Source: Paraburkholderia heleia NBRC 101817
Lineage (GTDB): Bacteria > Pseudomonadota > Gammaproteobacteria > Burkholderiales > Burkholderiaceae
Length of the DNA stretch: 64,000 bases
Direction: 5' to 3'
NCBI RefSeq assembly: GCF_000739775.1
Contig: NZ_BBJH01000012.1
Span: 1-64,000 of the forward strand
The position numbers and the translations under genes are program-made. The notes under the pieces are model-generated. The model made no database searches. It was not told the DNA's origin and saw only the letters and a list, made by a program, of their open reading frames with translations. Positions within the stretch are counted from its first letter, which is position 1, and each line of letters begins with the position of its first letter. This document shows positions 1 through 64,000 of the stretch, piece by piece.

Positions 1-54
1 CGTCGACCCGCCAGATCTTCAATTTGTATTCGTGCCGCCTGCTGGCTACAGCGC

Positions 55-789
55 CTAGTTTTCCGGATGACCCGCCTTACCCCAGTCTGCAGCGCTTGCT
101 CCCGCCAGTTTGCGCACGCGGTCATCGTCGCGTACGAATTCCCGGGCACTCCCTGTATATGCAACGCGACCGTCATCAAGCACGCAAGCCGTATCGGCAA
201 TCTCAACAGCCGCGCGCACGTTCTGCTCAACGAGCAGTATCGACATCCCTTCCCTGCGCATGCCGGCAATAATGCCGAATACCTCCCGCACGATCAGCGG
301 CGCGAGGCCCTGAGAAGGCTCGTCGAGCAGCAGGATACGAGGGTTGAGCAGCAATGCTCTGGCAATCGCGAGCATTTCCTGCTCGCCGCCCGACAATTGC
401 CTGCCCTTGCTGCGACGGCGCTCACGCAGGCGAGGAAAGAGCCCGTACACCCGCTCAAGGGTCCAGGGTCCGGTGCGCCCATTGGGAACCAGCAGGTTCT
501 CTTCCACGCTCAGGCTGGCAAATACCCTTCTCCCCTCGGGCACATAGCCCACCCCAAGCGCTGCGATCATGTACGGCGGCCACGAGCTCGTTTCTCGCCC
601 CCTGATGGTCACCCTCCCTTCTCGTGCCCGCGTGAGTCCGACGAGGCTGCGCAGCGTTGTTGTCTTGCCAGCTCCATTGCGCCCAAGCAGCGCAACGATT
701 TCGCCATCGTTCACCGCTACCGAAACGCCATGCAGAATATGGCTCTTCCCGTACCACGTCTGGAGCCCCTCGGCCGTGAGCACGCTCAT
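55..789 (-). CDS. livF: Branched-chain amino-acid-type ABC transporter, ATP-binding protein (LivF family)
   Basis: This is one of the two cytoplasmic ATPases that power a Liv/HAAT-type importer. The 244-residue length is normal for LivF. Walker A (GRNGAGKT) lies at residues 36-43, the ABC signature LSGGEQ at 132-137 and Walker B (ILLLDEP) at 152-158. Its ATG overlaps the livG stop by four bases (ATGA), so the two are translationally coupled. It is the last gene of a K-H-M-G-F operon, and about 54 bases of unassigned sequence follow to the window edge. The imported substrate cannot be read from the ATPase; amides, branched amino acids and aromatic acids are all used by this family. Confidence 0.93.
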   Translation of the reverse strand: MSVLTAEGLQTWYGKSHILHGVSVAVNDGEIVALLGRNGAGKTTTLRSLVGLTRAREGRVTIRGRETSSWPPYMIAALGVGYVPEGRRVFASLSVEENLLVPNGRTGPWTLERVYGLFPRLRERRRSKGRQLSGGEQEMLAIARALLLNPRILLLDEPSQGLAPLIVREVFGIIAGMRREGMSILLVEQNVRAAVEIADTACVLDDGRVAYTGSAREFVRDDDRVRKLAGASAADWGKAGHPEN

Positions 790-1535
790 TGAGCCACCCC
801 CAGATAGGCAGCCTGGACGGCTTCGTCCGCCGCAATCTCTTCGGGTGTTCCCTCAGCCAGAGTCCGCCCCTCGGCAAGCACCATGATCCGTTGGGCCAGC
901 TCGAAAATTACGCGCATATCATGTTCAATCAAAACCATTGCCAGCATGCGCTCGCGGTGCAGGCGTCGGATTAACCGGGTCACGTCGTAGGTCTCCTGAT
1001 CACCCATTCCGGCAGTTGGTTCGTCGAGTAGCAGCAGCTTGGGCTGGAGCGCGAGCGACATGATGATTTCTGTCGCCCGCTGGTCGCCAAGCGACAGTTC
1101 GCCAACAAGTCGGTCCGCTCGCGGGCCAAGACCGCCAAGCGCGATCAGCTCGTCGACCTGCTCGGCGAACGCCCGCCTGGCTCCCCTCGAAAGACACGGC
1201 GAAAGGCGCTTGCCCGCCTGAAGTTCAACGGGGATACGAACGTTATCCCGCACCGAGAGTTCCGGGAACACCTCGGTGATCTGAAAGGTTCGAGCCATCC
1301 CCATCGCCACGCGCCGGTGCGGAGCAAGCCCGGTCACGTCACGTGCATCGAATATGATCCGGCCCGACGTCGGCGGAAAGAACCCGCTGATCAGGTTGAA
1401 GAGCGTCGTCTTGCCCGCGCCGTTCGGGCCGATAAGGGCACGCAGTTCTCCCACCTCCACAGTCAGCGAAACATCGTCCACCGCGCAAAGGTTTCCGAAG
1501 CGACGCGACAGGTGGTCCACAACGAGCAGGCTCAT
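786..1535 (-). CDS. livG: Branched-chain amino-acid-type ABC transporter, ATP-binding protein (LivG family)
   Basis: This is the second ATPase of the Liv-type importer, 249 residues long. Walker A (GPNGAGKT) is at residues 36-43, a variant signature LSLGDQ at 147-152 and Walker B (LLLLDEP) at about 167-173. The Q-loop region and a C-terminal LivG-type extension are present. It overlaps livM upstream and livF downstream by four bases each, which indicates tight coupling and a LivF/LivG heterodimer. The LSLGDQ signature in place of LSGGQ is common in LivG proteins and is not a defect. Confidence 0.93.
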   Translation of the reverse strand: MSLLVVDHLSRRFGNLCAVDDVSLTVEVGELRALIGPNGAGKTTLFNLISGFFPPTSGRIIFDARDVTGLAPHRRVAMGMARTFQITEVFPELSVRDNVRIPVELQAGKRLSPCLSRGARRAFAEQVDELIALGGLGPRADRLVGELSLGDQRATEIIMSLALQPKLLLLDEPTAGMGDQETYDVTRLIRRLHRERMLAMVLIEHDMRVIFELAQRIMVLAEGRTLAEGTPEEIAADEAVQAAYLGVAQ

Positions 1536-2482
1536 GAGCGCTCCCTGGCGTGCCCCAAACCGAGTATTCCCCGTGGGAAGAAGAGCACGACGAGGATAAA
1601 AAGCAACCCGATAAAGGACATCCAGTTCTCGGTCCTGCTTGAGATGTAGTCTTGAACCAGCACGAAAACGGCCGCGCCGATTAACGGCCCCCAGAGGGAG
1701 CGCATACCACCGAGCACGGCCATGATCACGAAATCTCCTGACTGGTCCCAGCGAAGACCATGCGGGTCAGCAAAATTATTTAGAAGACCATAGAGTACGC
1801 CCGCAAGGCTTACGAAGAAGCAGGAAATCACAAACGACATCCAGATATGCTGCTCCACTGGCAGACCAAGGAATCGCGCACGTTTTTCGTTCTCGCGGAT
1901 CGCAAGCAGCGTGCGACCAAACGGCGATCGCAGCAACACGGCCATGACACCTACCGATACTGCAAAGCAGGCGAGGACAAAGTAATAGAAAGAAAGTCCG
2001 TTGCCCAGAATGTCAATGACATAGTGCCCGAAGTGAAGCGGGATACGGTGCCACCCGGACAGTCCGTCATCACCTCCAGTGACTGCGTTCCAACGGAACG
2101 CAATGAAGTAGAAGACCTGGCCGAATGCGATCGTCGCCATCGCAAAATAGACGCCGCGAAGCCTGACGATCAACGCGCCGACGATCGCGGCCGCCACCGT
2201 GCCCACCGCCACGCCGACCAGCATGCCCAGCGGCGTGCTCGGAACGAGATAGCGGATTGTCATCCCGACACCGTAGGCCCCGAGTCCAAAGTACGCGGCG
2301 TGCCCGAACGAGAGCACGCCAGTGAATCCGAGAAGGAAGTTCAGCGCCATCGCAGCGAGCGCCATCACCAGTACCCGCGTGCCGAGCGCCGTATAACCGC
2401 CCAGCCATCCGATCCAGTATGGCATGGTCGCCAGCGCCAGCCAGATCAGGATGTCGCGTCCAATCTTCAGTGGGGTCGTCAC
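1532..2482 (-). CDS. livM: Branched-chain amino-acid-type ABC transporter permease (LivM family)
   Basis: This inner-membrane permease subunit of 316 residues forms the channel together with LivH. The open frame extends further upstream, but that part is a shadow of livH. The start chosen is the GTG at 2480-2482 (protein begins VTTPLKIG), which overlaps the livH stop as GTGA. The usual LivM pattern of about eight to ten hydrophobic segments is visible, including the conserved stretch GLGAYGVGM and a segment rich in G-V-Y-F-A-M-A-T. It is the third gene of the importer operon. Confidence 0.9.
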   Translation of the reverse strand: MTTPLKIGRDILIWLALATMPYWIGWLGGYTALGTRVLVMALAAMALNFLLGFTGVLSFGHAAYFGLGAYGVGMTIRYLVPSTPLGMLVGVAVGTVAAAIVGALIVRLRGVYFAMATIAFGQVFYFIAFRWNAVTGGDDGLSGWHRIPLHFGHYVIDILGNGLSFYYFVLACFAVSVGVMAVLLRSPFGRTLLAIRENEKRARFLGLPVEQHIWMSFVISCFFVSLAGVLYGLLNNFADPHGLRWDQSGDFVIMAVLGGMRSLWGPLIGAAVFVLVQDYISSRTENWMSFIGLLFILVVLFFPRGILGLGHARERS

Positions 2483-3348
2483 TGCACCCTCCCCTCTTCG
2501 CCCAGCAGTCCCCTGGGCCGCACGAGTAGCACAATCCCCATCATCACGTAGATCACCGCCTCTGTCGCAGACGGGAAGAAGGCTGTGGTCAACCCGGATG
2601 CAATGCCGATCAGGATACCCCCGAGCAGTGTGCCTGGCAGGCTGCCGAGGCCACCCACAATGATGGCGACGAAACTGGGCATGATGAGCGCGTCGCCGAT
2701 CGTGGGCTCCAGACCCAGCATGCCGGCGGCGAGCACTCCGGCCAGGCCGGCGAGAAAGATGCCAAGGCCGAAATTCAGGCTGCGCAGCCATCGCACATTC
2801 ACTGCCAGGGTCGAGACGGTTTCGAGGTCGCTGACACCGGCGCGGATACGCATTCCCGCTCGCGTGTGCTTCAGGAAGACGAACAGCGCCGCAACGACCC
2901 CAACAACCAGGGTGAGCATGAAGAGCCTGTACCCCGTCAGGAAAAAAAGGGAAGCGTCCAAGGGCCGGTTGAGCGCATCCGGAATCCCGTAGGGCAACGT
3001 CTGAGGGCCCCAGATATAGCGAATGCTGTCCTGCAATATGAAAGCAAGCCCAAAAGTGAGCAGCAGGCTATACAAAGGATCCCTTCCATAGATGCGGCGA
3101 ACGAGAAGGTACTCGATCCCGACGCCGAGTCCGGCGGTCAGCAAGGGCGCTATGACGAGCGCTCCCCAGAACCCGACGTACGGCATGATCGTATACGCGA
3201 GGTATGCGCCGAGCGCGAGGAAGCCCCCGTGGGCGAAATTGATCACCCCACTCAGGTTCAGGATCAAGGACAGCCCGAGCGCCATCAGCGCATAGAATGC
3301 CCCGATGATGAAGCCGTTGAAAACGTTGTAGAGGATCAACTCCGACAT
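2479..3348 (-). CDS. livH: Branched-chain amino-acid-type ABC transporter permease (LivH family)
   Basis: This 289-residue polytopic permease is the LivH partner of the LivM protein encoded next to it. The N-terminus (NVFNGFIIGAFYALMALGLS) and the FAHGGFLALGAY motif near residues 38-50 are typical of LivH. The EPTIGD and VGGLGSLPGT segments near the C-terminus match the family's cytoplasmic loop that contacts the ATPase. Ninety-nine bases separate it from the substrate-binding protein gene upstream. Confidence 0.92.
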   Translation of the reverse strand: MSELILYNVFNGFIIGAFYALMALGLSLILNLSGVINFAHGGFLALGAYLAYTIMPYVGFWGALVIAPLLTAGLGVGIEYLLVRRIYGRDPLYSLLLTFGLAFILQDSIRYIWGPQTLPYGIPDALNRPLDASLFFLTGYRLFMLTLVVGVVAALFVFLKHTRAGMRIRAGVSDLETVSTLAVNVRWLRSLNFGLGIFLAGLAGVLAAGMLGLEPTIGDALIMPSFVAIIVGGLGSLPGTLLGGILIGIASGLTTAFFPSATEAVIYVMMGIVLLVRPRGLLGEEGRVQ

Positions 3349-3447
3349 ACGTCCCCCTGGATCGCCTGTGCATTCGCTGTCCGGGACTTCGCCCGAAAAT
3401 CGTGCGGCGTGATCCGGCAGCGAATGCCTTCATGGCGCGCTACGTCG

Positions 3448-4704
3448 TCACGACCAGTGAATATGGCAACCCGTTTCATTGACCGGCAACGCGGCGTCGA
3501 CGCCCTTGACGATCTGATCCACATGAAAAAGGTCGTCAGGCTTTGGCCCCTGCGACACCGCGTGACCGACATACAGATCAGGCATCAACTGATGGTCTCC
3601 AGCGCGGTAGAACGGCGTATCTGGCATGAGGCCGACGTCGGCTGGCAGCTTGAATCCTTCCAGCGCCTTCGCAAGCTTCACGGCATCCAGAGTCTTCTCC
3701 TGATTGGAGACCGCGGCGATGCTGTTGACGGCAACGTATCCGAACCAGTGTCTTGCCGTAGGAACTCGTCCCGCTTTCTTGCGAATACCAGACACGAACT
3801 CCGCAACGTGAGGCACGTGCGGTTGATCCCAATACCACTCGAATACCCAGGTCCCGATACGCGCGTTCGGCGGCAAGCCCTCCAGCACCTCAAGCTCCTG
3901 CTGCGCGCCGGCGATGTGAAAGCGCTTGTCAAGCCCGAACTGTACCGCCTGCTTGAGCGAATTGACCGCGTCCTGTCCCGCAGTAAGAAACAGGATGACG
4001 TCGGGGTTCGCGGACTGCGCCTTGATGAGATACGATGAATAGTCAGTTGTCCCAAGAGGGGCGAGCGCGGCGCCCACCTCTGTGCCGCCAAATTTTTTCA
4101 GACTGGCTTCGAAGCCGCTTTGCAGGGTATGGCCAAAGGCATAGTCCGGCGTGATGAAGAACCACTTGTTCCCATAGCGGTCAAACAGGACCTTTGACAC
4201 CGAATTCGTCTCCATCCTCGTCGTATTGCAAACGCGGAAGACGTTCCAGTGGCAATCAGTACCGGTGACGGCGTCGGTGTGGCCGCCGGTCACAATATGC
4301 AGCGTCTTGAGCTCGTTTGATACCTGCCCGATCGCAAGCGCCATCGCAGAATTTACGTTGCCGAGCAGAAAGTCCACCTTGTCACGTTCGATCAGCTTGC
4401 GCGCTTTCTGCACTGCCGTCCCGGTATCCGCACTGGTCGAGTCCTCCACAATCAATTGAATTGGCCTTCCCAGTATGCCGCCGTGGGCATTGATCTGTTC
4501 GATCGCATACTCGCAGCCAATCTGCTCATTTCTGCCGAGTTCCGCGTACGTTCCAGTCAGCGGATCGTCCAGCCCGAATTTAACCGGGACCTCACCACGC
4601 GCCTTGATGATAAATGGAGCAGCGATCTGCGTGACTCCGGCGGCCACGGCGGCCTTGAGAACGAGCCGGCGATTGCGTCGGCCCTCAGGGGTAAGTCCTC
4701 TCAT
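3448..4704 (-). CDS. ABC transporter periplasmic substrate-binding protein (LivK/HAAT family)
   Basis: This 418-residue periplasmic receptor belongs to the importer encoded downstream. The start is placed at 4704, where GGAG lies six bases upstream; an ATG at 4719 is an alternative. The N-terminus RRNRRLVLKAAVAAG followed by a short hydrophobic stretch looks like a Tat-like or Sec signal peptide, with the mature protein beginning near VPVKFGLDDP. The Peripla_BP_6 fold is recognised from the opening G-x-x-x-P-L-T-G-T-Y-A-E-L-G, the INAHGGILGRPIQL block and the EDSTS segment. The sequence does not give the ligand. It is first in the operon and would normally be the most expressed gene. Confidence 0.9.
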   Translation of the reverse strand: MRGLTPEGRRNRRLVLKAAVAAGVTQIAAPFIIKARGEVPVKFGLDDPLTGTYAELGRNEQIGCEYAIEQINAHGGILGRPIQLIVEDSTSADTGTAVQKARKLIERDKVDFLLGNVNSAMALAIGQVSNELKTLHIVTGGHTDAVTGTDCHWNVFRVCNTTRMETNSVSKVLFDRYGNKWFFITPDYAFGHTLQSGFEASLKKFGGTEVGAALAPLGTTDYSSYLIKAQSANPDVILFLTAGQDAVNSLKQAVQFGLDKRFHIAGAQQELEVLEGLPPNARIGTWVFEWYWDQPHVPHVAEFVSGIRKKAGRVPTARHWFGYVAVNSIAAVSNQEKTLDAVKLAKALEGFKLPADVGLMPDTPFYRAGDHQLMPDLYVGHAVSQGPKPDDLFHVDQIVKGVDAALPVNETGCHIHWS

Positions 4705-5393
4705 CTGGCTCTCCCACATGAGGTTAGCTCCGATCAACCGGCGACCCGACAGATGGCACGCGCAAACCCGCCACCCCAATGTCGTCGATGATCACCGCCC
4801 CTGACGGACGAAACGCCCTGGATCCGTTTGTTAGAAATGCCTGAACGTGACCGTGATAATCGTGTTCAGGAGATGAAGGAAGACATGGAACGTAATGAGC
4901 GAGTTCCAATCTGTAGACGTACGACCCATAGTACGCCCACGGGACTAGCAGACCAGCACGGCCCCTTTCCGCTACCAGACCGAAATTCTCAGACGCCTTG
5001 ATCGCAGGCTTCCATTCCCGACGACAGTCGGCCAGAAGCAGCTATCAATTCCGGCAAGAACTATCGCCTGGACGGTGGTGTTTTCAGTTTTCACCCGGAA
5101 ATTCCATTTTAGGTCATGCCGTGACATATTGCCAAGGCAAACTGGTCAATAGATTGAACGAGATGCAGATCGCCGGAAGCTTGACGGACAGGATACGGGG
5201 CGACTGCTTCATTCAGACGACTTCCGCGGCTCCCGATGCTATGCAGCAGGCCGACTCGCGCAATCCTCGAAGAACGCTGGACTCGCAGTAAGGGCTGTGG
5301 CGGCGGAAAAGGGAGAAAGTCCGAATCGGCTGTGCCGCTCCCCGTTACCGGGATAGCTATTTCTCACATGACTCACGCGTCCCCCGCGCCCGC
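4705..5393. other. Intergenic region upstream of the Liv-type operon
   Basis: No convincing gene is seen. The short frames here lack ribosome sites and recognisable protein character. The region should hold the promoter of the minus-strand importer operon. It also contains one copy of the GTCA-N5-TGAC-like palindrome at 5113-5125. Confidence 0.5.
5113..5125. promoter_or_regulatory. Putative MarR-type operator copy (site A)
   Basis: The sequence GTCATGCCGTGAC matches GTCAC-N3-GTGAC with one mismatch in the left arm. The core is identical to the site at 19767-19779, including the central bases. It lies about 410 bases upstream of the Liv-type operon start. Its assignment to the MarR protein at 14.6 kb is inference. 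Confidence 0.4.
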
Positions 5394-5711
5394 CTACAGC
5401 CCCCAGATAATGTCTGCGTTCAACCTCTCAGCTTCGCGCATCATCTGAAGTAAAGGCCACGCGCGCTGGGATAGCTCGTTGAGCGGCATGCGGTTGCCAC
5501 CCCCCGAATGCGGCAGTTGGTCGAGCGACCGTTCTGCCTGCTCCACCGAACTGATTTCGCTTTCGAGACGCGTGATCGCATCGTGTAGTTCGTCATGCAC
5601 GATGGCGCCTCGGGCATCGAGACGTCGGCCAATCAGGCCAAGCAGATATTCCGCCTGATCCCTGAGCAACACTACCTCAGGCGCAGCTCGTGATTGAAAG
5701 GTAACCATCAT
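5394..5711 (-). CDS. DUF1840 domain-containing protein
   Basis: This is a small 105-residue protein of the DUF1840 family, which is common in betaproteobacteria and has no known function. The N-terminus MMVTFQSRAAPEVVLLRDQAE and the C-terminal block with QRAWPLLQMMREAE...DIIWGL match the family at both ends. The start at 5711 (or the adjacent ATG at 5708) has a strong GGAGG site a few bases upstream; longer versions of the frame have no such site. It reads away from ackA, and a large palindrome lies between the two genes. No signal peptide or membrane segment is visible, so a cytoplasmic location is likely. Confidence 0.88.
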   Translation of the reverse strand: MMVTFQSRAAPEVVLLRDQAEYLLGLIGRRLDARGAIVHDELHDAITRLESEISSVEQAERSLDQLPHSGGGNRMPLNELSQRAWPLLQMMREAERLNADIIWGL

Positions 5712-5843
5712 TATTACCTCCTCATTTAATTCGCAACGCGCGACGTTCTCGGCTCGCCGAGCACTTTCGGTATGGATCCGGGGTGCGTGCGCCGCAGGTT
5801 CAGGATGCCACGAAATACAAATCCGGATTTCCGATTTCCCACA

Positions 5844-5874
5844 CCCATATATATCACATAGTGACATATATGGG
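5844..5874. promoter_or_regulatory. 31-bp AT-rich imperfect palindrome containing a MarR-type operator core (site B)
   Basis: The arms CCCATATAT and ATATATGGG flank the core TCACATAGTGA, so almost the whole 31 bases are self-complementary. The 13-base core at 5853-5865 (ATCACATAGTGAC) differs by one base from the site directly upstream of the MarR gene. It is about 140 bases upstream of the DUF1840 start and 430 upstream of ackA, so it could control either gene. Confidence 0.55.
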
Positions 5875-6305
5875 TATATTTGACCAGCAGGATGCGCTTT
5901 CCCACCAGGCTGAAGAGAAGCGGCGACGCGTTGGTCAGGAAGTCGCCGACCGCCGCAGGGAGTTGCGCCGTGGCGCACCATGTTATCCGCCTGCCCCCGG
6001 ATGCTGATCCGCTACGCAAGGGCCGAACGGCCAGCCGGTCATTTGCTCTGGCGGCAGGTACAGGAAACATGAAGGTCTTTCATGCCATGGCTATTGAGAC
6101 ATGCGCTGGTCCTTACGATCGGCGGCGTCCATTGCGGTAATGCCGAACGTTCGCCTTGCGCGCGAGAGCGACTGCTGCGCGATGCCGATCGCCCCGACGT
6201 CCCGTGTCCGATCGCCTTGACAAGTCGTGCATACTGGATGATTGTGTGGCAAGGCTCGTGCGAAGTTGCGCTGCTGGAGGCCTGTCTCGCAACGTGGGCA
6301 ATTGC
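5875..6305. other. Upstream region of ackA
   Basis: No separate gene is supported. Frames that overlap the ackA start lack a ribosome site and are probably noise. A promoter for ackA is expected here, but no unambiguous -35/-10 pair was picked out. Confidence 0.4.
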
Positions 6306-7481
6306 ATGAACGATGTAATCCTCGTTTTGAATGCCGGCTCGTCAAGCATCAAGTTCTCTTTCTTTTCGGGGCACCCTCGGCCGGAACGGACAGACGCCCT
6401 GTGCCACGGCGAATGCGAGGGAATCGGCGAGCGCTTGCACTTTACGGCGAAAACGCGCGGCGGTGCAGTACTCGCTGACGAGTACCCGGAAGGCATCACT
6501 CATACGGACGCGCTGTCCGAACTGCTCCGCTGGATCGGGCGCCATTTTCGCGATCATCGGCTGGTCGCCACGGGACATCGAGTCGTCCACGGTGGATTAC
6601 ACCATATCTCGCCGGTTCGCATCGACGCGGCGATCGTCGAAGAACTTCGCCGGCTTATTCCACTCGCACCGTTGCATCAGCCTCACTGCCTTGCCGCAAT
6701 CGTGGCCGTGCTGAAGCTCAACCCCCAAGTGCCGCAGTTTGCATGCTTCGATACGGCGTTTCATTGCACCCAGCCCGAGGTGGCGGCTGCCTTTGCGTTA
6801 CCGAGGGGCCTGAGCGCAGCAGGGATCCGGCGATATGGATTTCACGGCCTGTCGTACGAATACATTGCGAGCGTCCTCCCTGACGTCGTCGGGCATGCCG
6901 TCGCCCATCTTGGCAGCGGCGCAAGCCTGTGTGCACTTCACGAGCGCAGAAGCGTGGCGACCACGATGGGCTTCTCGACGCTGGACGGTTTGCCGATGAG
7001 TTGCCGATGCGGCAATCTCGATCCAGGCGTGGTGTTATACCTGATCGAGGAAAAAGGCATGACCGCGGACGAGGTCAGCGATCTTCTTTATCATGGCTCA
7101 GGCCTGCTCGGCGTTTCCGGCATAAGCGGTGATATGCGGGTCCTTCTGGCCAGCGATCGTCCGTCGGCCATCCAGGCCATCGCGCTCTTTGTCTATCGTA
7201 TCAAGTGCGAGCTCGGTTCGATGGCGGTGGCCCTCGGCGGTATTGACGCCCTGGTCTTCACGGCGGGGATCGGTGAACACGCCAGCGAAATTCGGCGGCT
7301 TGTTTGCGAGGGCATGGCGTGGCTGGGTCTGGACCTTGACCACAGCGCCAACGCAACAGGCGGGCCGCGCATCACGACACCGGGAAGCCGGATTTCGGCC
7401 TGGGTAATCCCGACGGATGAAGAGCTGATGATCGCCCGCCACGTCTGGACGGCTACCCGCTCTAATGCCACGAACGGTTGA
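6306..7481 (+). CDS. ackA: Acetate kinase
   Basis: Acetate kinase interconverts acetyl phosphate plus ADP with acetate plus ATP in the cytoplasm. The 391-residue protein starts MNDVILVLNAGSSSIK, the family's N-terminal signature. HRVVHGG near residue 90, the HxxCFDTAFH block, the RYGFHGLSY block and HLGSGAS are also present, and the C-terminal FTAGIGEH segment is intact. The ATG at 6306 is chosen because the signature begins there; 150 bases of open frame upstream carry no homology. No phosphotransacetylase gene is adjacent, so the partner enzyme must be encoded elsewhere. Acetate kinase genes in stress or low-oxygen clusters are common in Burkholderia relatives. Confidence 0.95.
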   Translation: MNDVILVLNAGSSSIKFSFFSGHPRPERTDALCHGECEGIGERLHFTAKTRGGAVLADEYPEGITHTDALSELLRWIGRHFRDHRLVATGHRVVHGGLHHISPVRIDAAIVEELRRLIPLAPLHQPHCLAAIVAVLKLNPQVPQFACFDTAFHCTQPEVAAAFALPRGLSAAGIRRYGFHGLSYEYIASVLPDVVGHAVAHLGSGASLCALHERRSVATTMGFSTLDGLPMSCRCGNLDPGVVLYLIEEKGMTADEVSDLLYHGSGLLGVSGISGDMRVLLASDRPSAIQAIALFVYRIKCELGSMAVALGGIDALVFTAGIGEHASEIRRLVCEGMAWLGLDLDHSANATGGPRITTPGSRISAWVIPTDEELMIARHVWTATRSNATNG

Positions 7482-7811
7482 CAGCAGCATTACGGGCGTA
7501 GCGTTGAAATCTCTCGCGCACGCCTTCAGGGTAGCTCGCCTTGCGACGACCCGACCGGATGGCGAGGCTACATGCAAACCCCGCCTCCCTCGCATTTTCA
7601 CATTCCCGTGCGTCACATCGTGCCCGTCCGGGCACGCGCCAGCCGCGCTGCATCTGTGTATCGCCGCCATCCTGCAGCCGCACCTGAATCAAACCGGTAT
7701 GGGTGTGATGGATGCATGCCGCATCCTTGCCGCGGCAGCACCCGGCCACTACCCTGCGAGATCAGGATGCAGCTCCTTGATGGACAGCGGGGCAGTACAG
7801 TGACTGGCGAA
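7482..7811. other. Intergenic, convergent gap between ackA and nhaA
   Basis: Convergent 3' ends of ackA and nhaA face each other here. Short frames on both strands overlap one another and show no family features. No obvious hairpin with a T-tract was found. Confidence 0.45.
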
Positions 7812-9170
7812 TCAGCACGCATTCCTGCGTAGCGTTCTCGCGTAGACCGCTCCCCAACCAAGGCCAAGGGCTCCGGCGACCAGCGAACCGGTTAGCACGC
7901 CGAGTTTCGCAGCACCAAGAGCACCTGGCTCTGCAAACGCGAGCATCGAAATAAAGATCGACATCGTAAAGCCGACGCCTGCAAGCAGAGCGACGAGCGC
8001 GATCCCGGACCACGTCACGCCGGTGGGCAAACGGCAAAGTCCCGATTTCACCAGCAACCAGCAGACAGTCACTACGCCAAGCGGTTTGCCCAATACGAGC
8101 GCCACGGCCACCCCGGCAAACACGCGCAGAAACTCTGGATGCGTCAGATCAATACCACCCAAAGTCACCCCGGCATTGGCAAGTGCGAAGAGCGGCATGA
8201 TGCCGTAGGCTACCCACGGATGCAGCGCCCACTGTACCCGCAACACCGGCGCAAGCAGCTGGCGCTGCGCCAGACGCAGTTTCTGCATTGGTCTCGCGAG
8301 GCGATCGAGGTCGCTACCAGGATCGGCATCACTGCTGGTCACGTCGCCCGCCGCGCGGGCCAGCTCAATCAAGGCATTCTCCCGCCTGCGCCCCGGCATC
8401 ACAGGTGTGAGGAGCCCGAGCACGACACCTGCCAGCGTCGGATGGGCGCCACTCACGTAAAAGCCGAACCAGATGATTGCGCCGGGAACAACGTACGGCT
8501 GCGCCGCGCCAATACCCAGCCGTTGCATGACGAGGATCAGCACGATGCCGGCCGCGGCGATAACAAACCCCACATAGTCGAGACCCGAGGAGTAGAAAAT
8601 CGCGATGATAAGTACCGCGATGATGTCGTCGACGATCGCAAGGGTCAGCAGGAAAATGCGTACATTGCCGGGAATCGATCGGCCGAGCAGCGCCAGCACG
8701 CCAACGGCGAAGGCGATGTCAGTCGCCGTGGGAACCGCCCACCCTGCAACCATCGACGACGAGCGGTTCACAACGCAATAGAAGAGCGCCGGTGCCGCAA
8801 CTCCACCAATTGCAGCTGCAAGAGGCAACAGCGCCTGCCTGATTTCACTCAGAGATCCTTCATGAAGTTCCCGGCGGATCTCCATGCCAACCACAAGGAA
8901 AAACACCGTCATCAACGCATCGTTGATCCAGAAATGCAGCGGTTGTCTGAAGGCATGTTCGCCTAATCCGAAGACGACTGGTGCATCCCAGAGCGCGTGA
9001 TACGACTCGCCAAGCGGCGAGTTCGCCCAGACCAGCGCAGTGACAGCCGCGACAAGCAACATGATGCCGCTTGCCGCCTCGATGTGCAGGAAATGCTCAA
9101 GCGCTGTGAAGGCCCTGCGGGCAATGCGTTCAACTGGAGGAAGGTTCAGAGGAGTCAGGTTTCGTTGCAT
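7812..9170 (-). CDS. nhaA: Na+/H+ antiporter NhaA
   Basis: This inner-membrane antiporter exports Na+ in exchange for H+, supporting pH and sodium homeostasis. The protein is 452 residues from the ATG at 9170; a GTG at 9242 is possible but its ribosome site would be too close. The family hallmarks are present: [13 protein letters not shown] and [18 protein letters not shown] carry the ion-binding aspartates equivalent to E. coli D133, D163 and D164. About eleven or twelve hydrophobic helices are seen. The loop around residues 270-310 is longer than in E. coli NhaA. It lies next to an MscS channel gene, in keeping with an osmotic and ionic stress setting. Confidence 0.93.
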
Positions 9171-9316
9171 CGGCGCGGGTCGTCCTGCGTGGCGGCCCGA
9201 CCAGCGCAGATGACCTGTCTCGCCGCCCAATGCAGCTAACACCCTTTGTGAATTCTACATGAGACTCGCCACAGTCCTGGCGGTCCATCTGCGGTCTGCC
9301 GTTCTTTTGATCGCCA

Positions 9317-10402
9317 CTAGTGGGCGCCGAGCGGCTCAACAGTTTCCCTTTCACCGGTTGGCTGCGCGACGTAGATCGTCCTCGAAGGCAGGGCGAAGCC
9401 CAGATCCAGGTCGCGGATAAGCTCCATGACGCCCAGGTTGATCTTCTGCTGGATATCCATGTAAAGGTTATAACCGGGATCGGTGACGTAATACACGACC
9501 TCGAATGTCAGGTCGCTCGCCCCGAATCCCTTGAAGTGGGCACGATCAAAGCGTGTCGCGCCGGCCGCTTCAATTACCGCCCTCACCCGCTCCGGCACCC
9601 GGCGCAACTGCTCGGGTGTCGCGTCATATCTCAGCCCGAATGTGAAGACAATGCGGCGCTCGGTCATGCGCTTGTAGTTGTTAATCACGTTCTTGAGCAA
9701 TGCCGTATTGCTGCAGATAATCTCCTGGCCGCTGATGCTCCGGATACGGGTGGTTTTCAGGCCGATATATTCGACGCTGCCAGCGACATCACCGAAGGTG
9801 ATGAAATCGCCAATCTCGAAGGGCTTGTCCAGTCCGATTGCCAGCGACGCGAAAAGATCGCTGAGGATGCTCTGCACGGCCAGCGCCACCGCGACGCCAC
9901 CCACTCCCAGACTCGCAACAAAGGCGGTGATATTTACGCCCATATTGGCGAGCACGGCCAGCAACAGTATCGACCACAGGACGGCACGCAACACCCACGC
10001 CGTCATCGTTGTCAGCACGGGATTCTGCGCGAGCGTCGCTCTGACCCGATGGTGAGTCCACAGCCCGACGCTCCGGTTAAGCCATAACGCGACCTGGATG
10101 CCGACAACAAGGAACCAAAGCTTGTCGATCCGGCTGCCCCAGATTTCCGGAAGCGCAAGAAATTGGGTTCCAGCCAGCGTGGCCGCGGCGAGGAGCAGAA
10201 ACGCCCGGGTGCTCCGCAGCACGTCCACGAGCGCGTCGTCGACCCACGTTGACGTTCGGCTCGACCATGCATCGAGTCTTTTGACTGCTACCCTGATCGT
10301 CGTACTCAGAACCAGATAGATAACGGCCGTGGCAGCCAGCGCATAACACCAGCGGCTCGCAGGTATGCCGAGAAAGAAATTGAGATCCAGCCAGCTTTTC
10401 AT
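9317..10402 (-). CDS. MscS-family mechanosensitive ion channel
   Basis: This is a small-conductance mechanosensitive channel protein of 361 residues, expected in the inner membrane where it releases solutes on hypo-osmotic shock. Four N-terminal hydrophobic segments are followed by the pore helix VASLGVGGVAVALAVQ and the junction DLFASLAIGLDKPFEIGDFI, the classic MscS TM3 and beta-domain start. The C-terminal alpha/beta domain is present. It is longer than E. coli MscS (286 residues) because of extra N-terminal helices, as in YbdG/YnaI-type members. Transcription runs toward nhaA with a 146-base gap. Confidence 0.92.
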   Translation of the reverse strand: MKSWLDLNFFLGIPASRWCYALAATAVIYLVLSTTIRVAVKRLDAWSSRTSTWVDDALVDVLRSTRAFLLLAAATLAGTQFLALPEIWGSRIDKLWFLVVGIQVALWLNRSVGLWTHHRVRATLAQNPVLTTMTAWVLRAVLWSILLLAVLANMGVNITAFVASLGVGGVAVALAVQSILSDLFASLAIGLDKPFEIGDFITFGDVAGSVEYIGLKTTRIRSISGQEIICSNTALLKNVINNYKRMTERRIVFTFGLRYDATPEQLRRVPERVRAVIEAAGATRFDRAHFKGFGASDLTFEVVYYVTDPGYNLYMDIQQKINLGVMELIRDLDLGFALPSRTIYVAQPTGERETVEPLGAH

Positions 10403-10906
10403 TGTTTTCCCCGTTATTTTCTACAATGAACGCACCACTCATATCGGCGACGCAGACAGGTTGGTCGGCGATCGTGATCAAAGGTTCCGTGAAATGGGCG
10501 CCGCGATCATCACGCAGAAGTCCCCGCACCTGCGTTTCGTGCCGGGAGAAGGCAAAGCTTCAGGTCGAGTCGCTGCGTCGAGGTCGCAATTTTGACGCCC
10601 GCGACTTTTCACCCGGAAATATCTACTGGCCCCGTCGTTTCCCATTCACTATTTTGGCTTGCTACTCACGCACGCTGGCGCGGCAGTGATTGCATGTGAT
10701 GCCGGCTGAACTGCCAGCCGTTGCTACACCTGCGCTGTATGTCGGTTCCCAGGTCAGCGCAAACTGATGTCAACTCTCATCGTTCGCGAGCGAGGTCAGT
10801 GCACTCATTCAGGATATGAGTGCCGGACGTTCCTTTCCGCGGCTTTTCCCTTCCCTGGGCGACTACAGGCAATAACCGCCACGTATTCGTAGTGCACGCT
10901 CAAAAT
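10403..10906. other. Intergenic region upstream of the MscS gene
   Basis: No supported gene. It should contain the promoter of the minus-strand MscS gene. The MarR-type palindrome at 10907-10919 marks the start of the next gene's control region. Confidence 0.45.
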
Positions 10907-10919
10907 GTCACATCGTGAA
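10907..10919. promoter_or_regulatory. Putative MarR-type operator copy (site C)
   Basis: GTCACATCGTGAA matches GTCAC-N3-GTGAC except for the last base. It is preceded by CAAAAT, exactly as at the site at 19767. It lies 123 bases upstream of the secreted-protein gene at 11042. Confidence 0.45.
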
Positions 10920-11041
10920 ATAATTCCGATTATTCACGCATGTAAACGTATAATTCTTGCGCACCGCTGCCGAACTTGCCTGAAACCGCCCGAAACAAGG
11001 TGAGTGTATGGCAGCGCTTTTCCGACCTGGCAGGATTTACC

Positions 11042-11368
11042 ATGAAGCGAGCCTTCCTTATTGCCCTGACGGGCGCCTTTTCCGTAACTGCTGGCGCGCA
11101 CATCTGCAGCCAGGGCGCACCGGTGAAAATCGAGGGTGATGCGCCCGGTGCTATCAGCTACGACATATATAGCCAGCTTTACCCACTTACGCCTGTGAAG
11201 CTCGCGAGATTTTCCATGGCCCAGCAGGTGAAAATGATTCCCGATGGCACGAAGACGTGCACGATTTCTGACGACGGTGTCGATGATCCTGGCCCGGTCC
11301 TTGTCAACGGCCCACGCGGACAGATGAATTACTGGATCTCGGGCAGTTATGTCAAGCCAGCAAGCTAG
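11042..11368 (+). CDS. Small secreted protein of unknown function
   Basis: This 108-residue protein is not recognised. MKRAFLIALTGAFSVTAGA is a clear Sec signal peptide with a probable AGA cleavage site, leaving a mature protein of about 88 residues. Two cysteines (about residues 23 and 77) could form a disulfide in the periplasm. The ATG at 11042 is preferred over an upstream GTG-type extension because the signal peptide begins there. A MarR-type palindrome lies 123 bases upstream. The next gene is an FtsI-like PBP on the same strand, so co-expression is possible. No lipobox or membrane segment is seen beyond the signal. Confidence 0.65.
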   Translation: MKRAFLIALTGAFSVTAGAHICSQGAPVKIEGDAPGAISYDIYSQLYPLTPVKLARFSMAQQVKMIPDGTKTCTISDDGVDDPGPVLVNGPRGQMNYWISGSYVKPAS

Positions 11369-11508
11369 GCCCCCTGGCAATACTCGCCTGCGTGGACTCG
11401 CTCGAGGTTGTGCGAACCTGCTTGAGTGGACGAGTTCACGTACCAGCAGCGCCGGGTAGACCAGTACTGCCCGGTGGCAGGAACAGTTTCAGGAGACATG
11501 CCTCGCCG

Positions 11509-13239
11509 ATGTCAGGAAACCGAAGATATTCAGGCCTTTCCCAACATGCAGTGAAGTCCGGCGCATTCCAGACTGGGCGCTCCAGGTTCGCCGGCCTTGT
11601 ATTCGCCAGTGCGTTTCTCGCCTTGATACTAAGGGCCGCGTGGGTCCAATGCGTCAAGGATGACTTTTATCAGCGACAGGGGGAAATCCGCCAGGTAAGC
11701 GATCGCGACACACTCGCATCCCGTGGGCATATTTTCGACCGCAACGGGCGCGTCCTGGCCATGAATCTGCCAACGCGTACGGTCTGGCTGGATGCGTCGG
11801 CAACGGGGGTGGCCGCCTCCAGCTCCCAGATTCAGGCTCTGGCCCGTATCCTTCAGATTGCGCCCGCCGTCGTCGAACATGCGTACGCTTCGCAGCGCCA
11901 GTTCGTCTATCTCGCGCGCCAGATCCCAACTGACGTTGCTGAGCGCGCCATGCGCCTCAATGTGCCCGGCGTATTCGAGCAGAAGGACTATCGTCGCTTC
12001 TATCCGGAGTCGTCGGTCACGGCGAACGTCGTCGGCTTCACGGGCATCGACGGCCACGGCCAGGAAGGGATCGAATTTGCGGCAGAACGACAGCTGCGCG
12101 GCATAAATGGCTGGCGCCGGACACTGCACGACGCCAGGGGAGAAATCATCGCTAACCTGGCACAATCTGCGCCCCGCAAAGGCATGGATCTCCGGCTCTC
12201 GCTTGACCTGCGGGTGCAGTACGCCGCATATCGTGCATTGCAGGATGCGGTCACGCACTCCGGTGCACGATCGGGCTCGGCCATCGTGCTCGACGCGCAT
12301 ACAGGTGAAATCCTCGCCATGGCAAACTGGCCCAGCTTCGATCCAAACAGCCGGTTGCGCAGCAGCGGTCTCGCCATGCGCAACCGTGCCGTCACGGACG
12401 TATTCGAACCGGGGTCCGTGATGAAGCCCATCACGATCGCTCTTGCCCTTCAGGAGCAGCGCATCACGCCAAATTCCGTTGTAACAACAGATGATGGAAG
12501 GCTGCGTCTGGACGGCGTGACCATCCATGACGACGCAGACTTCGGCACGCTAACCGTCGCGGGCGTCATCGAGAAGTCGAGTAACGTTGGCACTACGAAG
12601 ATCGCGATGATGATGCCGGCCGAAGACATGTGGCACAATTTCCGCAAGGTCGGACTGGGTAGAGCACCGCACGCCGGCCTGCCCGGTGAAGCGGCAGGCA
12701 ACGTGCGCGCGTGGAAAGGATGGCGCCGCATTGAACAGGCGACGATGTCCTACGGATACGGGCTTTCCGCGTCTCTACTTCAACTTGCGCAGGCCTACAC
12801 GGCATTCGCCAACGACGGAGTATTTGTGCCCGCGACGATACACTGGCAGCCCGCGCCACCCTCCGGTCGCCGCGTCTATTCCGTGCGCACCGCACGTGAA
12901 GTCCGGTCCATGATGGAACAGGTCGTCAGCGCCGCCGGAACTGCGCCGCAGGCAGCGGTTACGGGCTATACCGTCGCGGGAAAGACGGGAACCGCTTACC
13001 GCTGGACCCGGAGCGGGTACGATCATGGCCAGTACCGCGCCTCCTTCGTCGGCATCATACCGGCCCGGGCACCGCGAGTGATCATTGCCGTTTCCATCGA
13101 CCGGCCCCGAAAGGGATCCCATTTTGGTGGAGCAGTCGCCGGACCAGCCTTTGTCAGCATTGCGTCGCAAACGATGCGATTGCTCAATGTGCCGCCCGAC
13201 AAGCCATACGCCAGCGTGACGACAAAGCCCGCTACCTGA
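11509..13239 (+). CDS. Class B penicillin-binding protein, FtsI/PBP3-like transpeptidase
   Basis: This peptidoglycan transpeptidase of the FtsI/PBP2b type is 576 residues from the ATG at 11509. A single N-terminal membrane anchor (about residues 27-44) precedes the PBP dimerisation domain, which opens with RGHIFDRNGRVLAMN. The penicillin-binding domain carries all three catalytic motifs: SVMK with Ser303 and Lys306, SSN at 357-359 and KTGT at 492-495. It stands alone, away from a dcw cluster, so it is probably a paralogue of the essential division FtsI, perhaps for a growth condition such as stationary phase or acid. A conditional role is inference. The start is uncertain because GTG codons further upstream are also in frame. 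Confidence 0.9.
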   Translation: MSGNRRYSGLSQHAVKSGAFQTGRSRFAGLVFASAFLALILRAAWVQCVKDDFYQRQGEIRQVSDRDTLASRGHIFDRNGRVLAMNLPTRTVWLDASATGVAASSSQIQALARILQIAPAVVEHAYASQRQFVYLARQIPTDVAERAMRLNVPGVFEQKDYRRFYPESSVTANVVGFTGIDGHGQEGIEFAAERQLRGINGWRRTLHDARGEIIANLAQSAPRKGMDLRLSLDLRVQYAAYRALQDAVTHSGARSGSAIVLDAHTGEILAMANWPSFDPNSRLRSSGLAMRNRAVTDVFEPGSVMKPITIALALQEQRITPNSVVTTDDGRLRLDGVTIHDDADFGTLTVAGVIEKSSNVGTTKIAMMMPAEDMWHNFRKVGLGRAPHAGLPGEAAGNVRAWKGWRRIEQATMSYGYGLSASLLQLAQAYTAFANDGVFVPATIHWQPAPPSGRRVYSVRTAREVRSMMEQVVSAAGTAPQAAVTGYTVAGKTGTAYRWTRSGYDHGQYRASFVGIIPARAPRVIIAVSIDRPRKGSHFGGAVAGPAFVSIASQTMRLLNVPPDKPYASVTTKPAT

Positions 13240-13373
13240 GCGCTGTACCAGATCCGCGAGATTCAGGGCCCCGGTCCCGGGCAGGACCGGAAGGGGTGGA
13301 ATGAAGGGCTGGCGAGACGGGATTTGCCGGCTCATTTGCCGGCGTGCTTTCGCTCACTGCGGGTCATCGTCCG

Positions 13374-13760
13374 CTAATCCTTGTCGACGCTGTGCTCATC
13401 AAGCCGGGCGCAGCGCTTCAGATCCGCCAGGTACCTTTCGGGTGCGACGCGACTCTCGAAGTACTCGACCATCGTACCGCCATGCTGGGGGCGTAACAGC
13501 GCACCAAATGGGACTCCCTTGAAATAGGAGCGTGCACTGATACGCACAACACCGTGAGATGCGCTGAAGTGCGGCTTACGCGCGGATTGCTGCCAGTACG
13601 ACCATATGCATGCTGCAACCATCGACTTTGGTGTTCGCGAATGCATGCTAAATGCCGGTGCCAGGGCGAAAACCCCGCCGCCACGCGTGCATGCAACAAG
13701 CAGGAGGCCGCCAAACAGCAGCACGCAGCAGTCGATGCGTTTCAAGTTCCCTCCAGCCAT
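13374..13760 (-). CDS. Putative lipoprotein of unknown function
   Basis: This 128-residue frame begins MAGGNLKRIDCCVLLFGGLL and continues to LVACTRGGG. LVAC is a good lipobox with the acylated cysteine near residue 24. The rest of the sequence has no recognised domain; it includes a basic, aromatic-rich middle (CIWSYWQQSARKPHF). The signal peptide is the main evidence that this is a real gene. It lies downstream of, and convergent with, the FtsI-like gene. No strong ribosome site is seen at the chosen ATG. Confidence 0.5.
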   Translation of the reverse strand: MAGGNLKRIDCCVLLFGGLLLVACTRGGGVFALAPAFSMHSRTPKSMVAACIWSYWQQSARKPHFSASHGVVRISARSYFKGVPFGALLRPQHGGTMVEYFESRVAPERYLADLKRCARLDEHSVDKD

Positions 13761-14202
13761 CTGTGTTTGCCTTGTTAGATCCCGTGGGGACACATCGTCC
13801 AGCACGCGACTAACCCGCTATCCGCCATGACCGTCTGACTCGACAAGCTGGACGGCGAGCCTCCTGTCCCCCGGCTTACTGGACAATCGCCTCATGCCTG
13901 TAAGGCCTCAGGCGCAACTGTCTCGCGTATGCGAATCCCCGACCAAGGCCGATCATACCGGCACGCAGCGCCGCGAGTTCCGCCCAGCACCAGTTGTCGC
14001 TTGACGCGAGGAGGCAAACACCACGCACCAGAATCCCGCTCACCGAAAACACGACGGGCGGCTCGCCCCGTACGAAAGTCAACACCATTCCAACGATCGT
14101 GCAAAATATCGCTGGTCGGCCCCTCTGGCGTTTGCGAATGCGTACGTTGGCCGAAGGGTGCTGGCAGCCAGCGGCAACACGATACCCCGGACGCACGTGG
14201 CG
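13761..14202. other. Region without a convincing gene
   Basis: Overlapping frames of about 100 codons exist on both strands, but none shows a signal peptide, domain or ribosome site that favours one of them. It may hold the promoter of the lipoprotein gene at 13760. Confidence 0.35.
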
Positions 14203-14496
14203 TCACGGTGCGTGCCACCGAAAGCGTTGACCACGCAGCTTCGACGACTCGACCTCGAACTGCCCCTGTCCGCTCGGGAGCACAGGAAAAAACCTGCCGC
14301 TGCCTGCGCGGGCCTGCCCACCGGGCACGAACACTGACTGACCAATAGCAGGCGTGCGCTGCGGTTCCTCCGACAGATTCCGCGCGAAGCAGGACCGACA
14401 GTGCGCAGCGGTGCCTCCGGCAACGGACGTTTCGTCAGCGTAACCGGAACTTGCGGCAGACATCAGGATCAACCCGAGCAATGCGATGCGTCCCAT
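14203..14496 (-). CDS. Possible small secreted protein
   Basis: This 97-residue frame begins MGRIALLGLILMSAASSGYA, a plausible Sec signal peptide with cleavage after GYA. The remainder contains CRSC and no known domain. No ribosome site is evident. A perfect 15-bp hairpin lies just upstream of its start. Divergent transcription from the MarR gene would be consistent with a shared control region. It is reported because of the signal-like N-terminus only. Confidence 0.35.
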   Translation of the reverse strand: MGRIALLGLILMSAASSGYADETSVAGGTAAHCRSCFARNLSEEPQRTPAIGQSVFVPGGQARAGSGRFFPVLPSGQGQFEVESSKLRGQRFRWHAP

Positions 14497-14509
14497 ATAT
14501 CGAGGCCTG

Positions 14510-14542
14510 GCGGGTCACGGCACGAACCGTGCCGTGACCCGC
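14510..14542. repeat. Perfect 15-bp inverted repeat with AAC loop
   Basis: GCGGGTCACGGCACG at 14510-14524 is exactly complementary to CGTGCCGTGACCCGC at 14528-14542 across a three-base loop. No T-tract follows on either strand, so it is not a standard terminator. It carries GTCAC and GTGAC in its arms and sits 54 bases upstream of the MarR-linked operator. Confidence 0.8.
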
Positions 14543-14595
14543 GGCTCCCTTACAATGGCGTTTTGCACGATGACTCAAATGCGCCTATATTTTAT

Positions 14596-14608
14596 GTCAC
14601 ATAGTGAC
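14596..14608. promoter_or_regulatory. MarR-type operator upstream of the MarR gene (site D)
   Basis: GTCACATAGTGAC is a perfect inverted repeat (GTCAC/GTGAC around ATA). It is 27-39 bases upstream of the MarR start, where promoter or autoregulatory operators normally lie. It defines the consensus used for the other sites in this window. Confidence 0.6.
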
Positions 14609-14634
14609 CTTTTCCCATCTGAAACCCGAAAAAC

Positions 14635-15066
14635 ATGGACGGGCCTATGCCACCGAAAACCCGGAAAGTGACTGAAAAGGTGACGAGAGCCGACCTGGAA
14701 GAGCTTTCGGAGTTCCGGTATCGCCTTCGGCGATTTTTGCGGGTGTCAGAGGAAATCGCGCACGCGGAGGGCGTGACGCCGCTGCAGTACATGCTGATGC
14801 TGCATACGCGCGCCTTTCCCGATCGCGACTGGGCTACCGTGGGCGAGATCGCGGAGCGCCTGCAGGCGTCTTCGCATGGCACGGCGGCGCTCGTCACGCG
14901 CTGCGAGACGGCCGGCCTGGTACTCCGTGTGACCAGCGCCCATGACCGCCGCGAGGTCCAGGTGCACCTGACGGAGGAAGGCGAACGCTGCCTGCTGAGA
15001 CTCGCCGCGCTACACAAGTCGGAGGTGCAGTCTTTCGGCTGGGCCTTCAGGGAGGAAAAAGAATAG
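14635..15066 (+). CDS. MarR-family transcriptional regulator
   Basis: This 143-residue DNA-binding protein has the MarR winged-helix layout: an N-terminal helix (LSEFRYRLRRFLRVSEEIA), the helix-turn-helix region TVGEIAERLQASSHGTAALV, and the wing SAHDRREVQVHLTEEGE with the conserved D-x-R. It would act as a dimer on a palindrome, and one lies directly upstream at 14596-14608. An internal ATG at 14647 is an alternative start. The APC permease and ClC genes follow on the same strand, so it probably controls them and itself. The ligand is unknown. Confidence 0.9.
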   Translation: MDGPMPPKTRKVTEKVTRADLEELSEFRYRLRRFLRVSEEIAHAEGVTPLQYMLMLHTRAFPDRDWATVGEIAERLQASSHGTAALVTRCETAGLVLRVTSAHDRREVQVHLTEEGERCLLRLAALHKSEVQSFGWAFREEKE

Positions 15067-15209
15067 CGCCGCGATGGCCGGGCCCGCAAGGTCCTCACGG
15101 CAAAGGCGGGAGTCCGCATTTTGGGTTCATGCCTTCAATCAGGGGAAGGCAACAAACGGTACTAGAGCAAAGCAAACGGTCAGGGGCCATTGAATGCAAG
15201 GAGTTCGGC

Positions 15210-16811
15210 ATGAGCACGTCCTCAAGCCTGACCCTCGAAGGCAAGCTCCGGCGCGATGCCGGAATCGTAGGGCTATTGTTTGCCAGCACGACCAGCATGA
15301 TTGGCTCGGGCTGGCTGTTCGGCGCATACCACGCTTCGCGCATCGCCGGTCCGTTGAGCATCGGCAGCTGGATCATTGGCGCGGTCATCATCATGCTGAT
15401 TGCGCTGTGTTTCGCGGAACTCGCCGCCCTCTTCCCGCGAAGCGGCGCGCTGGTGCACATGAGCCATGCCAGCCACGGTGAAGGACTGGGTCAGCTGTGG
15501 TGCTGGCTCCTCTTCCTGGCCTATGTGCCCGTTCCGGCAGTCGAGGCGGAGGCAATCGTCACCTACGCCAACAACTATCTTCCATGGTTCATCCGTCCCG
15601 GCACTTCGGGGCTCCTCACGCTCACGGGTTTCGTCACGTGCGCGGCACTCCTTGGCATCACGGCCTTGCTGAACCTGATGGTGGTGCGCTGGCTGCTTAA
15701 CGTCAACTCGACCATCACCTGGTGGAAGATACTGGTGCCGCTCGTCACGATCGTCGCGCTGATGACGGCAAGCACACACTGGGACGTGATGCACGCATCG
15801 CCAGACAGCTACAGCCTTTCGGGAATGTTCACGGCGTTGCCCGCTGCCGGGATCGTGTTCAGCTACCTGGGCTTTCGCACGGCGATTGACCTGGGCGGTG
15901 AATCCGCGAACCCGCATCGGACGATTCCTCTTGCGGTGATCGGCGCGGTCGTCCTTGCGGCCATTATCTATATCCTGCTTCAGGTTGCGTTCATCATGGC
16001 GCTCTCGCCTGGCGACCTCGCGCACGGCTGGTCACACATGAGCTTCAAGGGTGAAATGGGTCCGTTCGCCGGTCTCGCCGCAACACTGGGGCTCGGCTGG
16101 ATGGCCACGCTACTCTATATCGACGCTTATGTGTCGCCCGGCGGAACGGGCCTGATGTATGTCACCGGCGGCTCACGTGTGCTCTTTGCGGCTGGTGAGA
16201 TGAATGCGGGCCCGCAGGCGCTTACCCGCCTGAACCGCTTCAGGATTCCGTGGGTAGCCGTGCTGGTCATGTGGGTGGTCGGTGTGCTCTTCCTGCTGCC
16301 GTTTCCAGCTTGGCAGCAAATGGTCAGCTATATCACGTCGGTGACGGTCCTCACTTACGGCCTTGGACCCATCGCGCTCATCGTGCTGCGACGTAACCTG
16401 CCCGATCTCAGGCGCCCCTTCCGGATGCGGGGTGCAGGTGTCGTCGCGCCGCTCGCCTTCATCTGCAGCAACCTCATCATCTACTGGACCGGATTCAGGA
16501 CAAACAATTTCCTCTTTTCGCTGCTCGCGATCGGCTTCGTCCTCTATGCGCTTCACTATCACTTCGTTGCGCGGCGCTCCGCTCACGATTTCGGCTGGCG
16601 CCACATCGCCTGGCTGCTTCCCTGGTTTGGTGGGCTGTGGCTGCTTTCGTGGCTCGGGGGAATTGACGGTGGGCGCGGGTTGCTCAGCTTCGGCTGGGAC
16701 ATTCTCGTGGTTTCCCTCTGGAGCGTGATAGTGCTTTTGCTCGCGCTTCGTTCATCACTGGACAGCAGCGAAACATCGGCCATGATGGCCCGGATGGACA
16801 GCACCAGCTAG
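15210..16811 (+). CDS. APC-superfamily amino acid permease
   Basis: This 533-residue inner-membrane transporter has about twelve to fourteen helices and fits AA_permease_2. The first helix carries ASTTSMIGSGWLFGAYH, the family's G-S/A-G substrate-binding break, and FAELAALFPRSGA matches helix 3. The start at 15210 has an AAGGAG ribosome site six bases upstream. It sits between the MarR regulator and a ClC transporter gene and is 35 bases from the latter. Some relatives are amino acid or amine exchangers; the substrate cannot be told here, and no decarboxylase gene is adjacent. Confidence 0.9.
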   Translation: MSTSSSLTLEGKLRRDAGIVGLLFASTTSMIGSGWLFGAYHASRIAGPLSIGSWIIGAVIIMLIALCFAELAALFPRSGALVHMSHASHGEGLGQLWCWLLFLAYVPVPAVEAEAIVTYANNYLPWFIRPGTSGLLTLTGFVTCAALLGITALLNLMVVRWLLNVNSTITWWKILVPLVTIVALMTASTHWDVMHASPDSYSLSGMFTALPAAGIVFSYLGFRTAIDLGGESANPHRTIPLAVIGAVVLAAIIYILLQVAFIMALSPGDLAHGWSHMSFKGEMGPFAGLAATLGLGWMATLLYIDAYVSPGGTGLMYVTGGSRVLFAAGEMNAGPQALTRLNRFRIPWVAVLVMWVVGVLFLLPFPAWQQMVSYITSVTVLTYGLGPIALIVLRRNLPDLRRPFRMRGAGVVAPLAFICSNLIIYWTGFRTNNFLFSLLAIGFVLYALHYHFVARRSAHDFGWRHIAWLLPWFGGLWLLSWLGGIDGGRGLLSFGWDILVVSLWSVIVLLLALRSSLDSSETSAMMARMDSTS

Positions 16812-16846
16812 AACCTAAACGCGGCAACTGCCCACACAAGGAGCGC

Positions 16847-18805
16847 ATGGCAATGGACCACGACGGCGGATCAGACAACCCCGAACAGGCCGCCGCTCGC
16901 CAGGCCGTGCGCGCCGCACCCGTCCCGATGCCCGACGACGACGCACATCCTGTCAGTCTTTACCAGTTGTGCTTCCATGCGTTCCTGGTCGGCATTGTCA
17001 CGGGCCTGGGGGCGGTCGTATTTCGCGGTCTCATAGGGGGCGTCCACAACGCATTCTTCCTTGGCCACCTCTCCTTTTCATACGACGCGAGCCGGTTCAC
17101 GCCCGAAGCCCCGTGGGGAGCGTGGGTCATCCTCGTGCCCGTTGCGGGCAGCATCGTCGTGACCTGGCTTGTCAGCACCTTCGCACCGGAGGCGAAGGGT
17201 CACGGCGTGCCTGAAGTCATGGACGCGATCTATTTCAGGAGCGGGATCATCCGGCCGGTTGTCGCCATCGTGAAATCCCTTGCGTCCGCGTTCGCAATCG
17301 GCACGGGGGCCGCGGTCGGACGGGAAGGTCCGATCATCCAGATCGGTTCGGCACTCGGCTCGACACTCGGCCAGGCGATACCGATGGCGGTGGGCCAGCG
17401 CATCACGCTGGTGGCCGCGGGCGCCGGCGCCGGGATCGCCGCGACGTTCAACACGCCCATCGGCGGTGTCCTGTTCGCTACCGAACTGATGATGCCTGAG
17501 ATCAGCGTCAACACGTTTCTGCCCGTTGCGCTTGCGACCGGAACCGCCACATTCGTCGGACGGCTGTTTTTTGGTGGCGAACCTGCGTTTCTGGTGCCGG
17601 CACAACTGGGCGCGTTGCCAAACCAGCCGGGCAGCGCCCTCACGATGATGCTGTATGCGGTACTGGGCGTCGTGACCGGTGCTGCGGCAGCATTGCTGAT
17701 ACGCGCGTTGCACTGGACCGAAGACGGCTTTGAGCGTATCCCAGGTCGCTACGGGCGCCATGCGTTCGGTATGCTGCTCGTGGGCGTGCTGATGTACGGG
17801 CTGATGCGCCACGGGGGGCATTACTATGTATCGGGCGTGGGTTACGCGACGATTCAGGCAACGCTCTATGGACAGTTGCAGGGCGGCCTGTTTCTGCTGA
17901 TGCTCGCGCTCGCGAAAACAGTCGCCACTTCGGTCAGTCTTGGCTCGGGATCATCAGGGGGCGTCTTTTCGCCGTCTCTCTTCATCGGTGCGACACTTGG
18001 CGCTGCCCTCGCGTCAGCCTTCCAGTCCATGTTGCCCGGTGTTCCGGTCAGCGGACCGGCGTTCGCGATGGTGGGCATGGGTGCGATGGTTGGCGGCGGC
18101 ACCGGTGCGGCGATGACTGCCGTGGCGATGATCTTCGAGATGACACGGGACTATGACATTGTGCTCCCCATGATCATCGCCGTGGCGTTCAGTCTCGGTA
18201 CGCGTCGGCTGCTCTCACCAGAAAGCATCTACACCCTCAAGCTCGCGCGACGCGGACATAACATTCCCAATGCGCTGCATGCCAACATGTTTCTCGTGCA
18301 AAGCGCCAGACAGGTCATGGAAACCGACGTTCTGGTGCTCGACGCGGGCGTACCGTTCCGCGATCTGCTGCGCTCGCCCGACGATCCGGCATTTCGTCAC
18401 GTGGTTATCACCCTTGAGGGCAAAATCCACGGTGTACTTCGCATCAACACCGGGCTACGGCGCGCCGTAAGCCGGGACGACCCGTCGGTGACGCTTGGCA
18501 GGCTCGCGCAGCACAACTACATCGTCGTTGACGAGTCCGATGCCGCGTTCGACGTCATCGGCCAGCTACGGCAACGTCGTGCGACGATGGCAATCGTGAC
18601 CGCACGTGACGATTCGGGTTTGTTGCGCGTGAGCGGCGTCGTTGCGAAAGAGCACATTGCGGATGCTGTCGCCAGCAGCATCCGCATTTTCCCGACGCGC
18701 GCGACCGAGGGCCTTCGCCGGAAAACCGACGTCGACGGTGAATCGAGGCGTGAATCGACAGTGCAGACCACACGCAAGGAGGTCCGGCATGAATCTGAAA
18801 ACTGA
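16847..18805 (+). CDS. ClC-family chloride channel/antiporter with C-terminal CBS domains
   Basis: This 652-residue ClC protein has all three selectivity motifs: KGHGVPEV in place of GSGIP, GREGP with the gating glutamate, and GGVFSP. The glutamate suggests a gated channel or H+/Cl- exchanger. The last 180 residues (from about QVMETDVLVLDAG) form a CBS pair, a nucleotide-sensing regulatory module. A good ribosome site (AAGGAG) precedes the ATG. It is one of two ClC genes within 6 kb. The preceding APC permease gene resembles acid-resistance pairings of an amino acid exchanger with ClC. Its stop overlaps the next small gene. Confidence 0.93.
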   Translation: MAMDHDGGSDNPEQAAARQAVRAAPVPMPDDDAHPVSLYQLCFHAFLVGIVTGLGAVVFRGLIGGVHNAFFLGHLSFSYDASRFTPEAPWGAWVILVPVAGSIVVTWLVSTFAPEAKGHGVPEVMDAIYFRSGIIRPVVAIVKSLASAFAIGTGAAVGREGPIIQIGSALGSTLGQAIPMAVGQRITLVAAGAGAGIAATFNTPIGGVLFATELMMPEISVNTFLPVALATGTATFVGRLFFGGEPAFLVPAQLGALPNQPGSALTMMLYAVLGVVTGAAAALLIRALHWTEDGFERIPGRYGRHAFGMLLVGVLMYGLMRHGGHYYVSGVGYATIQATLYGQLQGGLFLLMLALAKTVATSVSLGSGSSGGVFSPSLFIGATLGAALASAFQSMLPGVPVSGPAFAMVGMGAMVGGGTGAAMTAVAMIFEMTRDYDIVLPMIIAVAFSLGTRRLLSPESIYTLKLARRGHNIPNALHANMFLVQSARQVMETDVLVLDAGVPFRDLLRSPDDPAFRHVVITLEGKIHGVLRINTGLRRAVSRDDPSVTLGRLAQHNYIVVDESDAAFDVIGQLRQRRATMAIVTARDDSGLLRVSGVVAKEHIADAVASSIRIFPTRATEGLRRKTDVDGESRRESTVQTTRKEVRHESEN

Positions 18806-19034
18806 ATGGGACACGCTGCGCAGGCGCATTGAAGAGGTGTTTCATCCGGCGTCGCATCACGAGTCTGGAGCCGACGGATCTGCGCAGGACGAGCGCGAGT
18901 GGGTCGTCATTTACCGGACCGCGACAGGCTTTTGCTGCATGTACAAGGGGCTGCCTGTTAACTTCGAGGACATGCTCGATGTCCAGATCTGGACAGAGGA
19001 AATGGACGTGCGCCCCTATTTCATGGGATTGTAA
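18789..19034 (+). CDS. Small conserved-looking hypothetical protein coupled to clc
   Basis: This 81-residue soluble protein is not recognised. It starts MNLKTEWDTLRRRIEEVFHP inside the end of the ClC gene, and an excellent AAGGAGG site lies seven bases upstream, so translation is coupled. The C-terminal half (EWVVIYRTATGFCCMYKGL) predicts a compact beta-rich fold, and it is acidic overall. No signal or membrane segment is seen. Its position suggests a cytosolic accessory to the ClC/APC operon. Confidence 0.7.
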   Translation: MNLKTEWDTLRRRIEEVFHPASHHESGADGSAQDEREWVVIYRTATGFCCMYKGLPVNFEDMLDVQIWTEEMDVRPYFMGL

Positions 19035-19066
19035 ATACCCGCCGTGCGCACCGCCAGGCCAACCGG

Positions 19067-19573
19067 CTACTGGCGATAGACCAGGTCGGCACGCCGGTTC
19101 TGGGCCCACGAGGCCTCATCGTGCCCCAGAGCGACCGGCTTCTCCTTGCCAAGGCTCACCGCTTCGAGCTGGGTGTCGGGCACACCGAGTGTCTCGAGTT
19201 CATGCAATACAGCCTCCGAGCGGCGCTGGCCAAGCGCAAGGTTGTACTCATCCGTGCCCCGCTCATCCGTGTTGCCCTGGATCAGCACATGCTGCGCCGG
19301 ATGGCTTCGCAGATAGTCAGCGTGCGCGTGCAGCAACTGCAGATAGTCGCCCTTGACCGTATAGCTATCGAAGTCAAAGTACACGCTGCGCTTCGCCAGT
19401 GGACTGTTCGGATTGTTGAGCTCGTCCATTGTCGAGGTCGATCCGGTGACCGGCTGCGAGGTGGCCGCGTTCATGTTCGCCATACCGGAAGATTCGGGCG
19501 CCTTCGTTGCCGAGTGACAGCCGGCCAGCAGCGCAAGCGACAGGATGGCGACGCATGATCGATTCAGGCTCAT
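19067..19573 (-). CDS. OmpA/Pal-family peptidoglycan-associated lipoprotein
   Basis: This 168-residue outer-membrane lipoprotein has a signal peptide ending in the lipobox LLAGC, with Cys19 acylated. A flexible Ser/Thr-rich linker follows, then an OmpA C-terminal domain (about residues 60-167). VYFDFDSYTVKGDY and GNTDERGTDEYNLALGQRRSEAV include the conserved Asp and Arg that bind diaminopimelate in peptidoglycan. It is Pal-like but stands outside a tol operon, so it is probably a paralogue that anchors the envelope. It converges with the ClC operon, and its promoter region faces the MarR-type palindrome at 19767. Confidence 0.9.
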   Translation of the reverse strand: MSLNRSCVAILSLALLAGCHSATKAPESSGMANMNAATSQPVTGSTSTMDELNNPNSPLAKRSVYFDFDSYTVKGDYLQLLHAHADYLRSHPAQHVLIQGNTDERGTDEYNLALGQRRSEAVLHELETLGVPDTQLEAVSLGKEKPVALGHDEASWAQNRRADLVYRQ

Positions 19574-19766
19574 GACGGGCTCCGGAACCAGGTTGAAGAG
19601 CGAAGCATCAATACTCGGATTTCGCGATCTAGTCTAGGCATAAATTCCCTGAACTGCCACCGTATTTCCCCGCAGCACCGGCGCGATGCCTCGAATAAAG
19701 TCAAGCAGCCTCCAGGCGCAATGGTTTAAGTTTCCCTTAAGTTTGCCGGGATAGATTTGCCAAAAT

Positions 19767-19779
19767 GTCATGCCGTGAC
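19767..19779. promoter_or_regulatory. Putative MarR-type operator copy (site E)
   Basis: GTCATGCCGTGAC is identical to site A at 5113 and shares the CAAAAT lead-in with site C at 10907. It lies between the divergent Pal-like gene (start 19573) and the MFS gene (start about 19940). Confidence 0.45.
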
Positions 19780-19899
19780 CTATCATTGCGACATGCTTTC
19801 AGTGAACGGGGGTGCGTGGTCCCATGACATTGTCGTGTCCTCAGCTTGCCGGATGGTAGCGTCCGGTTGCCGTCCGTGGCAGGAGCGGCAGCTCTTTTT

Positions 19900-19925
19900 A
19901 CCCAGCGCCCGCTGGGTTTTTTTTT
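19900..19925 (+). terminator. Intrinsic terminator upstream of the MFS gene
   Basis: ACCCAGCG and CGCTGGGT form an 8-bp stem with a two-base loop, followed by nine T residues (19917-19925). It can only stop plus-strand transcripts, yet no plus-strand gene ends nearby. It therefore ends either a short untranslated RNA or an attenuated leader for the MFS gene that starts 15 bases later. Confidence 0.8.
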
Positions 19926-19939
19926 GATCGTTCGTTTAT

Positions 19940-21142
19940 ATGCGCGCAACGCCCACCTCGCCCACTTCCCGCTCACGCATGAGCGCGCCCGAGTTGCGCG
20001 CGACCGTATCGCTCGCGGCGATCTTCGCGCTGCGCATGCTCGGTCTGTTCATGATCATGCCGGTGTTTTCCGTCTACGCGAAGACCGTTCCCGGTGGCGA
20101 CAACCTTCTGCTGGTCGGCATCGCGCTCGGCGCGTACGGCGTCACGCAGTCGCTTCTCTATATTTTCTACGGCTGGGTGTCGGACATGGTGGGCAGAAAG
20201 CCCGTCATCGCCGCCGGTCTCGTCATCTTCGCAATCGGCAGCTTCGTCGCGGCGGGCGCGCACGACATGGTGTGGATCATCGTCGGCCGCGTGATTCAGG
20301 GCATGGGCGCCGTGTCTTCGGCGGTGCTCGCGTTCATCGCCGACCTGACCGCCGAGGAGCACCGCACCAAGGCCATGGCGATGGTGGGCGGCTCGATCGG
20401 CATGTCGTTCGCCGTGGCCATCGTGGGCGCGCCGATCGTATTCCACTGGGTCGGCATGAGCGGCCTGTTCGCGCTGGTTGGCGTGTTCTCGATTCTCGCG
20501 GTGGGCGTGGTGATCTGGGTCGTGCCCGACGCGCCCCACAAGCCCGTGCACGTGCGCGCCCCGTTTGCCGAGGTGCTGCACAACGTGGAACTGCTGCGCC
20601 TGAACTTCGGCGTGCTGGTGCTGCACGCCACGCAAACGGCGCTCTTTCTCGTCGTGCCGCGCCTGCTCGTCGACGCGGGCCTGCCGGTCGCGTCGCACTG
20701 GAAGATCTATCTGCCGGTCATGGGCCTCGCGTTCGTCATGATGGTGCCGGCCATCATCGTCGCGGAGAAGCGGGGCAAGATGAAGCCGGTGCTCGTTTCT
20801 GCGATCGGTCTTATCCTGATCGGCCAGCTTTTGCTCGGCTCGCTCGCGCATACACTTGTCATCGTGTCGGCCGTGCTGTTCGTGTACTTCATGGGCTTCA
20901 ACATTCTGGAGGCGTCGCAGCCTTCGCTCGTCTCGAAGCTCGCGCCTGGCAACCGCAAGGGCGCGGCCACGGGCGTGTACAACACCACGCAGTCGATCGG
21001 GCTCGCGCTCGGCGGCGTGGTGGGCGGGTATCTGCTCAAACACGAGGGCGCGAGCGCCGTGTTCTACGCGTGCTCGGGGCTCGTCTTGTGCTGGCTCGTC
21101 ATCGCGCTCACCATGAAGGCGCCGCCGCTGCGCAGGGCCTGA
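19940..21142 (+). CDS. MFS transporter, YajR-like
   Basis: This 400-residue drug/metabolite transporter has twelve predicted helices. The MFS loop 2-3 signature GWVSDMVGRKPVI and the first-helix block ALRMLGLFMIMPVFSVYAKT are those of the YajR/Bcr-like group found widely in Burkholderia. The start may be 19940 or the ATG at 19979 (MSAPELRATVSL). Codon use is more strongly G/C-ending than in many neighbours. From memory, relatives sit beside uvrA and ssb in Burkholderia; those genes are absent here, so this may be a relocated or extra copy. A terminator hairpin abuts its start. Confidence 0.9.
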   Translation: MRATPTSPTSRSRMSAPELRATVSLAAIFALRMLGLFMIMPVFSVYAKTVPGGDNLLLVGIALGAYGVTQSLLYIFYGWVSDMVGRKPVIAAGLVIFAIGSFVAAGAHDMVWIIVGRVIQGMGAVSSAVLAFIADLTAEEHRTKAMAMVGGSIGMSFAVAIVGAPIVFHWVGMSGLFALVGVFSILAVGVVIWVVPDAPHKPVHVRAPFAEVLHNVELLRLNFGVLVLHATQTALFLVVPRLLVDAGLPVASHWKIYLPVMGLAFVMMVPAIIVAEKRGKMKPVLVSAIGLILIGQLLLGSLAHTLVIVSAVLFVYFMGFNILEASQPSLVSKLAPGNRKGAATGVYNTTQSIGLALGGVVGGYLLKHEGASAVFYACSGLVLCWLVIALTMKAPPLRRA

Positions 21143-21223
21143 GTTGCCCTCCTCCGGTGCGACATGAGGCCGGCGACGAAATCGTCCGGATAAAGAGTAT
21201 TGAAAAACAGGGGGATATAAATC

Positions 21224-22534
21224 GTGCGCATGTTCGGGCTGATTGACCGGCGGACGCTGCAGCGAGCCAACCGGCTATGGCTCCATTACGGCGTATTCTG
21301 GCTCGGAGCGATCTCCGTTGGTCTCATCGCGGTGCTCTACGCGAAGCTCATCGATTTCGGCTACGGCGTGTTCCTGCGCTATGCCGCCGAGCGCTTCTGG
21401 TTGCCGCTACTCGTAGCGCCCGCCACAGGTGCCGTGACGGTCTGGCTCACGCGGCGCTTCTTCGACGGATCGGAAGGCAGTGGCATCCCGCAGGTCATCG
21501 CCATGCTGCATGGACCGGACGAACTCGGCCCACGGCTGCTCACCCTGCGCATTCTCGTCGGCAAGATCTTCATTTCGTTTCTCGCCATTCTCGGTGGCTT
21601 CACGATCGGCCGCGAAGGTCCCACCATTCACGTGGGTGCCGCCCTGATGTTCAGCCTGAGGCGCTTCTACCCCCAGCGTTTTCTTGCAATACGTCCGGGC
21701 GTGCTGGAGCGCAGGCTTGCGCTCGCGGGCGCAGCAGCAGGCTTGTCCGCAGCATTCAATGCGCCGCTCGCGGGCGTCGTGTTCGCCATCGAGGAACTCA
21801 TGCGCAGCTTCGAGCAGCGCACGAGCGGTGTGCTGATCACGGCCATCATCTTTGCTGGCGTGGTGTCCCTCGGGCTTCAGGGAAACTATGTCTACTTTGG
21901 CACGATCGATATCGGCTCCGGGCTGCCACAATGGCTCAGCCTGGCCGTCCTGCTGATCGGTGTGATTGCAGGCGTGCTGGGCGGGTCTTTTTGCTGGCTG
22001 CTGCTCAACACGAAGCGCTGGATGCCCACGCCGCTGCTCGATCTGCGCGGCAAGCGACCGGTGCTGTTCGGCGCCTTCAGCGGCCTGGTCATCGCGGTCG
22101 TTGGGGTGCTCGCACATGGCCATACGTTCGGCAGCGGCTACGCCGAAGCGCGCAGCATGCTCGAAGGTACCGCGCACGTCAGCGCGGCATACCCGCTGCT
22201 GAAGATGGTATCGATGGTGGGATCGTATCTGCCTGGCGCGCCGGGCGGCCTGTTCGCACCATCGCTTGCGATCGGATCGGGTATCGGCAATACGGTGCAT
22301 ATGGTGTTCTCGCAGATGCAGCTTCCGATGCTCATCGCGCTCGGCATGGTCGGCTATCTCGCAGCGGTCACGCAGAGCCCCATCACAGCATTTGTGATCG
22401 TCATCGAGATGATCAACGGACACGCGCTCGTCATCTCGCTGATGGCAACGGCGCTCATCGCGAGCCGTGTATCGCGCCTTTTCGCGCCGCCCCTGTACGA
22501 AGCGCTCTCCGAGCGCTACCTGAGGGAGCCATGA
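21224..22534 (+). CDS. ClC-family chloride channel/antiporter without CBS domains
   Basis: This is the second ClC gene in the window, encoding 436 residues. GSGIP, GREGP and GGLFAPS are all canonical, so the chloride filter and gating glutamate are intact. There is no C-terminal CBS module, unlike the gene at 16.8 kb, and the two proteins are not recent duplicates. Its stop overlaps the ATG of the next gene (ATGA), implying a two-gene operon with an unknown membrane protein. Confidence 0.93.
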   Translation: MRMFGLIDRRTLQRANRLWLHYGVFWLGAISVGLIAVLYAKLIDFGYGVFLRYAAERFWLPLLVAPATGAVTVWLTRRFFDGSEGSGIPQVIAMLHGPDELGPRLLTLRILVGKIFISFLAILGGFTIGREGPTIHVGAALMFSLRRFYPQRFLAIRPGVLERRLALAGAAAGLSAAFNAPLAGVVFAIEELMRSFEQRTSGVLITAIIFAGVVSLGLQGNYVYFGTIDIGSGLPQWLSLAVLLIGVIAGVLGGSFCWLLLNTKRWMPTPLLDLRGKRPVLFGAFSGLVIAVVGVLAHGHTFGSGYAEARSMLEGTAHVSAAYPLLKMVSMVGSYLPGAPGGLFAPSLAIGSGIGNTVHMVFSQMQLPMLIALGMVGYLAAVTQSPITAFVIVIEMINGHALVISLMATALIASRVSRLFAPPLYEALSERYLREP

Positions 22535-23241
22535 GGCAATGCCGGCGCCCAGCCGGAACGGATTTCAACGGGATTGACATGAAGATTGCCGACAAGCTGG
22601 AGCGGCGCCTGCTGGGCATGGCACACGTGCTGTGTCTCATCGCCCTCGTGGGGGCCGTGCTGGCGATGATTGCGTTGATGTTCGCACTTGTCGTTCCGGG
22701 AAAGACGGCCGTGTCCGCAGATCCTCCGCTCAGTGCCAGTGAGGTACTCTCGTCGATACCGGGTTCGGAAGCGGCGAACGACGCCCTGTCGAATGACAGC
22801 GCGAACGGCAGCTACCCCATGGGGAACGTGCCGGGCGCTGCAGGGTTTCTGATCCCGGCTCCGCTGCGAACCGTATTGAGCCAGGACAATGCGAGTCAGC
22901 CGCTCCTCGAGGCGTGGCTGGCGAGTGTTCCCCTGGCCGACCGGCAGCAGTTTCTGGACGAGCTCTCCGACGTCGTCGCACGGGCGACGCAGCGAGCCGC
23001 GTCGTGGGAATGGGACAATCGCGAGCGGTATGTCGCGGCGGCCATGAACCAGTACGCCCGGGTCAAGATCGAGCGCATCGGCGCGGCCCAGAACGCCATT
23101 CAGGCCGCGCATGGTAGAAGCGAGCAGCTTGGATCATCGCTGGGAACACTGCTCGCACTTGCGGGGTTCCTCGTATTGCTGTTACTGCTGACCGCGATCG
23201 AGCGTAATACGCGCAACAGTACGGGCGAACGACGGTCGTGA
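22531..23241 (+). CDS. Membrane protein of unknown function, coupled to clc
   Basis: This protein is not recognised. It has 236 residues from the ATG at 22531, which overlaps the ClC stop and has a GAGGGAG ribosome site; an ATG at 22579 (MKIADKLERR) would give 220. Two hydrophobic segments flank a long extracytoplasmic part: one near the start (AHVLCLIALVGAVLAMIALM) and one near the end. The middle is rich in Ser, Asp and Ala. This layout (two helices with a periplasmic domain of about 130 residues) and the tight coupling suggest an accessory or sensor subunit for ClC. A decayed copy of its 5' end is present at 42313. Confidence 0.75.
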   Translation: MRQCRRPAGTDFNGIDMKIADKLERRLLGMAHVLCLIALVGAVLAMIALMFALVVPGKTAVSADPPLSASEVLSSIPGSEAANDALSNDSANGSYPMGNVPGAAGFLIPAPLRTVLSQDNASQPLLEAWLASVPLADRQQFLDELSDVVARATQRAASWEWDNRERYVAAAMNQYARVKIERIGAAQNAIQAAHGRSEQLGSSLGTLLALAGFLVLLLLLTAIERNTRNSTGERRS

Positions 23242-23661
23242 CCGCAGTGCTGTCGTGACTACGCGGCCACGCTGCGCCTGCGACCGGCGCGGATATCTCG
23301 AACCATCGCCATGCAATCCTGCACCTTGCAAGGTTTCCGTGGCCCGCGATGCTGATGCCGTGCGAACGATGCCACTGCGTTGTTCAATGGCCGTTGCAAG
23401 GGGCGATTTCGGCCACTTCTGCACAGTCGTTCGCGTGACTGGCAACCCGTCGATGATTTGCGGATAGCACTGCAGCACTGCGGTGCTATCGTGGACCTTC
23501 GCTCCTGCATGCAGCAATACCCCACACGCGTGCTAACGGAACCTTTCGAGGCCTACCACCCGCGCCGTTGACGCATTGCCGCCCAGGCGGACATGTTTTA
23601 GGCATGCCCCCCTGGTCGGCGGCTTGACGTTGAAAGCCTGAGCGCGAGCCTGATACTTTCA
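23242..23661. other. Intergenic, no gene seen
   Basis: Convergent gap between the ClC-coupled membrane protein and the NlpD-like gene. Frames here are short and mutually overlapping. No T-tailed hairpin is evident. Confidence 0.45.
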
Positions 23662-24486
23662 TCATTGCGGCGGCAGATACGTGACCGGGTCGACGGGCTT
23701 GCCTTCCCGGCGCAGTTCGAAGTGGAGCGCGACACGATCCGAGTCGGTATTGCCCATTTCCGCAATTTCCTGCCCCTGGATGACCGCGTCACCTTCCTTC
23801 ACGAGCAACACGCGGTTGTGCGCGTATGCCGTCAGGAACGTCGAATTGTCCTTGATGATCAACAGATTGCCATAGCCGCGCAGTCCGTTTCCGGCATACA
23901 CGACGCGACCACCCGCAGCAGCGCGGACCGGCTCGCCAGCCACACCTCCGATATCGATACCCTTGTTCCTCGTGTTGTCGAAGCTGCTCACCACTGGCCC
24001 GCGTACCGGCCACGCCAGAATGAAATGGCCCGGACCCGCGGCAGATACGTCGCCCGAACCAGACGCGACCGGTCCTGTGTCCGCGCCCAGCGGTGCACTC
24101 TGCACACTGGTGCCGGCGACCGGCGCGGTCGAAACTCCGGCTTCGCGCGGCGCAGTTACGGCGCCCGGTGGAACCACACGCAGCAACTGATTCACTTCGA
24201 TCTGGTCCGGATTGGCAAGGTTATTCCACGTGACGATTTCGTGAAAATTTTGTCCGGTCTCAAGCGCGATCCGCGACAGGGTATCTCCCGGCTTCACCCG
24301 GTAGTAACCGGGTGGCGGCTTTTGCAGAAAGCCCGACTGCATGGCGGCACCGCCCTGAGCTGATGAGAGATCGATGATTGGCGCCGGATCGAGCCGTGTC
24401 GCGCATGCTGCTAACGTCGCGAGCAGGCAAACGCAACTCCCACACCGCACAAAGTGTAGATGGATACCTTGACGTCTTTTGCGCAT
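23662..24486 (-). CDS. NlpD-like LysM/M23 lipoprotein (amidase activator type)
   Basis: This 274-residue envelope lipoprotein has a signal peptide ending in the lipobox LAAC (Cys28). A LysM peptidoglycan-binding domain spans about 61-104 (YYRVKPGDTLSRIALETGQN onward), then a Pro/Ala-rich linker and a C-terminal LytM/M23 domain. The first metal-ligand motif reads NKGIDIGG rather than HxGxD, as in E. coli NlpD, so the domain is probably catalytically dead and activates an AmiC-type amidase instead. AYAHN and LHFELR are retained. Unlike classic nlpD it is not beside rpoS or pcm, so it is likely a paralogue. The start at 24486 is chosen where the signal peptide begins. Confidence 0.9.
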   Translation of the reverse strand: MRKRRQGIHLHFVRCGSCVCLLATLAACATRLDPAPIIDLSSAQGGAAMQSGFLQKPPPGYYRVKPGDTLSRIALETGQNFHEIVTWNNLANPDQIEVNQLLRVVPPGAVTAPREAGVSTAPVAGTSVQSAPLGADTGPVASGSGDVSAAGPGHFILAWPVRGPVVSSFDNTRNKGIDIGGVAGEPVRAAAGGRVVYAGNGLRGYGNLLIIKDNSTFLTAYAHNRVLLVKEGDAVIQGQEIAEMGNTDSDRVALHFELRREGKPVDPVTYLPPQ

Positions 24487-25817
24487 CACTTTCCATATAT
24501 CGTTGAAAACTGGATACAAACGCGCGCGGTACGCCGCGTTTGCATATCGAACGGCCCGCGTCACATGCAGCATCGACGAACTCTCATTCCCTGCATGACT
24601 CTGGGCGATCAAAGACAAAACGATATTACGCCGCCCTTTTTCCCCTACGGCGCTTCGCACGGTGAACTCCCGACGCCCTTTCTCCGGGCGGTGGCACCAT
24701 CCACGCGGCATTGACGTGCCAGCAAAATACAGGCGTCGAGCGACCGAAGAGGAGCGCGCTCCAGCAGTCGGCCACCAATCACGCTGCCTGGCACGAGACC
24801 GATCGAAGGGCTCGTGTCGCACACGCGGGTGGCGGCAATGTACAAGGAAGGCTCCTCGAAACGTGTGAGCCTAAAAGGATCGCCCCCATTCGAACGCAGG
24901 ACTGTATGGACGTAACGGACAAACCGGACCTGGACCCACAGTACACATGCGACCTGCCTGAAACTACAGCATGAAGATCACCAAAGATGCCCGACGCAAG
25001 GTGGGTTCGCACCTGCGTTTCCCGGTAATTTCCAGTAAGGCACCCCAAGCTGCAACATCGATGGCGCAGCAGCATATGCAGCGTTCCTTAAGGGTAGCTT
25101 AACCTCAGGCTGTGGCGACATCGCCACTTCTCAAACAACCATCGAACACCACTCTTCACTACTCGGCACACAGAACTGACGCGCCTTCCTCTAAATATGG
25201 CACATCATGCTATAACTCTGCCTGGATGTCATTCCCACGTAACTACGAGGCAAGTCCGACTCTCGGGGAGGCCGAAACGGCAAGTCGAATTGAAGTTCGG
25301 GAACTCTGCCAACCATCAGGTCATGAACAAGGGAACCAATAGCGAGGTAAGCGCGTTCAAGCCGGTGATGGTTAGCAGCGCCTCGTTGCGAGAACGGATG
25401 AACGATGGAGGATAATCTTTTTCCTGGGTCCGGATTGTCCGTGTTTCGACTGCCGGTACCGCGGCAGGCAAGAGACAACGTCCGCACCAGATCCATCCAG
25501 GTTCATTCCCCGCCCCTCCCACGGCTCATGTGCGCGAGTGCGCTACTGTGAGGTAACAGCGTGTCCGGGCAAAGCGAAACACGGCATCGCTCAGGATGAT
25601 GATGATCGCGGCAAGCATCCGGCAACTGTAGCCAACGTGCCGGCGATTCTCTGAGCGTGACCTGCGCCGAAAACACGGGCCAGCCTGAGGGTAATGGCGA
25701 GCAGATCCGCCGATAACGGCACCACGCCGCAACAGCCTGCCTGACAGCGTCAGACGGAAATAAACCACTGAAAACGAGCGGCCCTTTATTTCAACCCGTT
25801 TCTGCTGGCCGCTCCTG
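24487..25817. other. Long region without a supported gene
   Basis: About 1.3 kb in which all frames are short, mutually overlapping and lack family features. GC content is lower than in neighbouring genes around 25100-25420. The promoter of the NlpD-like gene should lie at its left end. Decayed coding DNA is possible, but nothing was recognised. Confidence 0.4.
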
Positions 25818-26051
25818 TTACCTGCCGGCATCGGCGAGCGCCAAGCGGATTTCCTCCCGCTGCAAGATCAAGCGCTGCCGGTTACTCTCCACTTCTGTCA
25901 GCTGTTGATATGCCATCGAAGCGGCGACACCCAGCCGCGCAAGTCGGGTGAGCTCGGTCCATAGCGCGCGGACGGTCGCGTCACATCGGTCGATTTCGAC
26001 CTCGACCGCCTTCAACCGCCTCACGAAATCATCGAATTCCTGATCGCTCAT
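25818..26051 (-). CDS. Small coiled-coil hypothetical protein
   Basis: This 77-residue frame begins MSDQEFDDFVRRLKAVEVEI and is almost wholly helical, with heptad-like spacing of Leu, Val and Ile and many charged residues (ESNRQRLILQREEIRLAL at the end). It is not recognised. Composition is much more protein-like than in the flanking frames. The ribosome site is not ideal: a GGAGG lies about 15 bases from the ATG. There are no obvious operon partners. Confidence 0.5.
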   Translation of the reverse strand: MSDQEFDDFVRRLKAVEVEIDRCDATVRALWTELTRLARLGVAASMAYQQLTEVESNRQRLILQREEIRLALADAGR

Positions 26052-26588
26052 CTGACGCTCGGCGCACCTCCGTGTACGGTACAAAGGCGCACCACCTGTT
26101 GCGCTCCGAATGCAGCAGACACGCGTGACCTGTCCGCGCTATACCGGCAGCCCTCCCGTAGCGGATGAACTTCCCGAAGCGGGAGCGGATCGGCCGGTCT
26201 CCAGCACGGGAAGGCAACCACTATAGCGCCCGCAATGCTTCATGAAGTTCTCGACGCCCGAAAGTAGCCATTGACGGCGGCGTGCGGCGCGGATTGTCGG
26301 TCGCTGGCCGTCCATGAATCCGCTGAGCGTCGGGAACGACATGGCCGGCTTGCCGAAGCGGATTCTGATTCGCTGCACACGGGGATCAATCACATCATGA
26401 CATAAACCGTGTTGTTGCCCATGGAAATCAACGGTCTTCATCATGATCCAGCACGTGTCGCCGCTGCACGCGATTGAGCGCGACATTTCGCCGCAATTGG
26501 TCTCACGGGCGGCCTGATGCTGTGCGCTGGGGTCCACCACTGCACTGTCATTCGCGTCGCTTCCAGCTGACTGCGTTACCATGACCGG
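26052..26588. other. Region upstream of the copper-handling genes
   Basis: A 147-codon minus-strand frame occupies most of it but has no recognisable domain, signal or ribosome site. A weak two-mismatch version of the MarR-type palindrome is at 26389-26401. Confidence 0.35.
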
Positions 26589-26954
26589 ATGTATGTGCGC
26601 GCCTCCGCTTTCAAACGCCTGTTTCCATGGTTTGCGTTATGTGCCATGTGGCTGCTGGTTTGCCTGCCGCTAGCCAGCCAGGTCCTGGCGTCGCGTATTG
26701 CGCGGGAACCCGTCGCCGGACTCTGCTCAGGCTCGGGCGCGTCCCCCGGAAAGGCAGGGCAGACCGCAGGGGCGCTTGTGCACTGCGGCTACTGCGATCT
26801 TTTGAGCTCACACCCCGGGCTCTGCGCTGCGACTTCGACGACACAACCTCCGCAGTTGATTATTTCCGTAGTCGTTAGTCAGGCACCCATCCCCCCTTTG
26901 CCTGTCCTGCCTTTCCTGGCAGCCCGTCCGCGCGACCCGCCTCATTCCACCTAG
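26589..26954 (+). CDS. DUF2946 family protein (first copy)
   Basis: This 121-residue protein has an N-terminal signal/anchor (FPWFALCAMWLLVCLPLASQ) followed by the DUF2946 pattern LCSGSG...ALVHCGYCDLLSSH. The conserved HCxYC cysteines could bind metal. DUF2946 genes are repeatedly found beside copper import or copper chaperone genes in proteobacteria. Here it is followed by SCO1, another DUF2946 and a PCuAC gene, all on the same strand. The C-terminal tail is proline-rich. The biochemical role is unproven; a periplasmic copper-related function is inferred. Confidence 0.8.
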   Translation: MYVRASAFKRLFPWFALCAMWLLVCLPLASQVLASRIAREPVAGLCSGSGASPGKAGQTAGALVHCGYCDLLSSHPGLCAATSTTQPPQLIISVVVSQAPIPPLPVLPFLAARPRDPPHST

Positions 26955-27137
26955 CTGAACGACATCATCTGCGAATGGGGCGTACCGCGGCGCAGATGCG
27001 TCAAAGCACATGTGCCCGCGCCGCCCTGTTGCGGGCCGCTCGGGCGAGCCTTAGCAGACATCGGCATCCTCGCTTCCCTGGTGCCCCTTGTTGCGTACGG
27101 CACGCGGGTGTGCGTGCCTGTCCTGACTCGACTCTCC

Positions 27138-27785
27138 ATGTTCAACAAGACCCACTCTTCGCGCGCAAAGCTTCCCGAGCACTTCCTCACACCGCTCATC
27201 ATGGCCGCAGCGCTGCTCGGCACGACACTCCTTACCGGGTGCGACCAGAAGCCTCCACCGTCATTCCAGAATCTCGACATCACAGGCAACAGGCAGTTCG
27301 CCGATCACTTCGAGCTTCCGGATACGAATGGCCAGATCCGCACCCTTGCCGACTACCGCGGCAAGATTGTCGTGCTGGTTTTCGGTTATACGCATTGCCC
27401 GGACGTCTGCCCAACGACACTTGCGCAGCTGTCCCAGGCTCTCCAGCAACTCGGGCCCGACGACGCAAAGCGCGTGCAGGTGCTATTCGTCTCGGTCGAT
27501 CCTGCGCGCGATACCCCATCCATCCTTGCGCAGTACGCTGCAGCGTTCAACCCATCTTTTCGGGCCTTGCGACCGGCCAACGCGGCACAGCTCCGACAGA
27601 TGGCGAGCGGCTTTCATCTCATCTACGAAGAGGTACCGGGGTCGACTTCCACCAATTACACAATGAACCATACGGCCGCAAGTCTGGTGTTCGACACTAA
27701 TGGGAAGCTCCGCCTCTATGCACGCGACGGGCAAGGGGTCACCCCGTGGGTGCACGACCTTCACGAACTGCTGGGTGCCACCTGA
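27138..27785 (+). CDS. SCO1/SenC family copper chaperone
   Basis: This 215-residue lipoprotein belongs to the SCO family, which delivers copper or reduces cysteines during assembly of the CuA site of cytochrome oxidase. LLGTTLLTGC is a lipobox signal with the mature Cys at about residue 35. A thioredoxin-like fold contains the copper-binding CPDVC motif and the distal His in TMNHTAASLVFD. FVSVDPARDTP is also characteristic. The ATG at 27138 fits the signal peptide; upstream frame has no homology. It is flanked by two DUF2946 genes. Confidence 0.92.
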   Translation: MFNKTHSSRAKLPEHFLTPLIMAAALLGTTLLTGCDQKPPPSFQNLDITGNRQFADHFELPDTNGQIRTLADYRGKIVVLVFGYTHCPDVCPTTLAQLSQALQQLGPDDAKRVQVLFVSVDPARDTPSILAQYAAAFNPSFRALRPANAAQLRQMASGFHLIYEEVPGSTSTNYTMNHTAASLVFDTNGKLRLYARDGQGVTPWVHDLHELLGAT

Positions 27786-27841
27786 CATGACGCCCCACAG
27801 CGCCTGCTGATAGCAAGAGGCCGCACTTTGGCTGCGCGCAT

Positions 27842-28219
27842 ATGACGACTCATGCCCGCCAACACCTGACAGCATGGCTTGGCGCCCTCGCCATGGGGCT
27901 CGTCGTGCTCGCGCCGGTCGTCAGCCAGCTCATCACCGCAGCTCGACGAGACAATCCTGCGCGCGGTGTGATCTGCTCTGTCGAGAAGCCAGCAGGGCAT
28001 TCCGGCCTGGCTCATCACGGCGCCGCCCTTGCCGCATGCGGATACTGCATCCTCCTCACGGACCATCCGCCGGCTCCGGCCGCCAGGATCGCCCTACGCC
28101 AACCGCCCGTGCACGAGGTTCACGCGATCGTAGCGGCGCCACCCGGACATCTCCCCCTCAGCTTCTATTCTCCAGCGCGTCCGCGAGGCCCACCGCCCGG
28201 GTTCGCGACAAACACCTGA
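27842..28219 (+). CDS. DUF2946 family protein (second copy)
   Basis: This 125-residue protein has a signal-like N-terminus (LTAWLGALAMGLVVLAPVVS) and the DUF2946 core GVICSVEKP...LAACGYCILL, where the usual HC is AC but the CxYC pair remains. It is more histidine-rich than the first copy (LAHHGAAL). The two copies are diverged, not a recent duplication. It starts 56 bases after SCO1 and 273 bases before the PCuAC start, suggesting a single copper-handling unit. Confidence 0.8.
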   Translation: MTTHARQHLTAWLGALAMGLVVLAPVVSQLITAARRDNPARGVICSVEKPAGHSGLAHHGAALAACGYCILLTDHPPAPAARIALRQPPVHEVHAIVAAPPGHLPLSFYSPARPRGPPPGFATNT

Positions 28220-28492
28220 GTGCCGCACGCGCGGCCTGGCCGTCCAGCCCACATCGCAGTTCCGGATTCATATTCCCGGTAACCGCCGATGCCCTGGCGT
28301 GCCTGCGAGCGCAAAACCGGCTTCGTGCCTCCGGAGCGCGAGCCGGCTCCGGTTCCGTGCGTGCTTTGCCATCCGGGCCATGTCATTCCGATGTACGGGG
28401 TCCGTGACCTGGTACCGCAAACCCTCTGGCGTCGCAATGAATAAATGGCAGCCAGACAACCTATTCCTCGACGTGAAACAGGAGATCCTCTC

Positions 28493-28939
28493 ATGCGCCG
28501 CAGTTTCTGCCGTATTGCCTTCGCCTTCCCCGTTTTCGCAGCGCCTTTTCCGGCCTTCGCTGCGCCCCCCTCCGCCGTGACGGTGTCCGGTTGCTGGATC
28601 CGCTCGATGCCTGGCGACACGCCTTCTGGTGGCTACTTCAGCCTCATGAACATAAGTGACAACCCCGTTGATCTCGTCGGTGTGAGCACGGCCGCGTTCG
28701 GTATGTCCATGCTGCACCAGACGCAGAGCAGTGGCAGCACCTCGAAGATGGTGATGCTGGAGAAGGCCACCGTGCCCGCCAACGGCACGCTTGCGTTCGC
28801 GCCGGGCGGCTATCACGTGATGTTCGAAAAGTCTGAGAAGCCGCTTGCGGTCGGCTCAACGATTCCCGTGACATTCAAGTTCAGCGACGGATCGACAGTT
28901 CAGGTACCGTGTGCAGTCAAAGACGCGGCGGGCAGGTAG
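28493..28939 (+). CDS. Periplasmic copper chaperone PCu(A)C
   Basis: This 148-residue protein of the PCuAC/DUF461 family delivers Cu(I) to SCO1 or directly to the CuA centre. A Sec signal peptide (to about residue 23, PAFA) precedes a cupredoxin-like domain. The copper ligands follow the H(M)X10MX21HXM pattern: MSMLHQT, KMVML and GGYHVMF are all present. An AGGAG site lies eight bases before the ATG. It completes the DUF2946-SCO1-DUF2946-PCuAC group, so the cluster most likely serves cytochrome oxidase assembly or copper detoxification. Confidence 0.92.
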   Translation: MRRSFCRIAFAFPVFAAPFPAFAAPPSAVTVSGCWIRSMPGDTPSGGYFSLMNISDNPVDLVGVSTAAFGMSMLHQTQSSGSTSKMVMLEKATVPANGTLAFAPGGYHVMFEKSEKPLAVGSTIPVTFKFSDGSTVQVPCAVKDAAGR

Positions 28940-29270
28940 TTCCCGGTTGCATATGAGCGGTTTCGCCACCTGAAGCGAGTCTCAGGCACAGCCGCGCGCC
29001 AGGCTTCGGCGCAGGCCGTCCATTTACGCAAATCACTGCGTATGCCGGCCTGAAATATTCAATCGCATGCATTGTTGTTCAGTTGACCGCCTGGCATGCG
29101 CCAGTGCCTGCCAGGCGTACCACGTGCGGGTTTTACGGGAATTCGCCCGACGCAGGAGAAAAACATGCGGGTTTGACTCTATGCATTTGCGCTGCTGCGT
29201 GCCGTTAGCGCAGTTACGCAATCAGGGGTATCCGGCCGAACCGGCGCCCCAACATACCGTGGATGACCCG
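28940..29270. other. Intergenic, probable MCP promoter region
   Basis: The frame of the downstream chemoreceptor stays open through part of this stretch but lacks homology. No other gene is supported. Confidence 0.4.
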
Positions 29271-30839
29271 ATGTTTTCACTCAGCTTTAGACAGAAGCTC
29301 TGGCTGCCACTCATTATCAGTCTGGTCGCCCTTTTGCTTGTTACGATCAGTTCTGCCTGGCTTTCCTATCGAACGCGGATGGAGGAGCGGCGCAATGACC
29401 TGATGAACGTCGCGCACGTCGGGCTGAGCATCGTGGAGCAATATGCCGGGCTTGCGCGGAGCGGCGCCCTCACCGAGGCCGAGGCACGCAAGGAGGCGCT
29501 TCAGCGGTTGCGCGGCGTGCGCTACGGTAGTGACGGCTACTTCCTGGTAATCGACTCGACGCCCCGTATGCTCATGCATCCGATCAAGCCTGGAATGGAC
29601 GGCAAGGACCTGTCAGATGTCATCGACGCTGACGGACGCCACCACTACCAGACGTTCGCGGTCGTCGCCAGATCGCCAGATGGCGGCTTCGTTGACTATG
29701 TCTTTCCGCACCCAGACGCGCAGGCCGCCAACGCCGTCGACAAGCTCGGCTACGTGATCCGCTACGCGCCCTGGGACTGGATCATCTCGACGGGCGCATA
29801 CGTTGACGATATCGAAGGAGCCTTCACCAGGTCTCTCTATCTGTCCGCCGGCCTGTTCGCTGTGCTCGCCGCGCTCCTTTCTCTGATCGTCACGTACACC
29901 AACCGCAGCATCGAACATGCGATCGGTGGCGATCCCCGGGTCGCCACGCACATGGCGGACGCCATCGCGTCCGGGGATCTCGCAACCCCTTTCACAACCG
30001 GCCAGGCGGATCAAGGAAGCCTGATGTTCGCAATTGGAAAGATGCGCAACGCGCTTGCGGGTACTGTCGGCCAGATCCGGACCGGCGCAGGCAACGTCGC
30101 CGCCGCCGCCGGTGAAATCGCCAATGGCAACATGGATCTCTCTGCCCGCACGGAAAGCCAGGCGGCGGCACTACAGCAGGCGGCTTCGAGCATGCAGGAG
30201 CTAACAGGAACGGTCCGCAACACGGCACAGAATGCCCAGGCAGCAAGCGATCTCGCTGACGCCGCCGCGCAGATCACCGAACGGGGGGGCGACATGGTCA
30301 TGCGCGCCATCACGACCATGCGCGAGATCCGCGACGAATCCCGGAAGATGGTCGACATCATCGGGATCATCGAAGGTATCGCATTCCAGACCAACATCCT
30401 CGCGCTCAATGCTGCCGTGGAAGCTGCGCGTGCCGGCGAAGAGGGGCGCGGCTTTGCGGTCGTGGCCACCGAGGTGCGTATGCTCGCGCAACGCAGCTCG
30501 AGCGCGGCGAAAGACATTCGGGACCTCATCGGCCGGTCTGTCGAGCGCGTCGGCGATGGTGCAGAGCTCGTTGAAGCGACGGGCGGCACAATCAGCGAAG
30601 CCCGCGAGGCGATCAACCGTGTAACCGGGATCGTTCAGGAGATTGCTGCAGCAGCAGCCGACCAGAGCAAGGGCCTGGAGCAGCTCAATGCGGCTGTCGC
30701 GCAGATGGACGACAAGACACAGCAAAACGCCGCCCTCGTCGAGGAATCGGCGGCCGCCGCCCAGACGCTCGACGAGCAGTCCCGGCTTCTTCAGGACGCT
30801 GTCTCCGTATTCAGAACATCGGTAGACACGCCCTCCTAA
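29271..30839 (+). CDS. Methyl-accepting chemotaxis protein with single Cache domain
   Basis: This chemoreceptor has 522 residues. An N-terminal helix ([20 protein letters not shown]) and a second helix near residue 190 bracket a periplasmic sCache_2 domain, recognised by [19 protein letters not shown] and [16 protein letters not shown] short HAMP-like stretch leads to the cytoplasmic signalling domain. Its hairpin tip carries the conserved block [20 protein letters not shown], which contacts CheA and CheW. No C-terminal CheR-docking pentapeptide is seen. sCache_2 receptors often sense small carboxylates, but the ligand is not predictable here. The ATG at 29271 begins the membrane helix region. 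No other chemotaxis gene is adjacent. Confidence 0.94.
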
Positions 30840-31268
30840 CAGGGCCTTGCGCCGGACGGTTGAAGGCGAACGCGCGAAAAAAGCCGTGGGAGCGCCCGCC
30901 GCTTCATGCGAAACCTCAATCCCGTTGCGCCATGCAGGCTGGCCTCCTGGAACATCCAGCCCGTTTCCCGTCCGTTTGTCCGAAAGCAGGACGGCCTAGC
31001 CACCTCGCGAAGAAGATTGCCGGATAGTCTCGCATCGGTGTATCAGGTTCCTGCTGCCAGAGGAGGCACGGAGGCGGCGATCTGGTGCCGGGCAGCGCTC
31101 CAGTGCGGGGATGTGTGATCCCGATAACCCGCCGCAGTTTCCAGCGGATACGCGCTCCTGAGAATATTATCTTACGTTTTGTAAGGAAATCTCCCGACTC
31201 AATTACCGACTGCATCATGTACGATTGAAAGGCGGCCAAGGAGACCCGAGGCCCGCGTGTGATTCGGT
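30840..31268. other. Gap holding a possible small RNA gene
   Basis: No protein gene is supported. A 5-bp hairpin CTTAC/GTAAG near 31171-31185 and an AT-rich stretch precede the strong terminator at 31269. The terminator is 430 bases past the MCP stop, which leaves room for an independent short transcript. Confidence 0.4.
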
Positions 31269-31298
31269 GACCGCAGGTTACCTGCGGTCCCTTTTTTT
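31269..31298 (+). terminator. Strong intrinsic terminator
   Basis: GACCGCAGG and CCTGCGGTC pair as a 9-bp GC-rich stem with a TTA loop, followed by CC and seven T residues. It acts on plus-strand transcripts and is not directly adjacent to any plus-strand stop codon. Confidence 0.85.
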
Positions 31299-31436
31299 GC
31301 TCACGCCGTTGAAATCACCCTACATTCCTTGTTCGGCGGACATCCTGACATCGCGATTTTGCTGCGTTGTACTGATGAAATGCGGTCTGCCTACAACACG
31401 CACGAAGGTAAGAACCTCGATCGAGTTTTCAAAGTC

Positions 31437-32639
31437 TCACTGCCGGCAATTACCGGAAAACCGAAAGGCCTCTCCCAGCATTCGCCGCGCGAGCCACGTA
31501 CCGATCCCTGGCACGTTCATCAGATTCACCGCGCGATCACGCAAAAATAGCCCGACCTCGCTGCGTGGAGTGAACGACCCGGCGAACCGGATAGCGGCAT
31601 CTTGCTGACGCAGCATGAAGGGCCGCAGACGATATTCGTAAGCCGGAAAAGCGCGTATGAAATCACCATCGGCCGCGTGCAGCTCTTCCGCCAGTACGTA
31701 GGCACCCAGCATCGCAAATGCGGCGCCCGCACCTGCGAGCAGTGAGGGACTATACGCGGCATCGCCGATCAGTGCGGTACGGACCTGTGTCCAGCCCGGC
31801 ATGCGAATCTGGCTGACCGTATCGAAGTAGACGTCAGGCGCTGTTTCAAGCCGCTCCAGGATTTCGGGAACTTCCCAGCCATCGCTTCCAAATTTTGAGA
31901 GGAGATAGGTTTTTTGCGATGCGGCGTCGTGAGTGACGATCTGGGGTTCGCCAGCCTCGGCAAAGACAAGCAAAAACGCGCTGCGACCTTCGCGCATCGC
32001 ATATCGACTGATTTGCCGCCCGGGTCTCGCGAAGCTCACATACGTTGATTCATCGCGGTGCGGATAAACGTCGGCAATGAACGACGCCGCGACGTAGCCG
32101 AGAGATCTTTGAAACGATGGCTCTTCTCCAAAGACCAGCTCGCGCACGCGCGAGTGCAGTCCATCCGCACCGATCAACAGATCGAAACTTCGACGCGCTC
32201 CAGTCGAAAATTCGACCTCAACGCCGCTCGTCTCCTGTTCCACTGTACGGATGGATGTTCCGAACAGCACTTCGACCCGATCGCTGATCGTTTCGTAGAT
32301 GGCTAACGCAAGATCACCACGTGGAATACTGAAAAACCGTCCATTCAGTGCCGCGCGCAGTACGGCTCCCCCCAAACCCGATAATTCGTGACCTCGCTCG
32401 TCGACAAACTTCAGCCGGTCGAAAAGATAGGAGCGCGCCAGTGCTGCATTTAGCAAGCCGTAACGTTCAATAATATCGTAGCCCGTTCCCCACACATCAA
32501 TCATGTAGCCGTCGTCGCGGAATACGGCCGCGCGTTCGACGATCGTGGGTTCAAAGCCGTATCGCACAAGCAGGTGTGCCAGCGAGGGGCCGGCGATGCC
32601 TGCGCCGGAGATCAGAATGCGGCGGTTCACTGGTGCCAC
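31437..32639 (-). CDS. FAD-dependent monooxygenase, PHBH/TetX-like
   Basis: This 400-residue group A flavoprotein monooxygenase would use NAD(P)H and O2 to hydroxylate an aromatic or polycyclic substrate. The N-terminal Rossmann motif GAGIAG is at about residues 12-17, the central DG motif is in LIGADGLHSRVRE and the FAD-binding GD motif is in ALIGDAAYSPS. The start is a GTG at 32639 preceded by GGAGG at good spacing. It is a single gene with no regulator beside it. TetX-like proteins can modify antibiotics, but the sequence alone does not show this. Confidence 0.88.
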   Translation of the reverse strand: MAPVNRRILISGAGIAGPSLAHLLVRYGFEPTIVERAAVFRDDGYMIDVWGTGYDIIERYGLLNAALARSYLFDRLKFVDERGHELSGLGGAVLRAALNGRFFSIPRGDLALAIYETISDRVEVLFGTSIRTVEQETSGVEVEFSTGARRSFDLLIGADGLHSRVRELVFGEEPSFQRSLGYVAASFIADVYPHRDESTYVSFARPGRQISRYAMREGRSAFLLVFAEAGEPQIVTHDAASQKTYLLSKFGSDGWEVPEILERLETAPDVYFDTVSQIRMPGWTQVRTALIGDAAYSPSLLAGAGAAFAMLGAYVLAEELHAADGDFIRAFPAYEYRLRPFMLRQQDAAIRFAGSFTPRSEVGLFLRDRAVNLMNVPGIGTWLARRMLGEAFRFSGNCRQ

Positions 32640-33428
32640 GCGTCTACCTCCTTCTATTCGTCGTGCGGCTCGTGCGAGATACCCGTTTCAACGAAATGAA
32701 GCCCGCACTCCTACCATAGTCCGTTGAACCGATAGATGCGGGAGTTGAGAGCGATACTTCACTTATGTTGTACAGCGCATCCCCACACCCGCGGGCATTT
32801 CCCAAGATCAGGATGGGTGTTTTGGGAAGTTCGGGCGCCGCACCGAAACCGCGGTCAGCGCACGCCTGGTCGCTCCCTGATCTCTTGAGCCAGAGAGCAA
32901 AGCCTCCTGCCGACTGGCACTGAAAGCCTATAAGCCTCAAATTCCCCGCAGGGACGTCGAGGGCAGCGTTGCGATCGCGACCAGCCTGCACCGGCCATCT
33001 GCCGATCACGTCGCGGAGCTATTGAGCAGCAAGATCGAGGCCTGCCCGCCTTACGATTCTCAGCCAAACCGGGGCCGCCCCGCGCTAGTCGCCGACAAGT
33101 GAAGACGATCGGGCCCAACTCGTCACCGTCGCGAATTGCGGACATGGAATCGCCACTTTATCCATCCCGTGCTGGCTGCGAACAGCAATCACTTGCAATA
33201 TGCAATCTGCAGCTACAGCACTTTCTGCGGAGCGGGAATTTTGGGTCGACATTGTTTCCAGTGCGCCCAGCCGCTGACAATGGAAACAAAGAGCCTCCTG
33301 GCGCGTATCACGCCGGTGTGCTGCTCTTCACTTTGGGCATTTTCACTGCAGGTCTAGCGGGTCAACGGCACACACGAACTATTGAATGCGCCGTATCAAC
33401 GGCCAGGAAGATTAAAGAAAGCGCTGCG
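32640..33428. other. Intergenic between the monooxygenase and cysC
   Basis: This is a divergent promoter region plus sequence in which no gene is recognised. Frames on both strands are about 100 codons, overlap each other and lack ribosome sites. The cysC frame stays open upstream to about 33099 without homology. Confidence 0.4.
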
Positions 33429-34004
33429 ATGGCCGTCAAATGGGATATTGAAGTGGAGAAAGCAGAAGTGGATGTAGTCACGCGCAAAGCAGCCGTCGTC
33501 TGGCTCACCGGCATGTCGGGTGCTGGAAAATCGACCATTGCGCACGCCCTGGTCGAGCGAATGCAAACGGATGGAATTCCCTCAACCATGCTGGATGGGG
33601 ATGTGCTGCGCACAGGATTGAACGCGGACCTTGGTTTCAGCGAGGCAGAGCGCAGCGAAAATCTGCGGCGCGTCGCCCACGTCGCGGCGCTGTTCTGCGA
33701 CGAAGGCTACGTCGTAGTGACCGCTACCATCTCACCGAACCCCGAGCATCGCGAGAACGCAAGAAAAATCATCGGAGATGAAGCTTTCATCGAGGTCTTT
33801 GTGGATACGCCCCTCGAAGTCTGCGAAAGCCGCGATCCGAAGGGGCTCTACAGGCGTGCTCGTCGCGGAGAGATCAAGCAATTCACGGGGCTCGGCGCAC
33901 CCTACCACCGGCCGCTGAACCCGCATATTGTGCTGCGCACCGATGGTGCCAGCGTGGAACGGAATGTCCGGGAAGTCATCGACTATCTGAATTTACACTG
34001 TTAA
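33429..34004 (+). CDS. cysC: Adenylylsulfate kinase
   Basis: APS kinase phosphorylates adenylyl sulfate to PAPS using ATP, in sulfate activation. The 191-residue protein has the P-loop GMSGAGKST near residues 28-36, the motif DGDVLRTGLNADLGFS and the APS-binding segment ISPNPEHRENAR. FVDTPLEVCESRDPKGLY is also diagnostic. The start at 33429 gives the normal length. No cysD, cysN or cysH lies beside it; a lone cysC points to sulfation of a metabolite or polysaccharide, or to a spare copy. That role is inference. Confidence 0.93.
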   Translation: MAVKWDIEVEKAEVDVVTRKAAVVWLTGMSGAGKSTIAHALVERMQTDGIPSTMLDGDVLRTGLNADLGFSEAERSENLRRVAHVAALFCDEGYVVVTATISPNPEHRENARKIIGDEAFIEVFVDTPLEVCESRDPKGLYRRARRGEIKQFTGLGAPYHRPLNPHIVLRTDGASVERNVREVIDYLNLHC

Positions 34005-35305
34005 ATGTGCTGCCAGGAGTCAGTGGTGCCAGAGCATGTTCTGGATCGCTTCGCCGCTCGTTTGTATGTTTTGAATTGCGCACGCGACAACGTTTGTGTT
34101 CGCTGCGTCTCGCCTCACCGCACCTGTGAGCAGGCCGGGTCACCCAACGCATGACAGCGTGCGCAGCAACCACCGCCAACCACAGCCGGTAGCTGCCCCG
34201 AAGCATCGTACGCGCACTGCGCCGGTCGCGACCAGTGACGCCCCCTTTTGATTTCCGTGAAACCACGGTGATTGGGCGGACCGATGGTGAGTTCCCTCCG
34301 CGATCCTTCGCCTCGTCGCATTGGGGGGGTGAAGGCAATCGTCACCGGGCCGCGAACAAGCAATGCGCGCAAAGGTATTTCCCGTCGGCGAGCTGCGCCT
34401 GACGACGGTGCCGGGCGTCGAGAGACCTGCTCGCACGAGTTCAGCAATTCGTACATTCGTATTCCTTATTTTTTACTTCCGGCTTGGGCCGAAATTCCCT
34501 GACCGTCGCGTGATTTTCCGAAAGCTCGTGGATCCAGCTCGATCCCCGATCTCCCAAACGCCATTCCCGCACGTCTTACGGTCACGTCCTGTTCGCCATG
34601 GCAGCAATCAAGGCGAATCGCAACGTCGACTCCACAGGACGATTGCAGGTGCCGCGACCCCATCATTTGGTCTCGCTGATGTTAAATATGGCGAGCATGG
34701 CGTCGCGATCGTGTCCCGGCGCATTACAGCAGGCGATATGGCGCCCCGGTTTGAGTACAAGGCATGTCGTGACGCTCTCCCGAGGGTCAAGGTCTTCGAC
34801 GCCCTGCAATCACTGACAAACGCCTGGATGTTTCCGCGGAGCCCGATCAACTTGGGCTCCCTCGTCGATCATACGTTTGCCGGGAACGGCATATTTTCGC
34901 CTTGCCGTGCTACCTTGAAGAGGCGACTGTTTGCCCGTTTCGGCCTATGGTTCACCGTGTCGCCTGAAGGAACGCCCACCGGTACTGCTTGCCAGATGAT
35001 GCAGCGCCACTCGGTTAGAGTTGGCGACTGGACGCCAGGTGCGAGATCGCCCCGCGGAGGCGAACGCCCCTCTAACTGATGCCAACGACAGTCAACCAGC
35101 CAAATAGACAACCATCACGCTGACCTTTGCTACCGATGCCTGCGTCGTTGACGCCTCCATGAGTAGCAACCGCGATCTTATGCGTATGCTCTGAAAGCAG
35201 CTCGGCGCGTGTACGGCGGCGATTCGCCCTACGACGCCATGCGGCCGGTAAGATCGAGGCAGCCGCAGCGAAAATCGCTGCGTTCCCTTGACCGGAGCAT
35301 TCCGG
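34005..35305. other. Long region without a supported gene
   Basis: About 1.3 kb. A 238-codon plus-strand frame (34363-35079) runs through it but begins in poor context, is overlapped by several minus-strand frames and shows no domain. It may be decayed DNA. The promoter for the antiporter at 35306 should be at the right end. Confidence 0.4.
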
Positions 35306-36487
35306 ATGGACTTTAACGTCAGCCTCTTCGAAGTGCTGTTGCTCGTTTCGGCTTTGGTGGCGATGCTTGTGCGGCGGTTGCACATGCCGTACAGCGTTGG
35401 ACTGGCTGTTGCGGGAATTGCCCTTTCTTTCCTGGCATCGTCCAGATTTCCGGCCCTCCCTCTCAACGAGGACTTCATCTACAACGTACTGCTGCCGCCT
35501 CTCATTTTCGAAGCGGCGTTTCACATGCCGTGGGGTGAAATTCGGAAAGACTTCGCCGTGGTGCAGACGTTAGCTATCGTCGGAGTTCTCGTGTCGGCCG
35601 GCGTGACGGCAATGGCTATGCATTACCTCTTGCACTGGGAATGGATTTCCGGTCTGCTTTTCGGTATGTTGATCGCCGCCACGGATCCAGTCTCTGTCCT
35701 TGCAACATTCAGGGAAGCCGGCGTGGCGGGCCGATTCCGACATTTGATGGAGGCGGAAAGTCTCTTCAATGACGGGACGGCAGCAGCGGGCTTTCGGGTT
35801 GTTCTGGCATTTGTCGGAGGCACGCACGTTCATCCGCTCGACGCGCTGAGGATCTCCGGTGTCGTGCTTTTCGGCTCGGTCTTTTGTGGCTGGCTAGTCG
35901 GCAACGTCGTGCTCTCGCTGCTACGTCGCACCGACGATCACCTGGTCGAGATTGCATTCGCGATGATCGCGGCCTATGGTTCGTTTCTCCTTGCCGAGAA
36001 CCTTCACCTGTCAGGTGTGCTCGCGACACTGGTTGCGGGGCTCGTGATGGGGACGCGCAACGCGGTCAACCCGATGACGAAGAGGGGCCGGGAGGCCGTC
36101 GAGAACGTGCTGGAATATGCGGTATTTGCGGCGAACTCGTTCATCTTCCTCTTTATCGGCATTCAGCAGGCTCAGCGGGAATACGAAATGGTATGGGCAT
36201 CGATCGGCATCGCGGTGGTAGTCGTGATGCTGGCCCGCGCCGTAGCTGTATACCCGTGTTGCGTGCTTTTTTCACGGTCGTCCCTGCGGATCGACGTGCG
36301 GCACCAACATATCCTGTTCTGGGGCGGAATGCGCGGCGCTCTGGCTTTGGCCCTCGCGATGGGATTACCGCCCGAAGTGCCGCGACGTGAGGAAATCGTC
36401 ACGGTATCCTTTGCTGTGGTCGCCTTTTCCATTTTTGTTCAGGGTACGACGATGACAACATTGCTGCGCAGACTGCGAATCGTATAA
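35306..36487 (+). CDS. CPA1-family Na+(K+)/H+ antiporter
   Basis: This 393-residue inner-membrane cation/proton antiporter has about eleven or twelve helices. The ion-binding region ATDPVSVLATFRE and the downstream EAESLFNDGTA motif are diagnostic of CPA1/NhaP-type exchangers, and WGGMRGALALALA is the conserved Arg-containing helix. The ATG at 35306 is preceded by GGAG; a TTG further upstream is less likely. It is short for the family because it has no C-terminal cytosolic domain. The next gene, convergent, encodes a universal stress protein. Confidence 0.92.
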   Translation: MDFNVSLFEVLLLVSALVAMLVRRLHMPYSVGLAVAGIALSFLASSRFPALPLNEDFIYNVLLPPLIFEAAFHMPWGEIRKDFAVVQTLAIVGVLVSAGVTAMAMHYLLHWEWISGLLFGMLIAATDPVSVLATFREAGVAGRFRHLMEAESLFNDGTAAAGFRVVLAFVGGTHVHPLDALRISGVVLFGSVFCGWLVGNVVLSLLRRTDDHLVEIAFAMIAAYGSFLLAENLHLSGVLATLVAGLVMGTRNAVNPMTKRGREAVENVLEYAVFAANSFIFLFIGIQQAQREYEMVWASIGIAVVVVMLARAVAVYPCCVLFSRSSLRIDVRHQHILFWGGMRGALALALAMGLPPEVPRREEIVTVSFAVVAFSIFVQGTTMTTLLRRLRIV

Positions 36488-36511
36488 CGCTTCAGGAGCG
36501 AGTTGCAGATG

Positions 36512-36928
36512 TCAGTGAAGCATCGTGACGGGCGTTGAAGTCAGGCGCCATAATCTGGCGAGGATGGTCCATCTGTGGAAAAAGCCGAGGTGGCTTGCGT
36601 CAAGGAGCACAATATCGGCATGATCCTTTGCTGCGTACTGTGCGATTATCCGCTCTGCCGGCCCGAACGCGCGTTTCCATGTGTACGGGACACCAGCATC
36701 ATCGAGAATTGCTCGTGTCTGCATGAGCGCATCGAGTGCGGCCCGCTTCGCTTGTCTGTGCAGCGTGGCCGGTGAATGAAACGCCACGGCACGACTTAGC
36801 GCCACGTCATTGAGCACTTCGATGATCTCAACCTCAGATACGCATCGCTCGGCAAACAGGAACGCTCCGTGACGCGCCGCTTCGGTCGCCCCTTTTGCTC
36901 CGATCACAGGAATAAGCAGTTTCAGCAC
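36512..36928 (-). CDS. Universal stress protein (UspA) family
   Basis: This 138-residue cytoplasmic protein of the Usp fold begins VLKLLIPVIGAKGATEAARHG, typical of the first strand and helix. The start is a GTG at 36928 with a GGAGG site seven bases upstream, which fits better than the longer ATG options at 36958 or 37123. The C-terminal strand (ADIVLLDASHLGFF...TSTPVTMLH) aligns with the family, but the usual glycine-rich G-2x-G-9x-G-S/T ATP-binding loop is not conserved, so it may not bind ATP. It ends 25 bases from the convergent antiporter gene. Confidence 0.8.
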   Translation of the reverse strand: MLKLLIPVIGAKGATEAARHGAFLFAERCVSEVEIIEVLNDVALSRAVAFHSPATLHRQAKRAALDALMQTRAILDDAGVPYTWKRAFGPAERIIAQYAAKDHADIVLLDASHLGFFHRWTILARLWRLTSTPVTMLH

Positions 36929-37630
36929 TGCCAACCTCCAGCCCACACCTTTTGTCATCTCATCAGTTTGATTGAAGCACAGACAACGCCAGGATGAACG
37001 TAAAAGTGCAGGGAAGCCGCGTAAATATCTCATCAACGTCGAAATGCCCCAGAGCCGGGAGCGAAGCCTTTGCCGCTTCTCGCAACTTCGTGGGAAATCG
37101 TAGGCCATGGCGACCATCCTCACCTGCCGCCGTCACGGAAATATCCAAAGTCGGTCTTACGATGCGCGTGGGTCGCCTGACGTGTCACTCAAGTTTCAGC
37201 CGGCCGCCACCCATTGAGATCCACAGATCGTTTGCTTATTCCGCATGCGCCGGTCCCATGACCGCAGCGGCTGGTGACGACTTAGAATTCCTAGCCCTTG
37301 AAATTGGACGATGCATCTGGCACCAGATAGCCTGTCCGAAGGCCGCTTACGGGATGTCAGTGGAAAGGCGCACTGGTGGCTAGCGCGCCCTTCCAGAGCA
37401 CAGCAATCACGGCCCGTGGCATTTTCACTTCGCTCGCCTGGGTCGCGTGCAGAAGGAATTGTCACGAGGGTTGCTGCACCCATGACCATGAATGGCAGAA
37501 ATAAGGGGCATAATGATGCGCCGCAAAATGGTACCGGAAAGCATTTTTGGGTTAGTCTCCTACGGCATCCATGCGGAACACCTGATCCTGCATACAAAGA
37601 CCGCGGGTCGATCTGTGGAGACCACCACAC
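36929..37630. other. Intergenic, no gene seen
   Basis: Divergent gap between the stress-protein gene and the diguanylate cyclase. Short overlapping frames only. It should contain both promoters. Confidence 0.4.
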
Positions 37631-39232
37631 ATGCACCAGCCACGCTTGCCCAAGCTCGACCTGCGTCGCTTGATCGTGGGACTCACCCTCCTCACTGCGT
37701 TCGGCACGTTAGCCAATAGTCTGCTTGCCGCCAGGCACGTGCAACGGGACGTCCTCATAAGAAACGCGCTCGATTCGAATCGCGCATACGCGGCGAAAGT
37801 TGCGTCGGGCATCGATGGCTTCCTTCGCGACGCGCAGCGCCGCCTAGCTTATAGCTCCGGGCTGCTGGCCGATAATTTCGGCGACGCGGTGCTTCGCCAT
37901 GCCGAGGCAGAGAGGTTACAGGCACAGGACATGGCGTTCAACTCTGTAGCGATTGTCGATGAATACGGACGCGTCATGGACGCAGTTCCCGAGACACTCG
38001 AATTAGGCGGTTCACTAGTCACTTCGCCGGGTGCGAAGCAAGCTCTCGCTGTACGTCAACCGCTTGTCAGTCAGGCCATCCATTCGACCATCGGAAACCT
38101 CATTGTGCTTGTCTCGTTTCCGATCATATCGCAGCGCAAAAAATATCTTGGATTTGTGGGCGGTTCCATCTACCTCCACGAGGCGGGGGTTCTTCACACG
38201 CTAATAGCACGTCACTTTTACCGGAACGAAGCGCGCGTATATATTTTCGACGCGAACCGGCGTCTGCTGTACGCTCCCGATCGGACGAGGCTTGGAACCA
38301 AGTTGGGAAGGAACGAGGTCGTTGATGATGTACTCACCGGAGAAAGCGGCGCCATGATTATTTCGAACTCCGAAGGAATCGAAATGGTTTCGGGATTCGC
38401 ATCGATTCCGGCTTCGAACTGGGGGGTTGTCGTCGAATTGCCACTTGACGCCGCCATTGCGCCACTCGATGAGCTGGTTTTCAAGACACTTCTGAGTTCA
38501 GCTCCGATTGGCTTCCTTGGGCTGGTCGCAATCTGGTGGTTTTCCTCAAGAATCACCCGTCCGCTTAAGGCGCTTGCAGAAAACTCGAATGCTGCTCCCT
38601 CCGCCGCGCTACTGGAGCGCGTCAGGGATATTGATGCCTGGTACTTTGAGGCGGAAAATATCAAACATGCGCTACTCGCCGGCATTGCCCATACGCAGGA
38701 CACGTTGAATCGGCTGAGCATTGCCGCACAGACTGATCCACTTACGGATCTATTCAATCGGCGTGCGCTTGACGACGTGCTCCGCTTGCTGGAAGCAAAA
38801 GCCCAGTCATTCTCGGTGCTGGCAATTGATATCGACCACTTCAAAAGTATCAACGACGCGCACGGGCACGACGTCGGCGACGTTGCACTGATCAGGCTGG
38901 GCGGCCTGATTCGCGAGAGCTTACGGCACGACGACATCGCCTGCCGCGTCGGGGGTGAAGAATTCCTGGTCATTTTGCCCGGTACGTCGATCAAGGCGGC
39001 GAGGGCTATCGCGGAACGCCTTCGTCAATGTGTCGAGCAGGCCTCCACTGCACCATTCGGAAAGCTGACGATATCTGTGGGAGTAACGATCTGGCCGCTT
39101 GACAGTGCTACTCCTTCCGATGCATTGAAGGAAGCAGACAGACTGATGTATCTCGCAAAGCAGCGAGGTCGCAACCGGATCGAATCGACGTCCCACGTCG
39201 ATCACCGCGCGGACCTTGACACCTCCGGGTAA
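37631..39232 (+). CDS. Diguanylate cyclase with periplasmic Cache-type sensor
   Basis: This 533-residue membrane enzyme makes cyclic di-GMP from two GTP. An N-terminal helix (about 12-33) and a second helix (about 280-302) enclose a dCache-like periplasmic sensor, seen in VYIFDANRRLLYAP and the SNWGVVVELPL block. The cytoplasmic GGDEF domain is intact: GGEEF at 441-445 and DIDHFKSINDAHGHDVGD upstream. RHDD at 432-435 is an RxxD inhibitory site at the usual five-residue spacing, so product inhibition is expected. There is no EAL domain, and it stands alone. The signal it senses is unknown. Confidence 0.93.
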   Translation: MHQPRLPKLDLRRLIVGLTLLTAFGTLANSLLAARHVQRDVLIRNALDSNRAYAAKVASGIDGFLRDAQRRLAYSSGLLADNFGDAVLRHAEAERLQAQDMAFNSVAIVDEYGRVMDAVPETLELGGSLVTSPGAKQALAVRQPLVSQAIHSTIGNLIVLVSFPIISQRKKYLGFVGGSIYLHEAGVLHTLIARHFYRNEARVYIFDANRRLLYAPDRTRLGTKLGRNEVVDDVLTGESGAMIISNSEGIEMVSGFASIPASNWGVVVELPLDAAIAPLDELVFKTLLSSAPIGFLGLVAIWWFSSRITRPLKALAENSNAAPSAALLERVRDIDAWYFEAENIKHALLAGIAHTQDTLNRLSIAAQTDPLTDLFNRRALDDVLRLLEAKAQSFSVLAIDIDHFKSINDAHGHDVGDVALIRLGGLIRESLRHDDIACRVGGEEFLVILPGTSIKAARAIAERLRQCVEQASTAPFGKLTISVGVTIWPLDSATPSDALKEADRLMYLAKQRGRNRIESTSHVDHRADLDTSG

Positions 39233-39318
39233 GCATCCGCGAAAAGGCTGTCTATTGACGCGTTGCTTGTGTCCGTCATTTTACTCGCCCGCGAAGAAGC
39301 CCGATCAGTTGCAGCGAT

Positions 39319-40059
39319 TCACATGGGCAGTAGCAGCTTCAAACTGGCGACGATCAAGACAATGCCAAGCAAGACACGAATCTGGCGAGTCGATAGCCAA
39401 CGGCTGCCGAGCTGTGCTCCCAGCCAGCTTCCTATGACCACCATTAACGCCAGCCGACCAATTCCCTGTGGAAGGCGATTTGTGGCACTCCAGTTGCCGG
39501 CCAGCGCCGCTATCGAATTGCAGAGAATGAACAGCGCGGAGACGGACGCAGCCGCTCGCATGGTTGACCAGCGGCAAAAGATCAGGAGCGGTGTTATCAG
39601 GACGCCGCCACCAACTCCGGTCAGCCCCGAAGCGAAGCCGATAATCGCCCCGCAAGCCAGCGCTACGGGTCTGCGTGGTGGTCGCACACCCTGGTCGTCC
39701 ATTGGCTTTCGCACCAGTGACAGCGTTCCGGCGCTAAGCAGCAGTGCGCCGAGCAGATATTCAAACCACGCTTTTTCGAGCGTTATATAGCCACCTAACA
39801 ACGCCATGGGGATGGCCGGCAAGGCAAACGGCCAGAATGACTGCCAGTTGAAATGCCGGTCTCGGATGAAGCGCCAGCTTACGACCAGGGATACCAGAAT
39901 ATTCAGGACGAGCGCAGTTGGCCGGATGCTGTCGGGCTCGTATCCCACCAGCGCCATTATGGCGATGTATCCGGAAGCGCCAGCCTGCCCAGTGCTCGCG
40001 TAAAGCAGCGCAACCGCCAGAAAGGCCATGCAGGTCAGGAGTGGTTGCATATCGACCAT
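39319..40059 (-). CDS. TauE/SafE family sulfite exporter-type permease
   Basis: This 246-residue inner-membrane protein has about eight helices of the TauE/SafE (DUF81) family, whose members export sulfite, sulfoacetate or other organosulfur anions. The duplicated family motifs are visible: GQAGASGYIAIMALVGY in the first half and ASGLTGVGGGVLITPLLI in the second. The ATG at 40059 has a GAGGA ribosome site. The substrate is unknown. It is transcribed alone toward the diguanylate cyclase. Confidence 0.88.
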   Translation of the reverse strand: MVDMQPLLTCMAFLAVALLYASTGQAGASGYIAIMALVGYEPDSIRPTALVLNILVSLVVSWRFIRDRHFNWQSFWPFALPAIPMALLGGYITLEKAWFEYLLGALLLSAGTLSLVRKPMDDQGVRPPRRPVALACGAIIGFASGLTGVGGGVLITPLLIFCRWSTMRAAASVSALFILCNSIAALAGNWSATNRLPQGIGRLALMVVIGSWLGAQLGSRWLSTRQIRVLLGIVLIVASLKLLLPM

Positions 40060-40533
40060 CGCATCCTCACGGGGAGGTTGATGCGACAGTATCGCACGCA
40101 CGAAACAGGCCAAAGGTCTGCTCCATACTTGGGAGCGGCCTTCATCAATATGCAAGGTCGTTGGACTCTACTGGTTTGTCTTGGTGCGTTCGCCATCGGC
40201 CGGGGTTGGGCCACATGCCAGGCATAGCACATGAATACGCTGAACCTCAGGCGACCGATAGTCCAGAAGTCACACGCTCTACAAATTCAACCGCTTGCGC
40301 AGGTCACTCAGGTCTGAATCTTCCTCCGGAAAGGGGTTGCTGGCTCACCCGCCGGGCAAACACGCGCGACGCCTCGACGCGCCAGACGACCAGCGTGGCT
40401 GGTGCATCGCCAACGCACATTGCAAAGCTTGCGTTTATCCTGCGTCTGTATCGCGCCCCTTAGCCCTCGAAACCGAAATCTGCGGCTTCCGTGCGTATCC
40501 ACCTGGCGCGCTGGAGATTAACTCAAAGGATTC
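40060..40533. other. Divergent intergenic region
   Basis: Promoter region for the TauE-type permease (minus) and the DUF4239 gene (plus). Frames crossing it have no protein character. Confidence 0.4.
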
Positions 40534-41304
40534 ATGATGGCACAACTAATACACCATCCCGCGTACCTCTTCTTCGCGCTGATTGTCCTGCTACCTGTTG
40601 CGGCAGCGCTCGGTGCAATCACCCTGCAACGCATTGCGCCGCTTTCGGACGACGCGCGCGACAACTATAACGTTGTGCAGGGAGCGACGCTCACGCTGCT
40701 TGCACTCCTGATTGGATTCACCCTCTCGATGGCGGTGGGCCGTTACGATCAGCGGAAAAATTATGAGGAAGAGGAAGCGAACGCAATTGGCACCCAGTAC
40801 CTGCGGGTCGAACTGCTCGGCGAACCCCGGGCGGCGAAGGTCAAAGCGCTGCTGCGGGACTACGTACAACTGCGTATTGAGTACTACAAGACGCGCGAAG
40901 CCCACGAACTGGAAATCATTAACGGGAAGACCGCCGCGCTTCAGGCCCAGTTATGGGCCCACGTGCGGGAAGCGGCGATCGCGCAACCCACCCCGATTAC
41001 CGCACTCACTGTTGCCGGAATGAACGACGTCATCAACACCCAGGGCTACACGCAGGCTGCTTGGCTCAATCGCATTCCTGTTTCCGCGTGGACGCTAATG
41101 ATCGCGATCGCTTTCTTCAGCAACCTCATGCAAGGATACGGCGTGCGCGGCCAGTCCGGGCGGCGCGTCCTGCTGTTCGTGCTGCCAGTCACGGTCTCGC
41201 TCTCGCTTTCACTCATCGCAGACATCGACAGTCCTCGCGGAGGGCTCATCCGCGTAGTTCCCCAGAATCTCATCAGCCTGCAACAATCGCTTCCTGCGAG
41301 CTGA
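40534..41304 (+). CDS. DUF4239 (bestrophin-like domain) membrane protein
   Basis: This 256-residue membrane protein matches the DUF4239/bestrophin-like family. Two N-terminal helices are followed by a soluble helical middle (YDQRKNYEEEEANAIGTQYL is the family's most conserved block) and two C-terminal helices. Bestrophins are anion channels, but DUF4239 proteins have no demonstrated transport function. An AAAGGA site precedes the double ATG. It is the last intact gene before a stretch of decayed sequence. Confidence 0.82.
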   Translation: MMAQLIHHPAYLFFALIVLLPVAAALGAITLQRIAPLSDDARDNYNVVQGATLTLLALLIGFTLSMAVGRYDQRKNYEEEEANAIGTQYLRVELLGEPRAAKVKALLRDYVQLRIEYYKTREAHELEIINGKTAALQAQLWAHVREAAIAQPTPITALTVAGMNDVINTQGYTQAAWLNRIPVSAWTLMIAIAFFSNLMQGYGVRGQSGRRVLLFVLPVTVSLSLSLIADIDSPRGGLIRVVPQNLISLQQSLPAS

Positions 41305-41639
41305 GGCACAGGACGGCGACGAACTATCTGGCGTACCAGCGGCGCAGCTTCGACTGCTTGTCTTGGCTCCTGATATCAGGCACACAATCGCCCAAGAGAC
41401 CTTAGCTGGTTCCGTATGACAGCGTCGGGGCACCATGCTGCGACTGGCTATCCTTCAGTCTGGCGTGTCTGGCACCACGCGAACGTTGGTTCGCGGCTCA
41501 ATCCAGGCAGCGGCGGTACGCGCCGGCTTGTTGTAGCGGCAGGCGTGGTGCTTGCGTGGATTGAATTCCTGTCATTGACGACGTTGGCACGAATCCATGT
41601 CGGAGCGGCGATGCCGTCCAGACGACGTTGCCTCGTGCG

Positions 41640-42330
41640 CGCCATTCATCATACGCAGCATGCCGGAGCCGCCTGACCTGCAGAACACGACGGCGAGTAC
41701 TACAAAAACGCAAGCGAAAACGATATTCAGTACCGCCGTGTAATTGAGGTGAATCGTTGTAGCGGAAACAACCGCGCGACCTTGTGCAGGAATTCAGCCG
41801 CATAAGCGGGAAAGCCGTTCGACGCCGAGCGCGGCGACGACCTTGGACGGGTAGAGAACGGCCACCCTGCACAGGCTCATCTTCCCACCGTGGTAGTTTC
41901 GGTAAATGTTTTGGATGGCCGGAAATAAGTATATCTAAAAAAATGAAGGACACGACACCCCAGAACCCGATGCCGCCATGCCACAGCACGGCAGCGAGCG
42001 GCGTTGCCGAACGAGCAGGTGAACGACGCAACGACGATGAGCGGTCCGATCAGTGCGCCCCACACCATCGCGAGTACAGGATAGCTCGACCAGGAAGAGA
42101 GGCCGCCGCCAAGTAGGTCGATGGCACCCAGGCGGAGAGCGCGCCGGTCACAAGCAGACCCACGCCGATATCGCACCATAGCGTGGCCCAGTTCATCATG
42201 TAATGGTGACTGACGGCGACCCAGCCGTCTCTGGAGAAGCCTTCTTACCCGGCGACCCGTGCAGCACATAAAGTCGCCGACCGGCAGGACCGGATATTGA
42301 CGGGGTAGAGACCTGAAGATCGCGGACAAA
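41640..42330 (-). pseudogene. Decayed permease of the ArsP/DUF318 family
   Basis: Pieces of one permease appear in successive frames on the minus strand. From about 42120 to 42020, LAMVWGALIGPLIVVASFTCS matches the family's conserved core. Near 42010-41930 the next frame continues with ATPLAAVLWHGGIGFWGVVS and FIFLDILISG. From about 41752 to 41640 a third frame gives YTAVLNIVFACVFVVLAVVF followed by GGSGMLRMMNG, the usual C-terminal end. At least two frameshifts and probably a small deletion separate these pieces, and the N-terminal half is not found. A working gene of this family would encode about 330-350 residues of inner-membrane transporter. Confidence 0.7.
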
Positions 42331-42415
42331 CTGCCACGGTGTGTGCCAGCGTGAGGACGATCGCGGTGATGTTCGCGCTCGCCGTTCCGGGGAATAGTCC
42401 CAACTCGTCTGCGAG
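42313..42415 (+). pseudogene. Degraded 5' fragment of a paralogue of the ClC-coupled membrane protein
   Basis: The frame CTG-AAG-ATC-GCG-GAC-AAA-CTG reads LKIADKL, and after a shift TIAVMFALAVPG. The intact gene at 22.5 kb reads MKIADKL and then MIALMFALVVPG at about the same spacing. A stop follows at once. This is the remnant of a second copy; any neighbouring ClC gene is gone. Confidence 0.6.
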
Positions 42416-42886
42416 GCCCTGAGCTGGCGTACAGTGGGGTGGACCTTAACTCGTGGCTACACAGGGTGTGACTCTGTGCGCGTGTGTCCCTGACTGGAAG
42501 GCATCGTCGACAGCCAGCGGCTTCGAAACCGACGTTGTTACGATTTACGCTAATTTTCTTTAGGATTCCTAAGTTTAACTATCGCGGGCGCTCTACAGAA
42601 ACCCAGTTGACGACATACCAGACACGGACATTGTCTCGACCACGGTTCGGCCGTTGAGTTGCCAGAGCGGCTCGACGCGGTGTTCGAACGCGCGGTCCGT
42701 TCGCTGTTTGAAAGATAAGGCATGACTTCTCCCGAGGCATCGACCGGAACCGAACTCGATCCCGCCAGTCCCGTCGTCAATGGCTCGCGCCCATCGCACA
42801 GGCAAGCGGCCGAACGTCGTGTGCGCCCCTCCGGGCGCGAGTCCGCGCGGCACACTCGCCAGGGCTGCGGAAGCTCCGGTTGCGTG
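42416..42886. other. Decayed region, nothing recognised
   Basis: Only short, conflicting frames are present between the permease remnant and the aldo/keto reductase fragment. No gene is supported. Confidence 0.35.
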
Positions 42887-43393
<507 letters not shown>

Positions 43394-43523
43394 TCAACTC
43401 AAGCGAACATTGCTGGCAACCGGGACACCGGGCAGGCTCGGTTCTACACGCAAATACGTCGCCAAATATCGTCATGAAGATAAGCCTTCTTATCCGAAGC
43501 ACGCATGTGGGGGCTACGTCCTA

Positions 43524-43558
43524 ATGTCGTGTTCTGGCTATTTACAGATGTCGTGTTT
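43524..43558 (+). repeat. Left terminal inverted repeat of the ISNCY element
   Basis: It begins ATGTCGTGTTCTGGCTATTT and contains a second TGTCG at 43549. It matches the reverse complement of the right end at about three of every four positions, with one single-base gap. Confidence 0.75.
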
Positions 43559-43607
43559 TTGAGCGCTGGCAAGCTGGCAGACTGCTGCAACCGCTACGGG
43601 GCCTGCC

Positions 43608-45026
43608 ATGAAGCCGGACACGACGCTGGTGAGTTTGAGCATGCGCGAACTGGACAGACTGAAGGTCATACAGGCCATCGTTGAGACGGGCCTCAAGCCC
43701 GGCCGTGCCGCCGAACGGCTGGGTCTGACAGCACGTCAGATCGAACGGCTGGTGATCCGGTACCGGGAGCACGGGCCGTCTGGCGTGGCCTCGGGCCGGC
43801 GCGGTCAGCCAGGTAACCGCAAGCTCGACGAAGGCCTGGCGTTGCGCGCCCTGATGATCATCCGCGAGCGCTACGCCGATTTCGGGCCGACGCTGGCCCG
43901 CGAGAAGCTGGACGAATGCCACGGCATCCGGCTGTGCAAGGAAACGGTGCGCCAACTGATGACCCAGGCCGGCCTGTGGGTGCCGCGCAAACAGCGTCCA
44001 CCGAAGGTCTACCAGCCGCGCGCACGGCGTGCATGTTTCGGCGAGCTGGTGCAGATCGACGGCAGCGACCACCGCTGGTTCGAGGACCGGGCGCCGGCCT
44101 GCACCCTGCTGGTGTACGTGGACGACGCGACGAGCCGGCTGATGCACCTGCATTTCACGCAGACCGAATCGACGTTCAGCTATTTCGAGGCCACGCGCTC
44201 GTATCTGGAGCGCCACGGCAAACCGGTGGCGTTCTACAGCGACAAGGCGAGCGTCTTTTACGTGAAGCGCCGCGCCGAGACTGCAGGCAAAGGTGTCACC
44301 CAGTTCGGCCGGGCGATGTATGAGCTCAATATCGACACGTTCTGCGCGAACTCAAGCCCCGCCAAGGGCCGCGTGGAGCGCGCCAACCTGACGCTGCAGG
44401 ATCGCCGCGTGAAGGAACTGCGCCTGCGCGGCATCAGCACGCTGGACGAAGCGAACGACTGGGCCCCGGCCTTCATGGCGGCCTACAACGCCCGCTTCGC
44501 GAAGCCGCCCAGAAGCCGGTTCGATGCACACCGGCCGCTGCGTGCGGACGAGGATCTCGACGCAATCCTGACCTGGCGGGTACAGCGCAAGGTATCGGAT
44601 TCACTCACGCTGCTGAACGACCGCGTGATCTGGCTGCTAAAGGACACACCGGCAACCCGCCGGCTGATCGGCCGCTACATCGAGGTATGGGAGTATCCGG
44701 ACGGTCGCATCGAGCTGCGGGCCGGTGGTGCAGCACTGCCCTGTATCCCCTATGACAAGCTCTCGGAAATCGACCAGGGCGCCGTGATCGAGCACAAGCG
44801 GCTCGGCCATGCGCTGCGCGTCGCCCAGGCGCTGCAGGCGCAACGCGATAACCGTCGCGTATCAGGCTCGCCATCCCGCACCAATCGCGGCGCCGCGGTA
44901 CGCAAACCGAAACCATTGCCTGGCGCACGGAAGCAGCGCGAAGTGACGCTCGAGGACTTGAATGCGGCGGTAATGGGGACTCACCGCAACCCGGGAGGCT
45001 CGGTGCTAAAAACCCCCTCCAGATAG
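43608..45026 (+). CDS. ISNCY-family transposase
   Basis: This 472-residue DDE transposase has an N-terminal helix-turn-helix (PGRAAERLGLTARQIERLVI), then a linker and a catalytic rve-like core. Candidate catalytic residues are Asp151 in VQIDGSDHRW, Asp212 in FYSDKASVFYV and Glu257 in KGRVERANLTL, the usual spacing for this family. The gene is open from start to stop, so the element may still be mobile. A partial relative of the N-terminus occurs at 63244. Confidence 0.93.
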   Translation: MKPDTTLVSLSMRELDRLKVIQAIVETGLKPGRAAERLGLTARQIERLVIRYREHGPSGVASGRRGQPGNRKLDEGLALRALMIIRERYADFGPTLAREKLDECHGIRLCKETVRQLMTQAGLWVPRKQRPPKVYQPRARRACFGELVQIDGSDHRWFEDRAPACTLLVYVDDATSRLMHLHFTQTESTFSYFEATRSYLERHGKPVAFYSDKASVFYVKRRAETAGKGVTQFGRAMYELNIDTFCANSSPAKGRVERANLTLQDRRVKELRLRGISTLDEANDWAPAFMAAYNARFAKPPRSRFDAHRPLRADEDLDAILTWRVQRKVSDSLTLLNDRVIWLLKDTPATRRLIGRYIEVWEYPDGRIELRAGGAALPCIPYDKLSEIDQGAVIEHKRLGHALRVAQALQAQRDNRRVSGSPSRTNRGAAVRKPKPLPGARKQREVTLEDLNAAVMGTHRNPGGSVLKTPSR

Positions 45027-45067
45027 ATATAAAGGACTGCAAAACAACCACACCCAGAACCAACCTC

Positions 45068-45103
45068 AACCCCGACATCTGTATTTAGCCGGGACCCCGA
45101 CAT
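45068..45103 (-). repeat. Right terminal inverted repeat of the ISNCY element
   Basis: The reverse complement begins ATGTCGGGGTCCCGGCTAAA and includes the inner CGACA at 45073-45077 and the outer CGACA at 45098-45102. Confidence 0.75.
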
Positions 45104-45692
45104 CTGAAAATGGCTTTGACAACGCACCGACACGGCACGAAGAAGGCAACGGCGCCATGGCGCGGGTTTCAAGTCAGGTACATGTTTGAGATGGGCACAC
45201 ATGCCTCCCGGCAAACTTAACGAAGTATCACGCGCGAGCGGACAGCCTCCCCGTTCCCGGCCGCCGCACAACGAACCCTTCTTCGAGTACCTTTGGCAGT
45301 TCCGTTGTGGAGTATCCCTATTACGCTCCCAGGCAACTCTCGTAACAATGTCCTGAAAATTGAACCGTACTACGAAATACAGGGCGAAACTGAAATGCAC
45401 ATCGTTGAAGCAACCCCACTAGCGTTACTGGACAGGTCGATCGATCCTTAAAAAAGAACACCGCTGAGGCGATGGTTTCCAACGTGAAGGCGATAGATCT
45501 GTATGTCGTGAAACCGCTTTACACCGTACTGTATCGAAGTTGATTGACTTAATTTCGGTAGTTCGATATCTTTGAACGAAATCGTTTTCGAGCCAATCCG
45601 GCCATCACTTTGCCGGGTGGCCGCCCACGCAATCCGCGTCGACTCCCGATCCTGCCCGCAATGATGGCGATGCTGACGTCAACGGAGAATTC
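45104..45692. other. Gap between the IS element and the catabolic island
   Basis: No gene is supported. The right part is AT-rich, carries the LacI-type operator at 45577 and should contain the promoter of the enoyl-CoA hydratase gene. Confidence 0.45.
45577..45590. promoter_or_regulatory. LacI-type operator upstream of the enoyl-CoA hydratase gene
   Basis: CGAAATCGTTTTCG matches the palindrome repeated around the LacI regulator gene at 57.5 kb. It lies 103 bases upstream of the hydratase start. Confidence 0.7.
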
Positions 45693-46478
45693 ATGTCCAT
45701 CGATTTCCAGATCATCGACCAGACCATCGCCCACATTGTCGTCAATCGTCCCGATCGGCACAATGCGCTCGATGTCGAGCACGACCGCGCGCTCGCCAGT
45801 GCGTTCCAGCGCTTCAACGAAGACTCGCAGCTAAAGGTCGCCATTCTTTCCGGGAGCGGAGGACGCGCCTTTTGCACAGGTGCCGACATCGGCGACTACT
45901 TGCCATACCGGCGTGAGATCGCTGCATGTGATGCGCAGACAACGACTGTCAGCTTTGGCGGACTCACTGGGGCACATGATGTCGCCAAGCCGACGATTGC
46001 CGCCATCGATGGATTCTGCGTCGCCGGTGGACTGGAATTGGCTCTCGCCTGCGACATTCGCATCGCCACGTTCGACTCACGTTTCGCCTTGCCCGAAACC
46101 CGGCTCGGCATCCTCCCCGGGGGCGGGGGCACGCAGCGGCTCGCGAAGATCGCAGGCCTCGGGGTCGCCATGAGGATGATCCTCACAGGCGAAACGTTCG
46201 ACGCGAACTATGCGCTCGACCATGGGCTCGTCACCGAGTTGGTATCGAAGGAGGAACTGGAGCGAAGCGCGCTCGCGATAGCCCGACGGATTGTCGCGAA
46301 CGGTCCGCTCGCCGTTCTTGCCGCGCGCCGCGCCATCCTCGCGAGCAGTGAACTCGCGCTGGCAGACGGCCTCCTCCTCGAATCAACACTGCAGCGGGAA
46401 CTCCTGTTGACACACGATTCCCACGAAGGCGTCGCCGCCTTTCTGGGGCGGCGGCCGCCCGTCTATACCGGAAGTTGA
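45693..46478 (+). CDS. Enoyl-CoA hydratase/isomerase family protein (first paralogue)
   Basis: This 261-residue crotonase-fold enzyme would add water to an enoyl-CoA or isomerise or cleave it. The oxyanion-hole segments AFCTGADIGDY and GFCVAGGLELALA are present. Both catalytic glutamates of hydratases have candidates: the Glu in GGLELA and the Glu in LPETRLGILPGGGGTQRL. It is the only island gene left of lacI on the plus strand and converges with the main operon. A LacI-type operator in its upstream region places it in the same regulon. Confidence 0.9.
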   Translation: MSIDFQIIDQTIAHIVVNRPDRHNALDVEHDRALASAFQRFNEDSQLKVAILSGSGGRAFCTGADIGDYLPYRREIAACDAQTTTVSFGGLTGAHDVAKPTIAAIDGFCVAGGLELALACDIRIATFDSRFALPETRLGILPGGGGTQRLAKIAGLGVAMRMILTGETFDANYALDHGLVTELVSKEELERSALAIARRIVANGPLAVLAARRAILASSELALADGLLLESTLQRELLLTHDSHEGVAAFLGRRPPVYTGS

Positions 46479-46498
46479 TATCGGCGGCCAGGCGGCAA

Positions 46499-46906
46499 TC
46501 AGGGGCTTTGGGGAAAGCGCCTCGCGCCAGCGAACGGCTTGAACCATTTCACGGCACTGTCGGTATAGATCTCCGTTTGCGGAGCCGGCAGATCCTCCAC
46601 GCTGTCGAGCGTGCCCGCCTTCACGATCACCTGCCCCGGCATCACCGCAACCTTCGTGATGATGGGAGACCCGCATTGCCCGCAAAAATGGCGATACGAC
46701 GGCTGCCCACTGTCGCCCCTGTCTTCGAAGACCATCGTCTCACCGCGTTGCTCATAGTCGGCTTCGCTCACAAACAGGTTGAAAGAGAAGAGACTCCCGC
46801 TTTGCTTTTGGCAATGCCTGCAATGGCAGATCGCGGCTGCATGCGGCTCGGCCTTCAACACGTAACGCACCGCGCCGCACAGGCAGCCACCTTGTCGATA
46901 CTGCAT
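46499..46906 (-). CDS. GFA (glutathione-dependent formaldehyde-activating/CENP-V) family protein
   Basis: This 135-residue zinc-binding protein has the GFA fold. Structural and catalytic zinc ligands are seen in GGCLCGAVRY, CHCRHCQKQSG and FCGQCGSPI. The ATG at 46906 gives a normal family length. Members can condense aldehydes with glutathione, though most are uncharacterised. It is the last gene of the acyl-CoA operon, 41 bases after the aldehyde dehydrogenase. This hints that an aldehyde is formed in the pathway. Confidence 0.88.
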   Translation of the reverse strand: MQYRQGGCLCGAVRYVLKAEPHAAAICHCRHCQKQSGSLFSFNLFVSEADYEQRGETMVFEDRGDSGQPSYRHFCGQCGSPIITKVAVMPGQVIVKAGTLDSVEDLPAPQTEIYTDSAVKWFKPFAGARRFPQSP

Positions 46907-46947
46907 GATTCGTCTTCCTGATTGATGGTTTCGCGGTTCGTGTCGCC

Positions 46948-48324
46948 TCATACAGCATCAGCGACGCGTACCAGTTTGCGATTGAGGAATTCGCCGATGC
47001 CCAGTTCCGACAATTCACGTCCAAAACCGGAATTCTTGACGCCGCCGAAAGGCAATCCGGGCGAGTCGGCAAAGCAGGAATTGATGTACACCATGCCGGC
47101 CTCCAGACGCGACGCGACCTGTTTGGCGTGCTCGACGTCCGCATCGAAGACGAAGGCGCCCAGCCCGTACTTGCTGTCGTTCGCCAGTTCGATGGCCTCC
47201 TGCTCACTGTCCACCACGTAAAAGGACAGCACCGGGCCGAATGCCTCTTGTTGATAGAGCGGATTGTCTTTGGCAATCTCAGTGACGATCGTCGGTTCGA
47301 GATAGAAACCGGGGCGTGCAACGCGATTGCCGCCATGCACGATTCGCGCGCCCGCGGCCTTTGCGTCGTCGATCTGCCTGAGCAAGCCTTGCAGCGCACG
47401 TTCGCTGACGAGCGGGCCGAGCACGGTCGCCTCGTCGGTGGGGTCGCCAACCTTCAGCGCGGCAAACCGCTCCGCTAACGCGGCCAGCATTGCCTCGCCG
47501 CGCGCCTTGCCCACCACGATGACCCGCTTGATGTTGACGCAACCCTGCCCCGAGTTGAACGTGCGGCCCATTACGCACTGCTCGACCGCGAGGTCGAGAG
47601 ACGCGCCTTCGAGAATCAGCGCAGGATCGCTGCCGCCCAGTTCGAGGATCACTTTCTTGAGATTACGTCCCGCGCGCTCCCCAACGGAGACGCCTGCGCG
47701 CTCGCTGCCCGTGAGCGCGACACCGCGCACGCGGAAATCCTCAATTAGCCGTGCGACCTGATCGACGCTGCAAAAGAGATTCGTGTACACGCCTTCCGGC
47801 GCGCCCGCCTCCTCGAAGAGCCGCGCGAACGCGAGCGCGCACTGCGGCACGTTTTCCGCATGCTTCATCAGCACGACGTTGCCCGCGATCAGTTGAGGCG
47901 CGGCGACGCGAGCCAGCTGATAGTACGGGAAATTCCAGGGTTCGATCGCGAGCAGCACGCCGATGGGTTCGGCGTGAAGCGAAGCGCCAGGCTCTCCCGG
48001 TACGGTTTGCGGCGCAAGAAATTTTTCGCCATTTGCCGCGTAGTAGTCGAGGATATCCGCGACCAGATCCACTTCCATATAGCTAAAGCGCGTGACCTTG
48101 CCCATTTCCAGCGTCGGATAGCGCGCGTATTCATCGCGCTTCTCGCGCAGGATCTTCGCGGCCCGCGCGACAATTCCGGCTCGCTCGGCCACCGGTCTGA
48201 ACCTCCAGTCCTCGCGGTAGCGCTTGTCCGCTGCGCTCAGCGCGGCAAAGACCTGCTCGTCCGATTGCAGCGGATACTCCTTGACGACTTCTCCGGTAGC
48301 CGGATTGACCGTAACAAAGCTCAT
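46948..48324 (-). CDS. NAD(P)-dependent aldehyde dehydrogenase, succinate-semialdehyde dehydrogenase-like
   Basis: This 458-residue enzyme oxidises an aldehyde to the acid. PWNFP at about 129-133, the general base Glu228 in LELGGSDP and the nucleophile Cys262 in SGQGCVN are all in place, so it should be active. Sequence style is that of GabD/Sad-type succinate semialdehyde dehydrogenases, but substrate range in this family is broad. It follows etfA in the operon. If the lyase step yields an aldehyde, this enzyme would oxidise it. Confidence 0.9.
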   Translation of the reverse strand: MSFVTVNPATGEVVKEYPLQSDEQVFAALSAADKRYREDWRFRPVAERAGIVARAAKILREKRDEYARYPTLEMGKVTRFSYMEVDLVADILDYYAANGEKFLAPQTVPGEPGASLHAEPIGVLLAIEPWNFPYYQLARVAAPQLIAGNVVLMKHAENVPQCALAFARLFEEAGAPEGVYTNLFCSVDQVARLIEDFRVRGVALTGSERAGVSVGERAGRNLKKVILELGGSDPALILEGASLDLAVEQCVMGRTFNSGQGCVNIKRVIVVGKARGEAMLAALAERFAALKVGDPTDEATVLGPLVSERALQGLLRQIDDAKAAGARIVHGGNRVARPGFYLEPTIVTEIAKDNPLYQQEAFGPVLSFYVVDSEQEAIELANDSKYGLGAFVFDADVEHAKQVASRLEAGMVYINSCFADSPGLPFGGVKNSGFGRELSELGIGEFLNRKLVRVADAV

Positions 48325-48375
48325 GTTCGTTGACTCCTGTTTTCGGGGTGTTTCTGGAAGATCGGCGTCACGCGT

Positions 48376-49332
48376 TCAGTGACGCCCGTTTAGCTCATTG
48401 ACAAGCGAAGGGACAAGCTCGAACAGATCGCCAACGAGGCTGTAATCCGCGATGCTGAAAATGGGCGCCTCTTCATCCTTGTTGATCGCGACGATCACCT
48501 TCGAGTCCTTCATGCCCGCGAGGTGCTGAATTGCGCCGGAGATGCCGACCGCCACGTACAGTTGCGGTGCGACGATCTTCCCGGTCTGGCCGACCTGGTA
48601 GTCGTTCGGCACAAAGCCTGCGTCGACAGCGGCGCGCGAGGCACCGAGTGCGGCACTGAGCGTGTCCGCAAGCGGTGCCAGAACCTTCGTGTAGTTTTCG
48701 CCGCTGCCAAGACCACGGCCGCCTGAGACAACGATCTTCGCGCTCGTGAGCTCCGGACGGTCGAGCTTCGTCACCTCACGGCCAATGAACTGCGAGAGAC
48801 CGCTGCCTGCGGGCGCTTCGATGGTATCGATCGCCGCGCCACCGCCTTCGGCCGACGCCGCGTCGAACGCTGTGGCGCGCACGGTAATCACCTTGATCGC
48901 GTCCGACGACTGCACGGTCAGCACCGCATTGCCCGCGTAGATCGGCCGTTCGAACGTGTCGGCGCTCGCGACGGCGGTGATTTCGCTGATCTGTGCGACA
49001 TCGAGCTTTGCGGCGATGCGCGGCGTGACATTCTTTCCCCACGCGTTCGCCGGTGCCACGATATGCGTGTATTGATTAGCAATACTAATCACTGTCGTCT
49101 CGACGTCTTCCGCCAGACCGGGCTCGAGTTGCGGCGCATCCGCGAGCCGTACCCTTGCAACGCCAGCGATCTTCGCGGCCTGCTGCGCTACGCCTTGTGC
49201 GTTGCAACCCGCCACCAGCACGTGCACCTCACCGCCGGTGAACCTGCCAAGCTCGCACGCTGCGGCCACCGTGTTGAATGTCGCGGCCTTGAGCGCAGTG
49301 TTGTCGTGTTCAGCAATAACCAGAATCGTCAT
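48376..49332 (-). CDS. etfA: Electron transfer flavoprotein subunit alpha
   Basis: The 318-residue EtfA binds FAD and passes electrons from acyl-CoA dehydrogenases to ETF-quinone oxidoreductase. The C-terminal FAD domain shows GGRGLGSGENY, VGQTGKIVAPQLYVAVGISG and the block AIQHLAGMKDSKVIVAIN. It lies 13 bases after etfB. A dedicated etfBA pair in this operon implies that the acyl-CoA dehydrogenase gene upstream needs its own acceptor. Most Burkholderia also have a housekeeping pair. Confidence 0.95.
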   Translation of the reverse strand: MTILVIAEHDNTALKAATFNTVAAACELGRFTGGEVHVLVAGCNAQGVAQQAAKIAGVARVRLADAPQLEPGLAEDVETTVISIANQYTHIVAPANAWGKNVTPRIAAKLDVAQISEITAVASADTFERPIYAGNAVLTVQSSDAIKVITVRATAFDAASAEGGGAAIDTIEAPAGSGLSQFIGREVTKLDRPELTSAKIVVSGGRGLGSGENYTKVLAPLADTLSAALGASRAAVDAGFVPNDYQVGQTGKIVAPQLYVAVGISGAIQHLAGMKDSKVIVAINKDEEAPIFSIADYSLVGDLFELVPSLVNELNGRH

Positions 49333-49345
49333 TTTCCACCGCTCC

Positions 49346-50095
49346 TCACAGCACCTTGGCTTCGGTCTTCAACTTCTCGACCAGCGTCTTCACGTCCGCA
49401 ACCTGCACGCCCGCGTTGCGCTTCGCAGGCTCGGCCACTTTCAGCGTCCTCAAACGCGGCAAGACATCAACGCCCAGGTCTTCCGGCTTGACCGTTTCCA
49501 GCGGCTTCTTCTTCGCCTTCATGATGTTCGGCAGCGTGACGTAGCGCGGTTCGTTCAGACGCAGGTCCGTTGTGACGATTGCAGGCAACGTGAGCGCCAG
49601 CGTTTCAGCGCCGCCGTCCACTTCGCGCGACACGATGGCCTTGCCGTCGGCAACGACGACCTTCGAGGCGAACGTGGCTTGCGGCAGACTCGCCAGCGCG
49701 GCAAGCATCTGGCCGGTCTGGTTCGCATCGTCGTCAATCGCCTGCTTGCCGAGGATCACGAGCGCCGGCCGCTCCCTGTCGGCGATCGCTTTCAGCAGTT
49801 TCGCGACCGCGAGCGGCTGCAGGTCTTGCTCCGTTTCGACGAGGATTGCCCGGTCCGCCCCGATCGCCAGCGCCGTACGTAACGTCTCCTGACAACTCGC
49901 GACGCCGCATGAAACGGCAACGACTTCGTCCGCTACACCCGCTTCCTTCAGGCGCACCGCTTCTTCAACGGCAATTTCGTCGAACGGGTTCATCGACATC
50001 TTGACGTTCGCGAGATCGACGCCGGATTGATCCGCCTTCACGCGGATCTTCACGTTCGCGTCCACCGACCGTTTTACCGATACCAACACCTTCAC
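49346..50095 (-). CDS. etfB: Electron transfer flavoprotein subunit beta
   Basis: The 249-residue EtfB is the AMP-binding partner of EtfA. The family signature region ([37 protein letters not shown]) and the recognition segment [13 protein letters not shown] are intact. The start is a GTG at 50095 with GGAGAG upstream; an extended frame to 50287 is a shadow of the hydratase gene. It is transcribed with etfA. Confidence 0.94.
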
Positions 50096-50126
50096 TTTTC
50101 TCTCCTTCGATTGCCTGCGCTGCTCG

Positions 50127-50927
50127 TCAGCACCCGGCGCCTTGTTCGGCGTTTCGCTTGAACTCGTCCCAGAAGCCGGCGTACTCCGGCGCCCGCTTTT
50201 CGTTGAAGGCCGCGAGTCCCTCCTGCCACTCCTTCTTCGGAACATCGAGCGGCGAGACGAGCACGCGATGCCAATCCACCGCCGCATGCGCGCAGAGGTT
50301 CAGTTTCGCCGCCTTGAGCGCGCCTGGCGGCACGGACTCCACGATCTGCTCTGCCAGAGACAATGCCCCTTCGAGCACCTGGTCTGCCGGCATGACCTGA
50401 TTGACGAGGCCCATAGCCAATGCTTCCGGTGCCCAGACACGCCGACGGGTCAATATCAGTTCGTACGCCCTGCGGATGCCGACCACGCGAGGGAGCAACG
50501 CAAGACCCGTATTCGGGATCACGCCATGTCCCAGCTCCGGCATCGCAAACCACGCCGGCTCGGCCGCCACGACAAGATCGCACGCGAGCGTGAGTTCCAT
50601 GCCGCCGCCCAGTGCCGCACCGTTGACCGCGGCGATCATTGGCCGGTCGAAGCCGGCAATGCGTTTGAAAAACACCGCTGGATCTTCGTCCGGGTCGGGG
50701 CATTCCATCCACCCGTTGCGCAAATCGTCGATGTTCGCGCCAGCGCAAAACGCGTTACCTGCGGCCGCGATCACGACGCCGCGAACGCCGTCCTGTAATG
50801 CCGTATCCAGCGCACCCGACAGTCCGCGTACGATCTCCCGCGACAACGCATTGCGCCGCCCGGGATCGTTGAGCGTGACGATGGCGATTTCGCCGCGCCT
50901 CTCGTACAGAACCTTGTGCTCACTCAT
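50127..50927 (-). CDS. Enoyl-CoA hydratase/isomerase family protein (second paralogue)
   Basis: This 266-residue crotonase-fold enzyme shows [11 protein letters not shown] and [16 protein letters not shown] as oxyanion-hole segments, and [13 protein letters not shown] places a Glu at the second catalytic position. The C-terminal part, [20 protein letters not shown], is typical of hydratases with a trimer-swapped helix. A strong AAGGAG site precedes the ATG at 50927, which overlaps the thioesterase stop by eight bases. With the other hydratase gene at 45.7 kb the regulon has two such enzymes, so two hydration, isomerisation or cleavage steps are possible. Confidence 0.91.
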
Positions 50928-51402
50928 CAGCCGTCTCCTTGCCAACGCCGTTGGGCAAAAGATGCGTACGCAATTCAGGCGCTATTCGATGCGGGCGTCC
51001 GGTTTTGCCGTGCATCAGCACACACACGGCTTCCGCGACGCCATAGCAATTGTCGCGGGTCTCGTCGAACAGCCCCTGGCGCACCCTGAACGACGTGTTT
51101 CCCACTTCCACGACCGTGCTTCCGACGTACACGCGTCCAGGGAAGTACAATTCGGCACCGAACTCGATCAGCAGTCTCACGACAGCCAGGTTCGCACCTC
51201 CCATCAACGCGCGAATCGGTGGGGGCGCAAAGATTTCCATGCGCGCCGACTCGAATAACGTTGCAATCGAGGCGTTATTGACGTGTCTGAACTGATCGGT
51301 ATCCGCGTTCCTGAGCTTCTCTTCCGTCCAGAAGCGCAATGCTTCGCGCCGCACATGCAGGCGTTGCGTTGAGGGCGGCGCGTTCGCTTCGATTGAGCTC
51401 AT
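50920..51402 (-). CDS. Hotdog-fold acyl-CoA thioesterase (4HBT type)
   Basis: This 160-residue protein is predicted to hydrolyse acyl-CoA thioesters or to act as a fork in the pathway. The motif DTDQFRHVNNASIATLFESA contains the catalytic Asp and HVNN of 4-hydroxybenzoyl-CoA thioesterase-like enzymes. The ATG at 51402 overlaps the citryl-CoA lyase stop (ATGA) and has GAGGA upstream. Such tight coupling suggests that lyase and thioesterase act on the same intermediates. Confidence 0.85.
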   Translation of the reverse strand: MSSIEANAPPSTQRLHVRREALRFWTEEKLRNADTDQFRHVNNASIATLFESARMEIFAPPPIRALMGGANLAVVRLLIEFGAELYFPGRVYVGSTVVEVGNTSFRVRQGLFDETRDNCYGVAEAVCVLMHGKTGRPHRIAPELRTHLLPNGVGKETADE

Positions 51403-52193
51403 CGTTGTTCCTCGCACTCGCCCGGAACCAGATGCGCACTCGCCTCATGTTCGGTACGCAGATAGAGCGCCGTAGCAAGCGGCTGACGCATTTCCTCGAG
51501 GATGTGCCCCACGAGCCCCACCGCGCGCGCCGAAACCGCGAGTCCGCGACAAATGCGCCATGGAATGCCCATCTCCGATGCCACGGCAGCCATCGCGCCC
51601 GTGACGTTCACCGGCAACGACCGATTGAGCGTCTTTTCGGCTTCGTTCCCGATCGCCGACATGAGCCGAATGTACGGGCCGTCGTATCCGTTTTCGCGCG
51701 CGACCCTGAAGAGCGCGGGCGCACGCGGATCAATGGGCTTATGAAACGGATGCCCGATGCCCGGCAGGATCTCTTTGCGTGCGCGATAGTCCTCTACGAT
51801 GCGTCGCGCGAGCGTGTCAATGTCCGGTACGTTACCGGAGTCCGGTAGCGACTCCTGGAGCAGCCGCGCTGCGTTGTCGAGCGATCCGACAAAGACGGAA
51901 CCCAGTCCCAGCAATCCCGCAGCGACGGCAGCCTGAACCGCCTCGGGTGCGCCCGCGTAGGTCATGCGTGTGGCGAGCGACGACGGCGTGATGCCGTGCT
52001 CGACCAGAATGACCATCATCGCGTTGAACACGCGCAATTCGTGCGCTTCGGGTAGGCGTGCGAATAATTGAAGAAACGCCATTTGCCCGAAGTCGATCTT
52101 GCCGACGATCTCCTCACACAGATCGAGGCCGTGAACGACCACCCTGGTCGGCGTGGCCCACGCAATATCCGAACGAATTTCAGCTTGCTTCAT
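51399..52193 (-). CDS. Citrate-synthase-like citryl-CoA lyase
   Basis: This 264-residue enzyme has a truncated citrate synthase fold, as in stand-alone citryl-CoA lyase, which splits a 3-hydroxyacyl-CoA with a branched beta carbon into acetyl-CoA plus an oxo compound. His67 (VEHGITPS) and His148 (PGIGHPFHKPIDPRA) match the two catalytic histidines of citrate synthase. The third catalytic residue, Asp in the usual NVD segment, aligns by eye with Thr198 in NVTGAM, which is odd. It is far shorter than citrate synthase (about 430). There is no citrate lyase alpha or gamma subunit nearby, and the true substrate need not be citryl-CoA. Confidence 0.82.
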   Translation of the reverse strand: MKQAEIRSDIAWATPTRVVVHGLDLCEEIVGKIDFGQMAFLQLFARLPEAHELRVFNAMMVILVEHGITPSSLATRMTYAGAPEAVQAAVAAGLLGLGSVFVGSLDNAARLLQESLPDSGNVPDIDTLARRIVEDYRARKEILPGIGHPFHKPIDPRAPALFRVARENGYDGPYIRLMSAIGNEAEKTLNRSLPVNVTGAMAAVASEMGIPWRICRGLAVSARAVGLVGHILEEMRQPLATALYLRTEHEASAHLVPGECEEQR

Positions 52194-52208
52194 GATCAAT
52201 GTCCTGTG

Positions 52209-53741
52209 TTAGACCGATGACGGTTGAGTCAGACCCAGGCATTCGGAAGCCATTTCCCGCAATACGTTCTTCAGAATCTTTACGCCGTTGGGTCCTTCAT
52301 GTTGTGGGAATGCGTCGACAGTCAGGACGCGACGCGGCGCCTTGAACGCGGCAATCCCCGCCCTGCAATAAGCGAGTAGCTCTTCTTCTGTTGCCGGGGT
52401 GGCCGAGCCGCGCACGAAGGCGACAGCCACGTCCCCTTCGCCTTCGACGTGCACCCCGACGACCTGTGCGGCCAGCACGCCAGGGTGATGCGCAAGGAAG
52501 TCTTCGATTTCGGCGGGATCGACGAGATAGCCGCGCAGACGCAGACTGTCCCGAATGCGGCTCACGTAGCAGAACGCGCCGCCCTCGGCCCAGGCAAGGT
52601 CGCCGGTCCTGAACCACCCATCCGCGGTGAACGCACTCGCTGTCGCCGCGGGGTTGTTCAGATAGCCGGCCATCACGTTGTAGCCGCGCAGCTGCAGTTC
52701 GCCCTGTTGCCGATCAGGCATTGGCGCGCCGCTCACGGGATCGACGATACGAAACGAGATGTCGGGCGAAACGGGTGTACCTCCGGGCAGGCCTCGCTGC
52801 CCGGCATCGCCTTCCGGGTCGCGAACCGCCGTCATCGCGAAGCATTCGGACATGCCGTACAGGCCCGTCAGTCGCACGCCCCATGCGTCCCATGCGCGAG
52901 CCATGATGCCGCTGCCAAGGCCCGCATATTCGGCGAAGGCACCGCTGCGCCACGTAGCCAGCGAGTAGTCTCGGGCATCGAGCACCATGTCGAACATCGC
53001 GTCCGAACCGAAGAAGTGCGTCACGCCGTGCCGCTCGATGGCTGCGGCGGCCGCTTCCGCCTTGAACACGGGCAGCAGCACACAGGCGGCCCCCGACGCG
53101 AGCGCCGCGACGGCCTGTACGAAGCCCAGCACGCCGTATAGCGGGAGCGCGCACAGCACGACATCCGCCACGCGCATATCGTTGAACCGGCCGACGTTGC
53201 GCGCATGCCGTGCAATCGCGCCCGCCGTGTGGGCGGCAAGCTTGGGCTGTCCCGTCGTGCCCGATGTCATGAAGGTGCAAAGCAGATCAGTGTCGCGCCC
53301 TTCCCAGCGCGGGTATGGCTCGAACCGCTCCCAATCGGGAACGTCGAACTGCGCTACCGCTACAACATGCTGCAGCACCTCGCACGACGCCTTGATCTCA
53401 TTGGCGGCGCCCGCGTAGTCGAAGTCGAGGAAGCGCTGCGGCACTACGAGCACGCGTGCGTTCGCGATGTCCACGACGTGCTGTGCCTCGCGCAGCCTGA
53501 ATCGCGTGCTGACGGGAATCATCAATGCGCCGAGTTGCGCGCATGCGAATAGCAATTGCATCCAAACGGCGCCGTCGGGCAGCCACACCGCTACCGTATC
53601 GCCGCGTCTGATGCCGAGCGCGTACAGAAACGACGCCGCCCTGCGCGATGCGATTGCCAGTTCACCACGCGTGAGCGTTCGTTCTCCGTGATACAGCGCC
53701 ACGAGATCGTCATTGCCCGATTCGAGCAGGTCAAAGGCCAT
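52209..53741 (-). CDS. AMP-forming acid:CoA ligase (acyl-CoA synthetase)
   Basis: This 510-residue ANL-family ligase activates a carboxylic acid with ATP and CoA. Core motifs are TSGTTGQPKLA (A3), GLYGMSECF (A5), GWFRTGDLAW (A7) and the C-terminal Lys in GVKILKN (A10). The ATG at 53741 has GGAGG upstream and overlaps the end of the acyl-CoA dehydrogenase gene by eleven bases. It is compact, similar to benzoate-, cyclohexanecarboxylate- or medium-chain-type ligases. The substrate pocket cannot be read by eye. It would catalyse the first step of the pathway. Confidence 0.91.
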   Translation of the reverse strand: MAFDLLESGNDDLVALYHGERTLTRGELAIASRRAASFLYALGIRRGDTVAVWLPDGAVWMQLLFACAQLGALMIPVSTRFRLREAQHVVDIANARVLVVPQRFLDFDYAGAANEIKASCEVLQHVVAVAQFDVPDWERFEPYPRWEGRDTDLLCTFMTSGTTGQPKLAAHTAGAIARHARNVGRFNDMRVADVVLCALPLYGVLGFVQAVAALASGAACVLLPVFKAEAAAAAIERHGVTHFFGSDAMFDMVLDARDYSLATWRSGAFAEYAGLGSGIMARAWDAWGVRLTGLYGMSECFAMTAVRDPEGDAGQRGLPGGTPVSPDISFRIVDPVSGAPMPDRQQGELQLRGYNVMAGYLNNPAATASAFTADGWFRTGDLAWAEGGAFCYVSRIRDSLRLRGYLVDPAEIEDFLAHHPGVLAAQVVGVHVEGEGDVAVAFVRGSATPATEEELLAYCRAGIAAFKAPRRVLTVDAFPQHEGPNGVKILKNVLREMASECLGLTQPSSV

Positions 53742-54894
53742 GGCGACCTCCGGCTGTGGCAAACGCCGCGCGCGCGATCTGGATACGCTGCATTTCCGAT
53801 GTGCCTTCGCCGATGCGGAACGCGCGCGCGTCACGGTAGAAGCGCTCGATAGGCAGCTCGGTCATATAACCCATGCCGCCGAAGATCTGCAGCACGCGAT
53901 CCGTGACGCGGCATCCCATCTCGCTCGCGTACAGCTTCGCGCGGCACGCTGCGACGTGCGCACGCGGGTCCTTTTCCTCGATCATCTCCGCTGCCGCTTT
54001 AATCAGCATGCGCGCCGCTTCGATTTCGACATCGTTGTCGGCGACCATGAACTGGATCGCCTGATGCTGCGAGAGATTCGCGCCAAACGCCTTTCGCTCA
54101 AGTGCGTACTCGCAGGCCATCGACTGCGCGCGTGCGGACAGACCCAGCGAGCGGCTCGCGGAAAGCAGCCGATCCTGGTTGATCGACTGCATCATGCCGA
54201 GGAAGCCTGCGTCCGGTTCTCCGAGCAGATCTTCGTCGGCAACGAAGCAGTTTTCGAGCGTAAAGCCATTGAGGTGGTATCCGCGCCAACCCATCTTCCG
54301 GTAGCGCGTCATGCCCACGACGCCCGGATTGCCTCGCCTGACGATGAACGTGGAAAGCTTGTTCTTCAGCGGCGCCGACGGCGCCGTGACAGCGAGAACG
54401 ATGATGTAATCGGCTGTTTCCGCGTGCGAGATGAAGTGCTTGCTCCCGTTGAGCACCCACCCTCCCGCCGTTTTCTCCGCTCTCGTGCGCAGCCCGCCAA
54501 GATCCGATCCGGCGTTAGGCTCGGTCAGCGCATAGGTGACGATTTTTCTGCCCGAGAGAATGTCCGGCAGAAGTTCGTCTCGCTGACGAGCGTTGGCCTG
54601 GCTCAGTTGCAGAGGCAGATGGCCGAACACTTCGCTCAACGGCACCGACGTGTACGTGAGCTCTTCGAGAATGGCCACTTTAGCCTCCGCCGAGAGGCCA
54701 GGACCGCCGATACTTTCCGGAAGGTTGAAGCCATAGAGGCCCAGCGCCGCGACTTCCGAGCGCAGTTGCGCGAGCAGTTCCATGCTGACGTCATCGTCTG
54801 CTTCGATTTGCTGCTCTAGAGGGACGAGCCGGTTACGCACGAATCGACGTGCGGTCTCCCGGATCATGGACACTTCGTTATCGGTCTGAATCAT
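53731..54894 (-). CDS. Acyl-CoA dehydrogenase
   Basis: This 387-residue flavoenzyme introduces a 2,3 double bond into an acyl-CoA and passes electrons to EtfBA, which is encoded in the same operon. The family signatures YALTEPNAGSDLGGL and QIFGGMGYMTELPIERFYRD are intact. The catalytic base is likely the Glu in RIGEGTSEMQR. The start at 54894 has AGAGAG upstream. A LacI-type operator lies 15-28 bases upstream of the ATG, over the likely transcription start. It is the first gene of the nine-gene catabolic operon. Confidence 0.94.
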   Translation of the reverse strand: MIQTDNEVSMIRETARRFVRNRLVPLEQQIEADDDVSMELLAQLRSEVAALGLYGFNLPESIGGPGLSAEAKVAILEELTYTSVPLSEVFGHLPLQLSQANARQRDELLPDILSGRKIVTYALTEPNAGSDLGGLRTRAEKTAGGWVLNGSKHFISHAETADYIIVLAVTAPSAPLKNKLSTFIVRRGNPGVVGMTRYRKMGWRGYHLNGFTLENCFVADEDLLGEPDAGFLGMMQSINQDRLLSASRSLGLSARAQSMACEYALERKAFGANLSQHQAIQFMVADNDVEIEAARMLIKAAAEMIEEKDPRAHVAACRAKLYASEMGCRVTDRVLQIFGGMGYMTELPIERFYRDARAFRIGEGTSEMQRIQIARAAFATAGGRHGL

Positions 54895-54908
54895 GATGCT
54901 CTCTTTAT

Positions 54909-54922
54909 CGAAAACGATTTCG
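54909..54922. promoter_or_regulatory. LacI-type operator before the acyl-CoA operon
   Basis: CGAAAACGATTTCG lies in the 123-base gap between the flavin reductase and acyl-CoA dehydrogenase genes. Binding here would block transcription of the whole operon. Confidence 0.75.
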
Positions 54923-55017
54923 ATACAGGACGCACTCAAGCTTCGGGTGCGAAATATCGCGATCGTTTCTGGTCAGGAATTTGGGGAATGCGCGGCGGAC
55001 TGAGCCGCACGCCGTAG

Positions 55018-55668
55018 TTAGATCGTCGGGCGGTACATCTGGAACATCTCGCCAATCTGCGCGTAGTCGCCGAGATAGCCCGCGCGCATGACCGACTGCG
55101 CCGCATGCGTGTCGAAGAGACCGTTCTTCAGATAGGCCTTCTGGATGTGCACACCCACTACCTGGCCGAGAACCAGCCAGTTGTCGGTCGGCTGCCCACC
55201 CAGATCGCCCAGTTGCGTGATCTGCAGGAGCCTGCATTCAAACGCCGCCGGCGTCTCGCCCACATGCGGAACAGACACGTTACGGCCTGCAACGGGCGTC
55301 AGTTCCGCCAGTTCGAACTCGTCGACATCGGGGGCGACTGGCGCCGACGTGCGGTTCATCCGCTCGGCCAACGGACGCGTGGCGAGATTCCACACGAACT
55401 CGCGTGTCTGCTCGATATTGCGCAAGCTGTCTTTGCGGCCCTCGCTGCAAAAGCCGATGATCGGAGGCACCGAAGCAAATGCACCGAAAAAACTATACGG
55501 CGCGAGATTCGGTTGACCGCTCGCCGAGCGGGTCGATATCCAGCCGATCATGCGCGGAGCAACGATCGCCTTGAACGGATCATGTGGCAAGCCGTGCCCT
55601 TTCGCCGGATCGTAAAACTCCACGGCCGATACGGACTCCCATACCTCGGCCCCTGATTCACTGCTCAT
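55018..55668 (-). CDS. Flavin reductase-like (FMN-binding split-barrel) protein
   Basis: This 216-residue protein fits the flavin reductase-like family. VAPRMIGWISTRSASGQPN and NLAPYSFFGAFASVPPIIGF form the FMN-binding split barrel, and the DEFELAELTPV segment is characteristic. A perfect GGAGG site lies five bases before the ATG. Such proteins can supply reduced FMN to an oxygenase or have other FMN-linked roles; no partner oxygenase gene is in the island. It follows the MFS gene by 58 bases and is probably co-transcribed with it. Confidence 0.88.
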   Translation of the reverse strand: MSSESGAEVWESVSAVEFYDPAKGHGLPHDPFKAIVAPRMIGWISTRSASGQPNLAPYSFFGAFASVPPIIGFCSEGRKDSLRNIEQTREFVWNLATRPLAERMNRTSAPVAPDVDEFELAELTPVAGRNVSVPHVGETPAAFECRLLQITQLGDLGGQPTDNWLVLGQVVGVHIQKAYLKNGLFDTHAAQSVMRAGYLGDYAQIGEMFQMYRPTI

Positions 55669-55726
55669 GCATGCCTCCAGTGTTCAACATTCAGATCCGA
55701 ACGGCGCGACCTGCAAGGTCAGACCG

Positions 55727-57034
55727 CTAGCGCCGGCTCGAGCCGGCCTGTTCCAGTAAGTTCACCTGATCGTATGACTCGTCGCCAGGTGTAACGCGAG
55801 TGAGATCGAGGCCGCGCGTTTCGGGGAGAAAGCCCAACGCAATCAGCGCGCAGGAGTAACCCACCAGCGAGAACACAGCGATGGAACCCACCATGCCTAT
55901 GCGATCCGCCACCACGCCCACAGCGGCTACGCTCAGCGCGCCCAGCGACTTGCCGATGTTGTATGAAAAGCCCATGCACGTCGTGCGGATTTCGGTTGGG
56001 AACAGTTCCGATAGCATTGGCCCAAGCCCCGCAAACGCGCCGTTGATGCCCATCCCGACGGGTAGCCCTAGCGCCGCCAACACCCATGCATCCAACGGTA
56101 CGAACAGATAGCAACCGGTCAGCAACAAGGAAAAGAGACACACCGCGATCGCACTGGTTCGGCGCCCGACGGCGTCGTTAAGGTACGCGAAGCCCACTTG
56201 CCCGATGAACGAGCCGATACTCATCATCGTCGCCATCACGGCGACCGTGGAGGCAGGCAGGTGGCGCACCTGGACCAGCATCGTGGGCAGCCAGATCATC
56301 AGCGCATAGCTGCTCGCCTGCAGGCCGGTCACGAGGAGTGCGGCAAGAAAGCTCGCGCGCCGCACGTCGCTGCGAAACGAAGAACGCCACGTCGCGACGA
56401 TCGCGCCACCGGTCGTCCTTTTCATTTCCCGGAACACTTCCGGCTCGGGAATGTATCTCCGGATCACCAGCACGATCAGCGCAGGAATGACGCCAATCCA
56501 GAAGGCCGAGCGCCACGCAATTCCGGAAGGCAGCCGCGCGAGAAGCACCCCTGTGACAATCGCCGCAAGCGTCCAACCCACGGAGAACCCGCTTTGCACG
56601 AGGCCGAGCGCTCTTCCGCGATGTTTCGGGTTGATCGCTTCCGCCATCAACGCGGCGCCGACTGCCCATTCGGCACCGAACCCCACGCCCTGCAACGCGC
56701 GCACGATCAACAACTGATGATACGAGTTGGTCAGCCCCGCCAGGACGCTGAACGCCGTGAACCAGATGATCGATCCCGTCAAGACGCGTACGCGCCCGTG
56801 ACGATCGCTCAGGATCCCTGAAATCCAGCCACCGACCGCTGCGGCAAGCAGGGACGACGTCGCAATCAATCCCGCTTCGCTCTTTGAAAAGTGCCATGCC
56901 GCCATCAATGTCGGCAGGAGAAACGCCAGGACCTGATTGTCGAAACTATCCAGCGCCCAACCGAAAAAGCATCCCCAAAACGTCCGCCGCTCCGCAGGGG
57001 CGGCTGCTCGATACCAATCCAATGCCTGCACCAT
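55727..57034 (-). CDS. MFS transporter, aromatic/organic acid:H+ symporter type
   Basis: This 435-residue transporter has twelve helices and resembles the AAHS/metabolite:H+ symporter branch. The loop 2-3 motif SGILSDRHGRVRVL and the block GVGFGAEWAVGAALMAEAI are typical, and WGCFFGWALDSFDNQVLAFL fits helix 1 with its Asp. The ATG at 57034 has GAGGAG upstream, better than the ATG at 57058. Two LacI-type operators lie 125-204 bases upstream. It probably imports the acid that the neighbouring ligase activates. Confidence 0.91.
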   Translation of the reverse strand: MVQALDWYRAAAPAERRTFWGCFFGWALDSFDNQVLAFLLPTLMAAWHFSKSEAGLIATSSLLAAAVGGWISGILSDRHGRVRVLTGSIIWFTAFSVLAGLTNSYHQLLIVRALQGVGFGAEWAVGAALMAEAINPKHRGRALGLVQSGFSVGWTLAAIVTGVLLARLPSGIAWRSAFWIGVIPALIVLVIRRYIPEPEVFREMKRTTGGAIVATWRSSFRSDVRRASFLAALLVTGLQASSYALMIWLPTMLVQVRHLPASTVAVMATMMSIGSFIGQVGFAYLNDAVGRRTSAIAVCLFSLLLTGCYLFVPLDAWVLAALGLPVGMGINGAFAGLGPMLSELFPTEIRTTCMGFSYNIGKSLGALSVAAVGVVADRIGMVGSIAVFSLVGYSCALIALGFLPETRGLDLTRVTPGDESYDQVNLLEQAGSSRR

Positions 57035-57158
57035 GATCTCCTCGTTGGAACCCTGCACCTGGACAGCCCCAGTCCTGCGATTCGAGTCGTTCTGCGGGCG
57101 ACACGCCGTTGTTGCCTGGCGGTGGCGCTTCGCCTGCGGCTACATTCCGCGACGCTTT

Positions 57159-57172
57159 CGAAATCGATTTCG
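57159..57172. promoter_or_regulatory. LacI-type operator, perfect palindrome
   Basis: CGAAATCGATTTCG is fully self-complementary and is the best copy in the window. It lies in the MFS-lacI divergent region, 125 bases upstream of the MFS start. Confidence 0.8.
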
Positions 57173-57224
57173 ATGAAAAGATAGCAGCGGATAGGGAGAA
57201 ATTCAAGCCTTGTCGAGCTAGCTT

Positions 57225-57238
57225 CGAAATCGTTTTTG
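57225..57238. promoter_or_regulatory. LacI-type operator, second copy upstream of the MFS gene
   Basis: CGAAATCGTTTTTG differs from the consensus in the right arm. Its centre is 66 bases from the perfect palindrome, a spacing that could permit looping between tetramer-bound sites. Confidence 0.6.
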
Positions 57239-57382
57239 TCAGTGGATATAGTGCGATTTCGCTGCTTGCCCCGCCACACGGGCTTGCGGGGAGGCCTGAT
57301 CAGCGGGCCCAGAGGTACTCGCGTGCACCACATCAAAGGGTAAACACGGATCCGGAATCTCGCCCTACCGGCGAGCCAATCT

Positions 57383-57396
57383 CGAAATCGTTTCTC
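57383..57396. promoter_or_regulatory. LacI-type operator in the lacI promoter region
   Basis: CGAAATCGTTTCTC keeps the core GAAATCGTTTC. It is about 105-118 bases upstream of the lacI start. Confidence 0.55.
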
Positions 57397-57447
57397 GACG
57401 CACGCTCATCGCCAGTTCATAACCACACGACGAGCAGCGTAGAATGT

Positions 57448-57462
57448 CGAAAATCGTTTTCG
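57448..57462. promoter_or_regulatory. LacI-type operator, autoregulatory position
   Basis: CGAAAATCGTTTTCG has 6-base arms around TCG, one base longer than the other copies. It ends 38 bases before the lacI ATG, as expected for autorepression. Confidence 0.65.
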
Positions 57463-57500
57463 AAGCGTCGCCAAAGGCAGACTTGAGGAGAATCGCCGGG

Positions 57501-58577
57501 ATGAACATCCAGGAATTTGCAGCCACGCTAAAGCTTTCGGTCAGCACGGTGTCGAAGGCTTTGAACGGCCGGGAAGACGTCAGCCCCGAGACTCGCAAGC
57601 GCGTACTGGAAGCCGCCGAGCGGCACGGTTTTTCTCCGGACCCGGCTGCGCGGCGCTTGCGCAGGCAATCGGCCGACACGATCGCCTTCGTAGTCTCGGC
57701 GCCGCAGACATCGTTTGCACACCCGTTCTTTCTCGACATGTTGATGGGCGTGAACGATGCGATGGATAACAGCGGCTATCAGGTCATCGTTGCTTCGGCG
57801 CGCAGCGTGGAAGCGGAAATCGACGTATTCAAGCGCCTCATCGAGCGCCAGCGTGTCGATGCGCTGCTCTTCGGGCGCACGCGCCGCCAGGACGAGCGCA
57901 TTGCGTACCTGCTCGAACGCGATATTCCGTTTGTCGCTTTCGGAAGAAGCGAGACGTCCAGCGATTACCCGTATGTCGATATCGATCACCACGTCGTAGG
58001 CCGTGCGGGCTGTGCGCGATTCATCGCGCTGGGCCATCGTCGAATCGCGCTCGTACACGCGCCCGAGTACCTGATGTTCAGCCATTTCGAACACGAGGGC
58101 TATGCGGAAGCATTGCGCGCGGCACGAGTCAAATACGACCCGTCGCTTTGCGTCGAAACGGCGATATCGGAAGAAGGCGGCGCGGAAGCCGCGCGGCGGC
58201 TGCTCGCGCTCGCGGACCCGCCAACGGCCATTGTGTGCGGCCACGACCTGATTGCGTTGGGCGTGATGCGCGGCGTTGCGGAGACCGGGCGCGTGCCGGG
58301 CCGCGATATCGGCGTCATCGGAGGGGACAACCATCCGATCGGGCGCTACGTCCAGCCGTCGCTCACGACCTTTTCGGCCGAAACGCACCGCGCGGGCAAG
58401 CGGATGGCGGAAATGCTGCTCGAGCGGCTCGCAGGCAAGCCAGCGCAGGATCTCCAGGAAGTTTGGGCGCCAGAATTGATCGTCCGCGCCTCCGACGGCC
58501 CTCCTCGCGCTCAAACCGCGAGTCCCGCGCAGAGCAAGGCCAGTTCAAGCAGACGCTCACGCACGCTTCAGGCGTGA
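57501..58577 (+). CDS. LacI-family transcriptional regulator of the catabolic island
   Basis: This 358-residue repressor has the helix-turn-helix MNIQEFAATLKLSVSTVSKA at the very N-terminus and the hinge-helix AARRLRRQ. A periplasmic-binding-like effector domain follows (IAFVVSAPQTSFAHPFFLDM onward). GHRRIALVHAPEYLMFSHF and IGVIGGDNHPIGRYVQPSLTTF fit the dimer and ligand core. The ATG at 57501 has GAGGAG upstream; an earlier in-frame ATG would place the operator inside the gene. Seven copies of a CGAAAWCGWTTTCG palindrome lie at promoters of this island. LacI proteins usually bind sugars, so a regulator of acyl-CoA catabolism is less usual; the inducer may be the acid or its CoA ester. Confidence 0.93.
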   Translation: MNIQEFAATLKLSVSTVSKALNGREDVSPETRKRVLEAAERHGFSPDPAARRLRRQSADTIAFVVSAPQTSFAHPFFLDMLMGVNDAMDNSGYQVIVASARSVEAEIDVFKRLIERQRVDALLFGRTRRQDERIAYLLERDIPFVAFGRSETSSDYPYVDIDHHVVGRAGCARFIALGHRRIALVHAPEYLMFSHFEHEGYAEALRAARVKYDPSLCVETAISEEGGAEAARRLLALADPPTAIVCGHDLIALGVMRGVAETGRVPGRDIGVIGGDNHPIGRYVQPSLTTFSAETHRAGKRMAEMLLERLAGKPAQDLQEVWAPELIVRASDGPPRAQTASPAQSKASSSRRSRTLQA

Positions 58578-58670
58578 GTGCCGGCACTTTGGCGTTTGGC
58601 CCGCGCTGGGCGTCGATTCCGGCATCGGCCAACGCTGGAGGGACGCTCACGCCGCGCGGGACTGTGTTGC

Positions 58671-59090
58671 TTACGAGTCTGCGTCCTTCGCTGCGGCGTT
58701 GCCGCATAGCGCTATCGCACTGATCTCCACCTGCGCGTCGTAGTGCAGTTGCCCACAGGGAACGACGGTGCGGGCCGGGGCCGGGTCGCCAATGAACTCG
58801 CGGTATATCTCGTTGACGCGGGGCCAGGTTGCGATGTCAGGAACGTACACCTGGACGCTCAACAGCATGCCGATATCGCTTCCCGCCGCCAGAAGCACCT
58901 CACGCAGATTCGATAGCGCCTGCCGAACCTGCGCGTCTAGCCCCTCTGCGAGAACGGGATTGTCGCCCGGGACGAATGGCAGTTGCCCCGAAACAAAAAC
59001 GAAACCGTTTGCCGTGGTTGCCTGCGCGTAATGCCCGCGCGGCACAGGTGCTTTTTCAGTCAGGATATGTTCAATCAAAAGGATCACCAT
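58671..59090 (-). CDS. RidA/YjgF/YER057c family protein
   Basis: This 139-residue protein fits the RidA family. GFVFVSGQLPFVPGDNP, SVQVYVPDIATWPRVNEIY and PARTVVPCGQLHYDAQVEIS are the conserved blocks. The Arg in PARTVV corresponds to the imine-deaminase arginine. The ATG at 59090 gives the normal length; the frame extends upstream through the operator and is unlikely to be translated. A LacI-type operator lies 87 bases upstream, so it belongs to the same regulon. Its role may be removal of reactive enamine/imine intermediates or, as in some catabolic clusters, a specific hydrolysis or tautomerisation step. Confidence 0.9.
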   Translation of the reverse strand: MVILLIEHILTEKAPVPRGHYAQATTANGFVFVSGQLPFVPGDNPVLAEGLDAQVRQALSNLREVLLAAGSDIGMLLSVQVYVPDIATWPRVNEIYREFIGDPAPARTVVPCGQLHYDAQVEISAIALCGNAAAKDADS

Positions 59091-59176
59091 TGAGTAGACG
59101 TATTGCAACAGGTCGCCAATGCGCGCTGTCTCAGCCCCGTAATGCATAGCCAGAGCAGCAGTTGAAAAAACGCGCT

Positions 59177-59190
59177 CGAAAACGATTTCG
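59177..59190. promoter_or_regulatory. LacI-type operator upstream of ridA
   Basis: CGAAAACGATTTCG is identical to the operator in front of the acyl-CoA dehydrogenase gene. It is 87-100 bases upstream of the ridA start. Confidence 0.75.
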
Positions 59191-60094
59191 ATTGACTTCA
59201 CGATATCAGCGAACGACTCCAGGTTCAAGCAGGGAAAAGAATCCGGGACTTCGTTGCACGTCCAGCTCTGTTCGGTCGCCGGTGCCAGCTAGTTGAGGCT
59301 GGGCCGATGTAACTGCCGCCACACACGCGAGTCGTCGCCACTTCCCCGACACGTCGCGGCGAAAGATTGCGACCCAGAACCGCAACCTTGACCTGCACCA
59401 TCAGGGTGTCCCTTCGCGCGTCGGACACATCTGTTACTTCATGGCCGTGCAGTAACTGACAGCCTCATTCATGCCGGATTCGAAAATATTCCTGATCCGC
59501 ATGCGCTTGCGGTAACGAGCGCTGTTTGCTTCTCGATATTATTTCTACTGGGTCGGCATAGAACAGCGAAACCTCACGCTCCACTGTCATTTCGCGGTAG
59601 TCGCTGCATGCAGATCCATTGCAGGACTGCAGAGTGGCTTCCTGTCCAAGAAAAGCAGATCAATAGCGACCCCTGATCGTCGGCGGAAAGCCAAAGCCGG
59701 TCAGACGGGACGACTCCAGAAGCCTGAGCGAACGCGAAATGCAACGGCCTGCGGACGAGGTCATCCTCGCCGCGCCTGCGCCTCGGGAAGACACCATTTA
59801 GGACCAGTAGTCGCGTTTATCTGTCAGTCTGTCGCAAAGGGGTAGGTCCGATGGCGGATTGACATTCGGCCTAACAGTCATTGCGCGAAGCCAGCGAACA
59901 GGCACAGCGTGAAAGCACGACGCTCGACAGCACAAGAGTGTTCTCTTTTTATTATTAGCTATCCTACATAATATATGAATCGATGACTGGTATCAGGAAG
60001 TTCTGATCTCCAGTCAGTTCTCCGAGGGTTCAAGTGAACGTTTGTTGAAAGCGGGCAAATAGACAGTTAGTTGCGAGCGATGTCGCGATGTATC
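59191..60094. other. Region without a supported gene
   Basis: About 0.9 kb at the right edge of the catabolic island. Frames are short. The part from about 59935 to 60130 is AT-rich (TTTATTATTAGC and CATAATATATG), unlike the rest of the window, and looks like acquired or decayed DNA. Confidence 0.4.
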
Positions 60095-60532
60095 TTACGA
60101 TGCAAAGTTGACGTATAAGAAATTAGCGAACTTTTGAGTGCACGCGTTTTCCACACGGCGCGCTTGAGCCCGATCGGCTATGTCCCGCTTTCGCGTCGAG
60201 GCAGTTGCGGCAGTCGGTGAGCGCGGCCGCGGGCCTTCACGCCGATTTTCCAAAACGCTGCCATACACGAGCGCAGCGCGCCTTGATGTGAACGCAGCTT
60301 GCGGGCGTCGTCTGGCGGTTTGGCAACGACCTTCCAAGCCGTCCACACGAGTTCGTAGCCCGCTCCAGCTCTCTAATGCGTGGTACGCACCCTCCTGGAC
60401 CAGCGACCACACCCGCTTGACCTGACTCTCGCTGCACCTCGCCATGCGCCCCTTATCGTCGATGCTACGTCCGCCAGTGCGCAGTGCAACGATGCGGTCG
60501 TGCGTCGCCTTGGCCGTTGGTCGCCCCACCAC
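60095..60532 (-). pseudogene. Possible recombinase/resolvase HTH fragment
   Basis: The frame begins MVGRPTAKATHDRIVALRTG, then GRSIDDKG and CSESQVKRVW. This resembles the C-terminal DNA-binding helix-turn-helix of serine recombinases. The catalytic part is absent upstream, and the rest of the frame (Arg/Ala-rich) has no homology. It is probably a remnant, but the call rests on a short motif only. Confidence 0.3.
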
Positions 60533-60671
60533 CCACGCTTAACACTCAACAAAGCATTAAGTGGACTGGCGAGACATTCCGTCGCCGACCGCACGATTCT
60601 CCGGAAAGCCGCGCCAGATAAGGCTATTCGAACCGGTCAGACCACATCAGAACATCTCCGGAAAGATGATC

Positions 60672-60688
60672 TTGGCAAATTTTGCCAA
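60672..60688. promoter_or_regulatory. ParD operator palindrome
   Basis: TTGGCAAA and TTTGCCAA form a perfect 8-bp inverted repeat with a one-base centre. It ends 20 bases before the antitoxin ATG, the standard place for autoregulation by ParD/ParE. Confidence 0.75.
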
Positions 60689-60708
60689 AGCCTGATAGAC
60701 TGGTTGCC

Positions 60709-60945
60709 ATGAGCACGATGAACATTTCCCTCCCCGATTCGCTGAAGGAATACATCGACGAGCAGGTCGGCGAGTGCGGCTACGGCACGAGCAGCGAATA
60801 CGTCCGCGAACTTATCCGTAAGGATCAGGATCGCAAACGCCTGCGCGCAATGCTCCTGCAGGGAGCGACTTCGGGCCTCGCGGATCCGGCCGATGCCGAC
60901 TACTTCGAATCGCTGCGCGCCCGCGTGCGTACTTCGCGCAAATGA
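60709..60945 (+). CDS. parD: ParD-family antitoxin
   Basis: This 78-residue antitoxin has a ribbon-helix-helix N-terminus (MNISLPDSLKEYIDEQVGEC, GYGTSSEYVRELIRKD) that would bind the palindrome just upstream. The C-terminal half (SGLADPADADYFESLRARVR) is the toxin-binding tail of the family. The ATG at 60709 or 60718 is possible. It overlaps parE by four bases (ATGA), the classical arrangement. It neutralises ParE and represses the operon. Confidence 0.93.
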   Translation: MSTMNISLPDSLKEYIDEQVGECGYGTSSEYVRELIRKDQDRKRLRAMLLQGATSGLADPADADYFESLRARVRTSRK

Positions 60946-61280
60946 CGGCCAAGCCCGTCATCCCGACCCGACTGGCCAGGCAGGACGTAGAAGACGAGCT
61001 GACCCACTACCTCGTGGACGAAGCTTCGGAACAGGCAGCACTCGGGTTCATTGCGGAGATCGAGCAGGCATACGCACATCTCGCCAAACACCCTAACATC
61101 GGCTCTCCCCGTTACGCATACGAACTGGGCATACCAGGCCTGCGCTCATGGTCTCTCGATCGCTACCCGCATCTGATCTTCTACATTGAGCGTAAGGATC
61201 ACGTCGAGGTCTGGCGCGTGCTTAACGGCAAGCGTGATATTCCGGCGTGGCTGTTGAGCGATGACAGCGAGTTCCATTGA
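60942..61280 (+). CDS. parE: ParE-family toxin
   Basis: This 112-residue RelE/ParE-fold toxin shows the pattern LARQDVEDELTHYLVDEASE, HLAKHPNIGSPR and WSLDRYPHLIFYIERKDHVE with the C-terminal VLNGKRDIPAWL. ParE toxins usually poison DNA gyrase. The frame is intact and overlaps parD, so the pair is likely functional. It sits in a region otherwise full of remnants, where such a pair can stabilise accessory DNA. Confidence 0.93.
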   Translation: MTAKPVIPTRLARQDVEDELTHYLVDEASEQAALGFIAEIEQAYAHLAKHPNIGSPRYAYELGIPGLRSWSLDRYPHLIFYIERKDHVEVWRVLNGKRDIPAWLLSDDSEFH

Positions 61281-61401
61281 CATCATCTGAACGGTGCAAA
61301 GCCCGCCAGTAGCCCTTGCCCGTCTAGCCTTCTTGAACCGTCCAACTTACGGGGTTCAGTTCACATCCGGCATCGCGGGCTTCTTCATTTTCAGGCCGTG
61401 A

Positions 61402-61628
61402 CGAAAGCAAAAACCGTTTGACGCAGAACGCTCCCTGACTGACGAAGAGGCCATTCGGCGCTACCTCGCACAGTTGTTCGAAGCGGGCGACCCAGCGTTG
61501 CGCCAGCAAGCGCTCGGCAACGTTGCGCGGGCATTGGGGGTGAAGGACATCGCGCGGGGATGATGCACAAGGCCTTCGAGCGGACATTAACCGACAAACA
61601 TGCCGGCTTCGATACCCGGCCTCACACC
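61402..61628 (+). pseudogene. Broken HTH antitoxin (addiction module antidote type)
   Basis: The frame 61402-61563 reads RKQKPFDAERSLTDEEAIRR followed by YLAQLFEAGDPALRQQALGN and VARALGVKDIARG. This matches the N-terminal two thirds of the helix-turn-helix addiction-module antidote family. There is no start codon; the frame begins just after a TGA. It ends at 61563 and the next frame continues with AFERTLTDKHAGFDT, the expected next part of the family. So there are at least one frameshift and a lost start. No cognate HigB-like toxin was recognised. Confidence 0.6.
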
Positions 61629-62660
61629 TGAGGCGTGCACCGATTCGGAGGCTAAGACAAAACTCTCTGCGCAATTACATAGGATCGCGAATAGTTTGAA
61701 ATTCCATGGTTGAATTCACTAGTGCTGCGTGGCTGACATCGTTCGTCCACAATCCCTCCAGAGAAGGCTTCATCCTCGATGCGGCACTCGCCGATGGCAA
61801 GGTCCGTAACGAGTATTGAGACTCAAGCCGGCGCAGGGTGTGCGAGGTGCCAGACGCTCCTGACGCGCAGTTCGCTGCGCGGCATCAGGACGTCGGAGCA
61901 GTACGGCGTCGGCGCGCCAGCCGCACGCGTCGGCAGATACTCCTTTGCTTGAAGACCGGCCTTGTGCACCCTGCTGTGTCGGACGCGAAAATCCGGCAGA
62001 CCGTTAGTGGCATTTTCCTGCCCGACCGTCACCGTGGGTGACAGCAGATGGCGGTTTAGTACTAGGCCCATAACGTCAAATAAACTCAGCCGGTCATTGG
62101 CTTTCTAGCCGAAACTTCGTTATCCGAGGCAGGAGTGCGTAGCTGGCCAGGAGAACGGAGTTTTTTGTATTCCTAAGTTAATGGGATTGTTGCGCACGTT
62201 GCGTCTCCGCTGACCGGTGGCTCCGAGCGCAATCATCGACCCGAGCCACGTCGGCGCATGTGCCACGACGAGGATCTCAAGACGCACCGTCCGGATTGCC
62301 TCGGCGAAACCCAGTTCCTCGTCAACCGTTGTGCGATCGAGGCGCCATTTCGAGGCGGCTGGTTCCGTCACACGTCACCTTTGGTCGCCTTGCGAAAACT
62401 TAAGCGATGCGCAGGCAAGATCTTCTGGCAATCCGCCCCACTCCCCTTCGACTGGGCTGCGGCGCTCCCAACGCGAAGTGACGGATTCATTCACGTAGTT
62501 GTGACTGACTCAATCTACGACATCTCGCGATTCACGCTCCACACTTCCGCCCTACACTCGGTCGCCCTCATGCAGTTGCGCTTCACTTCCTTCGCTCTAG
62601 CAAGCTTGTGGCGGGACCTTTACCAGCGGCAGTGCGCTCATGCGCGGCACACAAACAAAT
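61629..62660. other. Region without a recognised gene
   Basis: A 134-codon plus-strand frame (62258-62662) and a few minus-strand frames of about 80 codons exist, but none matches a family I can name, and ribosome sites are lacking. Likely decayed. Confidence 0.35.
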
Positions 62661-62683
62661 AGGGCAACCCCAAAGTTGCCCTA

Positions 62684-62885
62684 CAATCCCCGCTCGCGGG
62701 GAGCGCTTCTTGAAAAACCTTACGGCTCCTCTAGCATTCACTCCCCGGCGAAGTCGGGGAACACATCGCCAAACTTGCAACTCTATAACTCAACCCCCGG
62801 TAAACCGAGGAACACATCGTCGTATTCCCAGCGCAAGCGGGCGTTGACCTTTAACCCCCGCAAATAACAGGGAAACCCTCGCCGC
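62684..62885. repeat. Cluster of degenerate short palindromic repeats
   Basis: Hairpin-forming units occur near 62686, 62741, 62792 and 62853. Each opens with CCCC(C)G and closes with (G)GGG, and two share GGAACACATCG after the palindrome. A weaker unit lies at 62825. Spacing between unit starts is about 55, 52 and 61 bases. The units resemble type I-E CRISPR repeats read in reverse (CCCCG...CGGGGAACAC), but they differ from one another and no cas gene is seen. A relic array is possible; so is a family of unrelated hairpins. Confidence 0.4.
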
Positions 62886-63197
62886 CAACTCGCTCTAGTT
62901 GACCTAACAACTTTAACATATACAGTGAGGTACGGGAATTTCTCATAAGTATCGTTGCAGCGTTGCAATGCTTCTTGAGAAGCAATGAACCGTGTCGCGA
63001 CGGTCACTTGGGCACAATGGCAGCTGTTGATTTTCACGCAGTCTTAACCCACCGCCGAATATACGGACGCAGTCAAGACCTTCGAAAATGCACACCGATC
63101 TTGCTCATAGGCGGGAGTCCATGTACGGATATAAGTCCGCAACCACCCTCCTCGCCACACATAAACACCTTGCAAATGGGAGGCGACCATATAAGAA

Positions 63198-63383
63198 ATG
63201 TCGCGTTTCTACCTCGGTAAGCTTGTCGGTTTCCTGCAAGACCATGGAGCCGTCCATGCACCGAAGCGCACTGGTGACATTGAGCATGCGAGAACTCGAT
63301 CGTTTGAAGGTAATCCAGGCCGTCGTGGATTCGGGCGTGAAGCCCGGTCGCGCGACCGAACGTCCGCCATCCGCCGCCGCGGG
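63198..63383 (+). mobile_element. Left-end remnant of a second ISNCY-type element
   Basis: From 63198 the sequence ATGTCGCG...TTGTCGG repeats the double-TGTCG layout of the intact element's terminal repeat. At 63244 a transposase N-terminus follows: LVTLSMRELDRLKVIQAVVD and SGVKPGRATER, closely related to the intact transposase at 43608. Homology stops at about 63355, so about nine tenths of the gene is missing, and a cupin remnant begins at about 63384. It is a relative, not an identical copy. Confidence 0.75.
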
Positions 63384-63680
63384 TTCACATCAGACCGTGC
63401 ATGGGGCGCACTTGACGTCGCAACGATGCTGGGCATCAGCGTGCGTCTGCACTGGACTGATCATCCATATAAGTGGCACGTGAACGATGGGAAGGAGCCA
63501 TTGGCCGTTCTCGACCGAACGGTCGACATGCATCAACGCGAGGCGGAACAGGCGCATAGGGTGCAGACGGCACGCCGGTGGCGTTTTCCATGCCGGGGTG
63601 GGATGCGAACATGTTGTGCGCCCCCAGGGCGAAGCGCAGTTCTCGACATCGAACACAAAGACCAGCATCTGACCTTCACG
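63384..63680 (+). pseudogene. Frameshifted cupin-domain protein gene
   Basis: The first frame reads RLHWTDHPYKWHVNDGKEPL and AVLDRTVDMHQRE, a cupin start with the WHVNDGEE-like metal-site region. Near 63580 the reading moves to the +1 frame, AGGVFHAGVGCEHVVRPQGE, the second cupin motif with its histidine. Near 63625 it returns to the first frame with VLDIEHKD. Two compensating shifts and a fused 5' end make it a pseudogene. Small cupins of this kind are about 110-130 residues. Confidence 0.65.
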
Positions 63681-63744
63681 CCCCGTATGCCGTACCGCCG
63701 TACCGCAATCCAGCGACCGGCCTGGCACCCGTCGCTGTACAAGA

Positions 63745-63987
63745 TCAGTTCACGATCCGGCAGACACCCCAGGGTGTCGTGAGGATCTCCCCCGCCAGCA
63801 GCCGGACGTTTCCAACCGCACGCGCGCAGAACGTCACCATACGGCCATCCTCTTCGGTATAAGGCCCGATTTCCACGACCTCAAGCGCCAGGCCTTCCAC
63901 CTGGATGCATGAGCCCGTGAACGCACTCGTTCGCTCCCGTTGCGCGAGCGCGCCCGCGAGTGTCAGGCGACGGGGGTTGTCCGCCAT
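63745..63987 (-). CDS. Small hypothetical protein
   Basis: This 80-residue frame begins MADNPRRLTLAGALAQRERT. It is not recognised. Composition (VEGLALEVVEIGPYTEEDGR, LLAGEILTTPWGVCRIVN) is protein-like with alternating hydrophobic and charged residues. No ribosome site could be judged because the start lies 13 bases from the window edge. It may extend beyond the window. Confidence 0.45.
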   Translation of the reverse strand: MADNPRRLTLAGALAQRERTSAFTGSCIQVEGLALEVVEIGPYTEEDGRMVTFCARAVGNVRLLAGEILTTPWGVCRIVN

Positions 63988-64000
63988 GTCGACATCGTCC

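Follow-up and report, generated by a model that had tools for sequence, protein, structure and literature searches.

A predicted operator and regulon for a MarR subfamily recurring beside ClC chloride transporters in Burkholderiales

In the stretch of Paraburkholderia heleia NBRC 101817 DNA analysed here (contig NZ_BBJH01000012.1, positions 1 to 64,000; hereafter the window), a short palindrome, GTCAC-N3-GTGAC, recurs between genes, with one copy lying ahead of a gene for a MarR-family regulator. A preliminary description of this locus proposed that the palindrome marks a MarR regulon linking DUF1840/ackA, a secreted protein, an APC/ClC operon, and genes for a Pal-like protein and an MFS transporter. 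This raises the question of whether a MarR protein uses the palindrome as its operator and, if so, which genes it would control.

Palindromes and promoter-like sequences in the window

A check of the sequence bore out the five palindromes of the preliminary description, A to E, together with their positions (Table 1), and placed all five between genes. The perfect copy, D, does lie just upstream of the MarR gene, the 13-bp cores of A and E are identical, and the bases CAAAAT are common to C and E. Allowing up to one mismatch, the bare pattern has nine matches in the window, compared with 2.4 expected, a count that none of 100 shuffled sequences reached. Four of these matches (3554, 7612, 17199 and 53020), which had not been described before, were rejected as noise, since they were not recovered by the 25-bp MarR-operator profile set out below. 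As almost half of its matches in the window are noise, counting the bare pattern was set aside as too weak a detector. The perfect 10-base core has seven copies in the 8.0-Mb genome, about the number predicted from base composition (the reversed pattern has one), and alone it is not clearly enriched genome-wide.

In a promoter consensus scan, D directly follows the -10 hexamer, TATATT, of the promoter-like sequence of marR. The two top-ranked promoter-like sequences found over 15.4 kb, one on the minus strand and one on the plus strand, have A and E, respectively, in the spacer between the hexamers. Sites in such positions suggest that a bound protein would repress by blocking polymerase.

Table 1. 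Coordinates of predicted sites, genes and other features in the window
Feature	Position	Strand	Sequence or detail	Basis
Operator A	5113..5125		core GTCATGCCGTGAC; intergenic; in spacer of minus-strand promoter-like sequence	profile 23.1
Operator B	5853..5865		core ATCACATAGTGAC; intergenic; upstream of DUF1840	profile 35.7
Operator C	10907..10919		core GTCACATCGTGAA; intergenic; upstream of small secreted protein	profile 26.8
Operator D	14596..14608		core GTCACATAGTGAC, perfect palindrome; directly after marR -10	profile 22.3
Operator E	19767..19779		core GTCATGCCGTGAC; intergenic; in promoter-like spacer	profile 19.3
Further operator-like site	25199..25211			profile 23.9
Further operator-like site	26389..26401			profile 21.9
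Promoter-like sequence with A in spacer	5135-5106	-		consensus scan, 10 of 12
Promoter-like sequence of marR	14562..14591	+	TTTGCA-N18-TATATT	consensus scan
Promoter-like sequence with E	19757..19786	+	TTGCCA-N18-TATCAT	consensus scan, 10 of 12
DUF1840 protein	5394..5711	-	start set at ATG behind AGGAGG	PF08895
Small protein	11042..11368	+	108 aa; signal-like N-terminus	from sequence
MarR-family regulator	14635..15066	+	143 aa	Pfam MarR_2, 43.8 bits (cut-off 27)
APC amino-acid permease	15129..16811	+	downstream of marR	Pfam AA_permease_2; order conserved
ClC chloride transporter	16847..18805	+	C-terminal extension	Pfam Voltage_CLC, 1.8e-82
Extra Pal-type lipoprotein	19067..19573	-	divergent from E	TIGR02802, 138.8 bits, above cut-off
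Structured RNA element	19793..19925	+	ends in intrinsic terminator	alignment, covariation
MFS transporter	19940..21142	+	conserved start 19979 possible	Pfam MFS_1
ClcA-type ClC transporter	21224..22534	+	constant gene downstream of E	Voltage_CLC, 2.7e-84

An AT-flanked motif and its probable MarR regulators

A set of 150 family genomes and a public genome collection supplied the MarR homologs, and a 25-bp profile was trained on 33 distinct operators of other homologs, with the window gene and its Paraburkholderia orthologs left out. The consensus upstream of the homologs is the 25-bp palindrome WWTATRTCAYnnnRTGAYATAWW. In the window, this independent profile recovers A to E together with two further sites, at 25199 and 26389, all scoring between 19 and 36, while the next-best position scores 5.5 and the top score across 30 Markov-generated windows is 15.4. 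No operator site was found in the next 20 kb of the contig beyond the window. Once orientation had been corrected, the motif was found within 220 bp upstream of 63 of the 82 MarR homologs, compared with 9 of 483 control windows, a somewhat optimistic figure because part of those homologs also trained the profile. A strict-pattern count that preceded any profile, and in which some minus-strand loci were in the wrong orientation, gave 45 of 82 against 4 of 406 controls.

A genome-wide scan, proposed as a check in the preliminary description, found the AT-flanked motif to be enriched: ATRTCAYN3RTGAYAT, with at most one mismatch, has 13 sites in 8.0 Mb, compared with none for the reversed control. 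Five of these are A to E, within 15 kb, and nine lie at MarR loci, with four at MarR paralogs (one each on contigs C48 and C47, two on C110). One further site lies between a universal stress protein (USP) gene and flhD (C89) and another over the tolB start codon (C90); C42:1215 and C77:6487, which are inside genes and have low profile scores, were dropped as chance matches. Genome-wide, the AT-flanked motif hardly occurs outside the loci of MarR paralogs and stress genes of these kinds. The sequence-only model R1 returned nearly the same list, with B as the strongest site in the genome among the candidates scored, the profile-model search scoring only part of its candidates. Across the family, a hand tally gave about 104 copies of the exact motif in 111 MarR-bearing genomes (150 genomes examined), compared with none for the control, and the same palindrome was found upstream of related MarR genes in Paraburkholderia, Burkholderia, Variovorax and further Burkholderiales.

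The window protein contains the MarR winged helix-turn-helix domain, with a Pfam MarR_2 match above cut-off. Judged by its sequence, it belongs to the MarR family outside every named subgroup; none of the named NCBIfam MarR equivalogs reaches its cut-off, the best being HpaR (28.1 bits, compared with 121.2). It resembles autoregulated MarR repressors of the MarR, OhrR, HpaR and EstR type in being a winged-helix protein of about 140 residues, with a palindrome at its own promoter and transport genes as neighbours. By sequence, one of the closest solved structures is that of OhrR (2pex, 1.2e-6), but the window protein, unlike OhrR, has no N-terminal sensing cysteine, its only cysteines being at positions 90 and 119, and Cys90 is about 89% conserved. 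No ohr gene is present among the genes annotated around the sites. In the literature searched, we found nothing describing for a MarR this operator sequence, the set of ClC, HPP, USP and Pal genes, or a MarR-ClC/HPP regulon.

At least four close MarR paralogs are encoded in the genome, with near-identical recognition helices, making cross-regulation likely, so that the window MarR need not be the only regulator. The proposed link between palindrome and MarR, drawn at first from the one adjacent site, is largely supported by the homolog counts, the synteny described below and the genome-wide sites. D is conserved upstream of MarR orthologs; two close orthologs (loci L034 and L035) have no operator directly before marR and one about 480 bp upstream. 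In most homologs whose recognition helix reads APN or APH, the canonical operator is missing, and the tie therefore stops short of the whole family. One half-site carries GTGC in five of the nine APN-helix homologs, a hint that the APN helix may co-vary with a GTGC half-site.

Gene neighbourhoods and the predicted regulon

Across genomes, the MarR genes were found in three recurring arrangements: MarR-ClC in Variovorax; HPP-MarR-ClC in Burkholderia, in Paraburkholderia and on contig C110 of the same genome; and MarR-APC-ClC-Pal-[E]-MFS-ClcA, the order seen in the window. In most of these, MarR, HPP and the E promoter each have an operator ahead of them. The gene content makes ClC chloride transport the main theme of the predicted regulon, joined by HPP, USP, APC and Pal genes. 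Of the five sites, four (B, C, D and E) reappear at the orthologous genes of other species, and A does not. In the closest relative (G112), D and E are kept in a stretch of 89% nucleotide identity, and a separate ClC gene has an extra operator about 50 bp ahead of it. Counterparts of B lie near DUF1840 in two loci (L045 and L047), and those of C before the same small protein in L034 and L035; family searches returned no match for this 108-aa protein. Among the genes that the preliminary description had linked, APC/ClC, Pal, the secreted protein and DUF1840, which B counterparts adjoin elsewhere, are kept in the predicted regulon. Of the others, ackA is a doubtful target, and the MFS gene is dispensable, being missing or degraded in several relatives.

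Several further observations were made in the course of this survey. The operator between flhD and the USP gene is present in two species (L108 9778, score 28.7; L152 3147, score 30.0), in an arrangement kept between the genome studied here (C89) and G112, which hints that the regulon has a motility or stress branch. The operator-like site at the tolB start codon (L109 9593, on C90) is identical in G112 and G104 of the same genus, a conservation that may reflect coding constraint, as the site overlaps the start codon. A second MarR-Pal-E-RNA module, without APC/ClC, lies at a contig end in the same genome (G000:C48:34102-35502; L106 16103-17503), its MarR and Pal being 92% and 95% identical to the window copies. 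Downstream in the window, ion-transport genes are numerous, with a Na+/H+ exchanger, a TauE/SafE exporter and bestrophin-like genes at 35288-41304. ORF 21277-23241 ('o654') was rejected as a gene, being a shadow frame of clcA.

The palindrome, with its computed sites conserved at orthologous positions, tied to MarR genes and overlapping promoter-like sequences, is very probably the operator for a MarR subfamily common in Burkholderiales. The most likely mechanism is an autorepressing regulon in which the window MarR or a paralog would act on these sites. In the mechanism we propose, a dimer of this MarR, or of a paralog, would bind the palindrome over core promoters, sitting just past the -10 of its own gene at D and in the -35/-10 spacer at A and E. 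Bound there, it would repress its own gene and a local regulon of ClC transporters, the amino-acid permease, the extra Pal lipoprotein, DUF1840 and the small secreted protein, until repression is released by a signal. We infer binding, a repressing instead of an activating role, and a signal connected with ion, pH or envelope stress.

It is possible, if rather doubtful, that the functional operators are just D, E and B, with A, C, 25199 and 26389 being relics of a rearranged region once richer in regulon genes. No conserved target gene was found in the compared loci for A, 25199 or 26389, the flanks of the shared stretch are not syntenic in G112, and the module has a partial second copy in the genome studied here, all of which would fit such a history. 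The independent profile, however, gives A a score of 23 and C one of 27, A lies within a good promoter-like sequence, and in P. tropica C is again found ahead of this small protein. We regard as improbable the suggestion that the palindromes belong to some other, unlinked regulator with the marR genes merely among its targets: some sites, at USP/flhD and tolB, do lack an adjoining MarR gene, but the motif is found mostly at loci of the MarR subfamily in many genera, stays with MarR when neighbouring genes change, and is variant or absent where the recognition helix is variant (APN). That short GC-rich palindromes simply happened to be noticed is hardly credible, since the roughly fourfold excess of the bare pattern and the unclear enrichment of the perfect core, which would suit chance, are outweighed by the independent profile, the genome-wide control and the conservation across species.

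A conserved RNA element ahead of clcA

Operator E is conserved in 15 aligned loci, and in all 15 a structured RNA element of 130-136 nt begins 26 nt after the start of E. The aligned element includes an invariant CAGCT block, a near-invariant ACGTCC block and an intrinsic terminator. In the internal helix and terminator, 24 cells have changed on both sides, compared with 9.2 in shuffles, and 94% of cells are paired, compared with at most 48% when the helices are slid. By eye, the invariant CAGCU could pair with the 3' arm of the terminator in most, though not all, sequences. All strong matches to the element come from genomes whose MarR ortholog is at least 73% identical; weak R2 matches elsewhere were rejected, mostly covering the terminator half only or having no operator upstream.

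The gene clcA follows in every locus long enough to show it; the MFS gene is intact in some loci, one has a degraded copy, and in others none was found. E is predicted to drive the RNA element first, with clcA as the constant downstream gene. A direct repeat, TTTAAGTTTCCCTTAAGTTT (19725-19744), lies upstream of E and is conserved in Paraburkholderia but not in Burkholderia; it resembles a response-regulator (PmrA/QseB-like) box.

The element may work as an sRNA, or it may form a terminated leader for clcA. A more specific and decidedly tentative proposal is that the E transcript is a terminated, riboswitch-like clcA leader responsive to a ligand or ion, or else a trans-acting sRNA under MarR control. 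Terminator-ended leaders and sRNAs offer a parallel, including one in the window itself: an nhaA-I RNA (9188-9244, minus strand; Rfam RF03057, 43.3 bits), the sole Rfam report there, lies where the gene for the NhaA antiporter (7812-9242) begins, and, like the E element, is a structured RNA before an ion transporter gene. The E element, about 130 nt and terminator-ended, differs from known leaders in having no Rfam match and in starting under a MarR-type operator.

Taken together, these analyses provide a predicted operator and a predicted regulon for an unnamed, widespread and little-studied MarR subfamily found repeatedly next to ClC chloride transporters in Paraburkholderia, Burkholderia and Variovorax, and they expose a conserved, previously unlisted RNA ahead of clcA. 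If this RNA is a riboswitch-like leader, chloride transport would be gated twice, at initiation through the MarR operator and at termination through the RNA.
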